DNA of 64,000 nt, taken from assembly GCA_030374765.1 (NCBI GenBank), contig JARGXX010000033.1, positions 496,001 to 560,000 on the forward strand. Reading direction: 5' to 3'. Shown here piece after piece: positions 1 through 64,000 of this stretch (position 1 is the first letter of the stretch; the number at the start of each line of letters is the position of its first letter). The stretch is from Agarophyton chilense (taxonomy: Eukaryota; Rhodophyta; Florideophyceae; Gracilariales; Gracilariaceae). A program made the position numbers and the translations under genes. Under the pieces are notes generated by a model. That model did not search any database and had not been told where the DNA came from. It saw only the letters and a list, made by a program, of their open reading frames with translations.

Positions 1-2
1 AC

Positions 3-677
3 TTGGAAACGAGTGCACGCGAAAACGCGCCGTTGCCGCTTCAGGCTGAACCTTCAGGTGAAGCGCCACTTGCTGTTCCGCCGATATCGGCTCCCATCCC
101 TCGTGGGCAGGAAGAAAAAGAGGTATCGCCTTCTGTCGTGGTGCAAGCACCATCGTCCACCGAACAGCGGTCAGAATCGGATAAACTGAAGGAACTTCAT
201 CCACGAATGGAATTGAGAAGTAGCAAGAAGTACGCTTCTATGGAACCTGGAAAACAGGAAAGCTCTTTATCTGAGAAAGGTTCTCAAGGAATGAGTACAC
301 TGCCCCTGCCGGCAGAACGACAGTTAGTCGACGAGCGAACGCTTAACGACGCTGAGACTGCTAACATAGAGACGCTTTGGTCAGCTCTAAGGCATTTCAA
401 ACCTGTGAACAGGAGTCTTGCGCCAACAGCGAAAGCATTGGGAAACGCTCAGGAATATGTTATGGATCGCATATGTGAACATGGCGAGCATGAAGATACT
501 AGAGAATTACTGTATCGAGTCCGTTGATACGGTTTTCCTCCAGAAGCGGATACGTGGGAACCTATAGCTCGTATCCCCCGTTCGGAGCTCGTGCGATATC
601 ATCGACGCATGCGATTAACACTCCCAAGGGAGATCGACTCCTCGATAGTCGGGCTCATGGGCACATCTCATTTCTAA
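3..677 (+). pseudogene. Family A Ty3 element: pol C-terminus with chromodomain
   Basis: This is the 3' end of a Ty3-type pol; its start lies outside the window. The first ~140 codons are a charged, Pro/Ser-rich linker like those between integrase and chromodomain. The chromodomain follows: EYVMDRI, then LYRVR-stop-YGF, then ADTWEP and SELVRYHRR, matching the chromodomains of E1 (8908-9099) and E2 (about 18260-18420). Chromodomains at the integrase C-terminus steer integration to particular chromatin. One TGA at 525-527 interrupts the frame where the E1 copy has Trp (VRWYGW), so TGG to TGA is likely. The frame then continues to TAA at 675-677 without a shift. Downstream lie a short tandem repeat, an antisense ORF, a polypurine tract and an LTR, all in the order expected for the 3' half of an element. 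Family assignment is firm; activity is excluded. Confidence 0.85.
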
Positions 678-791
678 GTATGGGCTACAAAGGTAGTAAA
701 AACTCGAAAGGAGAGAAGAAAACAAGAAATCATGTAAAGGAAACGTGAAGACACGCAAGCAAAGGACATTTACTGATTATCACCTATGACA

Positions 792-895
792 AACTCGAGA
801 AGCGAGAAGAGATGATTGAAGAACTCGAGAAGCGAGAATGGAAGTATGCAACTCGAGAAGCGAGAAGAAGAAGTTAAGAACTCGAGAAGCGAGAA
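792..895. repeat. Four spaced copies of a 17-bp purine-rich repeat
   Basis: AACTCGAGAAGCGAGAA occurs at 792, 822, 850 and 879, a spacing of 28-30 bp. Around it lies another short duplication, GAACGTGAAGACACG-like, near 738 and 924. It sits in the spacer between the family A pol stop (677) and the end of the antisense ORF (999). The strand bias (almost all purine on +) is striking. No function is known; the rest of 678-998 shows no gene. Confidence 0.8.
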
Positions 896-998
896 GAGAT
901 GAAGAATAGAAGGTAAGAAGGGAACGTGAAGACACGAAGTCACCGGAGTCTTCTTGGTATCAAGATACCACCACAAGAGTGTTGACTAGGAGTCTTTT

Positions 999-2834
999 CT
1001 AGGACCATCGACGAGACGTGCGAGCACGCAGGTTCGCAAAAAGCTGTGCGCGATCACCCTCAACTTGGTCCACGGGAAAGCCCGCATCTAAGAGAAACTG
1101 CCTCAGCGGATCCAAGCCTGGATCTTCGACCGGCACTGCACTCGGTTGTTTGGTAAACCCATGAACGTACTCTTGAGCAACTCCCGCCGCTGCGGATTGA
1201 TCGACGGATGTCGCTACGCCTGCCAGCTCTGGCTCGTCTTCGTAACCGAGTTCAGCCTCAGCTCCCGGCCCTTCCTCATACTGTTCCTCTCCGTTCTCGT
1301 ATGGAGTATCATCGTACACGTATCCAGTAAGCTGGTTCGGTGGCATGTCACACGGGTTCTCTCGAAGAAAGCGAGCCTGCTCGGAGATGATCAACTGGCG
1401 CGTCCAGGGGTCGTACCAAACGAAATCTCCAGCACTTGCTGTTCGTCCAGGAGAATGGTCGTGTTGTCTTGCACGAGTTCCGCGAGCGGATTGATCAGCT
1501 AGCACTCCAGACCCATCGACAGTGTCGATCAAATCCACAAGATGGAGGAAGTCTGCATGGTTCGCACGGGATCCCTGGACAAGGGAAAGATCGAGTTCTC
1601 TCGCATACTTTCGCGCTATGGGCGACGTGTACCAAACTCTAAAGGTATCATAAGCATCCCACAGGAGAAAGGCGGCCATCTACGCGATAAAATCGGTATA
1701 AACCACCGTCCGATATCTTGAGAACGGGTCGTTAACCAGCGCGGACCCGATGTAGGTGATCGCCGGTGAGAGCTCCACAGGACAACAACGAGAACTTTCG
1801 ATCGCCGCCCAATGCTCCGGAATACCGATGTAGCGCCCGAAGCGCGCGTTCCGCCGGAGGCGGTCAATCTCGATCATTTGATACGGCACCAAATAGCCCA
1901 AACGTGATTGAGTACGACGTTCCCAACAAAGATAATCTCAATAGGGAATGTCACGCTTTCGAAGGAAGCGCAACTCCGCACGGAGAAGAGGTTGCTGAAA
2001 GTAGAGAGCTGCATCACGCACACCGCGCACATCGCGCCAACCGCTAACATCGACTTCAACGAGTGTCTCGATATACGAGTAACTTTCACCGTTGGTACGG
2101 GCCTTCCAGGTATCTAGTTCCCAGTCCTGCGGGAGGAGAACCGTACTGATGAATCGGTGAAGACGCTGGTAAATCAGCTTGGTGAACCGCGTACGGGCTT
2201 CGGACAAGGTTTCCGTCGAATGTCACGCAATGGCGTTGTCTGGGAAAGCAATATGGCTCGCCCAGTCGTCGCTATTAATCGCGTGCTCCGGAAAACCGTC
2301 AGGGAAGTACCCACCGTGTACTTACTGTTGTATCAACGCGTCATCGCGGATAGCAACTGGATCAAACCAGGGCGCTTGCACGAAAAGTTCAACGTTGTCG
2401 AGAGGATCTCGTCCATAGAAATCCGCAGGGTGCGGGTAGCTTCTCTGAGCACGACAAGAAGGAGGTCGAATCACGCCCGCAGAGGCGACGTAAGCCGCGT
2501 TCGGCACGGGAGCCACGGTTGGCTGAGGTAACGGTACCTACCGGAATCCGGTGTACGGTGTGGGGAACGAACGGTATGGACCGAGTTGAGCAGTAGGCTG
2601 CGACGCATAACTAGCAGTGTTGGATGGAGCCCCAGAAGGCACATCCCCAGAGAAGGGCTATAACGGGTCGGACCCGGCGTTCGGATCTATCGCGAGAGAT
2701 TGAGCTGAAGAGCGGTGTGGAACAGAATGTTGTTGAGACCTGTAAGAGTTGGTCGGACGGCGAGGAATTCGTGATGACGATGAGTACCCGAAACAACGGT
2801 CCGAATGCGTATAAATGCTTCTTGCGTCCCCCAT
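999..2834 (-). pseudogene. Antisense ORF of family A element (aORF-A, 611 codons, six stops)
   Basis: Reading the minus strand from ATG at 2834, one frame runs 611 codons to the stop at 999, interrupted by stops at 2658-2660 (TAG), 2538-2540 (TAG), 2322-2324 (TAA), 2223-2225 (TGA), 1938-1940 (TGA) and 1680-1682 (TAG), but with no frameshift. The N-terminus is Ser/Arg-rich (SSSSRIPRRP). The C-terminal half aligns with the antisense proteins of E1 and E2: SPAITYIGSALVNDP here against PPVVVYRGSYFTRYP in E2 and PPVLAYFGSQISRNP in E1, and FVWYDPWTRQLIISEQ against WVVFNPILWTLDIPEQ in E2. The start codon is 25 bp from the 3' LTR. Function unknown; no standard retroelement domain is visible. The recurrence of position, strand, length and core sequence in three elements is what argues it was a real gene. 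Confidence 0.75.
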
Positions 2835-2845
2835 GGTTCGCGCTT

Positions 2846-2858
2846 AACGAGGGGGGTG
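2846..2858 (+). other. Polypurine tract of family A element
   Basis: AACGAGGGGGGTG lies directly before the LTR start TGTAGTATT. A purine run at this point primes plus-strand DNA synthesis in LTR elements, so the following LTR is a 3' LTR. Confidence 0.75.
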
Positions 2859-3573
2859 TGTAGTATTCTACTATGTCGGGGAATCCGATAGGTTGGTTTT
2901 TCGCGAAGTCGCGGTTGGAACTCATAAGGGAGTGTTATCATCAGCATTGTGATATGAAGCGGCATCCCGCATAGGATACCTAGAGGCAGAATGTCTTAGT
3001 GGAACACGTGGCGTCATGGGTCGAGTGGCTTACCACGGCGCGCGCATAGTTGCGACCCTTCCTAGGGAATGCCATATTGGCAACGACGCATGTAGTGGCG
3101 ATCCACGTGGAGGGCTTTACTACCCTTTGTAGCTAGACGTCCATTAGGGACCATACCCATACAGTGGTTTGGCTAAGTGGCTGACCACTGGGTATTATTT
3201 ATATATTTATTTGGGAACTCACCCTGGTACACAGTATATAGTGTACCAGAGGTGAGCGCCGACTACAAGTAAAGGAGACAACATGGGCATCATGACTATT
3301 CTGGTCCTCGCTTAGGATTCCTTAACCGGAGATCCGGACGAGCTATAATAGATAGTCAGCCCCCAACCACCTCACGAGCCGTCTCGTACCTACGTTCCAT
3401 CAACGTTTTACAGTTGCACTGTTCACCCTCGCTGGCGAGTAGTGGCCTTACACCCCACTTCCAGCTCGCTGGCGTTGTAGCTCTACCACCCCTTTTCCTT
3501 CGCCACAAGCGACTCATCGGCAGTCCGAACGCTGTCGCAGGTGTCTGCTCTCTCCGTTAGAGCGGATACTAGA
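2859..3573 (+). repeat. LTR A, copy 1 (3' LTR of the element occupying 1-3573)
   Basis: It begins TGTAGTATTC and ends near GCGGATACTA, matching LTR A copies at 56188-56805 and 62435-63083, which have the inverted termini TGTAGTAT/ATACTACA. The right edge is uncertain by about 4 bp. A strong TATA-like run (TATTTATATATTTATTT) lies at about 3195-3211 and is the likely core promoter. The LTR abuts the middle of the E1 gag, so this element inserted into E1. Its 5' part and left target duplication lie outside the window. Confidence 0.85.
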
Positions 3574-4781
3574 CAACCCTTGAACGATATGTTCACCAAA
3601 GCGGTTAACTACAGGACTTATCGGTTGATCAACAAGTCTTCTGAATACACCCAAGGGGTGGCTCAGAAGATTACTAAGCACCACAAGAAGCTCAGCTTCC
3701 AAATGGGTGACACAACCTTCATAGGTACAGATCCTACTGCGATAATTGAGTTTCTACAGAAGTTCGAGCTTGCATGTGACCAAAATGGTTTTTCCGAGGG
3801 CGCTGCGATGTGGCTATTTCAGTTTTACTTTAAAAGACAAGCATACTACTTGCTGCAGGGTAGGCTCCGCGGCAACACCTTAGCGATGGATGGGGATGGC
3901 ACAGAGATGTTGGAGTCATACCCAGAAGTGGTCAATTTTCTTTTGGAAACATACGCCACCGTTGAGGTTATCCAAGAGGCTTACTCGGAATTCCTCGCTT
4001 ACCATCAAAGGTCTGGGCAAACAGAATCGGATTTTTCGCTCGCGCTTTGGAATCTTGCAACCCATTGTGGTAATGTGTTCACTACCTCGAGGTTAAAGTC
4101 GCTATTTGCCGACAATGTCGACAAAGCGATCCATTCTCCGGTACGCAATTACCTGGCCACTAACCGAAAGGTAGACTTCAATGGGCTGGATAGATACTCT
4201 CAGGGCCTTGGAGATACCCTTCGGCTGGGAAAGAGACCAGTCATGCCTCCAACCTCGAAGGATTAACCGAAAAGGTCAGTCTTGAAAATTGAAGACACAA
4301 CAACCTCAGAGGGTAGCTTGCAAATCGAGGTACCTACAGGAACCGCTATCCACTTGCTAGCGACCCAGGAGCGGTTCTCGAAACCGTCGACGGTAGGAAA
4401 TTGGTCGTCAACGCGTACACCAAACTCGGTACAATCGCCGCCAAGTTCGGTGAGCTCGCATAGGATGCCAGGAGCGAGCTCCCATAACTCGCCACCCACA
4501 TCCTACGCCACTGCTCCTACCAACCAGGTTTCGAAGCCCCCCCCCCAATGGTAACGCGAGACCCCCAAACTGGAGGCCTCGTTTGCTGGTTTTGTCTCGC
4601 GACAGACCATTTGGCAAACAATTGCGCTAACTTACCTCCAGGGATGAGAGACCAGTTGCTTCAGGCTCGCATTCAGAATCACCAACGCCTCTACAAGTCT
4701 TCAACGCAAGCACCAAATAGGTTCCAATTCCATACACCGGTACAGGTCGATGCCATCGAGGAAACACCAAACTTGAACTAA
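3574..4781 (+). pseudogene. E1 Ty3 gag, 5'-truncated by element A and frame-shifted
   Basis: The capsid region starts right after LTR A: NDMFTKAVNYRTYRL matches NNRFKKVLSYKTYRL of E2 gag, and FIGTDPTAIIEFLQKFELACDQNGFSEGAA matches E2 EGADPMSVLTFLAAF...NNNGISEGMA when compared in short pieces. A TAA stands at 4264-4266. A run of ten C at 4537-4546 marks a one-base slip; past it, the zinc knuckle CWFCLATDHLANNC (CX2CX4HX4C) is read in another frame, ending at TAA 4779-4781. Gag packages the RNA and forms the particle. The N-terminal half of gag lies upstream of element A, outside the window. This is an old, dead copy. Confidence 0.85.
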
Positions 4782-4870
4782 ACCCCTCCCGTACATGAGG
4801 AAAACACCGAACGGTTGGCGTAATGGCCGAACCCAACCTGCAAGTGGAAGGCTAATCGATACCGAGAACC

Positions 4871-7800
4871 TTGAAGGTGGAAGAGAACACGTCAAACCCA
4901 GTTCCAGTTTGTCATATGAAGTACAATAACTATAAAGTACGTGCTTCAATGTGTTTCTCCGATCGCCTTGTGGTTCCGGTCACCTGCGTGTTGGATACAG
5001 GGGCTGGCCCAAACGTGCTGAACTCCCGCGTCGTACCTGAGGCGGTCCTTCGGAACTTGAGCCGACCTCCCGACAACAACCAGCTGGTGGATGCAAATGA
5101 GCGCCCATTAAACCTTCGAGGTATGCTCACCACTGTGGTGCAGCTCGGACACCTCAAGGTAAGACTTCAATTCTTTGTTGTCGACCGTTTACCGACAGAC
5201 TGCCTACTAGGTACGAACTTCATTGACAGACATGTCAAAGCAATCCTTCCTGGTTCCCATACAGTCGCCCTAATTCAGGGGGGACGAATTGGCATTTTAG
5301 GTAAAATCGAAACCAAATGGGGATGGTTCGTCAAACCAAAGAAGAGGATATCCACCGAAACGGTCTCCAACAAAGTGCGCATTACCAAACAGGTTTTTAT
5401 CCTGCCAATGCACCAAATATTGGTACTGGTGTCGTGTGCGACCCCCGGGCTGGTCATATTACAAAACCATCCGAGGTTAGCACCTCGACATCTCACCTCC
5501 ATGGCCAACGGGATTGTCGACAACATCCCAAATCAACTCTTTAAGGCGTGTCTCAGAAATTTCAGTAGTCATGACGTGAAGTTGCCGAAAAATACCAATG
5601 TTTGCATCGCACTAGCGGCACCACAAGGGGTTTTCACCGTAGCTCACACTGATCTCAGCGAGGTCGCCCTCGATAAGGAAGGGGGTGCGCAAATGCTTAC
5701 ACAACCACAAAGGTATCGATAAATACCAACTTGGAAGCGAAAGTAACCGATAAGGCATCCGTAGACAAAGAAGAGAAACCGGAACTTGAGAGGAAATGGC
5801 AAGATACAGTCCAGATCGGTGAAGAAAACGGCCAACTGCGGGGCCGTATTATCGACCTTCTGGAGGAGTTCGAAACCATGTGGTCAGGCTATCTGGGCCA
5901 AATTAAGGCCACACAGTATCGCATCGAGCTCCTCCCTGACTCGAAGCCGATTTACCAGCAACCATACCAAGCAGGTCCGAAGGTGAGAAAGATAGAACTT
6001 AAAGAAGTGGAGCAAATGCTGCAAGAAGGTGTAATTGAACCAGCCAACTCAGATTGGGCTAGTCCCGTGGTTCTGGTTCAGAAGAAAGGGAATAACCGTA
6101 TGAGGTTTTGTGTGGACTACAGGAGGCTCAATAGCGTGACCATCAGGGATCCATACCCAATACCTAGAATGGATGAGTGCATCGAGTCCTTGGGAGATGC
6201 GCAGATATTAACCACGTTGGATGCCAATTGTGGTTATTGGCAGGTACCCCGTAGGTGAAGAAGATCGAGACAGAACGACCTTTACGTGCCATGCAGGTTT
6301 GTTTCGCTTCACGCGGATGCCGTTCGGGTTACGCAATGCTCCAGCCACCTTTCAAAGGGCGCTGGACATCATTGTTTCGAAGGTTAAATGGACAACCGCC
6401 TTGGTATAAATCGATGATGTGATCATCTATTCCAGATTGGTAGAAGAGCCTTTTGCACACGTACGCACCGTACGAACCCTCCCAGCTGAGGCGGGGGTGA
6501 CGCTGCAGCTACGCAAACGCGTCTTCTTTACCAGAACGGTTGAATACCTGGGACACATCATAGGCCCTGGTACCCTAGAGGTTGCGCCAAGCAAGAGTAG
6601 AGCCGTTCAGGAGGTCAAGTTGCCACGATCCCAGACAGACGGACGATCCTTTATAGGTTTATGGAACGTCTATGGTCGCTTTGTGAAGGGATTCGCGAAA
6701 ATAGCGGCTCCTCTCAACAAGAAGCTCCAGAAAGGTGAACCTGAACCGTTTGAGAATCTATCGAACGAAGAAATGGACACCTTTGAGGAATTAAAACGAG
6801 CGTTGTTGTCGCCGCCAATATGAGCGTTACCGAAAACAGGTCTACCATACACGCTGGATACAGATGCATCCCATGCCCAAATTGGTTGTTGTCTCATGCA
6901 GGAGCAGCACAAAGGAGACAAAATACCTATAGGATACTGGAGCCGCGCTATGAATGAGGCGGAGCAAAACTACACGGCGACCAAGAAGGAATGTCTAGCA
7001 GTAGTGTGGAGCATGTTGATGCTCCGTCCATACCTTTATGGTGAGCGCTTTACGTTGCGCACGGACCACGACGCCTTAAGATGGATCCTCTAACTCGCAG
7101 ATGCGTCTGGTAGACTTGCCCGTTGGAGGTTGAGACTCTCGAAGTATGTATACAACGTACAGTACCGGTCAGGTATTAAGCACAGTATAGCTCACGCTAT
7201 GTGACGCTTGAACACCTCAGGGTTAGAGACAGAACCGGTTGACGATGATATCCCTTGCTTTTTAGTGTCATCAAACCAAAATGGTACCGGCGAACACCTA
7301 GAAGGATGTTGGGACTTACCTGAAGAAGGTTCTTTGCGGAACACCGACATGGCAACGCAGATACTGACCCTAGAGGAAACGAACGTCATGCCCGTAACCC
7401 GAGAGGAATTTATACGAAAACAGGCCCAGGATGCGTACTGCAGAACCCTAGCTGACCAAATTGGTTTCAAAGGATCACCGTTCGATGTGGACCACAATGG
7501 ATACATCGTGAGAAGGTGAGACTTGGATGATAGCCTTCAAAAGGTGGTTCTGAAGGCACTGCGCCCGAGAGTCTCGTATCTCGCGCACTACCCGCGACAA
7601 TCGGTACACCCCGGTGCCCCCAGGATGTTTTACACCTTGAGGCAACAGTTCTATTGGCCTCATATGGCCCATGATGTCTATACCTTTGTAGGTCAGTGCC
7701 AATCTTGTGTTCGTACCCGCCGTGGTATTCGAAAGCATCGAAAGTACCTCAAGCTGTTTCCAGCAGCGGGTCCACTGAAGTTTGTTGCAATAAGTCTTCT

Positions 7801-9099
7801 AGGATCACTTCCCAAAACCAAGAGTGGGTATCAGCACATTCTAGTGATCACTGACAGGTTCTCGAAGCTCTGGAGAGCGATACCTTTAAAGGAGACGAAG
7901 TCAACCACGCTGGCGATCGCGTTCCTCAACAATTGGGTCTACCCGTATGGCGCATCACTGTACCTACTTACCGATAATGGTTCAAAATTGGCATCGAAGT
8001 TCTTCGAAGCAGTCTGTAACCTATTGGGTATTAGGCACTATATCACTACGGCCTACCACCCGCAGACGAACGGACAGTTCGAGCGCTTTAACCACACATT
8101 GGTATCAAGGCTACGACACTATACGGAAGAGCACCAAACTGGGTGGGATGAGCTGCTGCAACCGTTCACCTTCAGGTACATCGGTCAACGCAGACCACTC
8201 CATTTGATTTGGTTCTTTCGCGACACCCCCCAGGTATTGTAGTGCAGGGAGATCATACTACCAGCACTGCAGCTGGTGCACTGACCCCTGCCCAAGTCAA
8301 GCGAAATACCCTTGTGAGGTTGATGAGGGCTCTCAAACATGCAGAGAGCCGCCTCACTGCAGCCCAGAAGCGGTACAAGGCCGACTATGACAGTAGGGTA
8401 AACAAAGTGGTCTCTTTATCGTCGGGACAATATGTCTACATAGACAACACGCCTTCAGGTAAAAGACAACGGCCGGGTGATGAAGCGGACGATGAAGCTA
8501 TTGATAGAGATATCAATTCGAAGCTTCTACCCAAATCATGGGGACCCTATAAGGTACTGAACGCATCAGACCACACCGTTACGGTTGACAAGGACGGAAT
8601 ACCGAATACGATATCAATTGACCTTATTACGGTAGCCCTTGAAACGGTTCATCATCGCATTGAGGCAGGCACCTCAGCCTGAGAGCCCAGTGCTGTAGCT
8701 CTGCCCACTCGACCCTCGGAAGACCCCACCCCAGTTGAGGTGAACGATGACCTACCAAGAAATGATCCGGATTACAACCCTCTAACAGGGACAGAAATTT
8801 AAACTCAAACGGTAACAGCGGGAGCTTCCGACCCGGCTCCCACACACGAAGCTCCCAACTCGGGGCATAAGAACCCTCAAGGTGGCGTTCCCCCGAAAGA
8901 TAAGGACCAAACCTCAGAGGAATTTCCCGTTGACCATCTGGTGGGCCACACGCGAACCTACAATGGTCTGAAGTACACCGTCAGATGGTACGGCTGGGGC
9001 CCAGAAGGGGACAACTTCGAACCCCCAGCCGCAATACCCCCACACTTCTGTATCAGGTATTGGCGCCGTCTCAAGGAGCCGATGCCTGCAGACCGCTAA
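4871..9099 (+). pseudogene. E1 Ty3 pol: protease, RT, RNase H, integrase, chromodomain (degraded)
   Basis: Domain order is that of Ty3/gypsy. Aspartic protease: VLDTGAGPNVLNS at about 4990, followed by DCLLGTNFIDRH. Reverse transcriptase from about 5880, with FCVDYRRLNSV and RFTRMPFGLRNAPATFQ; the YIDD motif has lost its Tyr to TAA at about 6407-6409. RNase H: LDTDASHAQIG, then YTATKKECLAVVW. Integrase: zinc-finger CQSC at about 7697, catalytic LLTDNGSK and GQFERFN. The chromodomain is at 8908-9099. Disruptions include a frame change at about 5720, an extra C near 6246-6249, stops at about 6821, 7091, 7201, 7517 and 8680, and a frame change near 8180. Stop types are mixed. The 3' LTR of this element is LTR B at 23329, displaced by the E2 insertion. 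Confidence 0.88.
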
Positions 9100-9547
9100 T
9101 CTTAGACCTTCGTGGTACTCTGGCCTAAGCAAGGAGGAGAAGATACGTCGTTTCCCGCAGAAGGTGGACGCATATGCGTCAGATTGCCTACAAGAGAAGA
9201 CACGAAAGAACAACCGAACAGAACAGTAGAAGTGACAACAATTTACTTCAAAAAGGACCTGTCGGTTTAGGAGCAATGGAATCAGGAATACCCGGGGTAT
9301 TGACTACCCACGGAGGAAAACCCGCGGAAATGCTAGGAGCCATCGACCTAAGAGGTAGCGAAAGAGCGGTAGCCCCGCCACTGGGGAGAGGAGTCGAAAC
9401 CAAAAAAGGATGAACAAACGGAACCGCCGGAGCAGGTGGCAAAACCGCAGGGTTCAAGTTTGCACCTAGAAGGGGATCCGACTAAAGATCAGATGGCGCA
9501 GCAGCAGAGACTCTTGCCAGATTGGCAACCTGACGTGTGGCCAGTTG
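9100..9547 (+). other. E1 spacer between pol stop and antisense ORF
   Basis: The pol frame stops at 9097-9099 and the antisense ORF ends at 9548. Short open stretches occur on both strands, but I see no domain. It corresponds to the shorter spacers of E2 (18518-18704) and A (678-998). Confidence 0.5.
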
Positions 9548-10876
9548 TTACATGTCCAACTGGAACTGATTCCAAAACTCACCAGGTTGGTTCAGCGCCT
9601 TCATGTATAGCGCATGGCGGGGCGGCAAATCTTCAAGGAGCGTCAATGCAGCGACCACAGAGGTAGACCCAGCCCTCTGAAAGTTGGTGACCCAAGACTG
9701 GCGAATTCGAGCCAGCAAACCGACCACGGCCGGATAATTCATCATAGGTTGAGCCGGAGGACGAGCAATACCCACTAACAGAGGTCGAACCTGACCAGCA
9801 ACCCGCGAGGAGTTCGGTTGAGTAGGAGTCACACCCGTATGGATAGGCGACTTACGACCTCGATGTAACGGCTCGGACGGGAAGGGACCAGCATATCGAC
9901 CAACTGGTGTCTCCACAGTACCTTGATAAGGTTCGGGGCTCGCGGGAGCTCCATAAACAGGAGGCTCCCCGGGATAGTATTGGGCGTGGCGAGGCACAAT
10001 CTCCCAAGTTGCGGGATCGAAAGCCTCCCAACCTTGATGTGAATCCCAGTGGAAATTCTTGCTCTGCTCGAGATACGAGTCCAAATCCTTCACGGTATAA
10101 TCGGTCCCCTCCACGATGTTCTCGTAACCAAATCGGGAAATATCCTGGGCAACCCTCGGAGGTATGAAGAAAATGCGACCTACAGGTTGAACACCATCTC
10201 GGTTTATGTCAGAGTCGGGATTGCGACCATCCCAATCGATACCGTAACGGGCGGCCTCCAGAGCTGGGATGGCAACCAATACGGTCCACTCCGAGAGGGC
10301 AGTCGACCAAATGAGGTAATACCGCTCTGGGTTCCGGGAAATTTGACTCCCGAAGTACGCCAAGACCGGCGGAGTGCGCACGCTCAGTGATAACGGAACC
10401 TCATAGAACTTCCACCACTCTGGTCGAAGCACGTACCAATCGCTTCTATCCTTCGTAGGTTGTGAGAAGTACTCCACGTTATGAAACATATGCATAACGC
10501 GAGTATACGATTTGTGAGTGCGAACGCGACTCTCCGTCGCTGCATCCTCGCCCCACCTACTGCGGTCAGCCCAATTTATAGTGGTGAAAGGCCGATTCAG
10601 GGAAACCAAGTCAGGTGAAACCAGAAGGCAATTCTCCGGAATAGACGTGTACTGGCACACTTGCACCGCAAATCGACGGTAATAATCCAGCTCCGGTTCG
10701 ATGCGCAAATACGGCAAGTCGCTCGGATCTATCGGCAGGATGAAACACCTCAAAGGTGTATGACGCTGCCGACTTTGGAAACATTCCAGTCGACCCTGAC
10801 GAGGTTAAGACTCTTGGTCCCTTTTCTTCAAGAGCAAGGGAACGGAGCGAAGGCGCTCGCAGTCCCAACGTGACAA
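9548..10876 (-). pseudogene. E1 antisense ORF, C-terminal part (aORF-E1; N-terminal part at 21797-22168)
   Basis: The minus-strand frame is open for 400 codons down to 9548 and has a TAA at 10805-10807. Upstream of 10876 it is cut by E2; when E2 and one target copy (10877-21796, 10920 bp, divisible by 3) are removed, the frame runs on into 22168. The joined ORF is 566 codons, close to the 602 and 611 of the other two. It aligns with aORF-E2 over VLAYFGSQISRNP, GRIFFIPPRVAQDIS and WEAFDPATWEIVP (against YRGSYFTRYP, GRLWWISPPVRKDIS and WVVFNPILWTLDIP). It is W- and Y-rich in the core and Pro-rich toward the C-terminus. Four nonsense codons in the joined frame and no frameshift contrast with the many frameshifts in E1 gag-pol. 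Function unknown. Confidence 0.75.
10872..10876. repeat. Target-site duplication of E2, left copy (GACAA)
   Basis: GACAA directly precedes the 5' LTR and recurs at 21792-21796 after the 3' LTR. Five-base duplications are usual for Ty3-type integrase. Confidence 0.9.
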
Positions 10877-12051
10877 TGTGACGCAACGAGCCGGGCCCTT
10901 ATTTAGGACAAGAAGCCATCCTCCTCCGACCTCCTTACACTAAGCAGTGACGACGCCGTAATAGCTGGCATACTGCCAGGATGAAATAACGTGCATGGCG
11001 CTAGGTGTCATACGTGTGGCAATGGCCGGCAGCTAGTTCGTGTGGTTGGCACCATACAGTGCTCTGCACTGCTGCCTTGTAATTTTTAATTGTATTTATT
11101 AGTTGTAATCTATCGTAATGGCTAACTGCTAAGCGGCCGGCGGTACTTGAGCGCCGGGTCGCCGGGGGCTATACCAAAGTAAAGTCCAAAGAAAGGCCAG
11201 AGGCCCTCCGAACTACTAGTTCGTGTCTTGAGACAATAGGGATCTCAGACCTTCGTTCCCAGTCGACGCCGACAAGACAGGCAACAGTCTGATCAACTGC
11301 TGCAGAGCTCGTGTTTTAGCCTATCGAGGATTCCCCGTCCAGTCCTTGCCCTCACGGCCATCGGTCGCCGCGTGGCGCATTGCACTTTCGCTCAATCTAT
11401 TGGACCGCTGGCAGTTCTACTGCCCGAGCAGATTGTAGACCCGTATCCGTTGGATACCGAGGTGTGGATCGGGAGCCTCGAATAAGTGAGTATCACTTCC
11501 AGGTGCAGCTGGTAAAGGCAGGCAGGCGCATTCGTCTGGGCGCTGGTTCAATCCCAGGGCTTGCCCTGCTTTGCTATCGTCACCCGTTGGGTGAGACTGA
11601 TTACCACTTTGTGGCGCCACTCGGCATAGCCAAGCAGACGCTCTCGTCTGAGCGCTGGTACAATCTCAGGGCTTGCCCTGCTTTGCTATCGCCACCCGTT
11701 GGGTGAAGTGGTTGGTGCGCCGTTGCCGACGTTAGGGTCGTGGCGCTCGTCCGGGCTCTGGTACAATCGCGGGGCTCGCCCCGGCTACTCGTCATACGCG
11801 GCGTATATCCAGGCCGATCACTTCGGTTCGTGTCGGATCGACACCACTCCGAGCACGTCTTCCGGACGCCAAGAGCTCCTGTGGAACGATAGGAGTCTGT
11901 GCCTAGTAGACACTCCTCGCCTGTGAGACGACGTCTCTCTTGAGTCGTTGCGGACTCTAGGGCCAGATTGCCGACCCCGGCTTTCCAGGCTCTGCCTGTG
12001 TGTAGCTCTTGCCGCCCGCAGCTGGTCTCCCGAGTAGCGCATTGCGTTACA
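10877..12051 (+). repeat. E2 5' LTR
   Basis: It runs from TGTGACGCAACG to TTGCGTTACA. A GC-rich body surrounds a short AT-rich island (TTTTTAATTGTATTTATTAG, about 11085-11104), the likely promoter core. Three imperfect repeats with hairpins lie at about 11510-11790. The terminal ATTGCGTTACA is shared with LTR C, suggesting related integration ends. Confidence 0.93.
11510..11790 (+). repeat. Three tandem ~100-nt units with covarying hairpins inside the E2 LTR
   Basis: Each unit has a CTGG-T-CAATC stretch followed by a 6-bp, 2-nt-loop hairpin: CAGGGC-TT-GCCCTG at 11555-11568 and 11667-11680, and CGGGGC-TC-GCCCCG at 11770-11783. The third differs by paired changes that keep pairing. The first two units also carry a second hairpin, CACCC-GTT-GGGTG, at 11581-11593 and 11693-11705. 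Spacing is 112 and 103 nt. The same units occur in the 3' LTR (about 21250-21530). Confidence 0.8.
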
Positions 12052-12055
12052 TTTC

Positions 12056-12073
12056 TGGTCTCCCGACTTAGAA
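12056..12073 (+). other. E2 primer-binding site
   Basis: TGGTCTCCCGACTTAGAA begins 4 nt after the 5' LTR. TGG pairs with the CCA end of a tRNA. Nearly the same 18 nt follow LTR A (62415-62432, minus) and LTR C (27037-27054, minus; 52562-52579, plus). I cannot name the tRNA. Confidence 0.8.
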
Positions 12074-12155
12074 ATACAAGAGACTACGCAGTCTCACTTC
12101 TTCAAATTCAAGGAGATACTCGTCTTTTTGCCCAGGTCGTCACCCGGACCCAGTC

Positions 12156-14474
12156 ATGAGCACCCGATCAGGTGCTTCTTTCAGGCGTTCGACTTCGAAC
12201 GACAATCAGTCCGTTTTGGGCAGTGGTCGAGAGGCTAGTTCTACAAAGAACAACGCCTCAGCACTCAGCGGAAGCAAACCCCCGAAACTTTTCCGAGTTG
12301 CTCAGTTAGCCCATGGACCGAAGCCCAGGGAGGCGCAGTCAGCGACTGCGAGAGATGCTGCCTCCTCACCCTCCCCAGTCGTGGGAGACACTTCTTCCTC
12401 CGGACCCGCAGGTCCTAGTGTGCCAGTGAACACATCATTGGTAGCTCTTGCTACCTTGCCTAGAGTGGAGTTCACTATTCTTCCCTTACTGAGGCTGGAC
12501 CCCCCAGCGAAACAGTCTACGACGACTGATACTGTTCGTCGCAGTAAGGTTTTTCCCCCTGAAAAAGGTCTTCATGCCCCACCCACGGGAGTAATTCCCA
12601 TCAACGTGGATGAAACTCCATCCCCAAGACCTCCAATGGACGTAGTACCGGTGCAAGTCCGACAGCTCTTCGTTGGCGAGGTCGTAGAACTCGTGCCCAG
12701 TCTCGTGAACCAGCAGGTTAACGAGGCTGAGCGGAGTTGGAAGGAATCCCTCGAAGCTCGACTCGCCGAACTAACTGTAAAGGTTGTAGGTGAAGTGCAA
12801 TCTGCGCTGCAACAACGCCTTCAATCTTTTCTTGCGGTCGAGATCCCCCGCCAGGTGTTGCATGCCACAGAACGAGGAGGTGCCACTTCTAATGGACAGG
12901 AGCTCCAGGGCCTGGAGACTCGAATTGTCAACCTGGACAAGAAGATTGAAGACCTAGAGTTCCAACGAGCTGCCCTGCAAGGCCAGGTGGCATTCCTTAT
13001 GAAGCATGGTACTTCTCCATCAGAAGGTGAGGTTCCCTCACACAAGCCCAGGGCTTCCAAAGCCAAGCAGGAGCGCAAACGCTCTAAGGTGAAGCGCAAA
13101 TCCGGTTCGGAATCTTCGTCCACGGATGATACATCATCCTCGAGCTCAGAGTCCGGTGCAGACTTGCGGAAGCATAATCTCGCAGAGATTAACCCTGCTA
13201 ATAACCGCTTCAAGAAAGTCTTGTCGTACAAGACATATCGGTTAGATAATCGAGCAACAAGCGAGAGCTCGAAAGTTAAGCGACTTGTCGCTTCTATGGT
13301 CAAGCGGTTCAATACCACCATGGCGAACCGTCGGTTCGAAGGAGCAGATCCTATGTCAGTCCTGACCTTTTTAGCCGCGTTCAAACGTGAGGCCAATAAC
13401 AACGGAATCTCCGAAGGTATGGCAAAGTTAGTACTCCCGTACTTCCTGACGGGCAATGCCCGTATAGCGTACGACAGTGCTTTGCACGTGGACGCGATTG
13501 ACGATTCCTCCACGGGAATCAAGTCATGGCCAGAGGCTATCATATTGCTGCTACGCAGCTACGCGAAGGATGAGTATATCCAGGATCTAGTACATGATCT
13601 TCGATTACTACGCCAGAGGGCTGGTGAGACTGAGCAGTCTTTCGGACAGCGTGTCCGCCTGATGTTCTCGAGACTTGGTGGGGTTTATTCACAGGAAGAG
13701 CAAATTGCTTCCTTCATCGAAGGGCTCTTGCCCAGCGTCGCTTCGTGTATGACACGAGACCGCCAGCTCCACCGCGATCGATTTACGACCTTGGACGCTG
13801 TGGTTGAACTGGCTATGTCTCATGGATATACGTCAAGGCTGACGCGACCACTCAGGCACCCGTTGAATGTTAAGACGTATCAGGTTAAGGCATCGGTGAT
13901 GTCACTGGAGGGTACGAACCTTTCCACCGATACGGCCCTGACAGGCCGTATTCTTGGCGACGACGCCATACTGCATATCGGCACCGATGTAGAGGGTCCG
14001 CCTACGGACCCAAGCTACAGTTGTAGCATAACAGAGGCGGAAACCCTTCCGCAATCTGACCGGTAGGGACAGAGTGACCCCGCGCTTCCGGTAGAGCCAA
14101 ATTATAACCCCCGTATGGAGGAGTGGGCGCAGCCCAAGCGCGTTGGATGGGTTGATCGAAGGCTCCAGCGGAGCCAGCATGCGCCGCGACGCAAAGCTTA
14201 CGGAGCTTGTTAGTTGTGCGCCAATTTCGACCACGTGGTCGCTGATTGCGAGTAGATCACTCCGGCCATTCGAGCGCAGGCTCGAAAGCGTATAATGGAG
14301 GCTTCTACAGAGATAGCTACAAGGATGCCGGCGATGGTGTACTATGTGGCAGGACTCACGCCTCCACGAAGAGGATACCAGGCCCTACGACATAGCGCGG
14401 TGTCCGCGCAACCCCAGGTCCTTTGCAAGGACAACGCTGAGCCCCAAGCTCAGGGAAACGTCCCCCGGACTTAG
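12156..14474 (+). pseudogene. E2 gag (three internal TAG codons)
   Basis: ATG at 12156 opens a Ser/Thr/Pro-rich N-terminus (about residues 1-185). A coiled-coil-like segment follows (about 190-290, LETRIVNLDKKIEDLEFQ). Then come a basic patch and a Ser run (about 305-340), and the capsid domain (about 350-560) with NPANNRFKKVLSYKTYRL and GISEGMAKLVLPYFLTG. The zinc knuckle at residues 685-698 reads C-stop-LCANFDHVVADC; the E1 copy has Trp at the stop (CWFC), so TGG became TAG at 14211-14213. Other stops are TAG at 14064-14066 and 14253-14255. The proper gag stop is TAG at 14472-14474. There is no indel over 2.3 kb. Gag assembles the particle and binds element RNA. Confidence 0.9.
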
Positions 14475-14504
14475 AGGCTCAAGTATCCTCTTCTAAGACT
14501 CCGG
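14453..14504 (+). promoter_or_regulatory. Programmed -1 frameshift signal between E2 gag and pol
   Basis: The heptamer GGGAAAC at 14453-14459 is in the gag frame as CA[G GGA AAC], the X XXY YYZ form known to drive -1 slippage. The -1 (pol) frame is closed by TGA at 14438-14440 and gag ends at 14472-14474, so only 34 nt allow the shift, and the heptamer lies there. After a 5-nt spacer (14460-14464) comes a stem: CCGGACTTAGA (14465-14475) pairs with TCTAAG (14492-14497) and TCCGG (14500-14504), with a 2-nt bulge. The gag stop lies within the stem. Family C has GGAAAAC at the matching place. Confidence 0.85.
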
Positions 14505-17500
14505 ATATCAGAGACGAAGGTGACGAAATCGTTACCAAGTGTCTATTAGACAAGTTTGCGGAAGTTGTTACGCCGCAACAGGACCCCGTCCTCAAAATAG
14601 GACGCTTCAACTACAAAGTTGTAGCTCGTGTGGGCTTTACCAAAGACGATACCATGGAGGTTTTATCCGTATTGGATACAGGGGCCGCTCCTAACCTCAT
14701 CCACCAGGATGCAGTTCCGGGGTTGAGGATAACCCCATTGGCACCCGCTCAGAAGTCCCTCGGACTTAACGACGCAGAAGGGCATGCCCTCAAAATACGC
14801 GGCACCACCCTGCTAACCGTCCGCATCGCGGATTATCTAGCACGCGTACCATTCCTGGTCGCCGAACATCTGAGTACAGACGTGATCCTAGGATGTGATC
14901 TCATCGATAAGCAGGTTGACGCTATCCACCCTAAGAGGGGGGCCCCATATATGAGTAACTACTCATCTGTTCCGATATACCGACGACCGGCATCTGATTG
15001 GCGTCGCACGCCACCGAAGGGTGAGAGAAAGAAGCTAAAGAAAAACCCCTTCTACCATTGCAGACGTATTCACGTCGCACGGAAGATAGCCCTTTCTCAT
15101 AGCTCTGAAACCATCGTCTTGGCGAGGTGCGCCGATGGAGGAAGTGTCTTCCTCCAGCCAGAAGAGAAGCTTTTCGACAAATATCACGTTCGTCTGGCGA
15201 ATGGCGTCGCGAACGTTCGCAGCAACAGACCGTTCAGAGTTATTGTCGCCAACTTCGCTCGTCACGAAGTGACGCTTTGTAAAGGACAAGTCCTTGGTCG
15301 TGCTGTTCCGCAGCGCCCGTTAGACATCTACGCAATCCTGCACGATCGACAACCCGAGGAATCGGAACCCGGAAAACTCAGGCCACACCCGGCTTGTGAC
15401 ACCAGAGAGTCGCGGACGACCGAGCCTCCAACGAGACTTTTGGACTCGATAGATCTCTCGGAGACGTCGCCAAAGATGCAGCGTGCCGTGAAAGAGATGC
15501 TTGGTAAGCATGAAGACATGTGGAGCGGTAAGCTTGGAGAGATTCGAGGACCTCCTCATCGGATCAAGTTGATGTCAGGGGCAACCCCTGTTCACTGGCA
15601 GCCTTATCGAGCTGGACCGAAGATTAGAGAACACGAGTTCGCCGAAGTTAAGCGTATGCTTGGTGCAGGTGTCATCGAACCGGCCAGGTCAGAGTGGCCA
15701 AGCCCAGTTGTCTTTGTTCCGAAACCCGACGGAAGCCTACGCTTCTGCGTAGATTATAGGCGCCTCAACGCCCTTACTGTGAAGGATACCTATCCCCTAC
15801 CCCGCATAGACGCGTGTCTTGACAGCTTGGGCGATGCCCAGTTCTTTACCACGCTAGATTACAATAGCGGGTATTGGCAACTGTCCGTCGCGCCTCAAGA
15901 TCAGGAAAAAACCACGTTCACGTGTCACGCAGGGACCTATAGGTTCACTCGTATGCCCTTTGGGCTTTGCAACCCCCCAGCAACGTTCCAGAGAATCGTG
16001 GATATCCTGCTAGCAGGATTCAAATGGCAATGTTGCCTGGTGTATATTGATGGTGTCATCATCTTCTCCAAAAATGCGGACGAACACATACGACATGTGG
16101 ACGAGATACTCACTGTTCTCAGAAACGCAGGGTTAACCCTGAAGTTGAAGAAGTGTCACTTCTTTCGGAGGTCAGTAGATTACCTTGGCCACGTAATCAA
16201 ACCGGGCCTGTTGGAAGTTGCCACGGAGAACCTTGAGGCTCTCCAGAAGGCGCGCCCACCTGCGACGCAGACTGAAGTTCGATCCTTTCGCGGAATGTGC
16301 AACGTCTACCGACGTTTTGTGCGAAATTTCGCGAAAGTTGCTGCACCGCTGACGGAGCTTACGAAGAAAGAGGTTTCACCTCGATTGCCGCAGCTCACAG
16401 CTGAGCAGTTAGAAGCGTTCGAAACGCTTAAGCAAGCACTGACGCACCCGCCAGTGTTAAAGCTACCAAGGGCAGACCGCCCGTTTACGGTGGAGACCGA
16501 TGCCAGCGCTGGCCAGATTGGTTGCGTCTTGACGCAAGTTCATAACGAAATCCATCATCCAGTTGGGTATTGGAGCCGGATCTAGTCCGCCACTGAGTAG
16601 AGATACTCCACTACGGAGCGAGAATGTCTCGCAGTTGTGTGGGCGCTGACCATATTACGGCCTTACTTAGAGCGCACGCACTTCACAGTGATCAGCGACC
16701 ACCAGTCCTTGAGATGGCTTCTCGGATTGTCGGACTCCGACGCGAATAGCCGCCTAACTAGATGGAGGTTACGCCTCGCAGAGTATGATTACGAAGTCAT
16801 TTACAAGAAGGGCTCGGAAAACCAAGCGGCCGATGCGTTGTCGCGCATGCCCACAGATGGTGAGACCGCTATGAGACCTTCAGAGGATATACGCTGTTTT
16901 GTGTGTGAGCCGGAGGCTACAAGCCCGAGCATCACGTTCTGCAATGCCTCGCATCCTTGGGATGCCGCCCTCGACGTTGAAGAACATGAGCTGACGGCGG
17001 TTTCGCTAGAAGAATTGCTCGCCGAGCAAGCCACAGACTCGTTCTGTGAGGACATGAGAGAACGATCTCTCCATGACCCCAAATACCGTGTGTACACGGA
17101 CCATGATGGACTATTAGTCCGCAAAGCTAGAATAGATCAAAGCGAGCAGGTGCTTACACCAATATCGCTAAGGGAGCGCGTGATGCATATGCATCATTAC
17201 CCCCGTGTCGAAGGACACCCGGGAGGACGAAGGATGTACGCCACAATGCGTCGACACTATTACTGGCCAAGTATGGCTGCCGATGTGTACCGTTTGGTCA
17301 ACGAGTGTGACTCGTGTGTGAAGGAGAGGATTTCTCTTGTCAGAAAAAGCTCCCGATTGAAGCTGTTCTCGGCGACCGCACCGCTGGAAAGTGTCGCGAT
17401 CGACATCCTGGGGCCACTTCAGACTACGAGTAGAGGTAATCTTTACCTGCTGGTGATCTGTGACCGCTTCACAAAGTTGAAGAAGACCATCCCTTTGTCG

Positions 17501-18517
17501 AACACCGATTCATTCGCAATTGCAAGGGCGTTCTGCACCCACTGGGTGTTTGTATACGGACCACCCGTCACTGTCCTGTCGGGCAATGGATCTAACTTCG
17601 CCTCGAAGTTCTTTCAGAGCGCTTGCCAAATCCTTGGCATCAAGAACCTCTTCACGTCCACGTACCATCCGCAGACCAACGGTCAAGTCGAGAGGTTCAA
17701 CCGAACCATGTTGTCTGCCTTGAGGCATTATGTTGCTGAGCATCAGCACAACTGGGACCTTTACAGCGATGCGCTGACCTTTGGGTACAATACACAAGTC
17801 TATTCTAGCACCGGCCATTCCCCGTTCGAGTAGGTACTCGCTAACGCCCCGGAGCTGCTGGCTCTACAAAGACTCGGAACCCTAAAAGGGAAGGCTCCTC
17901 GCGAGATTAAGATGCAGTTTTTGACACAGCTGCGTCAACTGCTGTCGCGCGCGACCGGTGCCTTAACTAAAGCGCAGCAATGCTACAAGCAGCGGTACGA
18001 TGCTCGCGTCGTTGAGAAGCGAATGCCGGAACCTGGTACGTATGTGTACCTGCGGAGGCACTTAGACCTTAGGGAGCCAGAGGTTCCAGGTGAGAAGATC
18101 TCCCGTAAATTGAAACGAAAGGTCTTTGGACCTTACAAGGTCATCAGCGGTGACGAGGAAAACCACACGGTTCTTATTGAGAACGATGGACTTGAGGAGT
18201 GTCATAACTTGGACCACATGGTCATTGGAACGTCTAAGCCGCCCGCGGTGACGGGAGATGACGAAAGCGTCATAGACAAGATAGTGGGTCATACCCAGGG
18301 AGTGGCGGAGGAACGCAAGTACCAAGTTCGGTGGCTCGGATATACAGCAGGGGAAGACACCTTCCACACAGCTGATAGCCTGCCGTGAAACCTCGTGGTT
18401 CTCTACTGCCGTCGACGGAAGATCAGCGTCCCCAACCGGGATGAGATACTTCTGCGAGCTAACCATGGCTCCACTCATGACCTAGTGGTACCCGCTGAGG
18501 CAAACTCGCATGTGTAA
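14453..18517 (+). pseudogene. E2 pol: protease, RT, RNase H, integrase, chromodomain (stops, no frameshifts)
   Basis: Read in the -1 frame from the slip site, this is one frame of about 1350 codons ending at TAA 18515-18517. Protease: VLDTGAAPNLIH and ILGCDLIDK (about 14665-14910). RT from about 15480 with FCVDYRRLNAL and FTRMPFGLCNPPATFQ; the catalytic box reads YIDG, not YIDD. RNase H: VETDASAGQIG, then STTERECLAVVW. Integrase: HHYPRVEGHPGG and CDSC zinc ligands; the second catalytic Asp is missing (VLSGNGSNF where E1 has LLTDNGSK), while GQVERFN is kept. The chromodomain is at about 18260-18420. Internal stops: TAG 16583-16585, 16598-16600 and 17831-17833, and TGA 18386-18388. Both Asp to Gly changes would abolish activity. 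Confidence 0.92.
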
Positions 18518-18704
18518 ACACAACACTGAAACTGTTTGACCTGTGCGGGCTCCCCGCTATTGCGGCCGGAGCAGAGCCCGTCCCAATCCCAACACATTCG
18601 CTAGATGGCTAACCTACTGGAATGGTAGAGCAAAGGAGGCAAGCAGGTGTTCAAGGGAACGCATTTGTTTTATGAAAAGAAGGTTTGGACAGCTACACTT
18701 GAGA

Positions 18705-20513
18705 TTATTCCTCCTCACTATCTAGGAGTTCGTCCCCAGGGGCCGTCGACGGCCCTGCAGGCACGGCAGTGCTGCTGATATCAGGGATAGCCCCCGTAGT
18801 CGGAGTGGTTGGTGCGGCTACTGCAGCAGGCCCCGGCGTTGACGAAGGGTTGTTGGCCATCCTGGCCTGGAGTTGAGCAAGGCTCGTCACCCCGTAGGCC
18901 TTGAGGTCATCCAGTAGAGCTGCAGCGGAGTTCTCTTTTGCAAGCTCACTTGGCGGTGCGGGCACCAATCCGGGTTTTGGCCGTTTAACCAACAGTTGGT
19001 CGACCATGTTGACATCCCTCGGTTCGGAGGCCAGCTTCGCTAGTTGTTGGCGTCGCCATTCTGCAAGGCGTACCGAGTTCGTCGAGTTCGACGAGGTAGA
19101 TCTCCGGCCTACAGAGAGAGGAGCTATGAAGTTGGCCCGCGGATTCTCCACAACGAGGTTGCCTTTTTGGTCATGGCCGACTAGGTATTGTTCTGGAATG
19201 TCCAGAGTCCAAAGGATTGGGTTGAAAACAACCCAATCACAGCCGCGATGCACCGGAGTTGCTCCATCGTTGTGGGCAGGGCGCATGGCGCCACACATTC
19301 GGACGCGTGGCGTCGCAGGGAATTCAGGAAACACCTCGTCTTTCGGAAGAGAAGACCACCAGATCTTGTCGATAGATTCGACTAGAGTCTCCAGACTCTC
19401 CGCTTCGGCGTTGCATCGCTCGTCATCAGCCAGATCGGGCAGGACGGCAGTGAGATTAAGATCGCTTATGTCCTTGCGTACCGGTGGAGAGATCCACCAT
19501 AAGCGACCCGCGCGGGCCTCATAGATGAGATGGCGTGCCACCGAGCAGGCCCATTCAGTGCGGAGCACTGTTTGGTATCCAGGATACCTGGTGAAGTATG
19601 AGCCACGGTAGACGACTACCGGCGGAATTTCGTTGATTAAACCGTAGGGGACTTCAACTTCCTCCCACCACCATGGGAAAGGCCATGATATGTCGCGGAT
19701 GACATCTTTCTGGAAGCAGTAGACCTCGACTTGGTGGTAGGCTACCAGAACCTGGTACTTATGTCGGCGCATGCGCTCGAATTTTCGCCAAGAATGTGGC
19801 GTGTACGTCATGATTTTGTCGCGCCAAGCGTCCATCGGAGGTAGTACCCTTGGGGCGAAGTCGCCTGACGCATCGCGCCTACAGGGGTCGAGGACCCAAT
19901 TGGCTCCGTTGTCACGGATGACCGTCGGAGGCAGCACACGGAGTATTTTCGGATTCCGTAGGATGCGCTCAATCTCCTCGGCACCCATGCCGTTGTGGAC
20001 TTCCTCGAAGGTGGTCAGCCAGGGAATCCCCTCATCATCCTCGCAGAGGTACGGGAAAGGCAAGCAAAGCTTGTGAACCAGAGGGCGGCCGTCCGCCCAA
20101 CTTTCAACCCTGTCAAGGGAGCTTTCGCGTAGCGTGCTCGCTACGTACGGTTCATCCGCCGGATGTCGGTAGAACTCGATGTCTACCCAGCCGATTATGT
20201 CATCGGAAATTAAGCGGCGGAACGCGGCAAGACGCGCTCGTCGTTCGATTACCAGCCACAAAAAGTGACGGCGACCCCACACGGTCAGGAGCAATGAAGG
20301 ATGGCTAGCCATCTCCCTGAAGGTGTACGAGCGGAAGCACTCTTCGATTTCTGCGACATCTTGTAGCCATGTGGCTACTTTCGCGAGTCCTATTGAGACT
20401 TCAGGACGAGACAAGGTTGTCTCTGAGGCCCAGCGAACCCGTTGAAGCGATCGCTCGAAGAGCGGTTCACGGTGGCCATCGCGGCGGTGCTTGCAGGGAT
20501 CCGTTCCTATCAT
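18705..20513 (-). CDS. Antisense ORF of E2 (aORF-E2), 602 aa, unknown function, intact
   Basis: This fully open minus-strand frame lies tail-to-tail with pol (188-nt gap) and starts 105 bp from the 3' LTR. The protein is Trp-rich (over 20 W), with clusters such as ISWPFPWWWEEVEVPYGL and KIWWSS. Residues about 30-480 form the conserved part; motifs shared with aORF-E1 and aORF-A are PPVVVYRGSYFTRYPGY, GRLWWISPPVRKDIS and WVVFNPILWTLDIPEQ. The tail (about 480-602) is low-complexity Ala/Pro/Thr and ends acidic (DELLDSEEE). No signal peptide, membrane segment or known catalytic motif is visible. Some plant Ty3 elements have extra ORFs here, occasionally antisense, but I do not recognise this family. 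A capsid-like, envelope-like or silencing-suppressor role would be guesswork. It is intact while gag-pol has seven stops. Confidence 0.75.
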   Translation of the reverse strand: MIGTDPCKHRRDGHREPLFERSLQRVRWASETTLSRPEVSIGLAKVATWLQDVAEIEECFRSYTFREMASHPSLLLTVWGRRHFLWLVIERRARLAAFRRLISDDIIGWVDIEFYRHPADEPYVASTLRESSLDRVESWADGRPLVHKLCLPFPYLCEDDEGIPWLTTFEEVHNGMGAEEIERILRNPKILRVLPPTVIRDNGANWVLDPCRRDASGDFAPRVLPPMDAWRDKIMTYTPHSWRKFERMRRHKYQVLVAYHQVEVYCFQKDVIRDISWPFPWWWEEVEVPYGLINEIPPVVVYRGSYFTRYPGYQTVLRTEWACSVARHLIYEARAGRLWWISPPVRKDISDLNLTAVLPDLADDERCNAEAESLETLVESIDKIWWSSLPKDEVFPEFPATPRVRMCGAMRPAHNDGATPVHRGCDWVVFNPILWTLDIPEQYLVGHDQKGNLVVENPRANFIAPLSVGRRSTSSNSTNSVRLAEWRRQQLAKLASEPRDVNMVDQLLVKRPKPGLVPAPPSELAKENSAAALLDDLKAYGVTSLAQLQARMANNPSSTPGPAAVAAPTTPTTGAIPDISSTAVPAGPSTAPGDELLDSEEE

Positions 20514-20617
20514 ACTGTGAGTGGCACAGTTGAAGCAATATCAGCGATGCTGTGCTGTATTGTGATCGGGATCACTCTTGGCTGTAGCGGGGACGCTACA
20601 AGCTGAGAAGGGCGTGA

Positions 20618-21791
20618 TGTGACGCAACGCGCCGGGCCCTTATTTAGGACAAGAAGCCATCCTCCTCCGACCTCCTTACACTAAGCAGTGACGACGCCGT
20701 AATAGCTGGCATACTGCCAGGATGAAATAACGTGCATGGCGCTAGGTGTCATACGTGTGGCAATGGCCGGCAGCTAGTTCGTGTGGTTGGCACCATACAG
20801 TGCTCTGCACTGCTGCCTTGTAATTTTTAATTGTATTTATTAGTTGTAATCTATCGTAATGGCTAACTGCTAAGCGGCCGGCGGTACTTGAGCGCCGGGT
20901 CGCCGGGGGCTATACCGAAGTAAAGTCCCAAGAAAGGCCAGAGGCCCTCCGAACTACTAGTTCGTGTCTTGAGACAATAGGGTTATCAGACCTTCGTTCC
21001 CAGTCGACGCCGACAAGACAGGCAACAGTCTGATCAACTGCTGCAGAGCTCGCGTTTTAGCCTATCGAGGATTCCCCGTCCAGTCCTTGCCCTCACGGCC
21101 ATCGGTCGCCGCGTGGCTCATTGCACTTTCGCTCGGTCTATTGGACCGCTGGCAGTTCTACTGCCCGAGCAGATTGTAGACCCGTATCCGTTGGATACCG
21201 AGGTGTGGATCGGGAGCCTCGAATAAGTGAGTATCACTTCCAGGTGCAGCTGGTAAAGGCAGGCAGGCGCATTCGTCTGGGCGCTGGTTCAATCCCAGGG
21301 CTTGCCCTGCTTTGCTATCGTCACCCGTTGGGTGTGACTGATTACCACTTTGTGGCGCCACTCGGCATAGCCAAGCAGACGCTCTCGTCTGAGCGCTGGT
21401 ACAATCTCAGGGCTTGCCCTGCTTTGCTATCGCCACCCGTTGGGTGAAGTGGTTGGTGCGCCGTTGCCGACGTTAGGGTCGTGGCGCTCGTCCGGGCTCT
21501 GGTACAATCCCGGGGCTCGCCCCGGCTACTCGTCATACGCGGCGTATATCCAGGCCGATCACTTCGGTTCGTGTCGGATCGACCCCACTCCGAGCACGTC
21601 TTCCGGACGCCAAGAGCTCCTGTGGAACGATAGAAGTCTGTGCCTAGTAGACACTCCTCGCCTTGCGACGACGTCTCTCTTGAGTCGTTGCGGACTCTAG
21701 GGCCAGATAGCCGACCCCGGCTTTCCAGGCTCTGCTTGTGTGTAGCTCTCGCCGCCCGCAGCTGGTCTCCCGAGTAGCGCATTGCGTTACG
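20618..21791 (+). repeat. E2 3' LTR
   Basis: It runs from TGTGACGCAACG to TTGCGTTACG, about 98% identical by eye to the 5' LTR; the final base is G where the 5' LTR has A. It carries the same three hairpin units. The preceding stretch (about 20601-20617, AGCTGAGAAGGGCGTGA) is only a weak polypurine tract. Confidence 0.93.
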
Positions 21792-21796
21792 GACAA
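21792..21796. repeat. Target-site duplication of E2, right copy (GACAA)
   Basis: It matches 10872-10876. Removing E2 plus one copy restores a continuous antisense frame in E1. Confidence 0.9.
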
Positions 21797-22168
21797 GCCC
21801 AAGTAGGTATCCAATTGTGGTCTGGTAAGAGCTGCCGGCAACGACGAACTCTTTACCGCCACAGGCTAATAGTGCTTCAACTGGTCATTGTTCGTCACCT
21901 AGTCGAAGTTAATACCAAAAGGTCCATACTGACTCGTCGTGCAGTTTGGCGCACCAAACGCGAGATTGTGAGCCCAATTGGTCTGGGTCGTCGAAGGAAG
22001 TCCACCACTGCATTAGTACGGGTCAGCCGGAGTCCGAGGGAAGAACTCAGTTGCAGGGACAGGCATACTGCGAAACCCAATGTTGGTAGGGGTTCGCGAA
22101 GTCGAGCGAGTTACCCTCTTGGTAGTACCACCGCGTCCACGCCCACGAGATGGGCCGCTACCTGACAT
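21797..22168 (-). pseudogene. E1 antisense ORF, N-terminal part
   Basis: ATG at 22168 (minus) opens an Arg/Gly-rich N-terminus (SGPSRGRGRGGTTKRVTRS) that could bind nucleic acid. Stops occur at 22013-22015 (TAA), 21899-21901 (TAG) and 21866-21868 (TAG). At 21797 the frame jumps over E2 to 10876 and continues in phase. LTRPQLDTYLGLSRW across the junction resembles LSRPEVSIGLAKV near the start of aORF-E2, so the join lies within a conserved part of the protein. Confidence 0.7.
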
Positions 22169-23316
22169 GGTTGGGAAGGCCGTAGATCAACCCGACGAAC
22201 GAGGTGATGACTCGACCTCCACCGCCGCGGTGAACACCAGCAGGTATTCATCCTTCTGAAGTAAAGCCTCCTCGGTCCGTTCTGAGGAGACGACCAATGG
22301 ATCCAACCTTTCCAGTAGAACCGACACTGACCTTTCGGGTACAACAGTGGCCGGCGTGCGGTCGCGAGCGGGTCCAGACCTTTGAAGTATCGTGGAACGG
22401 GACCAATCCCACCTTAAAGGCATAACTGCAGGGGTATCAATCCCCTCGGAATCTCCAACTTCGTTGACCTCAATGGTAACCGGCATCTCACCTCTCTCGA
22501 GCGCTGGTGCTGCTTGTGGGGACGAACCACCCCTTCGAGGTATCGTTGACGAACCCGCGAGGCGGCACGAGGTGCACCGACGTGGTACCGAATGGGTTCA
22601 AACGCGTGCGCGGAGGTGGCGCGATCCTGTCATTAACTTGAGGGTAAACTGGAATGCAAAACCGGAAAAAGGTCGCGTAATTACCTACGGGGCCGCTCAA
22701 CACCAATAAGGTCACACAACGGGAAGCTTCCACCACGGACCCATGCCAACACCTCAATGGTTGTATCGACGCAGGCTAAGGCCCCACCGGCGCCACGAGT
22801 CAATCCTTACAAGGTAGACGAGACCTGAAAGGTCGAGAAGCCAGAAAACCTTCAGGGAAAAGCCGGACAGTACGGTTACGGTCGCGACGCCGCCAATTAA
22901 GGGCAGTACTACCTGAAGGGTGGTCAAGCCGTGGGAACGACCAGGCGGGACGGCGCTGCGCAGGGACCTAGGAGGGGAATGAAGTTGGAGTAACCGGGAA
23001 GGATGCGATACCAACTTGGTTAGACGGTGGGCGATGCGGAAGCAGAATCGCAAGCAAGCAGGGCCACTACCAAAAAGGTGTCCGAGAGCTTGCTAGGTAC
23101 ACTGCATTTCCCTCATGACAGTCCCTACCTGAGTATTTGTCGGTCAATTCGTGCGCCGACGTCGTCGCGCGCCCTCCCCCAACCGATACTGGCGCCGAGT
23201 TCTGAACCTCAAGGGATCCAGCGCCGCGCCCAGACACTACTCAGATGCCCGCGCCGCTGTCGCCTGCTACAACTCTATGGTGTCATGAAGGGAGACACGG
23301 GGCGTGCCTCGTGGGT
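22169..23316. other. E1 region between antisense ORF start and 3' LTR
   Basis: This 1.15-kb GC-rich stretch belongs to E1 internal DNA. It has open frames of up to about 105 codons on both strands, none with a recognised domain. By position it should hold the promoter and leader of the antisense ORF; that is inference. Confidence 0.5.
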
Positions 23317-23326
23317 AGGAAGGGGG
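23317..23326 (+). other. Polypurine tract of E1
   Basis: AGGAAGGGGG, then TC, directly precedes LTR B. It marks LTR B as a 3' LTR in plus orientation and ties the internal region 21797-23316 to E1. Confidence 0.8.
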
Positions 23327-23328
23327 TC

Positions 23329-23962
23329 TGTCGTATAGTGGCTGAAGGGCTGACCTTTGAGGTGTCTAATACACTATGCTGACCTTGTAGGTGATGGGTG
23401 CGAGGAATCATCGGACACGTGGCTCTGGGCGAGCTACCATCTAGGTGTTGTCAGCCACTTGTAGTGTTGACATGTACCTTCTGGTTCAGTAATTATTAGT
23501 GATAGTAATTGTAATTATGCATTTTTTAGTACAGTAGTTGAGTGGCCACCTGGCACTGTAGCCAGTGCTGGCCAGGTCTCTGACACTAGGTCATAGACCG
23601 TGCCTTGCTGGCACCTCTCGGGTGATCTGGAGAGTGCAGTCCACTGCATATAGGGAACTGCACCTCCCTCATCCTTATCTCAGAAAGGCAGGCATCACGT
23701 GGGTCACGACTATACCTTTTGGTTTATTGTTTCTCAACTATCACACAGACTTTCCCGCGCGTCGACGCCTACCATCGATTACCTACACGGTATAGGCTAG
23801 TCGCCCCGCCGTTTGCCCCTGCGGTTTTTCACGGTGCCCTGTTACCATCGAGGTTTACTACGTCTACCTTCTAAGGTTGAGCTTCAACACGCTCCCTACG
23901 GTTGAGCGTCACAACGCTCCCGAGAAAAGACAGTAGCATAGCCCAGAGGTGATTGTACGACA
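23329..23962 (+). repeat. LTR B, copy 1 (3' LTR of E1)
   Basis: This 634-bp LTR has perfect 7-bp inverted ends, TGTCGTA/TACGACA. It matches the solo LTR at 49446-50105 over its full length. An AT-rich island lies at about 23490-23530. It abuts the protease region of the reverse element C1 at 23963, so E1 inserted into C1; the other target copy lies outside the window. Confidence 0.9.
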
Positions 23963-24762
23963 GTTAGAGTGATTCCAGTAACTGTACCTTTATGTAACCG
24001 TACGGGTCCATCTCGGAAGTTGCTGATCGTGACCAAGAAGAGCTTATTGAGGCGGATGTCCATTAATACATCTGCCATTAAGGTGAGGCGCTTCAGAACC
24101 GTTTTCGGGTGGTTCTGTATCGCCACGAGACCTGACGACTGTGAATGGACAGATACATTGATCTGGGTCATCTGGGGCATCGTTATGGTTTTCGATAAGC
24201 GAGCCTTATTGGACTTAGTATCCTCGGATTTAACTGCTCGTTTGAGGTTAGCTTCTGGCACTTAGACGAAACCGATTATGGAGATGGAAGGTGCGCGATA
24301 GAACGCGACTATCCTAAGGCCTGGATAAATGGCCTTAAAGTATCGATCGATGAAGGAGGTCCCTAGGATTGTTTCAGCGCCCAAATTAGGGCATAAAAGG
24401 AACCATATGCGGGCTTTTATTCGTCCTAAGTGTATTTAAAGTGGTACTATCCTTTTAATGTCCACTAGTCTACGTGATGCATCGTTAATCCTGGGGGTCT
24501 TCCCTTCCTGAACGAAATCTTTCCAACCAAATGAGAGTAGCTTCGAATGGACCAAATTCGTACCAGCGCATGTGTCAAGTACTGCTGTTGCCACTCGGCA
24601 GCTGTTGGAACCTAGTTTCATGGCTGCCCGAACTTTATAATTCTCCTTCCTGAGGATACAGACGGGGTCGTTCCTGTCTTCCAATTCTGGTCCATCCTGG
24701 GTTGTCCAATTGTTGTGGTTTCTAATGGGAGGTGAGGAGCTCCTTGGCTCCTGACCGTCCAA
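23963..24762 (-). pseudogene. C1 Ty3 pol fragment: aspartic protease region
   Basis: On the minus strand, VATAVLDTCAGTNLVHSKLL matches the C2 protease VATAVLDTGTGPNLVHSKLL; the catalytic DTG is DTC here, so the copy is inactive. Further on, VHSQSSGLVAIQNHPKTVLK and LFLVTISNFRDGPV match C2. The frame has breaks near 24260-24440. It is cut at 23963 by the insertion of E1. The upstream frame is open in the -1 register from the end of C1 gag (24819) into this protease. Confidence 0.85.
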
Positions 24763-24812
24763 TTGGTTTAGCCATGGACTTAAAGTGGGAGGATTTGTCT
24801 TGCATCGACCCT

Positions 24813-26932
24813 TTAAGCGTTTTCCGATGGGATTTTCGTTTCGTCTTGAGGATGGGGTTCCTCTTCGGGGTCGTCCGTGGAGTCTACAATGGCATGGACC
24901 TGTGGGGCTTTCATTGAGGTATTCGAAGGGGTGGCATAGTGGGAGCTTCTAGGTGTTCCTGTGGCTCGTTTCTGTGCCTTGTTAAACATTCTTTCGGATC
25001 TTCGCACCTTTCAATTATCTTCCCTTAAGGCTAGGAGATGTTTTCGTGCGTGCTCAGGCAGATAATTCGTTCAGTCACAGGGTTGGACCATGGAAAAGCA
25101 GAGGAAGTAAGCCCTTGGTGAGCGAACACAAACGTCCTTGTGGGGTGGAAAGAGGGGATACTTGGTTGTGGGTGGTCCAGTGGTCGCTATAGTTCCTTGG
25201 GAGGTATATGATGAGAACCCCGTGGGAAGGCCACCGAAATGAACCGCGAGGATATCTCCCGAGTCGGCATAATGGAGTGATGATTACATGTCCGATTCCG
25301 TGGAGCTAACAAAATGGGCTTGGTTTGGTTTACGCAATGGAGTTGCGTGTCTTCTGGATATATCAGCATTGCGCCTGGAAGTCTTGTAGGTTTTGTGGTA
25401 AACTTCGGCATATATGACGAGCCGGTGGAAGGAGAATTGTAGGTTTTCCGTGTGGTAACTACTAAAATGTGTCCGAGTGGCAGGCAGTAATCCCGTGATG
25501 AAATTAAGTTTGAGAAGTTCTTCAGAGAATACGTTTCCGAATTGGTAAGCCTACTTTGATACGTCGTCTGCGAAAGCCATTTCGGTCATGTTGGAGCTCT
25601 TCCTAAAGGATATTACTTCCTGGTGGACGTTCATTATAACTTCATCCGTGGCATAGGTTCTAAAGAGAAGGTAATGAACAACCTGAGGATATAACGTGGG
25701 GAGCTCAAGGTCTTGAGCATCCATGAGGTCAGTGGTGCCAGATATATTCGAAACCATTCGGTCACGCGCCTGTCCTGTGAGGAAGAATTGGGAAAGGTAC
25801 AGAGCGGCGCCCTCGTGGACACCGTTCTGATCACAGACCGTACGGAAAAAACTAAGAAACCTAAGGAAAGAAATGGGATCAGAACGCGAGAACTTGTCCG
25901 TCATGGTTGGTTGCATCCGTTTGGCCCATTCGGCGACTCTTTGAGCCACTGAACCAGATAATTTCGGGGACCTGTCGGCCAAAAGGTAATTCGGGTAGTG
26001 TAGAACCTTTAGGAAAAGTTCCTTTAGTTGTTTTCAGTGGTTTGAGGCCTCGAACGGCAGCCTCATTCACTTCCGAGTCGGTCGTTTTGGTTGAGTCCGA
26101 AAGGTCTCTTCTTTTACTCTTTCTGTTCTTCATTCTCCTACAGCTACTTCGTTTCTCTCCAGCGGAATGGGGACCTAAAGAATCGATCTCCCTATCAGAT
26201 CCGATGGAGCCCTGAGATCGCTATACCTCATATTATCCTTTAGGTCGAGCAATCTGTCTCTCTTCTAGACGCGGAGCTTCTCTGCAGCTCCTATATTGTA
26301 TTTCCGTTTGATTTACCTAATGGTGTTGCCGGCGAGGGGCGGGTAATACCACCACTTTTTGGGGGTTCGGTAGGGGGTTGCCGTATGGAAACCGGATTGT
26401 TGACTTGTGGAGTGGTCCTAGGGACCGCATTGACTGACTGGCTGGTGATTGCTCCTTGAATGGCCTGTAGAAGGGAGTCTTTGAATAACTGAGACTCTAA
26501 TTCCTTAGAGACTATTCGCGGAATGAGGTAATCCGTATAGTCAGCGATCGCCGTAGTGGGTGGCATGTCCACAATGGAATCCACATGGACTGAGCAGAGC
26601 TCACACAGATGGGGCCATAGAAGGTAGTCAAGCCCTATTAGAGTGTTCTCTCTAATTCCTTCGGTCTTACGGGGTTCTCCTTGGGCTGTCCCTGGCCTAG
26701 AGGTGGCCCTGGTGAGGCATTCTCGTAACCTCGCTGCCACCGTCGGTTCTCGGCGAATCCTTTCAGGGTTGTCCACGAAAGTCAGCACTTCTTGCGGCTG
26801 GCTTCCCGTGCTCTTGCGGTCGCTAAAGGTATCAACCTGAGAGTCGGGCGTCATCTTTCGCGTTGTAGTTGCAACTTATCCTTCCGTAGGAGTCTTATGG
26901 TCTGGTCGGTTGGCTGTGTTTTCAGCATCCAT
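24813..26932 (-). pseudogene. C1 Ty3 gag
   Basis: The start ATG is at 26932, with a TAA after 18 codons. Then 187 codons are open to 26291 (NPERIRREPTVAARL, LCSVHVDSIVDM), a basic Ser-rich part (about 26133) and the capsid (RMQPTMTDKFSRSDPISFLRFL, CDQNGVHEGAAL, FFLTGQARDR, 25982-25551). A degenerate zinc knuckle (LCFSMVQPCD) lies at about 25090, with its last Cys codon now a stop. Gag ends at TAA 24813-24815, with the heptamer GGAAAAC (minus strand, 24825-24819) two codons earlier. Several frame changes separate the parts. The sister copy is C2 at 52684. Confidence 0.8.
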
Positions 26933-27036
26933 GATGGCCGTTGCTTCTGTACTTCTGGTCCGTTGGGGAATTTAACCAAAGGCTAGAATCCGTATAATTC
27001 TTCTTTCCAGTGGTCAGCTCAATTATTCCTAAGGAA

Positions 27037-27054
27037 TTCAAAGTCTGGAGACCA
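27037..27054 (-). other. C1 primer-binding site
   Basis: On the minus strand TGGTCTCCAGACTTTGAA starts 3 nt after the LTR end. It differs from the E2 site at two positions. Confidence 0.7.
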
Positions 27055-27057
27055 AAA

Positions 27058-27473
27058 TGTAACGCAATGACTGGTTAGTCAGAGTACTGGTCTCAACCTG
27101 AGATAGCGTGTTAGAGCGGGTCCTAAAGTCCGTATCCTTGACAGCGGCACTACCAGATTACTTGGTGCAATGAGCGGGCGTTTAATGCGTAGTCCTACAG
27201 GTCGGAGCTGCGGAAACGATGGCTTGAAGACCAATTGGTGGAACTAATGTACCAAAGGGGTTTCTTTAGTATCCTTACGGGGCCTACCTGATTCTAAGGA
27301 AGAAGCGTCACTCGAGCCAAGTAAATATCAATTGCAAGGCGCTGGGATCTCCCTGGCACTGTAAAGCTATTCTATTACACTAAATAAAATAAAATAATTA
27401 TCTTAATATGTCCAGCTGAGCTTGGCCAGTCCACGTGGCGTCTGTAAGATACCTTAGGCTCTGGCGCCTTACA
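27058..27473 (-). repeat. LTR C, copy 1 (5' LTR of C1)
   Basis: This 416-bp LTR, in minus orientation, begins TGTAAGGCGCC and ends CATTGCGTTACA. It matches 52142-52558 throughout, including a run of TAAAATAAAATAATT that probably marks the promoter. Eleven bases of flank (CGGTTGAGTTC) before the LTR are also identical in the two copies. Confidence 0.88.
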
Positions 27474-30400
27474 GAACTCAACCGTGAGCGTTTATCCTTC
27501 ACATGCAAGGCCAAAAGACCAAGTGACACGAAGAAGTTCTAATCTTTTCCTCCGGGTGTAGCACAGTAAAGTAGCTTCTCCAAGGATGCATGAAGCAGTC
27601 AGGGTGTAGCTCTGAGAAAAACCAGCGCAGAAAGTGGTAAGAGTGAATTAGAAAGGCTGGATCCACGAATATAATACCAAACAGTTAGTCTGTTACCAGA
27701 GTGGAGGCAAAGAAAGATGTGTAGCACAGCAGAGCAGAAGGGGTGTAGGGCACGGTAGCCAAGGAAAATAGACAACCTTCTACAAGGCAACGAAGAGAAC
27801 AATTATGTATTATCAATATCTAAAAACAAGATGAGTTCTATTTAAGACACCAGTTGGGTACTAATACTGTAAATAACGCGATCTAACTTCTAAGGAGTCT
27901 AGCGGAACGTAAAGGTAGAAAATACTGAGAGCCATAAAAACCCGGTTAGAGATATTTTACAGAGCAGGAAGGCGAGACCGCTGAGCCACAATCTATCGTA
28001 TCTTATTATAGTACACTCTCTACCTTACTAGAAATAATGGAGATAAAATATATAAACTAACTAGCAGTGCTGGACGTAAACCTGCTCAACTCGTGTGGAC
28101 GTCCAGTTCGTCAACCAATAATTCTCTTCTAGTAATGGCATGATAAGTAACGAAGCACAAATGATAAAATGCTTAAGTCGTAAATCATTTTCCTTACAAA
28201 GTTTGCACTTCAGTTATTACGCCCATGCTGAGTTGCTGGGCACCAAATTCGATTTTTAGATTCTCGCAGTGATCGTAGAAACGTAAGAAGATTTTTTATG
28301 GATTATGCATTGGTGGGTTCTAAACGGGGATGAGTAATAAAATAGCGATATAGCCATTTTGAACGGCAAGGTTGCTGTAAGCGTTCTTGGCACTAAATTT
28401 GCTTTTAACATAGTATTCTGTTGCTCGGTTTTTGCAAAAAGTTTCACCGTAGTTGTTCTTTCAGATGAGTTAGAGAGAATACGAAAGATTTTTGAACGTT
28501 GAGTTGATCAATACATAAACTGCCGAGAGCTTTCATTGCTGTTGGTGAAAAGTTAAAATCCGAGACCGGGTTTACTCGCCGCTCAGCAACGTCGCGTCAG
28601 TCTGAATGGTACAAACCCTCATGGTCACTGTAAATAGAACTAGATGAAAAAAACAGTGTACACGGGAATACATATGCTTCCCAGTAGGGGGAACAACAAT
28701 TCCGAGTATCGGTCAGAGCATCCCCCACAGCTGGCCGAAAAACCAAACTCCCAAACATAGTTCGGAGCAAACCCAAAAACGTAACCCAACGTCACACTGC
28801 AAAACTCAAACTATATCCTAAATTTTTGGACCAGCCCAAACCAAGATGGCTTTGGGAGACCCTCCCAAAACCATGTTCGTCACCCCCCGCCAGCGGCACG
28901 ATCGCTACCTCTCGGGGCGCCCGCAGTTCCTCTCAGAAAAGAGATGCTCTTTCTACACAGATTCAACACAAACCACGCACTTAATAGAGCTCTCAAACCA
29001 CTCAAGCAGAAGCTACCGTCTGCGAGAACCATAAACAAGCCTGCTGCGTACATCGCGTTGGAGGCTACATGCACCAAATTCTTCGTTCCACCGCGCTCAG
29101 CTCTCTCCCTCCTCGATGGTACGTGCTGGCCGTGAGGAGTTACATGCATTTTATGCGGCGAGTTTGGCGGGTTCATGCTTGTTGACGATGTTTGCGCGTA
29201 TAAAGGACCCTGAGAAAAGACGGATGAGCATGGAGACTGTGAGAAGTGGCCTTGTCTTTCACATTGGACGGAGAAGGCATGGCATTGTTTGCGGGTTTTT
29301 CTGACGCGGGATGCAGGGGACACGACTTTGTCCGCGACTTGTTTACATCAGTTCTGTGTGGCTACGTTTGTTCTGTTCTGGTGCTGCATTCGAATCCTTT
29401 TATCCAGTTTGGTACTAATTTTATCAATTGGTCGGCCGCTAAAAAGTGGTTCCCGCATTACAATTAAGAAAAGTGGTATGGGCAGTGCGTTCGAAAAACG
29501 TTTATGCGACAGTTTTGTAGTACTTGTGGGTACTGTAATGCGAAAAGTGTTCCATCATTGCTGGAACGCACCTTTATGCAGAGCCAGCAGGATCTGGACT
29601 CTGTATTTCAGAGATGGCGTCGAAAGCCATAATGGCTCATCAGGGGAACTAATATAGTTTTTGTAATTGTTTTGGATAGTGTGCTGCTTTAAACGCTTCT
29701 AACAGCGATTACAGTAACTTAGAACCTTATAGTAGGAACTATCGAGTAGTATTGCGTTTCCGCTCCTTTTTAGAGGTTCTACAACTCTATAAAAAGGGCT
29801 CTGATGTCTCCGAGATCTCTCTCGCACGACTACAACCAACGATTGACACCCTAAAACATTATCTTTCGTTGGCTTCGAGCCCTTCAACTTTATGAAAATA
29901 TGAGGCATCTGTCGCCTGGGGTTCAGTGAGGCGACCGCCACTAGAAGACCAACCCCATAAGTTATAAAACCTGTGAGGCGTTTGCCGCAGTACACGGGTC
30001 TAGTGAGACGTTGGCCGCTGGACGGAACACCCCCTCGCAGCCCACTGCACTGGTTAAAGCGCCCTCGGCGTGGGCGGGAGACGGTCTTTGTGTACCAACA
30101 GTACTGGGTCTGTCTAGAAAGCCCCCACAGATTGAAAAGACTTCGATAGTCGTAAAGACTTGGTGGCAATCTGGGATCTAGTACTGAACGGGAAGCTGCC
30201 GCAAGTGGTGCCGCATAAACTTTCCCGCTAAATGCCAGCTTCGGGTATAGAGTGAAAACGTATCCTTTTATTATTACCTCACCTCGGGATGCCTTGTAGG
30301 GATTGTACACGCCTGCTTCTGGTTAACGCAGAAGAAGTTTATATAGAAATATTATATCTCATTTTGTCTATTTGGGCCATTCAGTAACGTAAAAGGCATT

Positions 30401-30871
30401 ATTTCGCAGAAGTTTACTGTAACGTCTAGCACACAGCGTCACATTCAAAAATGGCGCCCACCGCACTGAAGGACCTGTCGTGTTCTGGAAAAAAACTTCA
30501 CTTTGGTGTGCGGGAAGATGAATTTCGTACTGAACTGGAAATAATAGTTCCCGAAAGCACGCGTTCTCTACATCTGTCGCGGTGTCGAGTTGTCGCGGCC
30601 CTGCCCTTTCTCCAGTCTTGTTTCTCGGTTTTTTGGCGCGAGAAGCCGCTTTTTAAACATTCAGTTTGTGCTTTCTTGTGTAAGCAACGATGTTCTCTTC
30701 CGGTTTGTGTTTTCAAACTTATGGCGGGAAACCAAAAAGGAACGTGTGGACGCAAGGGCTTCACCGGCGGCACTTCAGACAATAGAGTTGTAGGTGCTGT
30801 GTTGATGAGTTCACATCAGAGTTTCTACCCGCTGACTGGTTTATATTGCTTTTTATCGCACCACTTGGCTC
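27474..30871. other. No recognised gene
   Basis: 27474-28800 is AT-rich with only short frames. From about 28850 the base composition becomes more GC-rich, with open stretches on both strands: 147 codons minus at 29323-28880, 122 codons plus at 29289-29657, and 203 codons minus at 30310-29699. None shows a domain I know, and none has a convincing homologue in the window. The minus frame at 29699-30310 is the longest and could be an exon or decayed gene. A frame at 30451-31101 (216 codons) overlaps the start of the SANT-type ORF and is probably not coding. Confidence 0.5.
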
Positions 30872-31819
30872 TTGATATTCAATCGAACACAAGGTTTATA
30901 TTACATGGCGTTTGTCGGCTCTGGGAATATAGAGATGCCACGAGAACAGGTGGTGCCAGCTCAAAATGTGCAAGCAGCTTCTCGTGGAAAGAACTTGAGA
31001 TGGAGTCAACCGGAGACGATGGCGCTCGTTGGCGCGGCGGCAGCCGCATCTACGGACCCTGTGGAAGGATCGTGCATGTCCGCTGCGGAGTTTGGACGTA
31101 GAATTCATTCATTATTTATTTAGGAAAAGGAGAGGCCTAAGCAGGCTTGCACATTATCGCGATAGGGGTGTGAAATTGACTGTCGCAGATGATCAAGTGA
31201 TGGGTGCCGTAGGTTTTGGGAAAAGATTCGAGCTGAATGTACCAAGTTCAAGGCTTTCTACAAGACGGTACTGGCGATGAACGTGACGGTAAATTCTGAC
31301 GATGAGGCCCTGGTCAGCTTTGTAAAACTACTCTTCAATGACGGAAGCAGTTCAGTATCGCAAATATAAGATTGCGGTCGCAATCTGTCAAATCATTGTG
31401 CAAACCCATTCACTTTTAGGGAAGAATTCGAATTCTTAAAGAGCCAAACTACACTCATTATTGCCGCAGGTGTGCCTAGGGACCGTGACGAAGAGAAGTC
31501 ACCACAGAAGGGACCAATTGGAACAAAATCAGCAAAGAAGATAGAAAATGAGAAGAGGGCCACTACGGAGAAGGTCACATTGGCTGAGTCAATTGGCCGT
31601 TTGGGGAAGATCATGTACGAATCGGTCCAAAGTAAAAGAGCCATCGCGCAAGACAAACTCAAACTTCAACAGGAGAAACTTGATGGGAAGATGGCGTCCT
31701 AGCTCATGAACGAAGATTCAGGTGCCACAGAGAATAAAAAGATGCAGTTGAAATCATTGTTTTGTAAGAGATTGCTGGAAAGGTTAATTTCGGATGACGA
31801 AGGGGCAAAACTAATTTGA
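30872..31819 (+). pseudogene. PIF/Harbinger accessory protein (Myb/SANT-like), decayed
   Basis: One frame carries LRWSQPETMALVGAAAAA, FGRRIHSLFI, FWEKIRAECTKFKAFY, LVSFVKLLFN and FTFREEFEFL, the Myb/SANT-like (trihelix-like) DNA-binding pattern of the second ORF of Harbinger-type transposons. It ends in a Lys/Glu-rich coiled part (KLKLQQEKLDGKM). In-frame stops occur at about 31121, 31160, 31191, 31367 and 31700. In this superfamily the protein binds transposon ends and brings the transposase to the nucleus. The transposase remnant lies tail-to-tail at 32049-33354, so both likely come from one element. I could not define terminal inverted repeats. Confidence 0.7.
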
Positions 31820-32048
31820 GTGGAGAAAAAAATGAGAACGCGAAGTCAAAAAGCGCAAAGGAAGCTTCATATGTAGACAGTGGCGTTGCTGACACGCTTT
31901 TACAGTTAGCCAAGGACAGAAGCCCGACTGAAACATCCTAACCCGTATTTCCATGTCCATTCCAAAAGTTCTTCATTAAAGCTTCTTGCAGTTTTATGTG
32001 ATCCGAAAGACTGCCCACAGGATCAAGTAGTCAGCGCAACAGCTCAGC

Positions 32049-33354
32049 CTACTCATATGAAAAACTCGGGTGGGAGACAGTATTGTAGATCGTCTCGCTA
32101 CTTTGAACGTCAGCAGGTTGCAAACGATATTTTGCCGTTCCAGTATACCCGCGTTCTTCGGCAATCATATTATGAAGAATTGCACAACACATCTCGATCT
32201 CATCTAGATCTTTTAATCTGGAAAAACGTGCTGCTATCCAGTACTTCAAACTGTGCATAATGTGCAGCAAAAATGCACTCTACCTCTTTTTTGCGAATGA
32301 ATAACAATGAGTGTACAACCGTTCTTTGCGAGAGTGCAAATTAGAGTGTGGTTTGGCTAAAATTCTTAACCTAGGATATATACAGTCACTTAGATAGTAA
32401 AACCAATCGATGATAGACCAGACATTATTCGTGACTTTTTGTGCATCTGGCTGTTGCCCAATGCGTATTTGATAAAACAAACAGCTTTTAATTATGATCG
32501 AGATATTGTTTTTAGCGCCTGGACTACCGAAGATCATATGACAGATTCGTAAATGATCTTCACAGACAATCTTCATTCTCAACATAGGCTTTCGTTCTTT
32601 GCCTTTGTTTTGAAGTTGCCAAATCACTGGACAGTTACCACGTTCCCAGCCAGAAGAACCTGCTGCACCAAGACATTTTAGAAATCCTGACGAGGCGTAA
32701 TGATACCTTATCTATTTCATTTCGGATAAATTCGGGAGTCGGATATATTCAACCTTGAAGCAGTAAACCACTCGTTTTGCGAATCGTTTGAAATATTCCA
32801 AAATTGTAGATTCATGTAACTGAATGTACGAGAAAGCATTATCTGCTGCAAGACCTGAACTGAATTGAAAAAAACTGCAGTCATTTTTCAGTCTATGGAT
32901 GCACCAAAAACACCATTTGCGCCAGGAAGCTGTTTGAAGTAGTATATTTACGCATATAAAACCAGACGAATACGTTGATAAACATATTGCAAAATGGAGA
33001 ACCGTCTTTTAAATTCTTTCATGGTAAAAAGTGGGGTTTAATATTTTGTCTTAAAAAGGAGTCTTAGTTTATTGGTCGAGCTCTTTTTGGGTTTCCAACG
33101 TCTCCATTTGCTTTTCTCTCCAATATGGATTCTGTATGGCTTCTTTGTTGAACATTTTGCGCTGTTTGTGCTGCTGCTTCACAAATCAAATACAAACATT
33201 CGAGATCACTCTCATCACTGGTAGACGACGAGTCAGAGCTTGTCCTTAGGTGTAAGATCGACAAGAAAATCGCATTGTGGGAGAAAGAAGGTTTGGGGGC
33301 TTGTTCGGGTTTTGAGCCCGGTAGGGTGTCTGTGTCTTTGGACGGTGATGACAA
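32049..33354 (-). pseudogene. PIF/Harbinger transposase (DDE), decayed
   Basis: In pieces on the minus strand: HESTILEYFKRFAKRVV, PNLSEMK, RGNCPVIWQLQNKGKERKPM, VCEDHLRICHMIFGSPGAKN, YYLSDCIYPRL and DEIEMCCAILHNMIAEERGY. These match the Harbinger order, including the terminal LHNMI-E-RG box. The first catalytic region, normally GSIDCMHW, reads GAAGSSGW, so the first Asp is lost. Frame changes occur near 32275 and 32640. The N-terminus may be the Ser-rich frame at 33354-33064. The enzyme would cut and rejoin transposon ends in the nucleus; this copy cannot. Confidence 0.75.
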
Positions 33355-33861
33355 TGTATGCGTTTAGTCGCCCATTTAGATTTCTACACGTTTGGATTCT
33401 TTTTAGGATTTGCGCTGGCGAGTGGGGATGCCCTTACATACGTGGAGTTTAAGGAGATCCAAAGAAGCAATGCGCTCGTTTTCGATATGATTCGAAGCAA
33501 GAGCTTTTCTCTAAGATCCATTCCTTTTCACTCCAGCCTCTGTGTTGCACTTGGCCTTGTGTTCCGCGATGCCCTAATGGGGAGGGTACTTATTTTTAGA
33601 TATGTATCATTTTCTTACTGACAAACGCTTTTCGGACAACCTCTTGCGAGTGCACAATCTGGTGTGGCCAATGTAGTAAGGAACTCATTTGTAATAGTAG
33701 TGTTGTTACTCTGTCTCTCCCAAATTTCCAGGAAAGGGCTTACTCTGAGACGACTCTCCGCTTCCCCCCTTTAAATCAAGCTTTTTGGCAATTCCTGCTC
33801 TTCAGAAAGAGAGGGTATCCAATTGCCAGTTCTAAAAGTGTTCCTGTCCAACTGTTTAAGT
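33355..33861. other. No recognised gene
   Basis: Only short frames are visible (longest 87 codons, plus). The region is probably the 3' flank of the secreted-protein gene and the end of the Harbinger remnant. Confidence 0.5.
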
Positions 33862-34599
33862 TTAACCGTCAGTTTTTTGTTCAGCACCTCCAACCCAGTC
33901 CTCTGTTAGCATATTAGAGCCATTGCCATTTTCATCAGTGACGCTAACATCAGCACCAGAAGCAGATACAACGCGGAGTTGAGTACCATCAAGTAGTGTT
34001 ACCTTGGCAAACTTTACCCACGCAACAGCTTCAGATCTCATGGCCGTGTAGCTCGCTACAGTCATGGTACCCCACACACGAACAGTGACCATTTCAAAGC
34101 TCTCCATGATGCTTCGCGCAGCATCAGCAAGTGAATCATAGTTCTCAAGGCGCTGAGAAGCCTCGTCCACGTTCTCTCGAGAATAACTACCTCCAAGATT
34201 TAGTCCAACTGCTCGCAAAAACGGAACATTCAAGCCTCCTCCGTAGTTCTTTTTAGCCTGGTCATATTTGGTCGTCTGCGAGCTGTTTAGAGTTTCCCGG
34301 AACAAACTATCTTTGTTTGCAAGATATTCAGAAGAGATACCATTCAACGTAAAATCATATGACATTGATGCTTTACAAATGCCGCTGCATCGAAGGTTTG
34401 CACTTGTTACGCGTCCACGACCAACACTGAACTGATCGATGACCTGTGAAGAGTTTGTTTGAAAATTCAAGTCTGCACGCACTGCGTTATCGATAAACTC
34501 AACTTCCTTCACGATATTCAATTTGGCCAAATCTTCGAGTGGAAGAGCGGCTACGACAGCAAGCATCAGAGCACCAAAAAAGCAGCTGATGGCCATCAT
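33862..34599 (-). CDS. Secreted protein of unknown family, paralogue 1 (245 aa)
   Basis: ATG at 34599 gives an uninterrupted frame with a signal peptide (MAISCFFGALMLAVVAALP). The mature part is soluble, Ser/Asn-rich and predicted by eye to be beta-rich. It is a clear paralogue of the gene at 35621-36379, which points the other way: SSEYLANKDSLFRETLNSS against TSRYLAESDQVFRSSLDQH, NYGGGLNVPFLRAVGLNLGG against RYDGGLDIPFLSELGMNLSH, AARSIMESF against AARRIMESF, and VKFAKVTLLDGTQLRVVSAS against VKVSRVTLIDETVLHVVSSN. Only two Cys (RCSGIC) remain in the mature protein. A TATA-like TATTTAAA lies at 34718-34725 on the minus strand, about 120 nt upstream. I do not recognise a family. Absence of stops among so much debris suggests selection. 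Confidence 0.8.
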   Translation of the reverse strand: MMAISCFFGALMLAVVAALPLEDLAKLNIVKEVEFIDNAVRADLNFQTNSSQVIDQFSVGRGRVTSANLRCSGICKASMSYDFTLNGISSEYLANKDSLFRETLNSSQTTKYDQAKKNYGGGLNVPFLRAVGLNLGGSYSRENVDEASQRLENYDSLADAARSIMESFEMVTVRVWGTMTVASYTAMRSEAVAWVKFAKVTLLDGTQLRVVSASGADVSVTDENGNGSNMLTEDWVGGAEQKTDG

Positions 34600-35620
34600 G
34601 TTGACTCACTGTAGAATAGTTGATGATAGAAGCAGCAGGGCGATTGGTAATAGAGAGAGGAGTTGATGACTGAACAGCTGATGAGAGCAGAAGTACGAAA
34701 GAGTTCGGGGAACAGTATCTGATTTAAATACCGCTTCGTTTCTACTTTCTGTCCAATGCCTACTCGAGAAGTGCACATGTTTCACGATGACGTAGATACC
34801 CCGTTGGGGTTGATACATGATTATGTTCGTTCGATTCAAGAGCTGGTCATGAACGCATGCAAGTCAGCAATACGAGGTCCAAAAAGCACGATGTCTAGAG
34901 GATTTGCAGGACCTCAGAATAGTTTCGATGAAGTGGGCTCTTGTCTTTGAATGTGGAGAGCCTCAATTGCAACAAACGATGCAACGAATAGAACATCTCT
35001 TATTCAAAAAAGCAATTTTTTCACAGTAGTACATATTAAGTGAATACCCGCCTCTGCGCAGTCTTTCGTTGCGGTTGCTCCCCCGTAAGCAAAACATTCG
35101 CTTCTTAAAGGCATAAAAGGCTCTCCATGCTTTACACGTCGACAGCACACGACGAATACTAATTTACTCAATAATGCCTCTCTCTGCTTCTCTGCTGCAC
35201 CAACTCGAGACCATTCTTGATTTTAAAGGACGCAAATAACCCAAATTCATCTCGCCTCACCCCTCCCCTTCCAAGAATCACAAAATCACATCCGTCTCAT
35301 GCCTTATCTGGCTTAAAGAAGAAACATAAAAAGCCCAAATTCATCCCGCCTCACCCTCTCCCATTCCAAGAATCACAGAACCACATCCGTCTCATGAACT
35401 ATTAGCAGCAACATTGATTCGTCGTGGATTAAAACAATTGATCCTCCTGCAGAATACTACCCTCGTAAAGCAGCAACGTATACACGCATAATGCTCCCTA
35501 AAAAAAAAAGTTCAGAAGACCTTTTCTCGGCCACCATTTCAGTCGTCGAGAACATTCACCTTATTCCCAATCCCGGTTCTCTTCTCGTATCTCCATTCGA
35601 ACACTCTCATTTTAATCAAG
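34600..35620. promoter_or_regulatory. Shared divergent intergenic region of the secreted paralogues
   Basis: These 1021 bp separate two head-to-head paralogues. The minus-side gene has TATTTAAA at 34718-34725. The plus side has a duplicated 62-bp block at 35240-35301 and 35334-35396, and a pyrimidine-rich leader just before ATG 35621. No coding content is evident. Confidence 0.5.
35240..35396 (+). repeat. Imperfect 62-bp direct repeat upstream of secreted paralogue 2
   Basis: Copies at 35240-35301 and 35334-35396 begin CCCAAATTCATC and end ACATCCGTCTCATG, with a pyrimidine-rich centre. They differ at about seven positions by eye. They could be promoter elements or a local duplication. Confidence 0.85.
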
Positions 35621-36379
35621 ATGAATGTCCTACAAAAGCTCCTGCTGTACGTCATTGTTCTTTCTACAGCCGCAATCTGCGCATGCGGCAATTCAAGTCC
35701 CAGACAGCTTTCCATGGTAAAGAGAGTTGAAAATTTTCATCATGAAATTCGACAAGCAGTAAGCGTCGATGAAGAACGAAACAGTTCTGTCCTGCAAGAT
35801 TTCACACTATTTTTTGGACCGATTGGACAGGGAGTCATTAACGTTAGATCGGGGTTATCAGCGTCTTTCAGATTCGATTATCGAATTCAAGGCGTAACAT
35901 CTCGCTATCTCGCTGAAAGTGATCAGGTTTTCCGGTCAAGTCTTGACCAGCACGAAAAAATTCTTTACGATGAAAGCAAACGGAGATATGATGGAGGTTT
36001 GGACATACCCTTTCTCAGCGAACTGGGTATGAATCTTAGTCATTCGCACTCAGAGTCAGCTCTTCAAGAGGCCATGTCCGCTGTCGAAGACTATAGTAAA
36101 AAAGCAATTGCAGCCAGGAGAATTATGGAAAGCTTTCATGGTTCCAGATTGAGGATAAACGGGTCAATTTCTGCCGTCGGGGTAAGTGAAATGCCATCAA
36201 GGGCGTCAGTATACGTCAAAGTTTCGCGGGTGACGTTGATAGATGAAACAGTTCTTCACGTGGTGTCTAGCAACACAAACGATATTCTTGCTGGGGATGG
36301 TTTCTACAACGAGCTTCCCATAGTAGACATTGATTCTGACATTATTCAGGAGGTAGAGGGTAACCCCCTACTTCTCTAG
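35621..36379 (+). CDS. Secreted protein of unknown family, paralogue 2 (252 aa)
   Basis: ATG at 35621 opens a frame with a signal peptide (KLLLYVIVLSTAAICACGNS). The mature protein keeps the length, order and motifs of the reverse gene at 33862-34599; the conserved core is about residues 75-215. The N-terminal ~45 mature residues (KRVENFHHEIRQAV) resemble KEVEFIDNAVRADL of the partner. The mature core lacks Cys except near the signal. The two genes are perhaps a third identical by eye, so the duplication is old. The family may be an alga-specific secreted or cell-wall protein; that is a guess. Confidence 0.8.
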   Translation: MNVLQKLLLYVIVLSTAAICACGNSSPRQLSMVKRVENFHHEIRQAVSVDEERNSSVLQDFTLFFGPIGQGVINVRSGLSASFRFDYRIQGVTSRYLAESDQVFRSSLDQHEKILYDESKRRYDGGLDIPFLSELGMNLSHSHSESALQEAMSAVEDYSKKAIAARRIMESFHGSRLRINGSISAVGVSEMPSRASVYVKVSRVTLIDETVLHVVSSNTNDILAGDGFYNELPIVDIDSDIIQEVEGNPLLL

Positions 36380-37238
36380 GTAGATGAAAGCTCTGAGTTT
36401 TAGACGTCTACTTTCGTTAACTAGACAGCCGTTGTTTCTATTCTCAAATCCTCGTAAAACGTTCATGATATCTGGTCCTCAATACCCCAAGAGCCTCTCC
36501 TAAAGCTTTCATTGGTGAAACCCGAAGGGGTTGTCTTGCTGCATGACCGCTCTCTTGTTTCGTTATCGTCCCATAACAGTGATTGAGAGAATCTAGAAGT
36601 ATACTTCTTCAACTGTCCTAGGTAAGAAACGTATCTTAAATTTGGAATATTTTTCTTCTGAGTTTTGACCTCTTTAGGTACACCTAATTCAAATCAATGG
36701 ATTTTCTTGTGGTACAAGCCTGCAAAAATGATTCTCGACTCTTGCACCAATCTTCTAAGTATTTGCGGTGTATCACGCTCATGGTGAACCAATTGATGCC
36801 TTACTCTCTTTACGATCCAATTTGGACCAAAAAAGTTATTTTGGTTTTGTCATGGGACGACTATCAAACTCAATGACGATGAACTTGGAGCGGGCGTTCG
36901 TAGGTATTTTGTGAGGGCTTGTAGTTTATTGGAATTTCGGGCAAGTCTACTTGTTGCTGCATTTCGGTCTTTTGCAGTGAAAGCACAACAAAGTATGGGG
37001 CAATTATCACTGTTGTACAAAACGCAAGTAACAACTTTCCTCTGTGGCAAACTACCAGAAAGTTGGCAAAATAGTCGTGTATCTGCCCCTCTGGAATGAA
37101 ATATAGATACAAGCATCTACAAATAGTATTTGCGCAGCCCTGGAACATGTACATAAGAAGCATTCCGACTACAAAACAGGCCTCCAAGGTCACGACATCG
37201 GTTTGCAGAAGCATTTTTGAAAGGAATACACGACCATA
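36380..37238. other. Intergenic region, no recognised gene
   Basis: Minus-strand frames of 88 and 114 codons at 36850-37214 overlap each other in different frames and show no domain. The region probably holds the 3' end of the upstream gene and the promoter of the gene at 37239. Confidence 0.5.
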
Positions 37239-38723
37239 ATGCTTTTTCTTGCCAAAACCCTAGTCGCTGCATTCGTGCTCTTTGCTGTTTGTGCCCAAGC
37301 CATCACACATCTTCACAAAGGGCCTCAAAGTGATGAAGAAGAATTCGTTCTGCGCGGATTTAGCCATGGCTCTTCAATGTCCACCGCTCGCCCTATCGAT
37401 GCAGACTTCGAAAGACTATCCGACCACACAGTCCACTTTGCTGTTGATCTAAAAATGGATGCTGTTCTATGGGAAGAATTAGAAGATGATAATACTATGA
37501 TGTACTGCATGCGACATGGAGATGATCGCTACGCTACGATTGAGCTCACCGGGGAGTCTCTCGACAGGGAAGACTACAGCCCGGGTTCAGCTTTTGTAAT
37601 TGATGCACGACGTTGGACACAGCTTTGCGGTTCTATTCCTTCTCTTGATGGTATTAATCGTCTCGATCCTGTACTGTTTTTTAAGATGAACAATGTGACC
37701 TTTTTGGATTCAATCCAAAAAATTCGTTTGTCTTTACAAGCCATATCCGGGTCCGTCGTGGCGCCGTCAATTCGCTTTGATGTTCTGCAAAGGCCTTTGA
37801 AGCATCATACCAAAAGGAGGTATGTGCTGCAGGATAGGCCGCTGTACGAATCCACTTCCAGAATGTTGGAAGCACCCATCGGTTCTCTTCCGGGCGGTGA
37901 ATCGCACAGTGGATCAGAAGTGTTTTCAGAGTTTGCCCTTTTCCCTGGGGCAAACATTTCAGTTTCAGGCGAAGTGGAAGGCACAATCAACAACGTCAGA
38001 ATAACCCGCTTGTTCAATTTGGAGGTAGGATGGGAGCAACGCCTGAGAGCTAATATTTCGTCAAGATTGGTTGCATCACGAACCTATAGTGCCTCAAACG
38101 AAAAGGAAGTCCACCGAAAACCGATTCGAGGGGCTACATCCACAGGGCGATTGTTATTCTTCGGTACTTACCAATTGAACGCATCTACTGTGGTGGATGT
38201 TGTTCAACAAATCACTGCGGACTCAGGAGTGAATGCCTTCCTTCGTGCATCACATGAAAATCTTGAAGCAGTGACAGCAAGCTTTGCTACAAATGATGTC
38301 GATGCAGATAGTTTGCTTCCACCGGATATTGGAAGTTATGGCACCTTTGATATCAATTTTGACAACGTAATCGAACAACGGGTTGGACTTAATGGCTTTT
38401 ATGGAGCTCGGCCAGGAATAGTCGTGGAGGCGCGGTTAGGAGATATCAGTCTAGTTGGCATGTATACTGCTACCCTGGGTCTGGAAGCGTCACTGCAAAT
38501 GAAATCTCCACCGTTTTTCCCTCTACCGTACGACGGTAGAAGAGCCAAAGGTCCTTGTCAAGAATGCCACAGGCTTGAAGGCAGAGCGTCTGTTGTGGGA
38601 AAGGATCTACAATACCGCATATTTGAAAACGGTGTGCTTGAGAAGCACAAAGTCACGGACAGAACGCTTTTCGAAAAAGAATTATCGACTGTCTGTGCCT
38701 TTGCTCAGGTATGTTCTTCGTAG
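37239..38723 (+). CDS. Large secreted protein of unknown family (494 aa)
   Basis: ATG at 37239 gives a signal peptide (LVAAFVLFAVCAQAITHL) and a long uninterrupted frame. An N-terminal acidic part (DSDHTVHFAVDLKMD-like, EELEDDNTMMYCMRHGDD) is followed by an all-beta-looking middle with alternating hydrophobic residues. Near the C-terminus a CX2C pair, GPCQECHRLEG, precedes the end. There are several N-X-S/T sites. The last codons contain CAG/GTATGT at about 38706-38714, a good splice-donor match, so the true C-terminus may lie on a later exon. Some fungal secreted proteins of DUF7029/DUF7223 type have a similar beta-rich layout, but I cannot claim homology. It is the third secreted gene in 5 kb, all intact. 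Confidence 0.75.
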   Translation: MLFLAKTLVAAFVLFAVCAQAITHLHKGPQSDEEEFVLRGFSHGSSMSTARPIDADFERLSDHTVHFAVDLKMDAVLWEELEDDNTMMYCMRHGDDRYATIELTGESLDREDYSPGSAFVIDARRWTQLCGSIPSLDGINRLDPVLFFKMNNVTFLDSIQKIRLSLQAISGSVVAPSIRFDVLQRPLKHHTKRRYVLQDRPLYESTSRMLEAPIGSLPGGESHSGSEVFSEFALFPGANISVSGEVEGTINNVRITRLFNLEVGWEQRLRANISSRLVASRTYSASNEKEVHRKPIRGATSTGRLLFFGTYQLNASTVVDVVQQITADSGVNAFLRASHENLEAVTASFATNDVDADSLLPPDIGSYGTFDINFDNVIEQRVGLNGFYGARPGIVVEARLGDISLVGMYTATLGLEASLQMKSPPFFPLPYDGRRAKGPCQECHRLEGRASVVGKDLQYRIFENGVLEKHKVTDRTLFEKELSTVCAFAQVCSS

Positions 38724-39289
38724 ACCGTCATGTAGTCGAAACAAGCAACCGAATTTGTCCAGTTTCTCCTAAAAGGCGGTCCCCGAAGTCCATGAATTCG
38801 CCACCCCCTCGAAATAGCTTTTCTGTTCACAATTCGATATTGCGAAGAAATTGTAGTCCTGAATGTAGGAATCACTTTGCAATATGAACCCTCCTTGTAC
38901 TTCGAAAAAACGTTTTGCAAACAAATTCGGCAGTGGGGCGCGCCTTCTAAGTCCGAAGACCATAAATTCCTCGTTTTTTACAATTATGACTTTACCTACT
39001 TTTGGATAATTCAGTTTTCTGATTTTCAAAAACTTTTGGTACATGTTTTAGGATTATGGTTCTTTTAATTACGAGACGTTGTTTTCCAGTACTTTTATCA
39101 ACTTGTACATCGGGAATAGAAAGAAAGCTCTCTAGCTTTAGTAAAGATTCTGAACCAATCTAGATACAACATTTAAAACCACAATGCATGTCAAGTTTTA
39201 ACGTTTGATATCTCAACGGATTTCGACGTAGTTTTGAGGATGACCCACATCAGAAGCTCAGTCCGAGGCGCAGTTGGAGGTGCACATTG
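38724..39289. other. No recognised gene
   Basis: AT-rich, with only short frames on both strands. A possible second exon of the gene at 37239 would lie here, but no acceptor stands out. Confidence 0.45.
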
Positions 39290-39790
39290 TCACACATTTC
39301 GCAGAGCAGCAACTAAATATCGCACAAGCTTCGTAACGACCAGGATACTTCGCCGAGCACTCTCGACGATAGGGAAGTATAAAAAAGACTTTGTCTTGTT
39401 GACCATGAGCATAAGTTTCGTGTCATCCTTTTCATCTGTACCGGCGGTAGCCTGACTGTGCATTAACCGGCTGAGGAGAGCTCCTTCATCCACCTTTCCA
39501 TTTCCGGTGCGCGGGAAGTCTCCCATGGACAACACCTGTGATGGAACGCAGTAGTATGGTAGATGCGCTTTAACCACGTGTGTCACTTGGCAGGCTTTCA
39601 CATTGGCAGGAATGAGAAACGCTACTAGAGAATAGTTCATCTTCAATACAACCTTGTTGACAACAGCAGCGGATTCAACAAACGACAACACGCCATCCAA
39701 CTCGACGCGAAATTCCTTCAGGGTCGTTCTTAACAAGCGTGAACGAGCGTGATGTGAAGTGAAGTGAACGGGATATATTGAAAATTTCAT
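39290..39790 (-). pseudogene. AMP-binding (adenylation) enzyme, C-terminal fragment
   Basis: On the minus strand FRVELDGVLSFVESAAVVNK and LPYYCVPSQVLSMGDFPRTGNGKVDEGALL match the C-terminal lobe of acyl-adenylating enzymes: the FRIEL-type hinge region and the A10 motif with the invariant Lys in NGKVD. The N-terminal lobe with the ATP-binding loops is absent upstream (above 39790), so this is a fragment of about one quarter of a normal enzyme. The tail after position 39430 looks unrelated. It could come from an NRPS-like reductase or a fatty-acid CoA ligase. It is a dispersed fragment among transposon remnants. Confidence 0.65.
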
Positions 39791-40379
39791 AATAAACGTC
39801 TCTAAATTAACGCCTTCGACAGACCGATCAGAGGTTCAAAAGCCCCGCCAGCTTTGGACCGACGACATGGCCTTCTCCGTTTTTGTGCACATGCCTGCTC
39901 TATTCTGCGCCGGAACTCTCATGCGATAAGCATGTGCACTGGTGTGCTTCCCTTGCCAAGCGAATTGGAATCACTATAGAGCACACAGTATCTTGTCCCG
40001 TCATCGCGCCCATTTGGCTTGGATCGGACGTCTTCAGCATCATGTGCTTGACAGTGATCTCTGCGGTCGTGTTTTGGTGTTAATAATGGCTGTACTTCAC
40101 CGAATGGATCGAAGCTAACCACAGAAAATGGGACCCTGTTTGTGTTTCAATGCCACGTCAACAATCATACAATCTTGCGCTGTACTAGAATTCTACAAAC
40201 ATGCGTTTCGACTGTCCATGCGAACTAACTCAAAGCATAAGCCGTTAGCGGTACGTTATTTAAAACTTACGAAAAATCGCGTCGAATTCGAACAGATTGA
40301 GTCACAACTCAATGCACGAACATTTAAAAAGGGCTTTCAGGGTCTCGAAAGGCGATTTTAAACAGTTGCACGAAGAAAT
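39791..40379. other. No recognised gene
   Basis: Short frames only. The N-terminal end of the transposase remnant that follows may extend a little into this region, but I could not trace it. Confidence 0.4.
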
Positions 40380-41389
40380 TGCACCTCTTATATTCAAAAA
40401 GTCATACATGGGACAACGATCTCGTCGAAAAACGATTTCAACCAAATTACGTTTATCCATCACACTTCGAATGTAAAGTGGAGCGAGCTATTTTGACGTC
40501 ATGATTGGGTTTAGGATTGGGTTTTCCACGATATATGCAGTGTTTGATGACCCCAAAAATGCACTTTTGAAAAGACTGGTTTTACCAGGGATTCCAAGCA
40601 CTATGGAAGGGCTTCAACAACTTTCAATGGGCTTCAAACACTCCCGCTCTCCAAGGAGTCCTTTGACAGGGTCCATTGGGGGCGCTCGATAGCATAGACA
40701 TTTGAATCAAGAATCCTATCACATCTCATGCAGCATCGTATTACTGCCGAAAAGGGTTCTACTCTCTACCGGTTCAGGCTCTTGTAGATATATCTTACCG
40801 CTTTCTGGATATTTCCGTTCGATGCTTTGGATCAACGCATGATTCTCTCGCTCATGCGATATCAGGACTGGGAAAGTATCTGAGTAATGATGAGCTGCGT
40901 GCGGAGTTTTGGATTGCAGGGGATGAGGCATATCAATGTACTGAAAGCTTAATGATACCGATTCCTCAGTCTCAAATACGACATTTTTGGGAAGACTCAT
41001 TCAATTTCTACCTTTCTGTTCTCCGGATTCATGTTCAACAGGCATCTGGAATAATGGTTTTGCGCTGGCGAATATAAAGTAAGCTGGAGTACTCGGTGGC
41101 CCCCAGTTCAGATATCGTTGTTCTTTGCATGAAGCCTCACAACTTCTGTATCGATAATAAAGACCAGGGATTAAAGTGTATCTCAATGGAGGAGATTGGC
41201 GAAAGGAATCTGGAAGTCAAAGCTTGGTACGCAGCTTGTAAGGAAAGTGGTGGGGACGAGATAACTGATTCTTTTAATGCATTCTATTCTTCTGTATCGA
41301 CCAAACGCGACAAACTTGTCGAGGTAATTAAGAGCAAGGGGCTGCGCAGACCAATGGTTTCGGGTGCTCAAATGGTGCAATTCGAGTAA
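40380..41389 (+). pseudogene. DDE (IS5/PIF-like, DDE_Tnp_4) transposase, decayed
   Basis: Read in pieces on the plus strand: GLQQLSMGFKHSR, SIGALDSIDI, ASYYCRKGFYSLPVQALVDI, RCFGSTHDSLAHAISGLGKYL, FWIAGDEAYQCTESL, WEDSFNFYLSVLRIHVQQASG and VVLCMKPHNFCIDNKDQ. The order and the HNFCI box are those of DDE_Tnp_4 transposases. The final catalytic Glu, expected in a HIEQAFG-like motif, is Gln in HVQQASG. Frame changes and stops occur near 40690, 40720 and 41075. The last 98 codons (41096-41389) are open. This is a different lineage from the Harbinger copy at 32-33 kb, whose LHNMI motif differs. Confidence 0.7.
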
Positions 41390-42788
41390 TCCACTTCGCA
41401 GGCCTTCACTTTTCTCTAGGGACTTCCCCCTTCACCGAGAATCTATCCAAAGAATACACTAAGCGATGATCTGGTTTGCATAAACCATATTAATACGCGC
41501 GTGCGGTTGTTGCGGTGATTAACAATCGTATATGTTTGTGCAGCTTTTTAATTTTGGTTTGAAATTTGCGTGAAACAACGACAAGCAGGGCTTGGAGCGG
41601 AGGGGGGAGCTGAAAGCGGGTGAGGATTGCAGGCGATGGTTATGTTGGTACATATTCGGCAAGGAGGGCAGTGAGCAGTGCTGCTTGTTGTAGTGGAAGG
41701 AAAGGGGGCAGCGAAGTAGGTGGGAATGGTTGCGGAATACGATCGTGGATGTGAAGATTGACAGGTTCTCTTTGCGTTGCTGTTCTATGAGCGAGTTTTC
41801 CGGGACATCTGCTTCATAGACTTCACCAACGTGAGTTGTGGCGCCTTGCAGTTCGCTTTGCAACGAGGAGGGCACTGCTGGAATCGAACTAGATGGGCGG
41901 GATGTGGCATGACGTTGCTTTCGACGAGGTGCTTCCTTTTCGACCTGGTATTTTGGTTGGATGTCAGGTGGGGGTTGATAGTCAGGGTTTTCTCGGACCC
42001 TTTTGCACTGGCTCTGTGGATGGTGAAAGAACTTGTGGCGACGAGATGAACTTAAGCCTTGATATTCTGTGAGCGAATGGAATCAAGAACAGCCTAACCA
42101 TTGGTACAGTACGCAACCAACGAAACGAAGAAATTGAGATGGATAGACCTTCCTTTTCTCCTTATATTGAATGATTTTGAGGACTGGATATGGGATCTTA
42201 TTGTTGGAACACCTAGTCTTTCCAGCGCTCGAAAAAAACGTCGCTTTTAATCAAAAGCTAATAGAGCCCTTTAATTGATCAGCCCGCAACTTGGCACGTT
42301 GGGTTGTGAGGTTGTCTATGTTCAATCAGCATGTTGGAAACGATTTGGCAGGCTCTGAATGACAAAACTTCAGAGAACCTTAGTTTGCCCGGCACATATC
42401 GCCGTATAAGCGAGATGCCTCGCCCAACGCAGTAAACTTTGTGCCGATTAAAGCGGTCGGCGACACATATTAAACCATCATCACTGCTCACTCAACCTTT
42501 CCATCGCTCGGCTTTTCAAAAATCGAAACCCATTTTGCCTTCGGCTCCATCCACATGGAGAAGAGCGTCGCGATGTGGAAGAAGTTGGGAGCGAGAGCTG
42601 GAATGACGAAGGAGGGAAATTGTTATAGACGGTCTCAATGGTTGCAATGATCATAATCTTCCAAAAGAAAGGATACGGTCCACCTCAAATTAGGAAAGGG
42701 ATTGTATGCGCATACTAAGTATAGAACCGGTAGTGCAATGTGTACTACACAATGTTCGCACAAATACAATACCGATAAAATTCGAAGC
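41390..42788. other. No recognised gene
   Basis: Frames of up to 118 codons occur (minus 41519-41875, plus 41777-42049), overlapping and without recognisable domains. Confidence 0.45.
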
Positions 42789-43238
42789 CTATAGAACCGT
42801 CTCGATGTGCGTTGAGCGAAGTTTTCGACTCTCCTCTTTGAACATGTGACGAAAAATGTTTCTAAGTTCCACAGGATGCGGGAAAGCTAAACCAATTAGG
42901 CCTCCATACAAACCAGAAGTCCAAAGATAGTGATCGAAAAGAAGTAGAAAACAGATATGCATACCGAGCAAAGAAACGGCGAGCTTCTTGTCAATAAAAG
43001 ATTGCTCGGACAAGAAGGTATCGTTGACGCTCCATTCTTACAAAAACTCCCTAGTCAGCTCAAAAGAACGAGAGATATAACTGACGGGTGCGTAGAGCAA
43101 GAACGGGAGTCCAAGGGATACCTGAAGAACAAAACAGATTCCAATACCTTGACGCAAGAAACCACCGAAACCGCGAGCTTGACAGAGTAGGACTGCTAGG
43201 CCTAGAGCAGACAGCAAACCATTCATATTAACAGACAC
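42789..43238 (-). pseudogene. ALG3: ALG3-like mannosyltransferase, internal fragment
   Basis: On the minus strand MNGLLSALGLAVLL, VLQVSLGLPFLLYAPVSYIS, RSFELTREFL, a TAA at 43038-43040, then EWSVNDTFLSEQSFIDKKLA match ALG3, the ER membrane enzyme that adds the Dol-P-Man-dependent alpha-1,3 mannose in N-glycan precursor synthesis. The family motif around SRSFELGR and WTVNWRFL is recognisable but damaged (WSVNDTFL). Only about 130 of the usual ~400 residues are present. One frame with one stop suggests a decaying segmental or retro-copy rather than a live gene. Confidence 0.6.
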
Positions 43239-44372
43239 GGATAAACTATAAAATAAGTAGCCGAGACTCCATTAATTGTGAATAAACAGCAGAAAAAATA
43301 TGTATATGAGCAATGTTTGAACACATTCGTAGTCATTAAACAGTCGAAGGACAAATAGCGACAATACTCTCCTTGATAAGAACAGGAACCCAACAATATG
43401 CAATGGATATCGATAAAAATATCTGTCATGGACATCCGCGAGACACCTAAAGTAGATCGCGAGGACAATCGCAACAGTCAGGGAATGGAAAACTTCGAGG
43501 ATCTACTGCGCGAACCAAATGCTGTTTCCATGGCCTGTAGCGTAGTACCAGACAAAATTAGATGTATACGAAACCTGCCTGGTAGACAAGCGGCCCCGTA
43601 CCACATCGCAATTGCTTATAGCCGAACTCTCCATGCTCGACGACTCCTGCCCCTTCCTACATGTACGCCTTTCAGTCAATTTTTGTGTAAGGGACCTTTT
43701 CGATGATCAAAATACATCCGAGAAAGTTTGTCAGGATTAAGATAGCTGAAATGAGGAAGAAATGCTTCTGCAAAAAGCTGACAGCACTTCCGAACACGCC
43801 AAACCGGTTCCGAGACAAGCAAGGACTCGAAACAGGCGAGGCACCAACTAGCGCAGGAAATGAGAAACGCTTGGGTGCGGGGGGACGGGTAATCTCTAGC
43901 AAACCAGCATTCGCTTAATAGCAGACTTTCGCGGCCAAGTTTCAAGTAGCGACGCAGCACAGAAACGTCGCGCTACGCGAGTGGACGCATGTGAGAGGCA
44001 GTCCACAAGGGCGGGTGTACGTTTGTGAATCGCACGCTACAGTGCACACTTGCTGGTGCACAGATCAACTGTGCCAGTGTACTCGACGCTGCGTGCCGCC
44101 GGAGGCGGACTGTGACTAACGGGTGGTGGAGCAGCGCGGGGCGCCACAGACGTTGTAAAATCATCAGCAAAAATTTGCGCCTGTGTGTGGCGCTACAGGC
44201 TCGCCACGGCAGCCGCTTGTGCGCCACAGGCGCGCCCTACAGTTGGTCCCCCGTGCGCGCATATCTCAAATACCTCCATCGTTGCTGCCTCCCTATCGTA
44301 GACTTCATCCCGCGCGTCCCTGCGTCGCCTACTGTCGCCCCAAACCCTCACGCCCCTCATGCAGTGCCGAGA
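43239..44372. other. No recognised gene
   Basis: 43239-43960 has small frames on both strands. 43960-44270 is locally GC-rich with many short GCGCCACAGGCG-like inverted words. No gene is supported. Confidence 0.45.
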
Positions 44373-45333
44373 ATGGACTTTCCGACAAACAAAATACAAA
44401 AAGCTGTGCCTGAACACAATCCATACCCTTATCCGCCCTATGCTATGCATTCGCTTTACCTTCCGCCCTACCTTGCGCCTAACGCCTTTTTTCATAACAC
44501 CCAGCAGACTGATCTATCTTCTGTGCAAACAGCCGCTCAACAGCTTCGGCCTGTCTTTTCCCCGGCTTCTGCTTTTGTCGTGTTGCCGCCCCCCTCAGTC
44601 AAGTACTGTGGGGATACTTCAAGGAATGATTGGCCCTGCATCTTTGATATAGGCCACAATAATGGTCAGGATACACGCAACTATCTCAATGAACATCCCA
44701 AGTCTCGAGTTGTTTCCATCAAAGCCAATCCTACCCTAGTCAGTAGCTCCAAGTCCAAGTTTTCTGACGCTATTGCTGCCGACCGGCTCAAGCTCGTCGG
44801 ATTCGATATCCCTGCGATCGAACCGAAAAAAGAGAGCATTGAACAGCGTCCAAAACTCAAGTTCTACGTCAACGACAAGAATGAAAAATTCAGTAGCTTT
44901 GTCGAGAGTCTTGGGTGCCGAAATTGGGCTGGTGAGTCTACTCCGCCTGCAGATCGCGCATTTTGCTCTGTGATGGAACTGGAAACTAAAACATGTGCGG
45001 ATCTTGTTCGCGAGTATGGAACAACGATCTAAATGAAGATTGATATTGACTGTAAGGACAGGGCATGTTTCAAGTCATTCGAATCACTACCTGAATCTAA
45101 TCATCCCCAAGTACGCTTCCATGGAGAACGTCACTGAGCTGGATATCAGCATTTTGCGCAAGTGGCGCTACGAGAAGTTCAACGTTCTCACTCAGAACAT
45201 CTTGCACGACGATACGACTGACGAGTAAGAGGTTCATAGTGGTCCTTGGAGAGAAGATGCCGACGATGACTTTGTTGCCAAAAGATGGCATTCGGCTGAT
45301 GAGCTGAAAAAGAGGTTGCCGTTAAAGAACTAG
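44373..45333 (+). pseudogene. FkbM-type methyltransferase, decayed
   Basis: From ATG 44373 the frame reaches a methyltransferase start: IFDIGHNNGQDTRNYL with VVSIKANPTLV, the SAM-binding motif and acidic/Asn-Pro loop of FkbM proteins (usually DVGANxG and IEANP). MKIDID, expected as YMKIDIEG, follows a TAA at about 45029-45031 where Tyr is usual. A frame change near 45098 moves the frame to IPKYASMENVTELDISILRK, and TAA at 45226-45228 precedes SGPW. The end is at 45331-45333. The family methylates small molecules or sugars at oxygen. The damage rules out activity. Confidence 0.65.
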
Positions 45334-45909
45334 ATGATTCTCAACGGCGTGAAACGTACGGCTTGGTACGATTTGCATGGAAGCAAGTAAGCGTATTAAC
45401 ATTATAATGTTTATGAAAATCGTATCAGATACGTGCGGTTTCGTCGTGGTGGCTTGAATGCATTTGAAACGATAGGCGCTCTTCTTCGACGATGTCAAAA
45501 CTTTATTAAGACGTATCCCGTTTTTGAAGAGTGATCGTTGAACTTAAACTCGCACAAAACAAGTTCATTCACCGCACCGCCGAAGCAAAAACCATCGGAT
45601 TCCCTCATTCTCGAATCTGGACATACATGTGCAATCTACATTGACCTTCGTACTGGACAGATTTTTCATCGGTTTTCTTTCGACAACAATGATACACCTG
45701 TTTCACCCGCGCTCTCCGACAATACAATCATCCTTTCACGTAGATCTGTGGGTGTTCCAAGAGTGGAATCCCCGGTCACTGGTCGAGAGTTTCCAATCGA
45801 TTGTTCAGGATTGCATATGGGGTTTTTATCGGCATCAACGCCTGCCAAGTTGCAGCAGGTAGAACCATATGGGGTTGCAGATGGCGACGGAGTTGGTTCC
45901 GTACAGCTC

Positions 45910-46005
45910 GATTGACTGGCTGCAGGGGAACTTCATTGACTAGCGGCAGGAGAGCTAGATGGACTGGCTGAGGGCGAGCTTCATTGACTGGGTGCAGGGT
46001 AATGC
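45910..46005 (+). repeat. Four 24-bp tandem repeats coding an 8-residue unit
   Basis: Units start at 45910, 45934, 45958 and 45982; the third encodes DGLAEGEL. In units 1, 2 and 4 GGA has become TGA, so the frame from 45538 (125 codons, otherwise unrecognised) is stopped at unit 1. It may be the tail of a lost repeat protein. Confidence 0.7.
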
Positions 46006-46389
46006 CGGAGGTCGCAAAATCTCCGTGAAACGTCTCTTGCGGTTTGAAGTATCAAGGCACGCAAAGTTTTTTTGCAGATATATTCATATAAGCACTAAGG
46101 TTGTGTGATCTTTTCCCACCACCACCTGGTGACGAATCATAAAACGTCACCACAATCACAATATGTACGCTAAGCTATGTTCTATTACTATCACATGAAA
46201 AGCAGAAAAAGTAAAGAAGCAGGTTACTCATCTCCCTTCGGTTCGATAGATCTAGTTGCGCTCTCACCGTCAATGGAACTGTCGTAATATTTCTTGAGAC
46301 GCTTCTTGTTCCGCTCGAGAAGAATTCGCCCGAGCCTTCTTACAACGCTGTGCGCTTTGCATAACGACATCCAGCATCTTAGCTTCTTC

Positions 46390-47100
46390 CTATGCCTGTT
46401 CCGTAACTGGATTGTTTTTCTCTGTGGTTGCACTATGCTGGGCCTTTTGGATTTCGAGTGACTCCTTCATAATCTTCTGAAATGAATCCATTCTCTGTGA
46501 TAAAATGCTCTTATCGTCGTCACTCTTGCGTCCGGAACTTCGCCTCTTTCGACCAATAGCATTGTATTTATCATCTTCCTGATCGATTTCCGTAACACCT
46601 TCTTCGCGTCCACCCTCCCCATCCTCGATTAACTTCGAAGCAGCCCGCAGCAGATCCACATCCTCCTCCGGTGTACCTACTTTGCACACAATAAAGAACA
46701 CTAGAACCCACTTCGAATCCATTGTTAGATCTCCCGCGGCAGTTATTTACAAGGACCTATTGATTCTCTTAGGATTACTCCGCCCTGACGCTGCCCACCT
46801 GTCCTTTACCTTTGTAAAACTTCTTTTCACCTGGAAGAACTGGTTCTTCAGAACAGAAGCGGTTCTGTGAAACAATGCCCGCTGGTTAGAATCAACTTCA
46901 TCCAAATAGCCTTTGAAACATTCGAGTGAGTCCACATGCTCCTTGTTGGATCGGGTTTCAATTACAGTCCAAAAACTCTCACGCGAAACGCGTGCATCAA
47001 GTTCAACTCGACTGAACTCCACACCACATGCCTTTAGTAGAGCGTATCGACATCGTTCGTCATCTCGAAGTAAAACAATCAGGCGCACAAATTCGTTCAA
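46390..47100 (-). pseudogene. Uncharacterised protein with one in-frame stop
   Basis: The minus frame from 47100 reads FVRLIVLLRDDERCRYALL, ARVSRESFWTVIE, KNQFFQVKRSFTKVKDRWAA and SGRSNP, then TAA at 46747-46749, then DLTMDSKWVLVFFIVCKVGT and an acidic/basic tail. The layout (a SANT-like helical domain, then a short conserved box) resembles proteins multiplied in genomes of algae and oomycetes, perhaps DNA-binding and transposon-associated; I cannot give a family name. No frameshift is needed over 237 codons, so it may be a young pseudogene. Confidence 0.5.
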
Positions 47101-47339
47101 ACAAAAACCCGGCTTCGATGCCCCTCGTCGATCGCCATTAACAATAGAAATATTGCTGATCGCTCAAAAAATATTCCGCTTTATAATGGATCTCTCCGTA
47201 TCAGCGACATTTTGAATCAAAGAAAGTATTTCGGGCAGAACATCCCATCTCCAAAACCCTTCCATCGCATCCTTCTCCCAACGATAATAACCATTAAGTT
47301 CCTTATTCTTGTTGAACTATCACATTTCATACTCTTCTC

Positions 47340-49210
47340 ACTTTCTTTTCTGACGTTAACCAGTTGACTGAACAAAAGATCGACCGAGAGCGTCTTCGAA
47401 AGAGAGAGCGAGTTCCTTGGTGATTATTGAGAGCTGGAGAGGTTTTGTTAGAAAACTGTTCGTCTTGTTTAAGGGCTCAGTCAAATGAAGCTTTCTCGAA
47501 ATCCATACGCTACGACTGACCTTGTTAGTTTCAACCTCATATTTTATCACATTTACATCGGCACGAATAGATCGATCAATCGAATTCCAAAAGGTTGAGA
47601 GAGATTCAAATAGATCCATGGAGCCCAGAGCAACAACTAAATCGATTTGCATACCCAATAGTACCTGATACGCTTTTGCTAAGACTTTTTTATTTCATCG
47701 ATAGCTTCGCCAGCAAAAAGTATCTCGGCTGCATCAATAGACTTGACAGGTCTCTTAGACTCGTGTGATAACCAGGACAGTGTGAGATAAATTGCCTTGA
47801 GCTCAAAGTTTTCGATATGAAGACCAGAAATAAAGCCAAGTTATCCATAATCGACAGTTCTATTAGCATCGGCAAACTCCAAAATTGACATCATGTATTT
47901 CCTTTCATCACTAAGAAGCTTGTATGTTAGAGTAGAACCGAGATTTTACAGAAATAGTACCGAGTAAATTTGCAAAATCATATCATGATCTTTCGTTTAA
48001 GAAAACTTTTGCTGGGCATGACTTGCAGAGAAGGTGCAAAACGGTGAAACTGTAATTCTAAGCCAACCAAGCCAATTGTTGATTAAACGAAAGAAATTAG
48101 CCTCAATCTCATCTCCTTGTTTCCTTCTTCGCCTGTGAATACGTTAACAGATCACATTTTTAACTTGTAATCACCATGTATTTTAATACTGTTGTTCTGG
48201 TCATGGCAAATCTGTAAAACAAAGAACAGGATTGTACCAGGTCCATAAAAAACTGTCCCGAGTTCGTATTGGCTTCAAATCTCGATGACACGCGACTCGA
48301 GTACGCTTTTTGGACCAGCTATTAGCAAATAGTCAACAATCGTGATAGCCAAAGCAAAAAGATTTCCAGATGAGTTACACTTGGAGAACAGTTGCGGTAT
48401 ATATATATCAATTGGATAAGTCCAGGTAGCCTTAATAACTCGTCGCTATGCTTTTGCCATTTAGCATTGGCGTTAAGGAGACCATAAGCAGAAGTAAGGA
48501 GTAATCAATATTGCAGTTTTTCATCACTTTCCTGTGGTGAAACAACTTTATTATCTCGCAGAGCCTCTCTAGTCTTCAAGGAAGCACTTTTAAAATCGAT
48601 CTTAGCCAGACAACACTGAAATATGGTGGCTACCGAGAGTAAGATCTGTATTCTGGTTAAGAGGCAGACAGATGAATCTGTTTTAAGGTTGGACCTATCA
48701 AAATCCTTATTACCATGTGTTGCAATTCGGGCCTTCATTTTGAACGAACCATAGTCATTGGTCTTCACCTTGTAGATGACATGACTGGTAATGACACTTG
48801 TGTCTACGGAACTTTAGAAACGGGAACGATTTCAACAGTTTTATTGGATGTATATTTCTCTTTCGTACTTGCATTCAAAAGAGGGAATTAAGGTAACCTT
48901 TGAGTCTGAAACTGCAAAAAAACTTTATATCCAAACTCCGTAGCGTAATTTCCCAAAACGTTTTTCTCGGATGTAATAACTTTACGTGCAACAATATAAT
49001 CGTTATCAGATTCCTTTGTGTTAGTTTAACGCCAAACTTCATCAGGCATGGCAAGAATCTCTTTTTGACCATCAGTGTTATCAATGTGAAACATATTGTC
49101 ACCGTCATTGATTGATGCACAAGTACCGGAGTAGAATGTGTAATCAAAAGGCTGGTAAACTTCAATGTTGCCAACAGCACTGGGAAGCATGAATATGGAC
49201 GGATCAATTT
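47340..49210 (-). pseudogene. Ty1/copia pol remnant: integrase end, RT and RNase H
   Basis: On the minus strand, in order: FYSGTCASINDG and ILAMPDEVWR (integrase end, about 49100), GSFKMKARIATHGNKDFDR and CCLAKIDFKSASLKT (RVT_2 reverse transcriptase, 48768-48505), NANAKWQKHSDELL (about 48430), FADANRTVDYG and LTLSWLSHESKRPVKSIDA (RNase H, about 47880-47740), and LGSMDLFESLSTFWNSIDRS (about 47590). Ty1/copia domain order (integrase before RT) is kept. Stops and frame changes are many. The catalytic ADIKNAY-type box reads AKIDFKSAS. Confidence 0.75.
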
Positions 49211-49445
49211 TCTTAAAATTTTACTCTGACAATAATTGCAAACAAATTTGATTTTTATAAGAAATTTTTTTGTTGAACATCTGAGATGGTTTTAAGTGGT
49301 ATACCTAAAGAAACACTAACTAAAATAGCGATATTAAAAGCTATAATGACTTCTAATTTTTATGAGGAAGTCTTAAAGAGTTATGTGCTACTTTACTTTT
49401 ACGTTGCGTATGAATTAAATTATTGTTTTTAGCAGGATAGTGCGC

Positions 49446-50105
49446 TGTCGTACAATCACCTCTGGCGTATGCTATTGTTTTGTCTCGGGAGCATAGTGAG
49501 GCTCCACTGTAGGGAGCGTGTTGACGCTCAACCTTCGAAGGTAGAAGTAGTAAACCTCGATGGCAACAGGGCCCCGTGAAAACCCGCAGGGGCAAACGGC
49601 AGGGGCAAACGGCAGGGGCAAACGGCGGGGCGACTAGCCTATACCGTGTAGGTGAACGATGGTAGGCGTCGACGCGCGGAAAAGCCTTTGTGGAAGTTGA
49701 GAAACAATGAACCAAAAGGTATAGTCGTGACTCAAGTGATGCCTGTTTTTATCAGATTAGAATGGGGGAGATGCAGTTCCCTATAGGCAGTGGACTGCAC
49801 TCTCCAGATCACCCGGGAGGTGCCAGCAAGGCACGGTCTCTGATCTAGTGTCAGAGACCTGGCCAGCACTGGCTACAGTTCCAGGTGGCCACTCCACTAC
49901 TCTACTAAAATAAATACAATCACAATTACAAGTACGAACAATTACTCAACCAGAAATTACATGTCAACACTACACGTGGCTGACCACACCTAGATGGTAG
50001 CTCGCCCGGAGCTGCATGGCCGATGATCCCGCGCATCCATCACCTACAAGGTCAGTGTAGTATATTGACAACCTCAAAGGTCAGCCCTTCCGCCACTATA
50101 CGACA
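49446..50105 (-). mobile_element. Solo LTR B with target duplication TGCGC
   Basis: This 660-bp LTR, minus orientation, runs from TGTCGTA to TACGACA and matches the E1 3' LTR (23329-23962). TGCGC flanks it on both sides (49441-49445 and 50106-50110). It is therefore a product of LTR-LTR recombination at a full insertion site, not a fragment. It interrupts copia debris. Confidence 0.92.
49586..49624. repeat. 13-bp tandem repeat (three copies) inside solo LTR B
   Basis: GCAGGGGCAAACG occurs three times in a row; the E1 LTR B has a single copy at the same place. This is a simple local expansion. Confidence 0.85.
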
Positions 50106-50110
50106 TGCGC

Positions 50111-50949
50111 CGGTAAAAAATTCATATGTTTAGAAACAGTACATGAATGATTTGAATATGACTGAACGGGATCTCCCATGACGAATTTCCGATGTAAACT
50201 TTGTTGAAAACACGTATAGAGTGCTAGATTAGATCATTTCTGGGCAAATTATGTTAGTAATGCTTATTTACGTAGCTTTTATTCTCTTAGTTACTTACTT
50301 TATGCACTTAGTGCTTGTAGTATAAGCGTTACTTAGTTTGTCACTTTGACATGTTGACGCAGTTGTCACTACGTCACTGCAGATGTCTCTTATGTCAGTG
50401 TTTATGTCACCCTAGTACTCAGCAGTTTACACCAGCTGTCCACGTGTATAAGATCTCCATTTCTACATCTGGATCAGCCCGTGATCTCATCTCCAGATCA
50501 CAAAGCCGTAACTATTCAAATGTTTGAATGTAACGGAACCTCTTGGGTCGGAGAGTCTACTTATACTCTCCACCCCCTCGCTCAAAGTAAACTCAGACAA
50601 CTCTCCTCTCCTCCTCTCCCTCTTCGCTCTCGACCATTTTCATTCAATAAATTAGACGGTTCATACAGTTTTTTATTCGAAACTTTGTATCACAAATTAC
50701 TGTGACAAAATTATCTCTAATTTAATTCATTTTTTTATTGAATAAATAATAAGAAACTCTGTAAGTGTCATTAGGGTTGAAGAAGCGAAAAAACTACTAA
50801 AAGCGCGCTATAGAGAATAAGACTGACGAAAGGATATGTTTTTGAAACAGTATTTTGACTTGATATTTTCATGTCTAGTTTTTATTGAGTGCAATGTAGT
50901 CGAAAAGACAATTTACAAAATTTTTGTGAAAGTTATATGTTTTTGAAAC
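50111..50949. other. No recognised gene; AT-rich and CT-rich stretches
   Basis: Includes a pyrimidine-rich block at about 50600-50640. It might contain the LTR of the copia remnant or the decayed left part of LTR A copy 2, but I could not set ends. Confidence 0.4.
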
Positions 50950-51270
50950 AGACTTTACCTATGGTACAGAAATGAGCGCCACCACCTAAATAAAGGAGAA
51001 AACGACGGGTTCACAACTATCTTGTTACTTGTCCAGAATTTTTAAAGCGGAGATCCAGACAAGTTAGAACAAGTAGTTTTCTGTTTAAAAACGACTCCAG
51101 TCTTTCAACCACCTTCACTAGCGAGTAAATCTTTACGACCCCCATCTTCTAGCTCGCTAGTGTTGTAGCTCTATCACTCCGTTTTTCCCTCGTCACAAGC
51201 ACCATCATCGGCAGTCCAAACGCTATCGCAGTTTTCTGCTTTCCCCTTTATACCGGATACTTTAAGAGGT
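50950..51270 (+). repeat. LTR A, copy 2 (decayed, right half)
   Basis: From GAGCGCCACC through AAAGGAGA and GGAGATCCAGACAAG to CCGGATACT it parallels the right halves of the other LTR A copies (about 3250-3573, 56530-56805). Divergence is high. It is followed by family A gag, so it was a 5' LTR. Confidence 0.75.
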
Positions 51271-51699
51271 CAGACGACTTAACAACATTGTGGTCCTGTA
51301 ATGCAAATACTTCTCACCTGGAACGTTGAATCGATACAAACATTCGACTCAAGAGTGAAACAAACTCTCGTGAATTACTTTAGAACACTCCTTGCTGTTA
51401 AGAAATTAGAGTAGTTGACTACGCTATCGTGTTTTTGAAGACCATATTCATTTCGACTCCAAACCATGGATTTGCTTTGAATGCCGAAAACTAGAAGCGC
51501 CGTCTCGAACTGCTGATCCGGGTCCGTTTGACCCACGCCCAAGACCACGGCTCGCCTCATCTATCGAAGCAGGAGCTCGACGGTACCGATAGGCAATGAT
51601 CTGCTCTCGCTCCAAGACTGATTGACGAGATCTCTCTGATGTCCTTACATCCTTGGAATCGGCAATTGCGCCACACATGGATGCAACCGTGGCCCCTGG

Positions 51700-52141
51700 T
51701 AAAACTAGTGTTTAACAGATCACGAGGCCTATGGAGGAAGATGATTTACGCGCTGAGATGTTTCGTTTAATATCTGAATCGCACGCCTAACGTGCGCAAA
51801 TCATTGGATTAGAATCGCTGATGACGGTCAGTATCGAAGACGTCGCGCAACTTAGTAAAGAGCCAGTTTTACTCGCACGTAAAGGAGGGATGAAGCAAAT
51901 ATCCGTCACTTTGAAAATTTTGAGAGAGGATTAAAACCAAATAAATGAAAAGGCGCAGTAATGCTCCCGAGGTTTTACTGGGCCTGACCGTTGACGTGGA
52001 GGAAGTCCTCCCTCGATTTAACCATCGTCTGGAACGTTTGGAGGCGGTGGTGAATGCGCAGACTGCTGCTACTCCAGTTGTCATAGAGGAGGATGAAAAT
52101 TTTTTTTGGGGTGTGAAGGAGCAAGAATTACGGTTGAGTTC
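51700..52141 (+). pseudogene. Family A gag N-terminal remnant
   Basis: In pieces, EEDDLRAEMFRLISES, IIGLESLMTVSIED, VTLKILRED and RFNHRLERLEAVVNAQTAAT match the reverse copy at 61437-62219 (ENDLRAQVLRFKSKS, ITGLELQMVIITKD, VLRTLNEDLNQV, RVNPLLELLEAIVNEQTTAT). Frame breaks separate the pieces. It is cut at 52142 by the insertion of C2. Confidence 0.7.
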
Positions 52142-52558
52142 TGTAAGCCGCCAGGCCCTGAGCTATCTTACAGACGCCACGTGGAATGGCCGACCTCAGC
52201 TGGACAAATTAAGATAATTATTTTATTTTATTTAGTGTAATAGAATAGATTAACAGTGCAAGGGAGATCCCAGCGCCTCGCAAATTGATATTTACTTGGC
52301 TCGAGTGACGCTTCTCCCTTAGAATCAGGGAGGCACCGTTAGGATACTAAATTGCCCCCTTCGGTACATTAGTTCCACCAATTGGTCTTCAAGCCATCGT
52401 TTCCGTAGCTCCAATCTGTAGGAATACGCAACAAACGCCCGCCCATTGCACCAAGTACTCTAGGTGTCCCGCCGTCAAGGATACGAACCTTAGGACCCGC
52501 TCTACCACGCTATCTCAGATTTCGATCAGTACGCTGACCCACCAGTCATTGAGATACA
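52142..52558 (+). repeat. LTR C, copy 2 (5' LTR of C2)
   Basis: This 417-bp LTR begins TGTAAGCCGCC and ends GAGATACA. It aligns with LTR C copy 1 (27058-27473, minus) along its length. The primer-binding-site remnant TGGTCTCCTGACATAGAC follows at 52562-52579. Confidence 0.88.
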
Positions 52559-52561
52559 TTT

Positions 52562-52579
52562 TGGTCTCCTGACATAGAC
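52562..52579 (+). other. C2 primer-binding site
   Basis: TGGTCTCCTGACATAGAC, 3 nt after LTR C, is a slightly changed form of the site in E2, C1 and the reverse family A element. Confidence 0.65.
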
Positions 52580-52683
52580 TCCCTTAGGAATAATTGAGCT
52601 GGCCACTGGAAAGAAGAATCATACAAATTCTAGCCTTTGGTTTAATTCCCGAACGGACCATAAGTACAAAAGCAACCGCCATC

Positions 52684-54827
52684 ATGGATGCTGGAAACAT
52701 ACCCAACCGACCAGTCCATAGGACTCCTACGGCAGGACCAGTTGTGACTGCAACGACGACGATGTCGCCTAAACCACAGGCTGATACTGCAATCGACCGC
52801 AGGAGCACGATAAGCCAGCCGCAAGAAGTACGGACTCCCCTGCGAAACCCTGAAAGGATTCGCCGAGAACCCACGGTAGCAGCACATTTATGAGAAAACC
52901 TCACCATGGCCGCCTCTAGGCCAGCGACACCCCAAGGAGAACCTCGAAAGACCAAAGTAATTAGAGAGAACATTCCGGAAGGGCTTGCTGACCTTCTCTG
53001 GCCCTGTCTCCGTGAACTCTGCTCTGCCCATGTGGACTCCATTGTGGACATGAGACTCGCTACAGCGATCGCGGACCATACGGATTACCTCATTACGCGA
53101 ATAGTCCCTAAGATAGTGTAGTCTGAATTATTCATAGAATCCCTCCTACAGGCCGTTCAAGGAGCAGTGAGCAGCCAGTCAGGCAATGCAGTCCCTAGGA
53201 CCACTCCACAAGTCACCCATCTGGTTTCCATATGGCAACCCCCTACGGAGCCCCCAGGAGTGGCGGTATTACCCGCCCCTCTCCGGTAACACCATCAAAA
53301 AAAACCAATGGAAAGACAATCTAGGAGCATAAGAGAGACTCCGCGTCTAGAAGCGAGACAGATTGCCCTTCCCAAAGGACAATTTGAAGTAGAGCAACCT
53401 CAGGGCTCCGTAGGATGTGATAGAGAGATCGATCCCTTAGGTCCCCAATCTTCTGGAAAGAAACGAAGTAGCCGCAGGAGAAAGAATAACAGCAAGAGTA
53501 AAAGAAGAGGACATTCGGACAAGAGTGATTCCGATTTGGACTCAACCGAAACGACCGAATCGGAAGTGGATGAGGCTGGCGTTCGAGGCCGCAAACCAAT
53601 GACAACGACAAACGAACTTTTCCCTAGGGTTCTAGTCTACCTGAATTACTGATTGGCTGACAGGTCTTCGAAATATTCTGGTTCAGTGTTTCGAAGAGTC
53701 GCCAAATGGGCCAAACGGATGCAACGAACCATTACGGGCAAGTTCTTGGGTTCCGATCGAATTGCTGTCCTTAGGTTTCCATGTTTGGTCCGTACGGCAT
53801 GTGAGCAGAACGATGTCCACGAGGGTGCCGCTCTGCCTCTTTTCCAATTCTTTTTCACAGGAAAGGCGCGTGACCGAGTGGTTTCGGAGATATCTGGCAC
53901 AACTGACCTCGTGGATGCTGAAGAACGTGAGCTCCTCAGGTCATATCGTCAGCTTGTTCATTACCTCTTGGGAACCTATGCCACAGATAAAGTTATAATG
54001 AATGCTCACCAGGAAGTAATATCCTTCCGGCAGAGCTCCGACATGATGGAATCGGCTTTCGCAGACTACCTATGGAAAAAGGATTACCGATGTGGAAACG
54101 TATTCTTCAAAGAACGGCTCTAACTTCATTTCCATACGGGACTACTCCCTGTCATTCGGACACATGGCCGTAATTTCCATACGGAAAACACACAATACTC
54201 CTTCCAATGGCTCTTCATATATGACGGAGGTTATGGCAAACCCTAAACAACTTCCAGGCGCAATGCTGATATACCCAGAGGACGCGCAACTTCATTGCGT
54301 AAACCCAACCAAGCCCATTTGGTTAGCTCCACGGAATCGGACATGGATTCATCACTGCATTATGCCGACTCGGGAGATATCCTCGCGTTTAGTTTCAGTG
54401 CTTCTCCGTCCGGGCCCCCATCGTATACCTTTCAGGGAACTACAGCCACCACTGGACCATTCACACCCAATTATTAACCTTTTCCACCCCGCAAGGACGT
54501 TCTTGTTTGCTTACCAAGGGCCTGCTTCCACTGCCTTTCCATGGTCCAACCCTTTGATTGCACGAGGTATCTGCCTGAGGACGCACTCAAACATCTCCTA
54601 TCCTAAAGGGAAGAGAATTACCAGGTGCGAAGATCCAAAGGAATGTTTAAGATGGCCCAGCAACGAGCCACAGGAGCACCTGGAAGCTCCCGCTATGCCA
54701 CCCCTCCAGATACCCCAATGAAAGCCCCACAAAGCCATGCCATTGTAGACCACACGCACGACCCCAAAAAGGAACCCCGGAACCCCATCCTCAGGAAAAA
54801 ACGGAACCCCCATCGGAAAACGCTTAG
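52684..54827 (+). pseudogene. C2 Ty3 gag
   Basis: From ATG 52684 one frame holds most of gag with stops (about 52890, 53119, 53289, 53650, 54121 and later). N-terminal NPERIRREPTVAAHL and ELCSAHVDSIVDM are followed by a basic, Ser/Arg-rich part (KKRSSRRRKNNSKSKRRG, about 53457), the capsid (RMQRTITGKFLGSDRIAVL, NDVHEGAALPLFQFFFTG, 53653-54123) and a zinc knuckle CFHCLSMVQPFDC (54523-54561) whose His is replaced by Gln. By comparison with C1 the gag stop is TAG 54825-54827 and the heptamer GGAAAAC lies at 54815-54821; a one-base slip in an A run just upstream changes the local frame. Confidence 0.8.
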
Positions 54828-54877
54828 AAGGTCAACGCGAGGCAAATCCTCCCTATTGAAACCCATTTCTCAACCAA

Positions 54878-56187
54878 TTGGACGGTCAGGAACCAAGGGG
54901 CTCCTCACCCTCCAATACAAACCACGGCCATTGGAGCACTCAGAATGGACCAGATTTGGAAGACAGTAACGAACCCGTTTGTATCCTCAGGAAGGAGAAC
55001 TATACAGTTCGGGTACCCATGGGACTACGTTCCAACAGCTCCCGAGTTGCCACAGCCGTATTGGATACAGGCACTGGTCCCAATTTGGTCCATTCTAAGC
55101 TACTCCCATTTGGTTGGGAAATTTTCGTTCAGGCAAGGATAACCCCCAGGATTACCGATGCATCACGTAAACCAATGGACATTAAAAGGATACTACCACT
55201 CTACATACACTTAAGACGATTCAAAGTCCGCACGTGGTTCCTTGTATGTCCTAATCTGGGCGCTGAAACAATCCTAGGGACCTTCTTCATCGATCGATAC
55301 ATTAAGGCCATTTATCCAGGCCTCAGGAGAGTCGAAATCTGTGGCGCACCTTCCATCTCCAAAACTGGTCCCGACCCTGGGCCAGAGGCAAACCGCAAAC
55401 GAGAAATTAACTCCGAAGATACTAAGTCCAATAAGATTCGCTTATCGAAATCCATAACGATACCCAAGATGACCAAGATCATTGTGTCTGTTCATTCCCA
55501 GTCCTCAGGTCCCGTGGCGATACAGAACCACCCGAAAACGGTTCTGAAGCACCTCACCTTAATGGCAAATGTAGTAATGGACATCCGCCCCAACAGGCTC
55601 TTCTTGGTCACGATCAGCAACTTCCGAGATAGACCCGTACAGTTACCTAAAGATACAGATATTACCATCACTCTACCTGCCCCTGTGGCCATTATGAACG
55701 CCCAATTGGTTAGCTTTTCGACTACAACTCCCGACGAGGACGTCGACTATTGGGAGGGAAAAGATGCTATCGGCGCAGAATTCAAATCCTATATACCCCA
55801 GATAATTGATCTCCTCAGGGAATACCAGACCATGTGGTCAGATAAATTGGGAAAACTCAGAGCCACGACACACCGCATTGACCTTCAACATTATGCAAGA
55901 CCAAAGTTCCAGCATCCATGCCGTACAGGCCTGAAGCGTAAAAAAAATGGCGCTGACCAGATGGACAAAATGAGCAAAGATCACGTTGTAGAGCCGGCGC
56001 CTCCTAACCAATCCAAACGGGAAAGTCCCCTTCTCCTCGCAGTTAAGAAGGATGGCTCCGTCAGGTTCTGTTTCGACTATAGGAAGCTGAACGCAGTAAC
56101 CAAGGGGCACTCATACCCGATACCCTGTATGGATAACTCTCTAGATTTCTTAAATGAAGCAGTCGTACTCATCACACTGGATGCTAA
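54878..56187 (+). pseudogene. C2 Ty3 pol, first part: protease and start of RT
   Basis: Protease: VATAVLDTGTGPNLVHSKLL (active-site DTG kept) and ETILGTFFIDRYIKAIYPGL. A linker follows, with VHSQSSGPVAIQNHPKTVLK. RT starts at about 55820 (EYQTMWSDKLGKLRATTHRI) and includes VRFCFDYRKLNAV and ITLDAN. At 56188 it is cut by a solo LTR A and resumes at 56806. In C1 the region between gag stop and protease is open in the -1 frame; in C2 it has one TGA (54857-54859). Confidence 0.85.
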
Positions 56188-56810
56188 TGTAGTATTCTGC
56201 TCTGTCGGAATGCCGATGAAAGATTTTTTTGGCTAAGTATAATGATGCTCATAAGTGAGTGCCAGGACTGGGATGAAGTTATGAAGCGGCACCCCACAGA
56301 AAGTCCGTGAGGTGGTATGTTACACTTGAGATCTCGATCTGCCACGGCGCATCCGATTCGAACCTTTGCAGGGAAATACCGGATTTGCAACGGCACATAT
56401 ACTGTAGTGAGTAGCCACGTGGCAACCATTATCCCGTACTGTAGAGGAGTTAATCGGCTAACCATGTTCATATCAAGATAATATTATGTGCGACGCTCAC
56501 CCCTGTGCATCTTAATTAAGGCACAGAAGGGAGCGCCGACTCCAAAGTAAAGGAGACAACAAACGGATTCACAACTGTCTTGTTCCTTATTCAGGATTCC
56601 TTAACCGGAGATCCAGATAAGCTACAACAATTAGTTGTCCGTTCCATAGTACCAACCACTCTCATTGGACAGTGGGGCCTTACAACCCCCATTCTAGCTC
56701 TCAAGTGTTGTGCTCTACCACATCTTCCCCTTAGCCGCAAGCACCCATTCGACAGTCCCGAACACTGTGGCAGGTGTCTGCTCTTTCTCTAGAGCGGATA
56801 CTACAGCTAA
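56183..56810 (+). mobile_element. Solo LTR A (copy 3) with target duplication GCTAA
   Basis: The 618-bp LTR (56188-56805) runs from TGTAGTATTC to GGATACTACA, with GCTAA on both sides (56183-56187 and 56806-56810). It sits inside the C2 RT between LDAN and the next residues. Removing it restores the RT alignment, which fixes the LTR A boundaries for the other copies. Confidence 0.93.
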
Positions 56811-57205
56811 CTCCATATATTAACAAATCCTTTTGGCCGAAGATGCGTGATCGCTGACAACCTTCACAACCCATGAAGGTCTGTTCAGATTTACTCGTAT
56901 GCTCTTTGTTGTAAAGAATGCGCCAGCGACCTTCCAATGGGTAGTAGACATCATACTGTCCAGAGTCGAATGAAAACTCGCCCTGGTCTATTTAGATGAC
57001 GTACTAATCTTCTCACGAACCATCAAAGAACACTTATTCCACGTGAGGACGGTGCTAACAATCCTACAGAACGTCGTAGTAACACTGAAACTCCGCAAAT
57101 GCTCCTTCATTCAGACCTCAGTGGGCTTTCTCGGTCACGTCGCCCTTCCAGGAAAGTTCAAAGTATCCAAACCGACCATGGCTGCAACATTGATTTGGTC
57201 AACTT
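56806..57205 (+). pseudogene. C2 Ty3 pol, second part: RT core
   Basis: TTFTTHEGLFRFTRMLF, KNAPATFQWVVDII, LALVYLDDVLIFSRTIKEHL and RKCSFIQTSVGFLGHV follow. The catalytic YLDD is intact. TAA stands at the Trp of the Y-W-Q motif (about 56819), and TGA at about 56969-56971 stands where Trp is expected. The element is truncated at about 57205; RNase H and integrase are missing. Confidence 0.85.
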
Positions 57206-57836
57206 CAGGTACAATTTTTTTTTCAGAACAGATTATTAACAACACTCTCAGCCATAAAGCCGTAGAGACGTTTCCGAACTTTTTCATGGTGGTTTGACAG
57301 TCTGAAGAACGGCAAACGAATAAACTAACGTGAAATTCAATCCCATTTTCTAGTTTTGATTAAAATTTTCGAAAGATCTGAAACCGAATCTTTATGTTTG
57401 GAAAATAAAAACTTTTGGCTTTTTGGAAACCCAGATTTGTGTTTTAAAGTAGTACTAGTACAGATAAATTTTTTCAAGCCCAAAGGTTTTCGGAATTACC
57501 ATACTGTGTGATACGCCAAAATCCCCAGTTCCAGTATTGTTCTGAAATCGATTACGAATGCGTTCGTAAACCATTGGGTCCACGGACCCGGACTTGCGAC
57601 CACCCACAGCAAATCGTCCTTCTCCGCACGCACTGAACCGCCATTTATATCCGTTCAAACGCCAGCATCGATAGCGTGTGTTTGAGCTCCTCAAGGAACC
57701 TCTCTTTCATCGACGCACGGATCTTACAGTTCTTCCACATCGCAACCTCGAAAATGCTCGCATGAAACGCGTACAGCAGGCCGGTTTACTTGAGAACACT
57801 ATTTATTTACAACGCGGAGAAGGCTCTCGTCGGTAG
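57206..57836. other. No recognised gene
   Basis: AT-rich to about 57480, then more GC-rich with short frames. The N-terminal part of the acyl-CoA oxidase remnant may extend slightly into its right end. Confidence 0.4.
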
Positions 57837-59060
57837 GACAGTTTCACCTCAGTGCTTGCGCTGCTCGATAATTCCATCGAGGTGAAGTTTGGCGTCAGCT
57901 TCGGTTTGTTTGGAGATACATTGTTTCGAATTGGAAGTCAGAAGCAAAATAACTACTGGATTCTTCAGCTTGAACGCATGAAAGTTCCTGGCTGTTTTGC
58001 GTTCAAAGAACTTAGACATGGCAGTAATGAACGCGGTATAGAAACTCAAGCAACATCCCACGGACAATCACAGTAGTTCAAGATTCACATTCCCATGGGA
58101 ACAGTGCAGATTTACTGGATGGGAGGCGCAGCGGAAGGCGCATCACACGCATTTGTGTTTGCAAAGCTAACCACAAAGGGATTGCACTATGCCATTCAAG
58201 TTTTTATCGCTCGCCTACGTCGAACTGATTGCAGTTTTATGCCAGGCATTCATATCGAGGATTGCGGTGAGAAAGCAGGACCCAATGGAGTTGATAACTG
58301 GTTTCTTTGGTTTACTCACGTGGAAGTCCTCCGCGAAGACATGCTGTCAGGAATGAGCCAAGTAGCCCCAGCTGGAACTTTCTCATCATCCATACCTTCA
58401 GAAAATGCGCGTTTTGGAGCTCTATTAGCTGCGTTGACAGGAGGTCGTGTCGGAATGTGCTTTGTTGCTGTGATGAACGTGACTCTTGGTCTGTCAATAG
58501 CTAATCGTTACTCCCTTGTCCTACGTGCCTTTGCGCCATCGCAAGATACGCGAGAGGTTCCATTGTTATTCTACTCGAGTCAGAAAAGACAACTAACTAT
58601 CAAGCTCGCCACTTCTTATTTGTACGCGTTATGCGCCAGAGATTTAACCAATGCATGGTACCGGGCCATAGACGATGGTGAAGTTTTAAAGGTGACACAC
58701 GTCACCTCAGTGTGGTACAAGTCTTTCTTTACCTGTTTTATGCAAACTGCCTTGCAAGCTGCACGAGAAGCATGTGAGGGGCAAGTCTACAAATCAGATT
58801 ATTGAATCGCGTCCTTGAAAGATGATCCAGACGTGATGCTGATCTTCGACGGGGCGAATATTGTGATGATGAAGCAGGTTAGGAAGACTCTACTGACAGA
58901 GTTTCGCACAGCAGTACGAAGCAAAGGTGAATATGACAATAACTCCATCCTCACCGCATTGAACAATGCCCCAGGAAGTTCTCGTTCTTCCATTTTCTTG
59001 GGCGGCCGCAGTAAGAAAAGACGTCCTTCGAATCGGGTCAGATGCATTTGGCGACGGTAT
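57837..59060 (+). pseudogene. Acyl-CoA oxidase (peroxisomal) pseudogene
   Basis: One frame shows VKFGVSFGLFGDTLFRIG, MKVPGCFAFKELRHGSNERG and IETQAT, then a TAG (58074-58076), WMGGAAEGASHAFVFAKLTT, NGVDNWFLWFTHVEVLRED, FSSSIPSENARFGALLAALT and GGRVG, a TGA (58803-58805), then SLKDDPDVMLIFDGANIVMM. These are the acyl-CoA dehydrogenase/oxidase flavin-binding and substrate regions; normal copies have LPGCFAMTELGHGSN, FLRFDHV and LTFEGDN. The enzyme does the first, H2O2-forming step of peroxisomal beta-oxidation. The N-terminal ~100 residues and C-terminal third are missing. There is no frameshift over about 1.1 kb and no intron-like gap, so a retro-copy is possible. Conserved Gly and Glu changes show it is dead. 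Confidence 0.85.
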
Positions 59061-59144
59061 GATGACGTTATGAGCGGGAGTGGGAGGGAAAGAGGGCAGC
59101 AGCGACGACAATTCCCGAAAATTTTAGTTTCGGGGATGACATGA

Positions 59145-59474
59145 TGGATATACCTAAAGAGTACAATTTCCCAAAAGGAATCTGAGATATATGTGCGGCA
59201 CGTGGCATGGAAGGAGGATGCAAAACATCAGTACGTCATTATGTATCCACTACCCTCTCTTCCTCAACATTTCGTGATCTGAAGGTCACACCTGCTTCAA
59301 AGTAGGATGTGTTTGTTTTAATTGCAACTACAGTCTTTATTCGATATTCTTAATCCCATTCATTTAGTTCATGATCTGCCTAAGGGCCTTCTCAGCCGCG
59401 ACCGAGACCCCACCACCTCATATTAATGATCCTAGTCTATGCATTACACTGTTGACATGTACGGTGTCTTCTCA
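59145..59474. other. No recognised gene
   Basis: A spacer between two convergent pseudogenes. No coding evidence. Confidence 0.4.
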
Positions 59475-61436
59475 TCAAAACCTGCTCATCCCAGTGTTCG
59501 TGAAGGACGGCCTGTAATACGACTTAAACGGGTCCCCATTCCCTGATGATGTCATTTCATACCAGTCCACAAGCAGTTCTATCGCCGCTCCCTTTCTATC
59601 AGTTGAAACACGGAGCACTCTCCCGATCCAAAAGGCAACATCAGAATCATCACATCTCATAGCAACAAAGTCGTCTTCTTCATATTCAGCGTTGTGCACC
59701 GGTCGCATGCCACCCTCCTCCTCATCACTCCCGTCCTCTCCTTTTCAATTAAACCTTCTCGAGCACGAATAACGACCTTGTTTTTCTAAGAATTGTTCCA
59801 AATTCTAGTGGAACGTTTCCTCCCCTGTACACTTCATCTCTCAGTTGCCTCAATTGCCCCATTTTTTCAAGGCTGTTTATCCTCACTTCCTCAGAGTGAT
59901 ACCTTTTGTTAACCTCAGCGAGGTTTAGAGGAGACAGCACTAGCGGAGGAGGCACTTGGTTCATGTCTAGCGGCCCAGATATGAACCAGGACTGTTCATT
60001 CTGTTTTATAAATATCCAGTCATCCTTGCAGCCGACCCTGACAAGGCATGCAGTCTCGTGATAATGCATGTCTTCCTCCACTTCGGTCCGCGCGAAGTGA
60101 AAGTACCTATAGGCCGTGAATTGCCTCATTGTGTTCAGAACATTCTTTTTATTACAGAGCTCAGAAAAAATAATCAAGCCTTTCATGTGAGCAACATGCG
60201 GTTTGGGAGTAAAAGACTGCCGCAACTGTTCCATCATACAGTTCAGTGTTATGGCGTCATTGACTCTGAAGATTCGATATGTGCATCTAAATGTTTGATC
60301 TATATCACTGTTCATATGCCTGATAGGCAGAGAGGACATGAAAACTTCGCACACAACTTCCCATGCCACTAGGGCTTCGATGTATGCAAAAAAGTATCGA
60401 TTCTTATTCTCTTTACTGCAGTTGCCTACCTTAATAAACAGCGTTTTCTGTAGATAATTTGGGAGCGAGCTGAGTGTTAACGTACGATGGAGGGCCTCTA
60501 TGACATGATTTGCCCCAGTTTAATACTGTTATGTCATAGTGAACAAGTTCAGGTGCTTCAGGGAACCATGCTATAGCACTGCAACAAGTTTGACATTCAA
60601 CGCATGTCCCCTTGTCTCCTGGTGTGGAAGATGAAGTGAGGAAGGCCAAAGGCGGATTGGTCTGCTCCATCATTTACGATGGAGCAGTACTCCACGGGGT
60701 GCAGTATAGCCAGTTCAGATTTTTCTGATGCTCCCGCCTATCCTCCCTCACCATTTGGTTGTGTAACTCCTTTTGTCGTCTCAGCTTGGCCAATTTCGTG
60801 AAGTCGCCGCTTGCACCCCTAATTACCATCTGTAGACGTTCACAAGCTCCACACACAGTGAATCTGTGATGAATTTTCACCTCGCTACTTGAGCAGTTTT
60901 GTGCCCAAGTGGAGTAGAAGTAGATGATGAAAGGTACTGTTCCAGTATGAAGTATGCCATATTCTTCTCGGAAGCGATGATACGCAGGCTCCTTCTAATT
61001 ATATGGTAGGTTCTGCTCATTCTGATCTGGCATCTTATCTCCAATAGTTTCTGCTAGCCTCTCAAGGAAACATATGATTGAGTCCTGCTTCTCACTGTCT
61101 ACAAGCCATGGAAGAGTTAAAGCATGCCTCGGTGTTCGGGCAGATGGAGACGCTTTCACGCTAACCTGAAGATCTCTTTAGAAACCGAAGGACTGTTCAA
61201 GCAATTTAGTGCACACTGGTTTATCGTTGATTTTAAATCCCTTTCCATCTTCCCGCCGCATGCTGAGTAGGGTGCTCCTTCTATCCGGCTGAGACATCGG
61301 AAGTATTCGTTTTCTTTGTGCTGCCAGGAATGTGTGAATAGCATTTTTAAAACATGTCTTCCGATCACAACACGACACATTGTTAAAGGAATATCCTGTT
61401 TTGTCTAGAGATATGGTGCTCCTTTTTTTGACCATG
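59475..61436 (-). pseudogene. DUF7869-type transposase-like protein, decayed
   Basis: On the minus strand, in order: ALTLPWLVDSEKQDSIICFL, IGDKMPDQNEQNLPYN, IHHRFTVCGACERLQMVI, RQKELHNQMVREDRREHQKN, SIVNDGADQSAFGLPHFIFH, SSLPIRHMNSDIDQTF, DAITLNCMMEQLRQSFTPKP, IIFSELCNKKNVLNTMRQF and DVAFWIGRVLRV. The NDGADQS and SxLPIxHxxxDID motifs are typical of DUF7869 proteins, large families in protists and algae thought to derive from an integrase or transposase. The 206-codon C-terminal piece (60369-59749) is open; elsewhere there are frame changes near 60680 and 60430. His of the expected GHTHxDID motif is changed (RHMNSDID). Confidence 0.7.
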
Positions 61437-62219
61437 TACAGTCCATGCTGGGACGTCGCCTCCTTCTGTCTTTAAGTCAAACTCTTCAGCCTTGGAGTTC
61501 TTATCCTCCGATCCTGATGAATCATCATTAATGTCCGGCTTGGACTTTCGCTTCTTGCGACGTCTTGACTTCGATTCCTTTGAACGCTTTTCCCTCAAGG
61601 GGACTTCATTTTCGTCTTTCACGACTTGGGTAGCAGTAGTCTGCTCATTCACTATTGCCTCCAGCAGTTCCAGAAGAGGGTTCACTCGAGTGAGGATTAC
61701 CTAAACGTCAACGGTCATGTCTGGTAAAGCCTCCGTAGCATTACTATTCCTTTCCATTACTTGGTTCAAATCCTCATTCAGGGTTCTCAAAACCGCGGGC
61801 TTCGGGTCCCTTTCTTCTCGACGAGAGAGTACGCCATGTTCTCGGCGACAGCGCTGACCATCTTTGGTAATGATCACCATCTGCAATTCCAATCCAGTGA
61901 TGGGCTCAAGATAAACGTTTGACTTAGATTTGAAACGAAGCACCTGAGCGCGTAAATCATTTTCTCCAGCAGTGGTCACGACCTGTTGGTCTCTAGGTTC
62001 GTTATGGGAACCATTTGCATCCGTTGCTAGTTCAACAGCCGACTCCACGGGCGTTAAAACATCCGAGAGATCTCGTCTATCGGTTACCGAGCGAGAGCGT
62101 GTCATGGCCTAACGGAATAGTCGCTCTTCAGCTTCTGTAGATAAGGCAAGTCTCGCTCGCGGACATGGGTCTGACGGACCTGGGGCACCACTACTAGACT
62201 GGGTCTTCTTTTTCGGCAT
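61437..62219 (-). pseudogene. Family A gag, N-terminal half (reverse element)
   Basis: ATG at 62219 (minus) begins MPKKKTQSSSGAPG; a TAG precedes a second Met at 62105, then the frame is open to the stop at 61701-61703 and resumes. It contains a helical part (LRAQVLRFKSKSN, LNEDLNQVMERN) and a Lys/Arg-rich part (REKRSKESKSRRRKKRKSK). It lies downstream of LTR A copy 4 and its primer-binding site. It breaks off near 61437, where DUF7869 sequence begins, so the element is truncated before the capsid. Confidence 0.75.
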
Positions 62220-62414
62220 TCCGAACAAATCCAATATTAGGAGACGAAATAATTAAGGTTTTCAATTGAATACGACAGCGTAGTTACCTACGAAACACCA
62301 TTATAGCTGGAAGTGTTTGGAAACCGCTCCCGAGATCGTTTTCCACTCGAATTAAAGGTCGGTATCGATTCCATGTTCCAGGTGCAAAGTATTTGGAGTA
62401 ACCAACCAAAGGGT

Positions 62415-62432
62415 TTCTAAGTCGGGAAACCA
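62415..62432 (-). other. Primer-binding site of reverse family A element
   Basis: On the minus strand TGGTTTCCCGACTTAGAA starts 2 nt after the LTR end. It differs from the E2 site at one base. Confidence 0.8.
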
Positions 62433-62434
62433 CT

Positions 62435-63083
62435 TGTAGTATCCGCTCTAACAGAGAGAGCAGACACCTGCCACATTGTTCGGGACTGCCGAATGGGTGC
62501 TTGCTGCTAAGGGAAAGATGTGGTAGAGCACAACCATAGCAAGCTAAAATGGTTGTAAGGCCCCAATCGCCAATTAGGGTGGTTGGTACTATAGAACGGA
62601 CAACTACCTATTGTAGCTTGTCCAGATCTCCGGGTAACGAATCCTGAACAAGAAACAAATGAGTTGTGAACCCGTTTGTTGTCTCCTTTACTTTGGAGTC
62701 GGCGCTCTCCTCTGTGCCTTAATTACTGTGCAAAGGGATTAGCGCCGCACAGAATAATATCTAGATAAAAACTTGGTTAGCCGATTAGTCCCTCTACAGT
62801 ATGGGATACCTAGCTCCAAATGGGCGTCCGCCTACGAAGAGTAGGCCCGAATGCCACCTGAATACCCACTATATGTGCCGTTTCCAATCTGGTATTTCCC
62901 TACAAAGGGTCGAATCGAATGCGCCGTAGCACACAGAGATCCCACGTGTACCATACAACCTCCCGGATTATTTGCAGGGTGCCGCGTCATAACTTCATTT
63001 TAGCCGTTTCACTCACTTATGAGTATCATTATACTTATCCAAAACAATCTTCCATCGGCATTCTAACAGTGCAGAATACTACA
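62435..63083 (-). repeat. LTR A, copy 4 (5' LTR, minus orientation)
   Basis: This 649-bp LTR runs from TGTAGTATTC (at 63083) to GGATACTACA (at 62435), matching copies 1 and 3. It is followed in minus orientation by a primer-binding site and gag, so it is a 5' LTR. Confidence 0.9.
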
Positions 63084-63526
63084 CATCTTTTGGACAAAAT
63101 GATCAATAAAATGGAAATTTGACATCTACACGCGTGCAAAAGATAGTCAGAGCCCCAGTCTGAACAAAAATCTACTTAAACGACTTACCAAATCAACAAA
63201 AAACAAGATGGGATGAATATCAAACACAATCTCTTGAACATAAGAAAATTTCTTTGGACGTCGAGGTACCGTTGTGAAAGACACGTATACTTTCATCGTT
63301 GACGTACAGAAAACTTACAAGTACCCCGTTATTAAATAACCCCTCTTATTCAAAAGGTCGCTTATTATCCCTATAGCATCCCTATACAAACCATCACAGT
63401 TATTTTTGGAGCCCGAAAGAGAGCTCCCGGTATACCTGGAGTACTGATTGTACTGCCTTTGAAACAGACCTCCCCACACTGCGTGACACTATTAACTTCT
63501 CAAACATTTCTGCTCAACTCACATTT
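63084..63526. other. No recognised gene
   Basis: AT-rich flank between a reverse Ty3 element and a copia-like gag fragment. It could contain the leader of the latter. Confidence 0.4.
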
Positions 63527-64000
63527 ATGGCCCCAAAGGAGGATCTGAGCCCCAGAAATATACTAACTACTCCTAAGATACGTTCAACTACAGACAAGCT
63601 TCTACGGTGCGAAGCAGTGTTCGAAGGGGCAGCAACCCTTAAAGCATGTGCTCAAGGAGGAGATTCTCGAGCCAAAGGTGGTGCTGCAACTCTCAGGCTA
63701 ACCATATGCAGATCATTGGAATTTTCGTAAAAGGAAATCGTCAAAAAAGTCGTTCGAATGGGAGAACTCGTGATAGCGCCTGAAGCCAATTACGTTGATC
63801 AAAGGACCATCGTAAAACAGATTGTTACCTTGGTGGCCAAAGAGTCTAAAATTGACCGTTTGAGACGCGTCTTACGGCTTTATAAAGAAGTTCAAGGGTG
63901 TAAACGGAACTACGGGGAGTCGAACACAGATTATGTGAATCGTTTTGCAGGTCCAGCTCTTTCGTACCTCAATCTAATGAACGCTGGTCACGACTCGAAT
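63527..64000 (+). pseudogene. Ty1/copia-like gag fragment, runs off the window
   Basis: From ATG 63527 the frame has one TAA (63728-63730), then continues KEIVKKVVRMGELVIAPEAN, RTIVKQIVTLVAKESKIDRL, YKEVQGCKRNYGESNTDYVN and RFAGPALSYLNL to the end. The pattern (helical N-terminus, then a CKRNYGES-NRFAGPALSYLN stretch) resembles gag of algal copia elements; this is recognition by pattern only. The rest lies beyond 64000. Confidence 0.5.

What the first reader, a model, noticed from the sequence alone, without database searches (positions are those of the whole stretch)
18705..20513. A W-rich protein encoded antisense between pol and the 3' LTR recurs in three different Ty3 elements
E2 (18705-20513, 602 codons, open), E1 (10876-9548 joined to 22168-21797, 566 codons, four stops) and A (2834-999, 611 codons, six stops) all carry an ORF at the same place, on the same strand and of similar length, tail-to-tail with pol. 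They share the blocks PPVVVYRGSYFTRYP, GRLWWISPPVRKDIS and WVVFNPILWTLDIPEQ in order, yet differ widely otherwise, so this is not a recent copy. None needs a frameshift, unlike E1 gag-pol. Antisense extra ORFs are known from some plant Ty3 elements, but I know no family like this one. It would need its own promoter, probably within or next to the 3' LTR, and transcription would run against pol.
Basis: partly seen in the sequence, partly recalled or inferred. Interest (0 to 1): 0.9.

Follow-up and report, generated by a model that had tools for sequence, protein, structure and literature searches.

The report
Conserved antisense gene in Ty3 retrotransposons
Several distantly related jumping genes (Ty3 retrotransposons) in one genome carry the same extra gene, written on the strand opposite to their other genes, and selection has kept its protein, so it is a real gene of unknown job rather than a chance open frame.

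Summary
Window 18705-20513 is a 602-codon open frame on the minus strand, tail-to-tail with pol, 316 bp from the pol stop; its ATG lies about 100 bp from the 3' LTR. Homologous antisense frames sit at the same place in six Ty3 families or branches of this 80-Mb genome: E2, E1, A, and three not in the window (F618, G1, G2). All 31 listed E2 pol copies have it on the opposite strand. Profile comparisons and shuffles support homology (A-E1 alone is weak). Between G1 and G2, dN/dS is about 0.25 in this frame, near pol's 0.19-0.26, with changes piled on third codon positions. It is a protein-coding gene kept by selection. No Pfam, PDB-sequence or PDB-fold match was found; five relatives come from unnamed sources. 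The arrangement is known (plant Grande, RIRE2, Retand; fungal Boty brtn); the protein family appears new in the libraries searched, but kinship with brtn was untestable. Most likely function, inferred: an antisense-transcribed, nucleic-acid-binding accessory regulator. Promoter and expression are untested.

The parts
18705..20513 (-). E2 antisense ORF (aORF), 602 aa, intact, stop codon included
   Evidence: homology; selection (within E2)
12156..14066 (+). E2 gag ORF
   Evidence: Retrotrans_gag PF03732
14630..16585 (+). E2 pol part 1: protease, reverse transcriptase, start of RNase H
16637..17833 (+). E2 pol part 2: end of RNase H, integrase
17912..18388 (+). E2 pol part 3 with a weak chromodomain match; ends 316 bp from the aORF stop codon
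   Evidence: (Chromo E 0.0078, below Pfam's cut-off)
10876..12050 (+). E2 5' LTR (17 mismatches in 1174 aligned positions to the 3' LTR)
20617..21790 (+). E2 3' LTR; begins 103 bp upstream of the aORF ATG; possible site of an antisense promoter (inferred). TAAATA boxes on the aORF strand at about 20646 and 20839 may be chance
9311..10876 (-). E1 aORF, C-terminal part (homologous to residues 314-835 of P0009), decayed
21779..22736 (-). E1 aORF, N-terminal part (homologous to residues 1-319 of P0009), cut off by the E2 insertion, decayed; its last few bases overlap the end of the E2 LTR
999..2834 (-). A aORF, 611 codons with six internal stops
   Evidence: family profile

Best explanation
This is an accessory gene of a Ty3 (chromodomain-type) retrotransposon lineage, encoded antisense between pol and the 3' LTR. 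Shown: homology between the families, the same place and strand, and selection on the protein. Inferred: it was gained once, before the families in this genome diverged, and was inherited with pol. It is most likely transcribed leftward from an antisense promoter in or beside the 3' LTR (inferred from the 103-bp gap in E2), separately from the gag-pol RNA. The protein most likely binds nucleic acid through its conserved Arg-rich block (ERRxRxR-like) and regulates the element's own RNA or cDNA, for example RNA export, transcription or nuclear entry, in the manner proposed for plant antisense ORF proteins (inferred).
For: Same place and strand in E2, F618, E1, A, G1 and G2 (for G2 a single copy). 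31 of 31 E2 pol places have it on the opposite strand; 23 pol-aORF pairs among 73 G-like pol and 74 G1 aORF places, all opposite strand, gaps 2071-2090 bp, 0 on the same strand. Stop-free over the match: E2 7 of 25 full-length rows, F618 42 of 71, G1 48 of 74. Profile E-values, each for one pair: E2 (with P0002-P0004)-F618 1e-20, -A 3e-13, -E1 5e-10; F618-A 9e-51, F618-E1 2e-6, A-E1 1e-3. dN/dS G1-G2 0.24-0.25 with differences by codon position 151/136/282; pol 0.19 (110 codons) and 0.26 (425 codons). Of F618, E2 and E1, A is nearest to F618 in both pol and aORF; E1 is the most distant in aORF. Arg-rich block in all six (degenerate in E1). No 19-residue mean hydropathy above 1.6 in 7 of 8 proteins.
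Against: No RNA or protein evidence. No fold or domain match supports nucleic-acid binding; AlphaFold models are poor (mean pLDDT 43 and 51). Net charge is negative in 6 of 8 proteins. Within recent copies the selection signal is weak: E2 pN/pS 0.61 against 0.79-1.14 in wrong frames and 0.48 in pol; F618 0.57, but the opposite-strand frame that shares third positions gives 0.55. Congruence with pol is only partial: E2's aORF scores higher with F618 (220) than with G1 (150), while its integrase is closer to the G group (52-54%) than to F618 (49%); no tree was built. A-E1 is not convincing on its own (hhalign probability 22%, z 4.6). One copy lacks the gene (L044).
Confidence: 0.45

Rival explanations
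1. Counter-defence: the protein blocks host silencing of the element. Convergent sense and antisense transcription makes double-stranded RNA, so an element with this layout would gain from a silencing suppressor.
For: The layout itself; strong divergence of the protein outside the core between families, as expected of an arms race (21-24% identity overall between E2 and F618, A, E1).
Against: No homology to any known suppressor was seen in Pfam or PDB. dN/dS between G1 and G2 is low, not raised. Whether this host has RNAi was not tested.
Confidence: 0.2
2. The antisense RNA, not the protein, is functional (a regulatory transcript), and the frame is a by-product.
For: Antisense non-coding transcripts are known from LTR elements (PMC7264820).
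Against: Between G1 and G2, dN/dS is 0.25 in this frame and 0.38-1.76 in the other five; the 0.38 frame is the opposite-strand one that shares third positions, and in E2 that frame has 9-12 stops per copy. Stop-free frames of 602-835 codons in five families.
Confidence: 0.04
3. Env-like or structural particle protein.
For: It sits where env sits in retroviruses.
Against: Antisense; no stretch above a mean hydropathy of 1.6 over 19 residues in 7 of 8 proteins, E1 alone 2.04; E2 already has a gag.
Confidence: 0.08
4. A host gene captured by the element, still doing its host job.
For: Capture by LTR elements is known (PMC7264820).
Against: No Pfam family; all 31 listed E2 pol places carry it, and 31 of 34 E2 aORF places have a listed pol beside them; captured genes are usually in sense (PMC7264820). 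Whether aORF places of the other families lie away from pol was not surveyed, except for G.
Confidence: 0.1
5. Chance open frame, as in any GC-rich stretch.
For: Long mechanical ORFs do occur on the other strand here (411 codons in G1).
Against: 0 of 2000 simulations reach 600 codons; homology between families; dN/dS.
Confidence: 0.01

Closest known systems
brtn, antisense gene of Boty-like retrotransposons of Botrytis cinerea (Zhao et al. 2011, not held; known here from PMC7264820, PMC8365987, PMC4227169)
   Same: Element whose gag-pol holds a chromodomain (PMC4227169, passage), with an antisense gene between pol and the 3' LTR (PMC7264820).
   Different: Sequence not available here, so homology was not tested. 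Function of brtn not stated in the passages seen.
gene23 of maize Grande and the aORFs of rice RIRE2, Wallabi, Gran3
   [quoted passage not shown] gene23 protein is nuclear and has its own promoter (PMC7264820).
   Different: Plant elements; sequences not compared here.
Retand antisense ORF with the TRP28 (Transposase_28) domain
   Same: Antisense, between pol and 3' LTR; antisense TRP28 ORFs in 97% of clusters (PMC11963269, abstract).
   Different: Non-chromovirus lineage; no TRP28 match in any of 15 aORF proteins.
PvRetro13 ORF2
   Same: Antisense aORF between pol and 3' LTR (PMC7264820).
   Different: Said to hold an SMC domain (PMC7264820); no SMC match in any of 15 aORF proteins.
Antisense genes of HTLV-type retroviruses
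   Same: Antisense promoter inside the 3' LTR of HTLV (PMC7264820).
   Different: No sequence comparison made; only the layout is alike.

Membership tests
Antisense aORF-3R of Ty3 elements (as a layout class) | ORF between pol and 3' LTR, antisense to gag-pol | tested here: met
   E2 (both LTRs seen); F618, A and G1 (antisense beside the pol end; LTR ends not mapped)
Antisense aORF-3R of Ty3 elements (as a layout class) | Present in most copies of the family with conservation like other element proteins | tested here: met
   31 of 31 listed E2 pol places; G1-G2 dN/dS near pol
Antisense aORF-3R of Ty3 elements (as a layout class) | Antisense transcript from its own promoter (reported for Grande) | not testable with these tools
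   no RNA data; TAAATA boxes are no evidence
Retand TRP28 aORF | Transposase_28 domain (PF04195; number from PMC7264820) | tested here: not met
   not among the families matched by any of 15 members at E up to 10; HMMER's filters drop most weak matches
PvRetro13 ORF2 | SMC domain | tested here: not met
   not among the families matched by any of 15 members
Boty brtn | Sequence homology to BRTN | not testable with these tools
Chromodomain Ty3 element (chromovirus) as carrier | Ty3-type pol with a chromodomain | tested here: met
   RVT_1 and rve in E2 and F618; Chromo above cut-off in A (31 bits), just below in G1 (23.3 against 25.1) and weak in E2 (16.6); none found in the F618 frame scanned, though E2's chromodomain piece matches further on
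Env-like protein | Transmembrane segment | tested here: not met
   7 of 8 proteins below 1.6; simple hydropathy only, E1 2.04

The most novel reading that the evidence does not exclude
A previously unrecognised protein family, unrelated to all described antisense ORFs, was ancestral to a whole clade of chromodomain Ty3 elements across several eukaryotes and is a required antisense regulator of their replication: a third gene as standard as gag and pol, missed because annotation reads elements on one strand.
Probability: 0.4. Interest if true: 0.75.

Novelty: new variant of a known kind. Interest (0 to 1): 0.62.

Why it matters
Antisense accessory genes have been described in a few plant Ty3 lineages and one fungal one, with function unknown. 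Here one protein family is shared by six families or branches in one genome, with over 400 places listed, stop-free copies in five of them, and selection measured between two. That makes the question 'what does the antisense protein do?' directly testable, and the profile gives annotators something to search for. It also warns that the pol-to-3' LTR stretch should be read on both strands.

Tried and rejected

Literature searches for a described family like this; nothing beyond the plant examples and brtn was noticed in those listings, which show the best 6 to 20 papers each. Seen: PMC7264820 parts 1-2 of 3; PMC11963269 abstract and discussion; passages only in PMC8365987, PMC4227169, PMC5987419, PMC3248453; term finds without hits in PMC2864245 and PMC3411680; Zhao 2011 not seen. 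The protein database scored only the 8000 best candidates.

Full report
What is there. The window holds nested Ty3 elements. E2 spans 10876-21790: LTRs 10876-12050 and 20617-21790 (17 mismatches in 1174 aligned positions), gag 12156-14066 and pol in three open stretches between 14630 and 18388 with protease, reverse transcriptase, RNase H, integrase and a weak chromodomain. On the minus strand, 18705-20513 is open for 602 codons. Its stop codon lies 316 bp from the pol stop and its ATG 103 bp from the 3' LTR. In 2000 first-order simulations of the pol-3' LTR stretch no stop-free stretch reached 600 codons (longest 404).

The other two window copies. E2 sits inside the antisense ORF of E1. A (2834-1014) is 86% identical over 607 residues to an open relative. 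Direct alignment of E2 to the window's E1 piece and A copy gives z 12.4 and 13.6 against 100 shuffles each.

It is a family across families. Searching the 79.8-Mb genome gave 34 E2 aORF places, 25 of them full-length rows, 71 for a family here called F618, 103 for E1 (query 401 residues), 150 for A (query the last 226 residues only) and 74 for G1; these are lower bounds, since only the best candidates are scored. A related pol group, 52-54% identical to E2 pol over the integrase part (73 places), turned out to hold the branches here called G1 and G2, which also have the aORF. Of the five stretches fetched for this (L044-L048), L045-L047 show it; L048 only extends L045; L044 lacks it, and comparison with L046 and L047 shows about 1.9 kb missing, with a 12-bp overlap at the join. 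G2 rests on one copy. Profile comparisons link E2, F618, A and E1 except that A-E1 is weak by itself; shuffles (60 each) on E2, F618, E1, A and G1 agree, with A-E1 again the weakest at z 4.6.

It sits beside pol. 31 of 31 E2-family pol places have an aORF downstream on the opposite strand; 31 of 34 E2 aORF places have a listed pol, and of the three others one (C88) does have pol beside it in the fetched locus L029. For G, 73 pol and 74 aORF places gave 23 pairs, all on opposite strands, with gaps of 2071-2090 bp; the two lists are incomplete, so the other 50 pol places are not shown to lack it. In pol, A is nearer to F618 (55%) than to E2 and E1 (42-43%), on short pieces; in the aORF A is also nearer to F618 than to E2 or E1. 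Against full congruence: E2's aORF scores higher with F618 than with G1 (220 and 150), while its integrase is slightly closer to the G group (52-54%) than to F618 (49%). I built no tree, so a single ancient gain is the likely reading, not a proven one.

Selection. Between G1 and G2, over 514 aligned codons, dN/dS is 0.25 (L046) and 0.24 (L047); differences by codon position are 151/136/282 for L046. The five other frames give 0.38, 1.27, 1.54, 1.67 and 1.76; the 0.38 frame is the opposite-strand one that shares third positions. Pol gives 0.19 over 110 integrase-end codons and 0.26 over 425 codons including a loose linker. Synonymous sites are near saturation, so the ratio is approximate. Within families the signal is weak: 13 of the 34 E2 copies pN/pS 0.61 (wrong frames 0.79-1.14), with pol 0.48 in both pieces (8 copies); 11 F618 copies 0.57, where four wrong frames give 0.85-1.03 but the shared-third-position frame gives 0.55; 4 E1 copies 0.62 (wrong frames 0.72-0.96); one G1 pair 0.68, where pol of the same pair gives 0.99. 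That fits copies decaying neutrally after insertion.

What the protein looks like. A variable, often Pro/Ser-rich start, a conserved core of about 200 residues, a loose linker and a short helical C-terminal motif (helices from low-confidence models). The core opens with an Arg-rich block (FERMRRHK in E2, FERRSRSR in F618, WERRTRSR in A, DERRWRAR in G1, FERRARSR in G2; degenerate in E1), followed by a PxWWxxVEVP-like block and an EWAxxVAxHL...GRLWW-like block. No Pfam family above cut-off, no PDB-sequence match and no fold match; these negatives are limited by poor models. Five relatives of 501-740 aa come from outside the window's assembly, without names or context, so whether they sit beside pol is unknown.

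How it most likely works. Shown: a protein-coding gene, antisense, shared by divergent families, kept. Inferred: its own leftward transcript from the 3' LTR region; nucleic-acid binding by the Arg-rich block; a regulatory role for the element. The review of plant aORFs proposes the same kind of role and reports an own promoter and nuclear protein for Grande gene23 (PMC7264820, parts 1-2 of 3 read). Silencing suppression is the main rival.

Known or new. The layout is known: Grande, RIRE2, Retand and PvRetro13 in plants, and brtn in Boty of Botrytis, a chromodomain element (PMC7264820; passages in PMC8365987 and PMC4227169). The TRP28 and SMC domains of two plant cases were not found here. BRTN could not be compared, so 'new protein family' holds only for the libraries searched. 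I file it as a new variant of a known kind.

Noticed in passing
G000 contigs C5 (10318-51059), C78, C7; C68 and C77: Copies lie head to tail at fixed steps: five E2 copies on C5 and two on C78, 9734 bp apart; two on C7, 9745 bp; three G1 copies on C68, 9197 bp; two on C77, 9249 bp. For E2 the step is close to one LTR plus the internal part (9740-9741 in the window), as expected of arrays that share LTRs; assembly error not excluded.
   Followed up: partly
L044 2896-3098 and 3087-4972 against L046 and L047: A G1 copy that lost about 1.9 kb with the aORF, with a 12-bp overlap at the join; pol open in the stretch seen.
   Followed up: partly
L046 2568-3803 and L047 681-1916: A 411-codon open frame opposite the G1 aORF in both copies; probably a mechanical shadow of the aORF's codon usage.
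   Followed up: partly
window 11511-11706 and 21252-21447: An 84-bp unit occurs twice, 112 bp apart and 87% alike, inside each E2 LTR.
   Followed up: no
G000, G-group pol places: Many G-group copies have a single open frame of about 1800-1900 codons at pol, longer than E2's split pol, so gag and pol may be one frame there.
   Followed up: no
window 58095-58805, 39290-39790, 59749-60369: ORFs matching acyl-CoA oxidase, AMP-binding C-terminal (below cut-off) and DUF7869; host genes or other elements.
   Followed up: no
window 55019-57186 (+) and 23899-26015 (-): Fragments of further Ty3 elements by tblastn with E2 gag and pol; whether they had the aORF was not examined.
   Followed up: no
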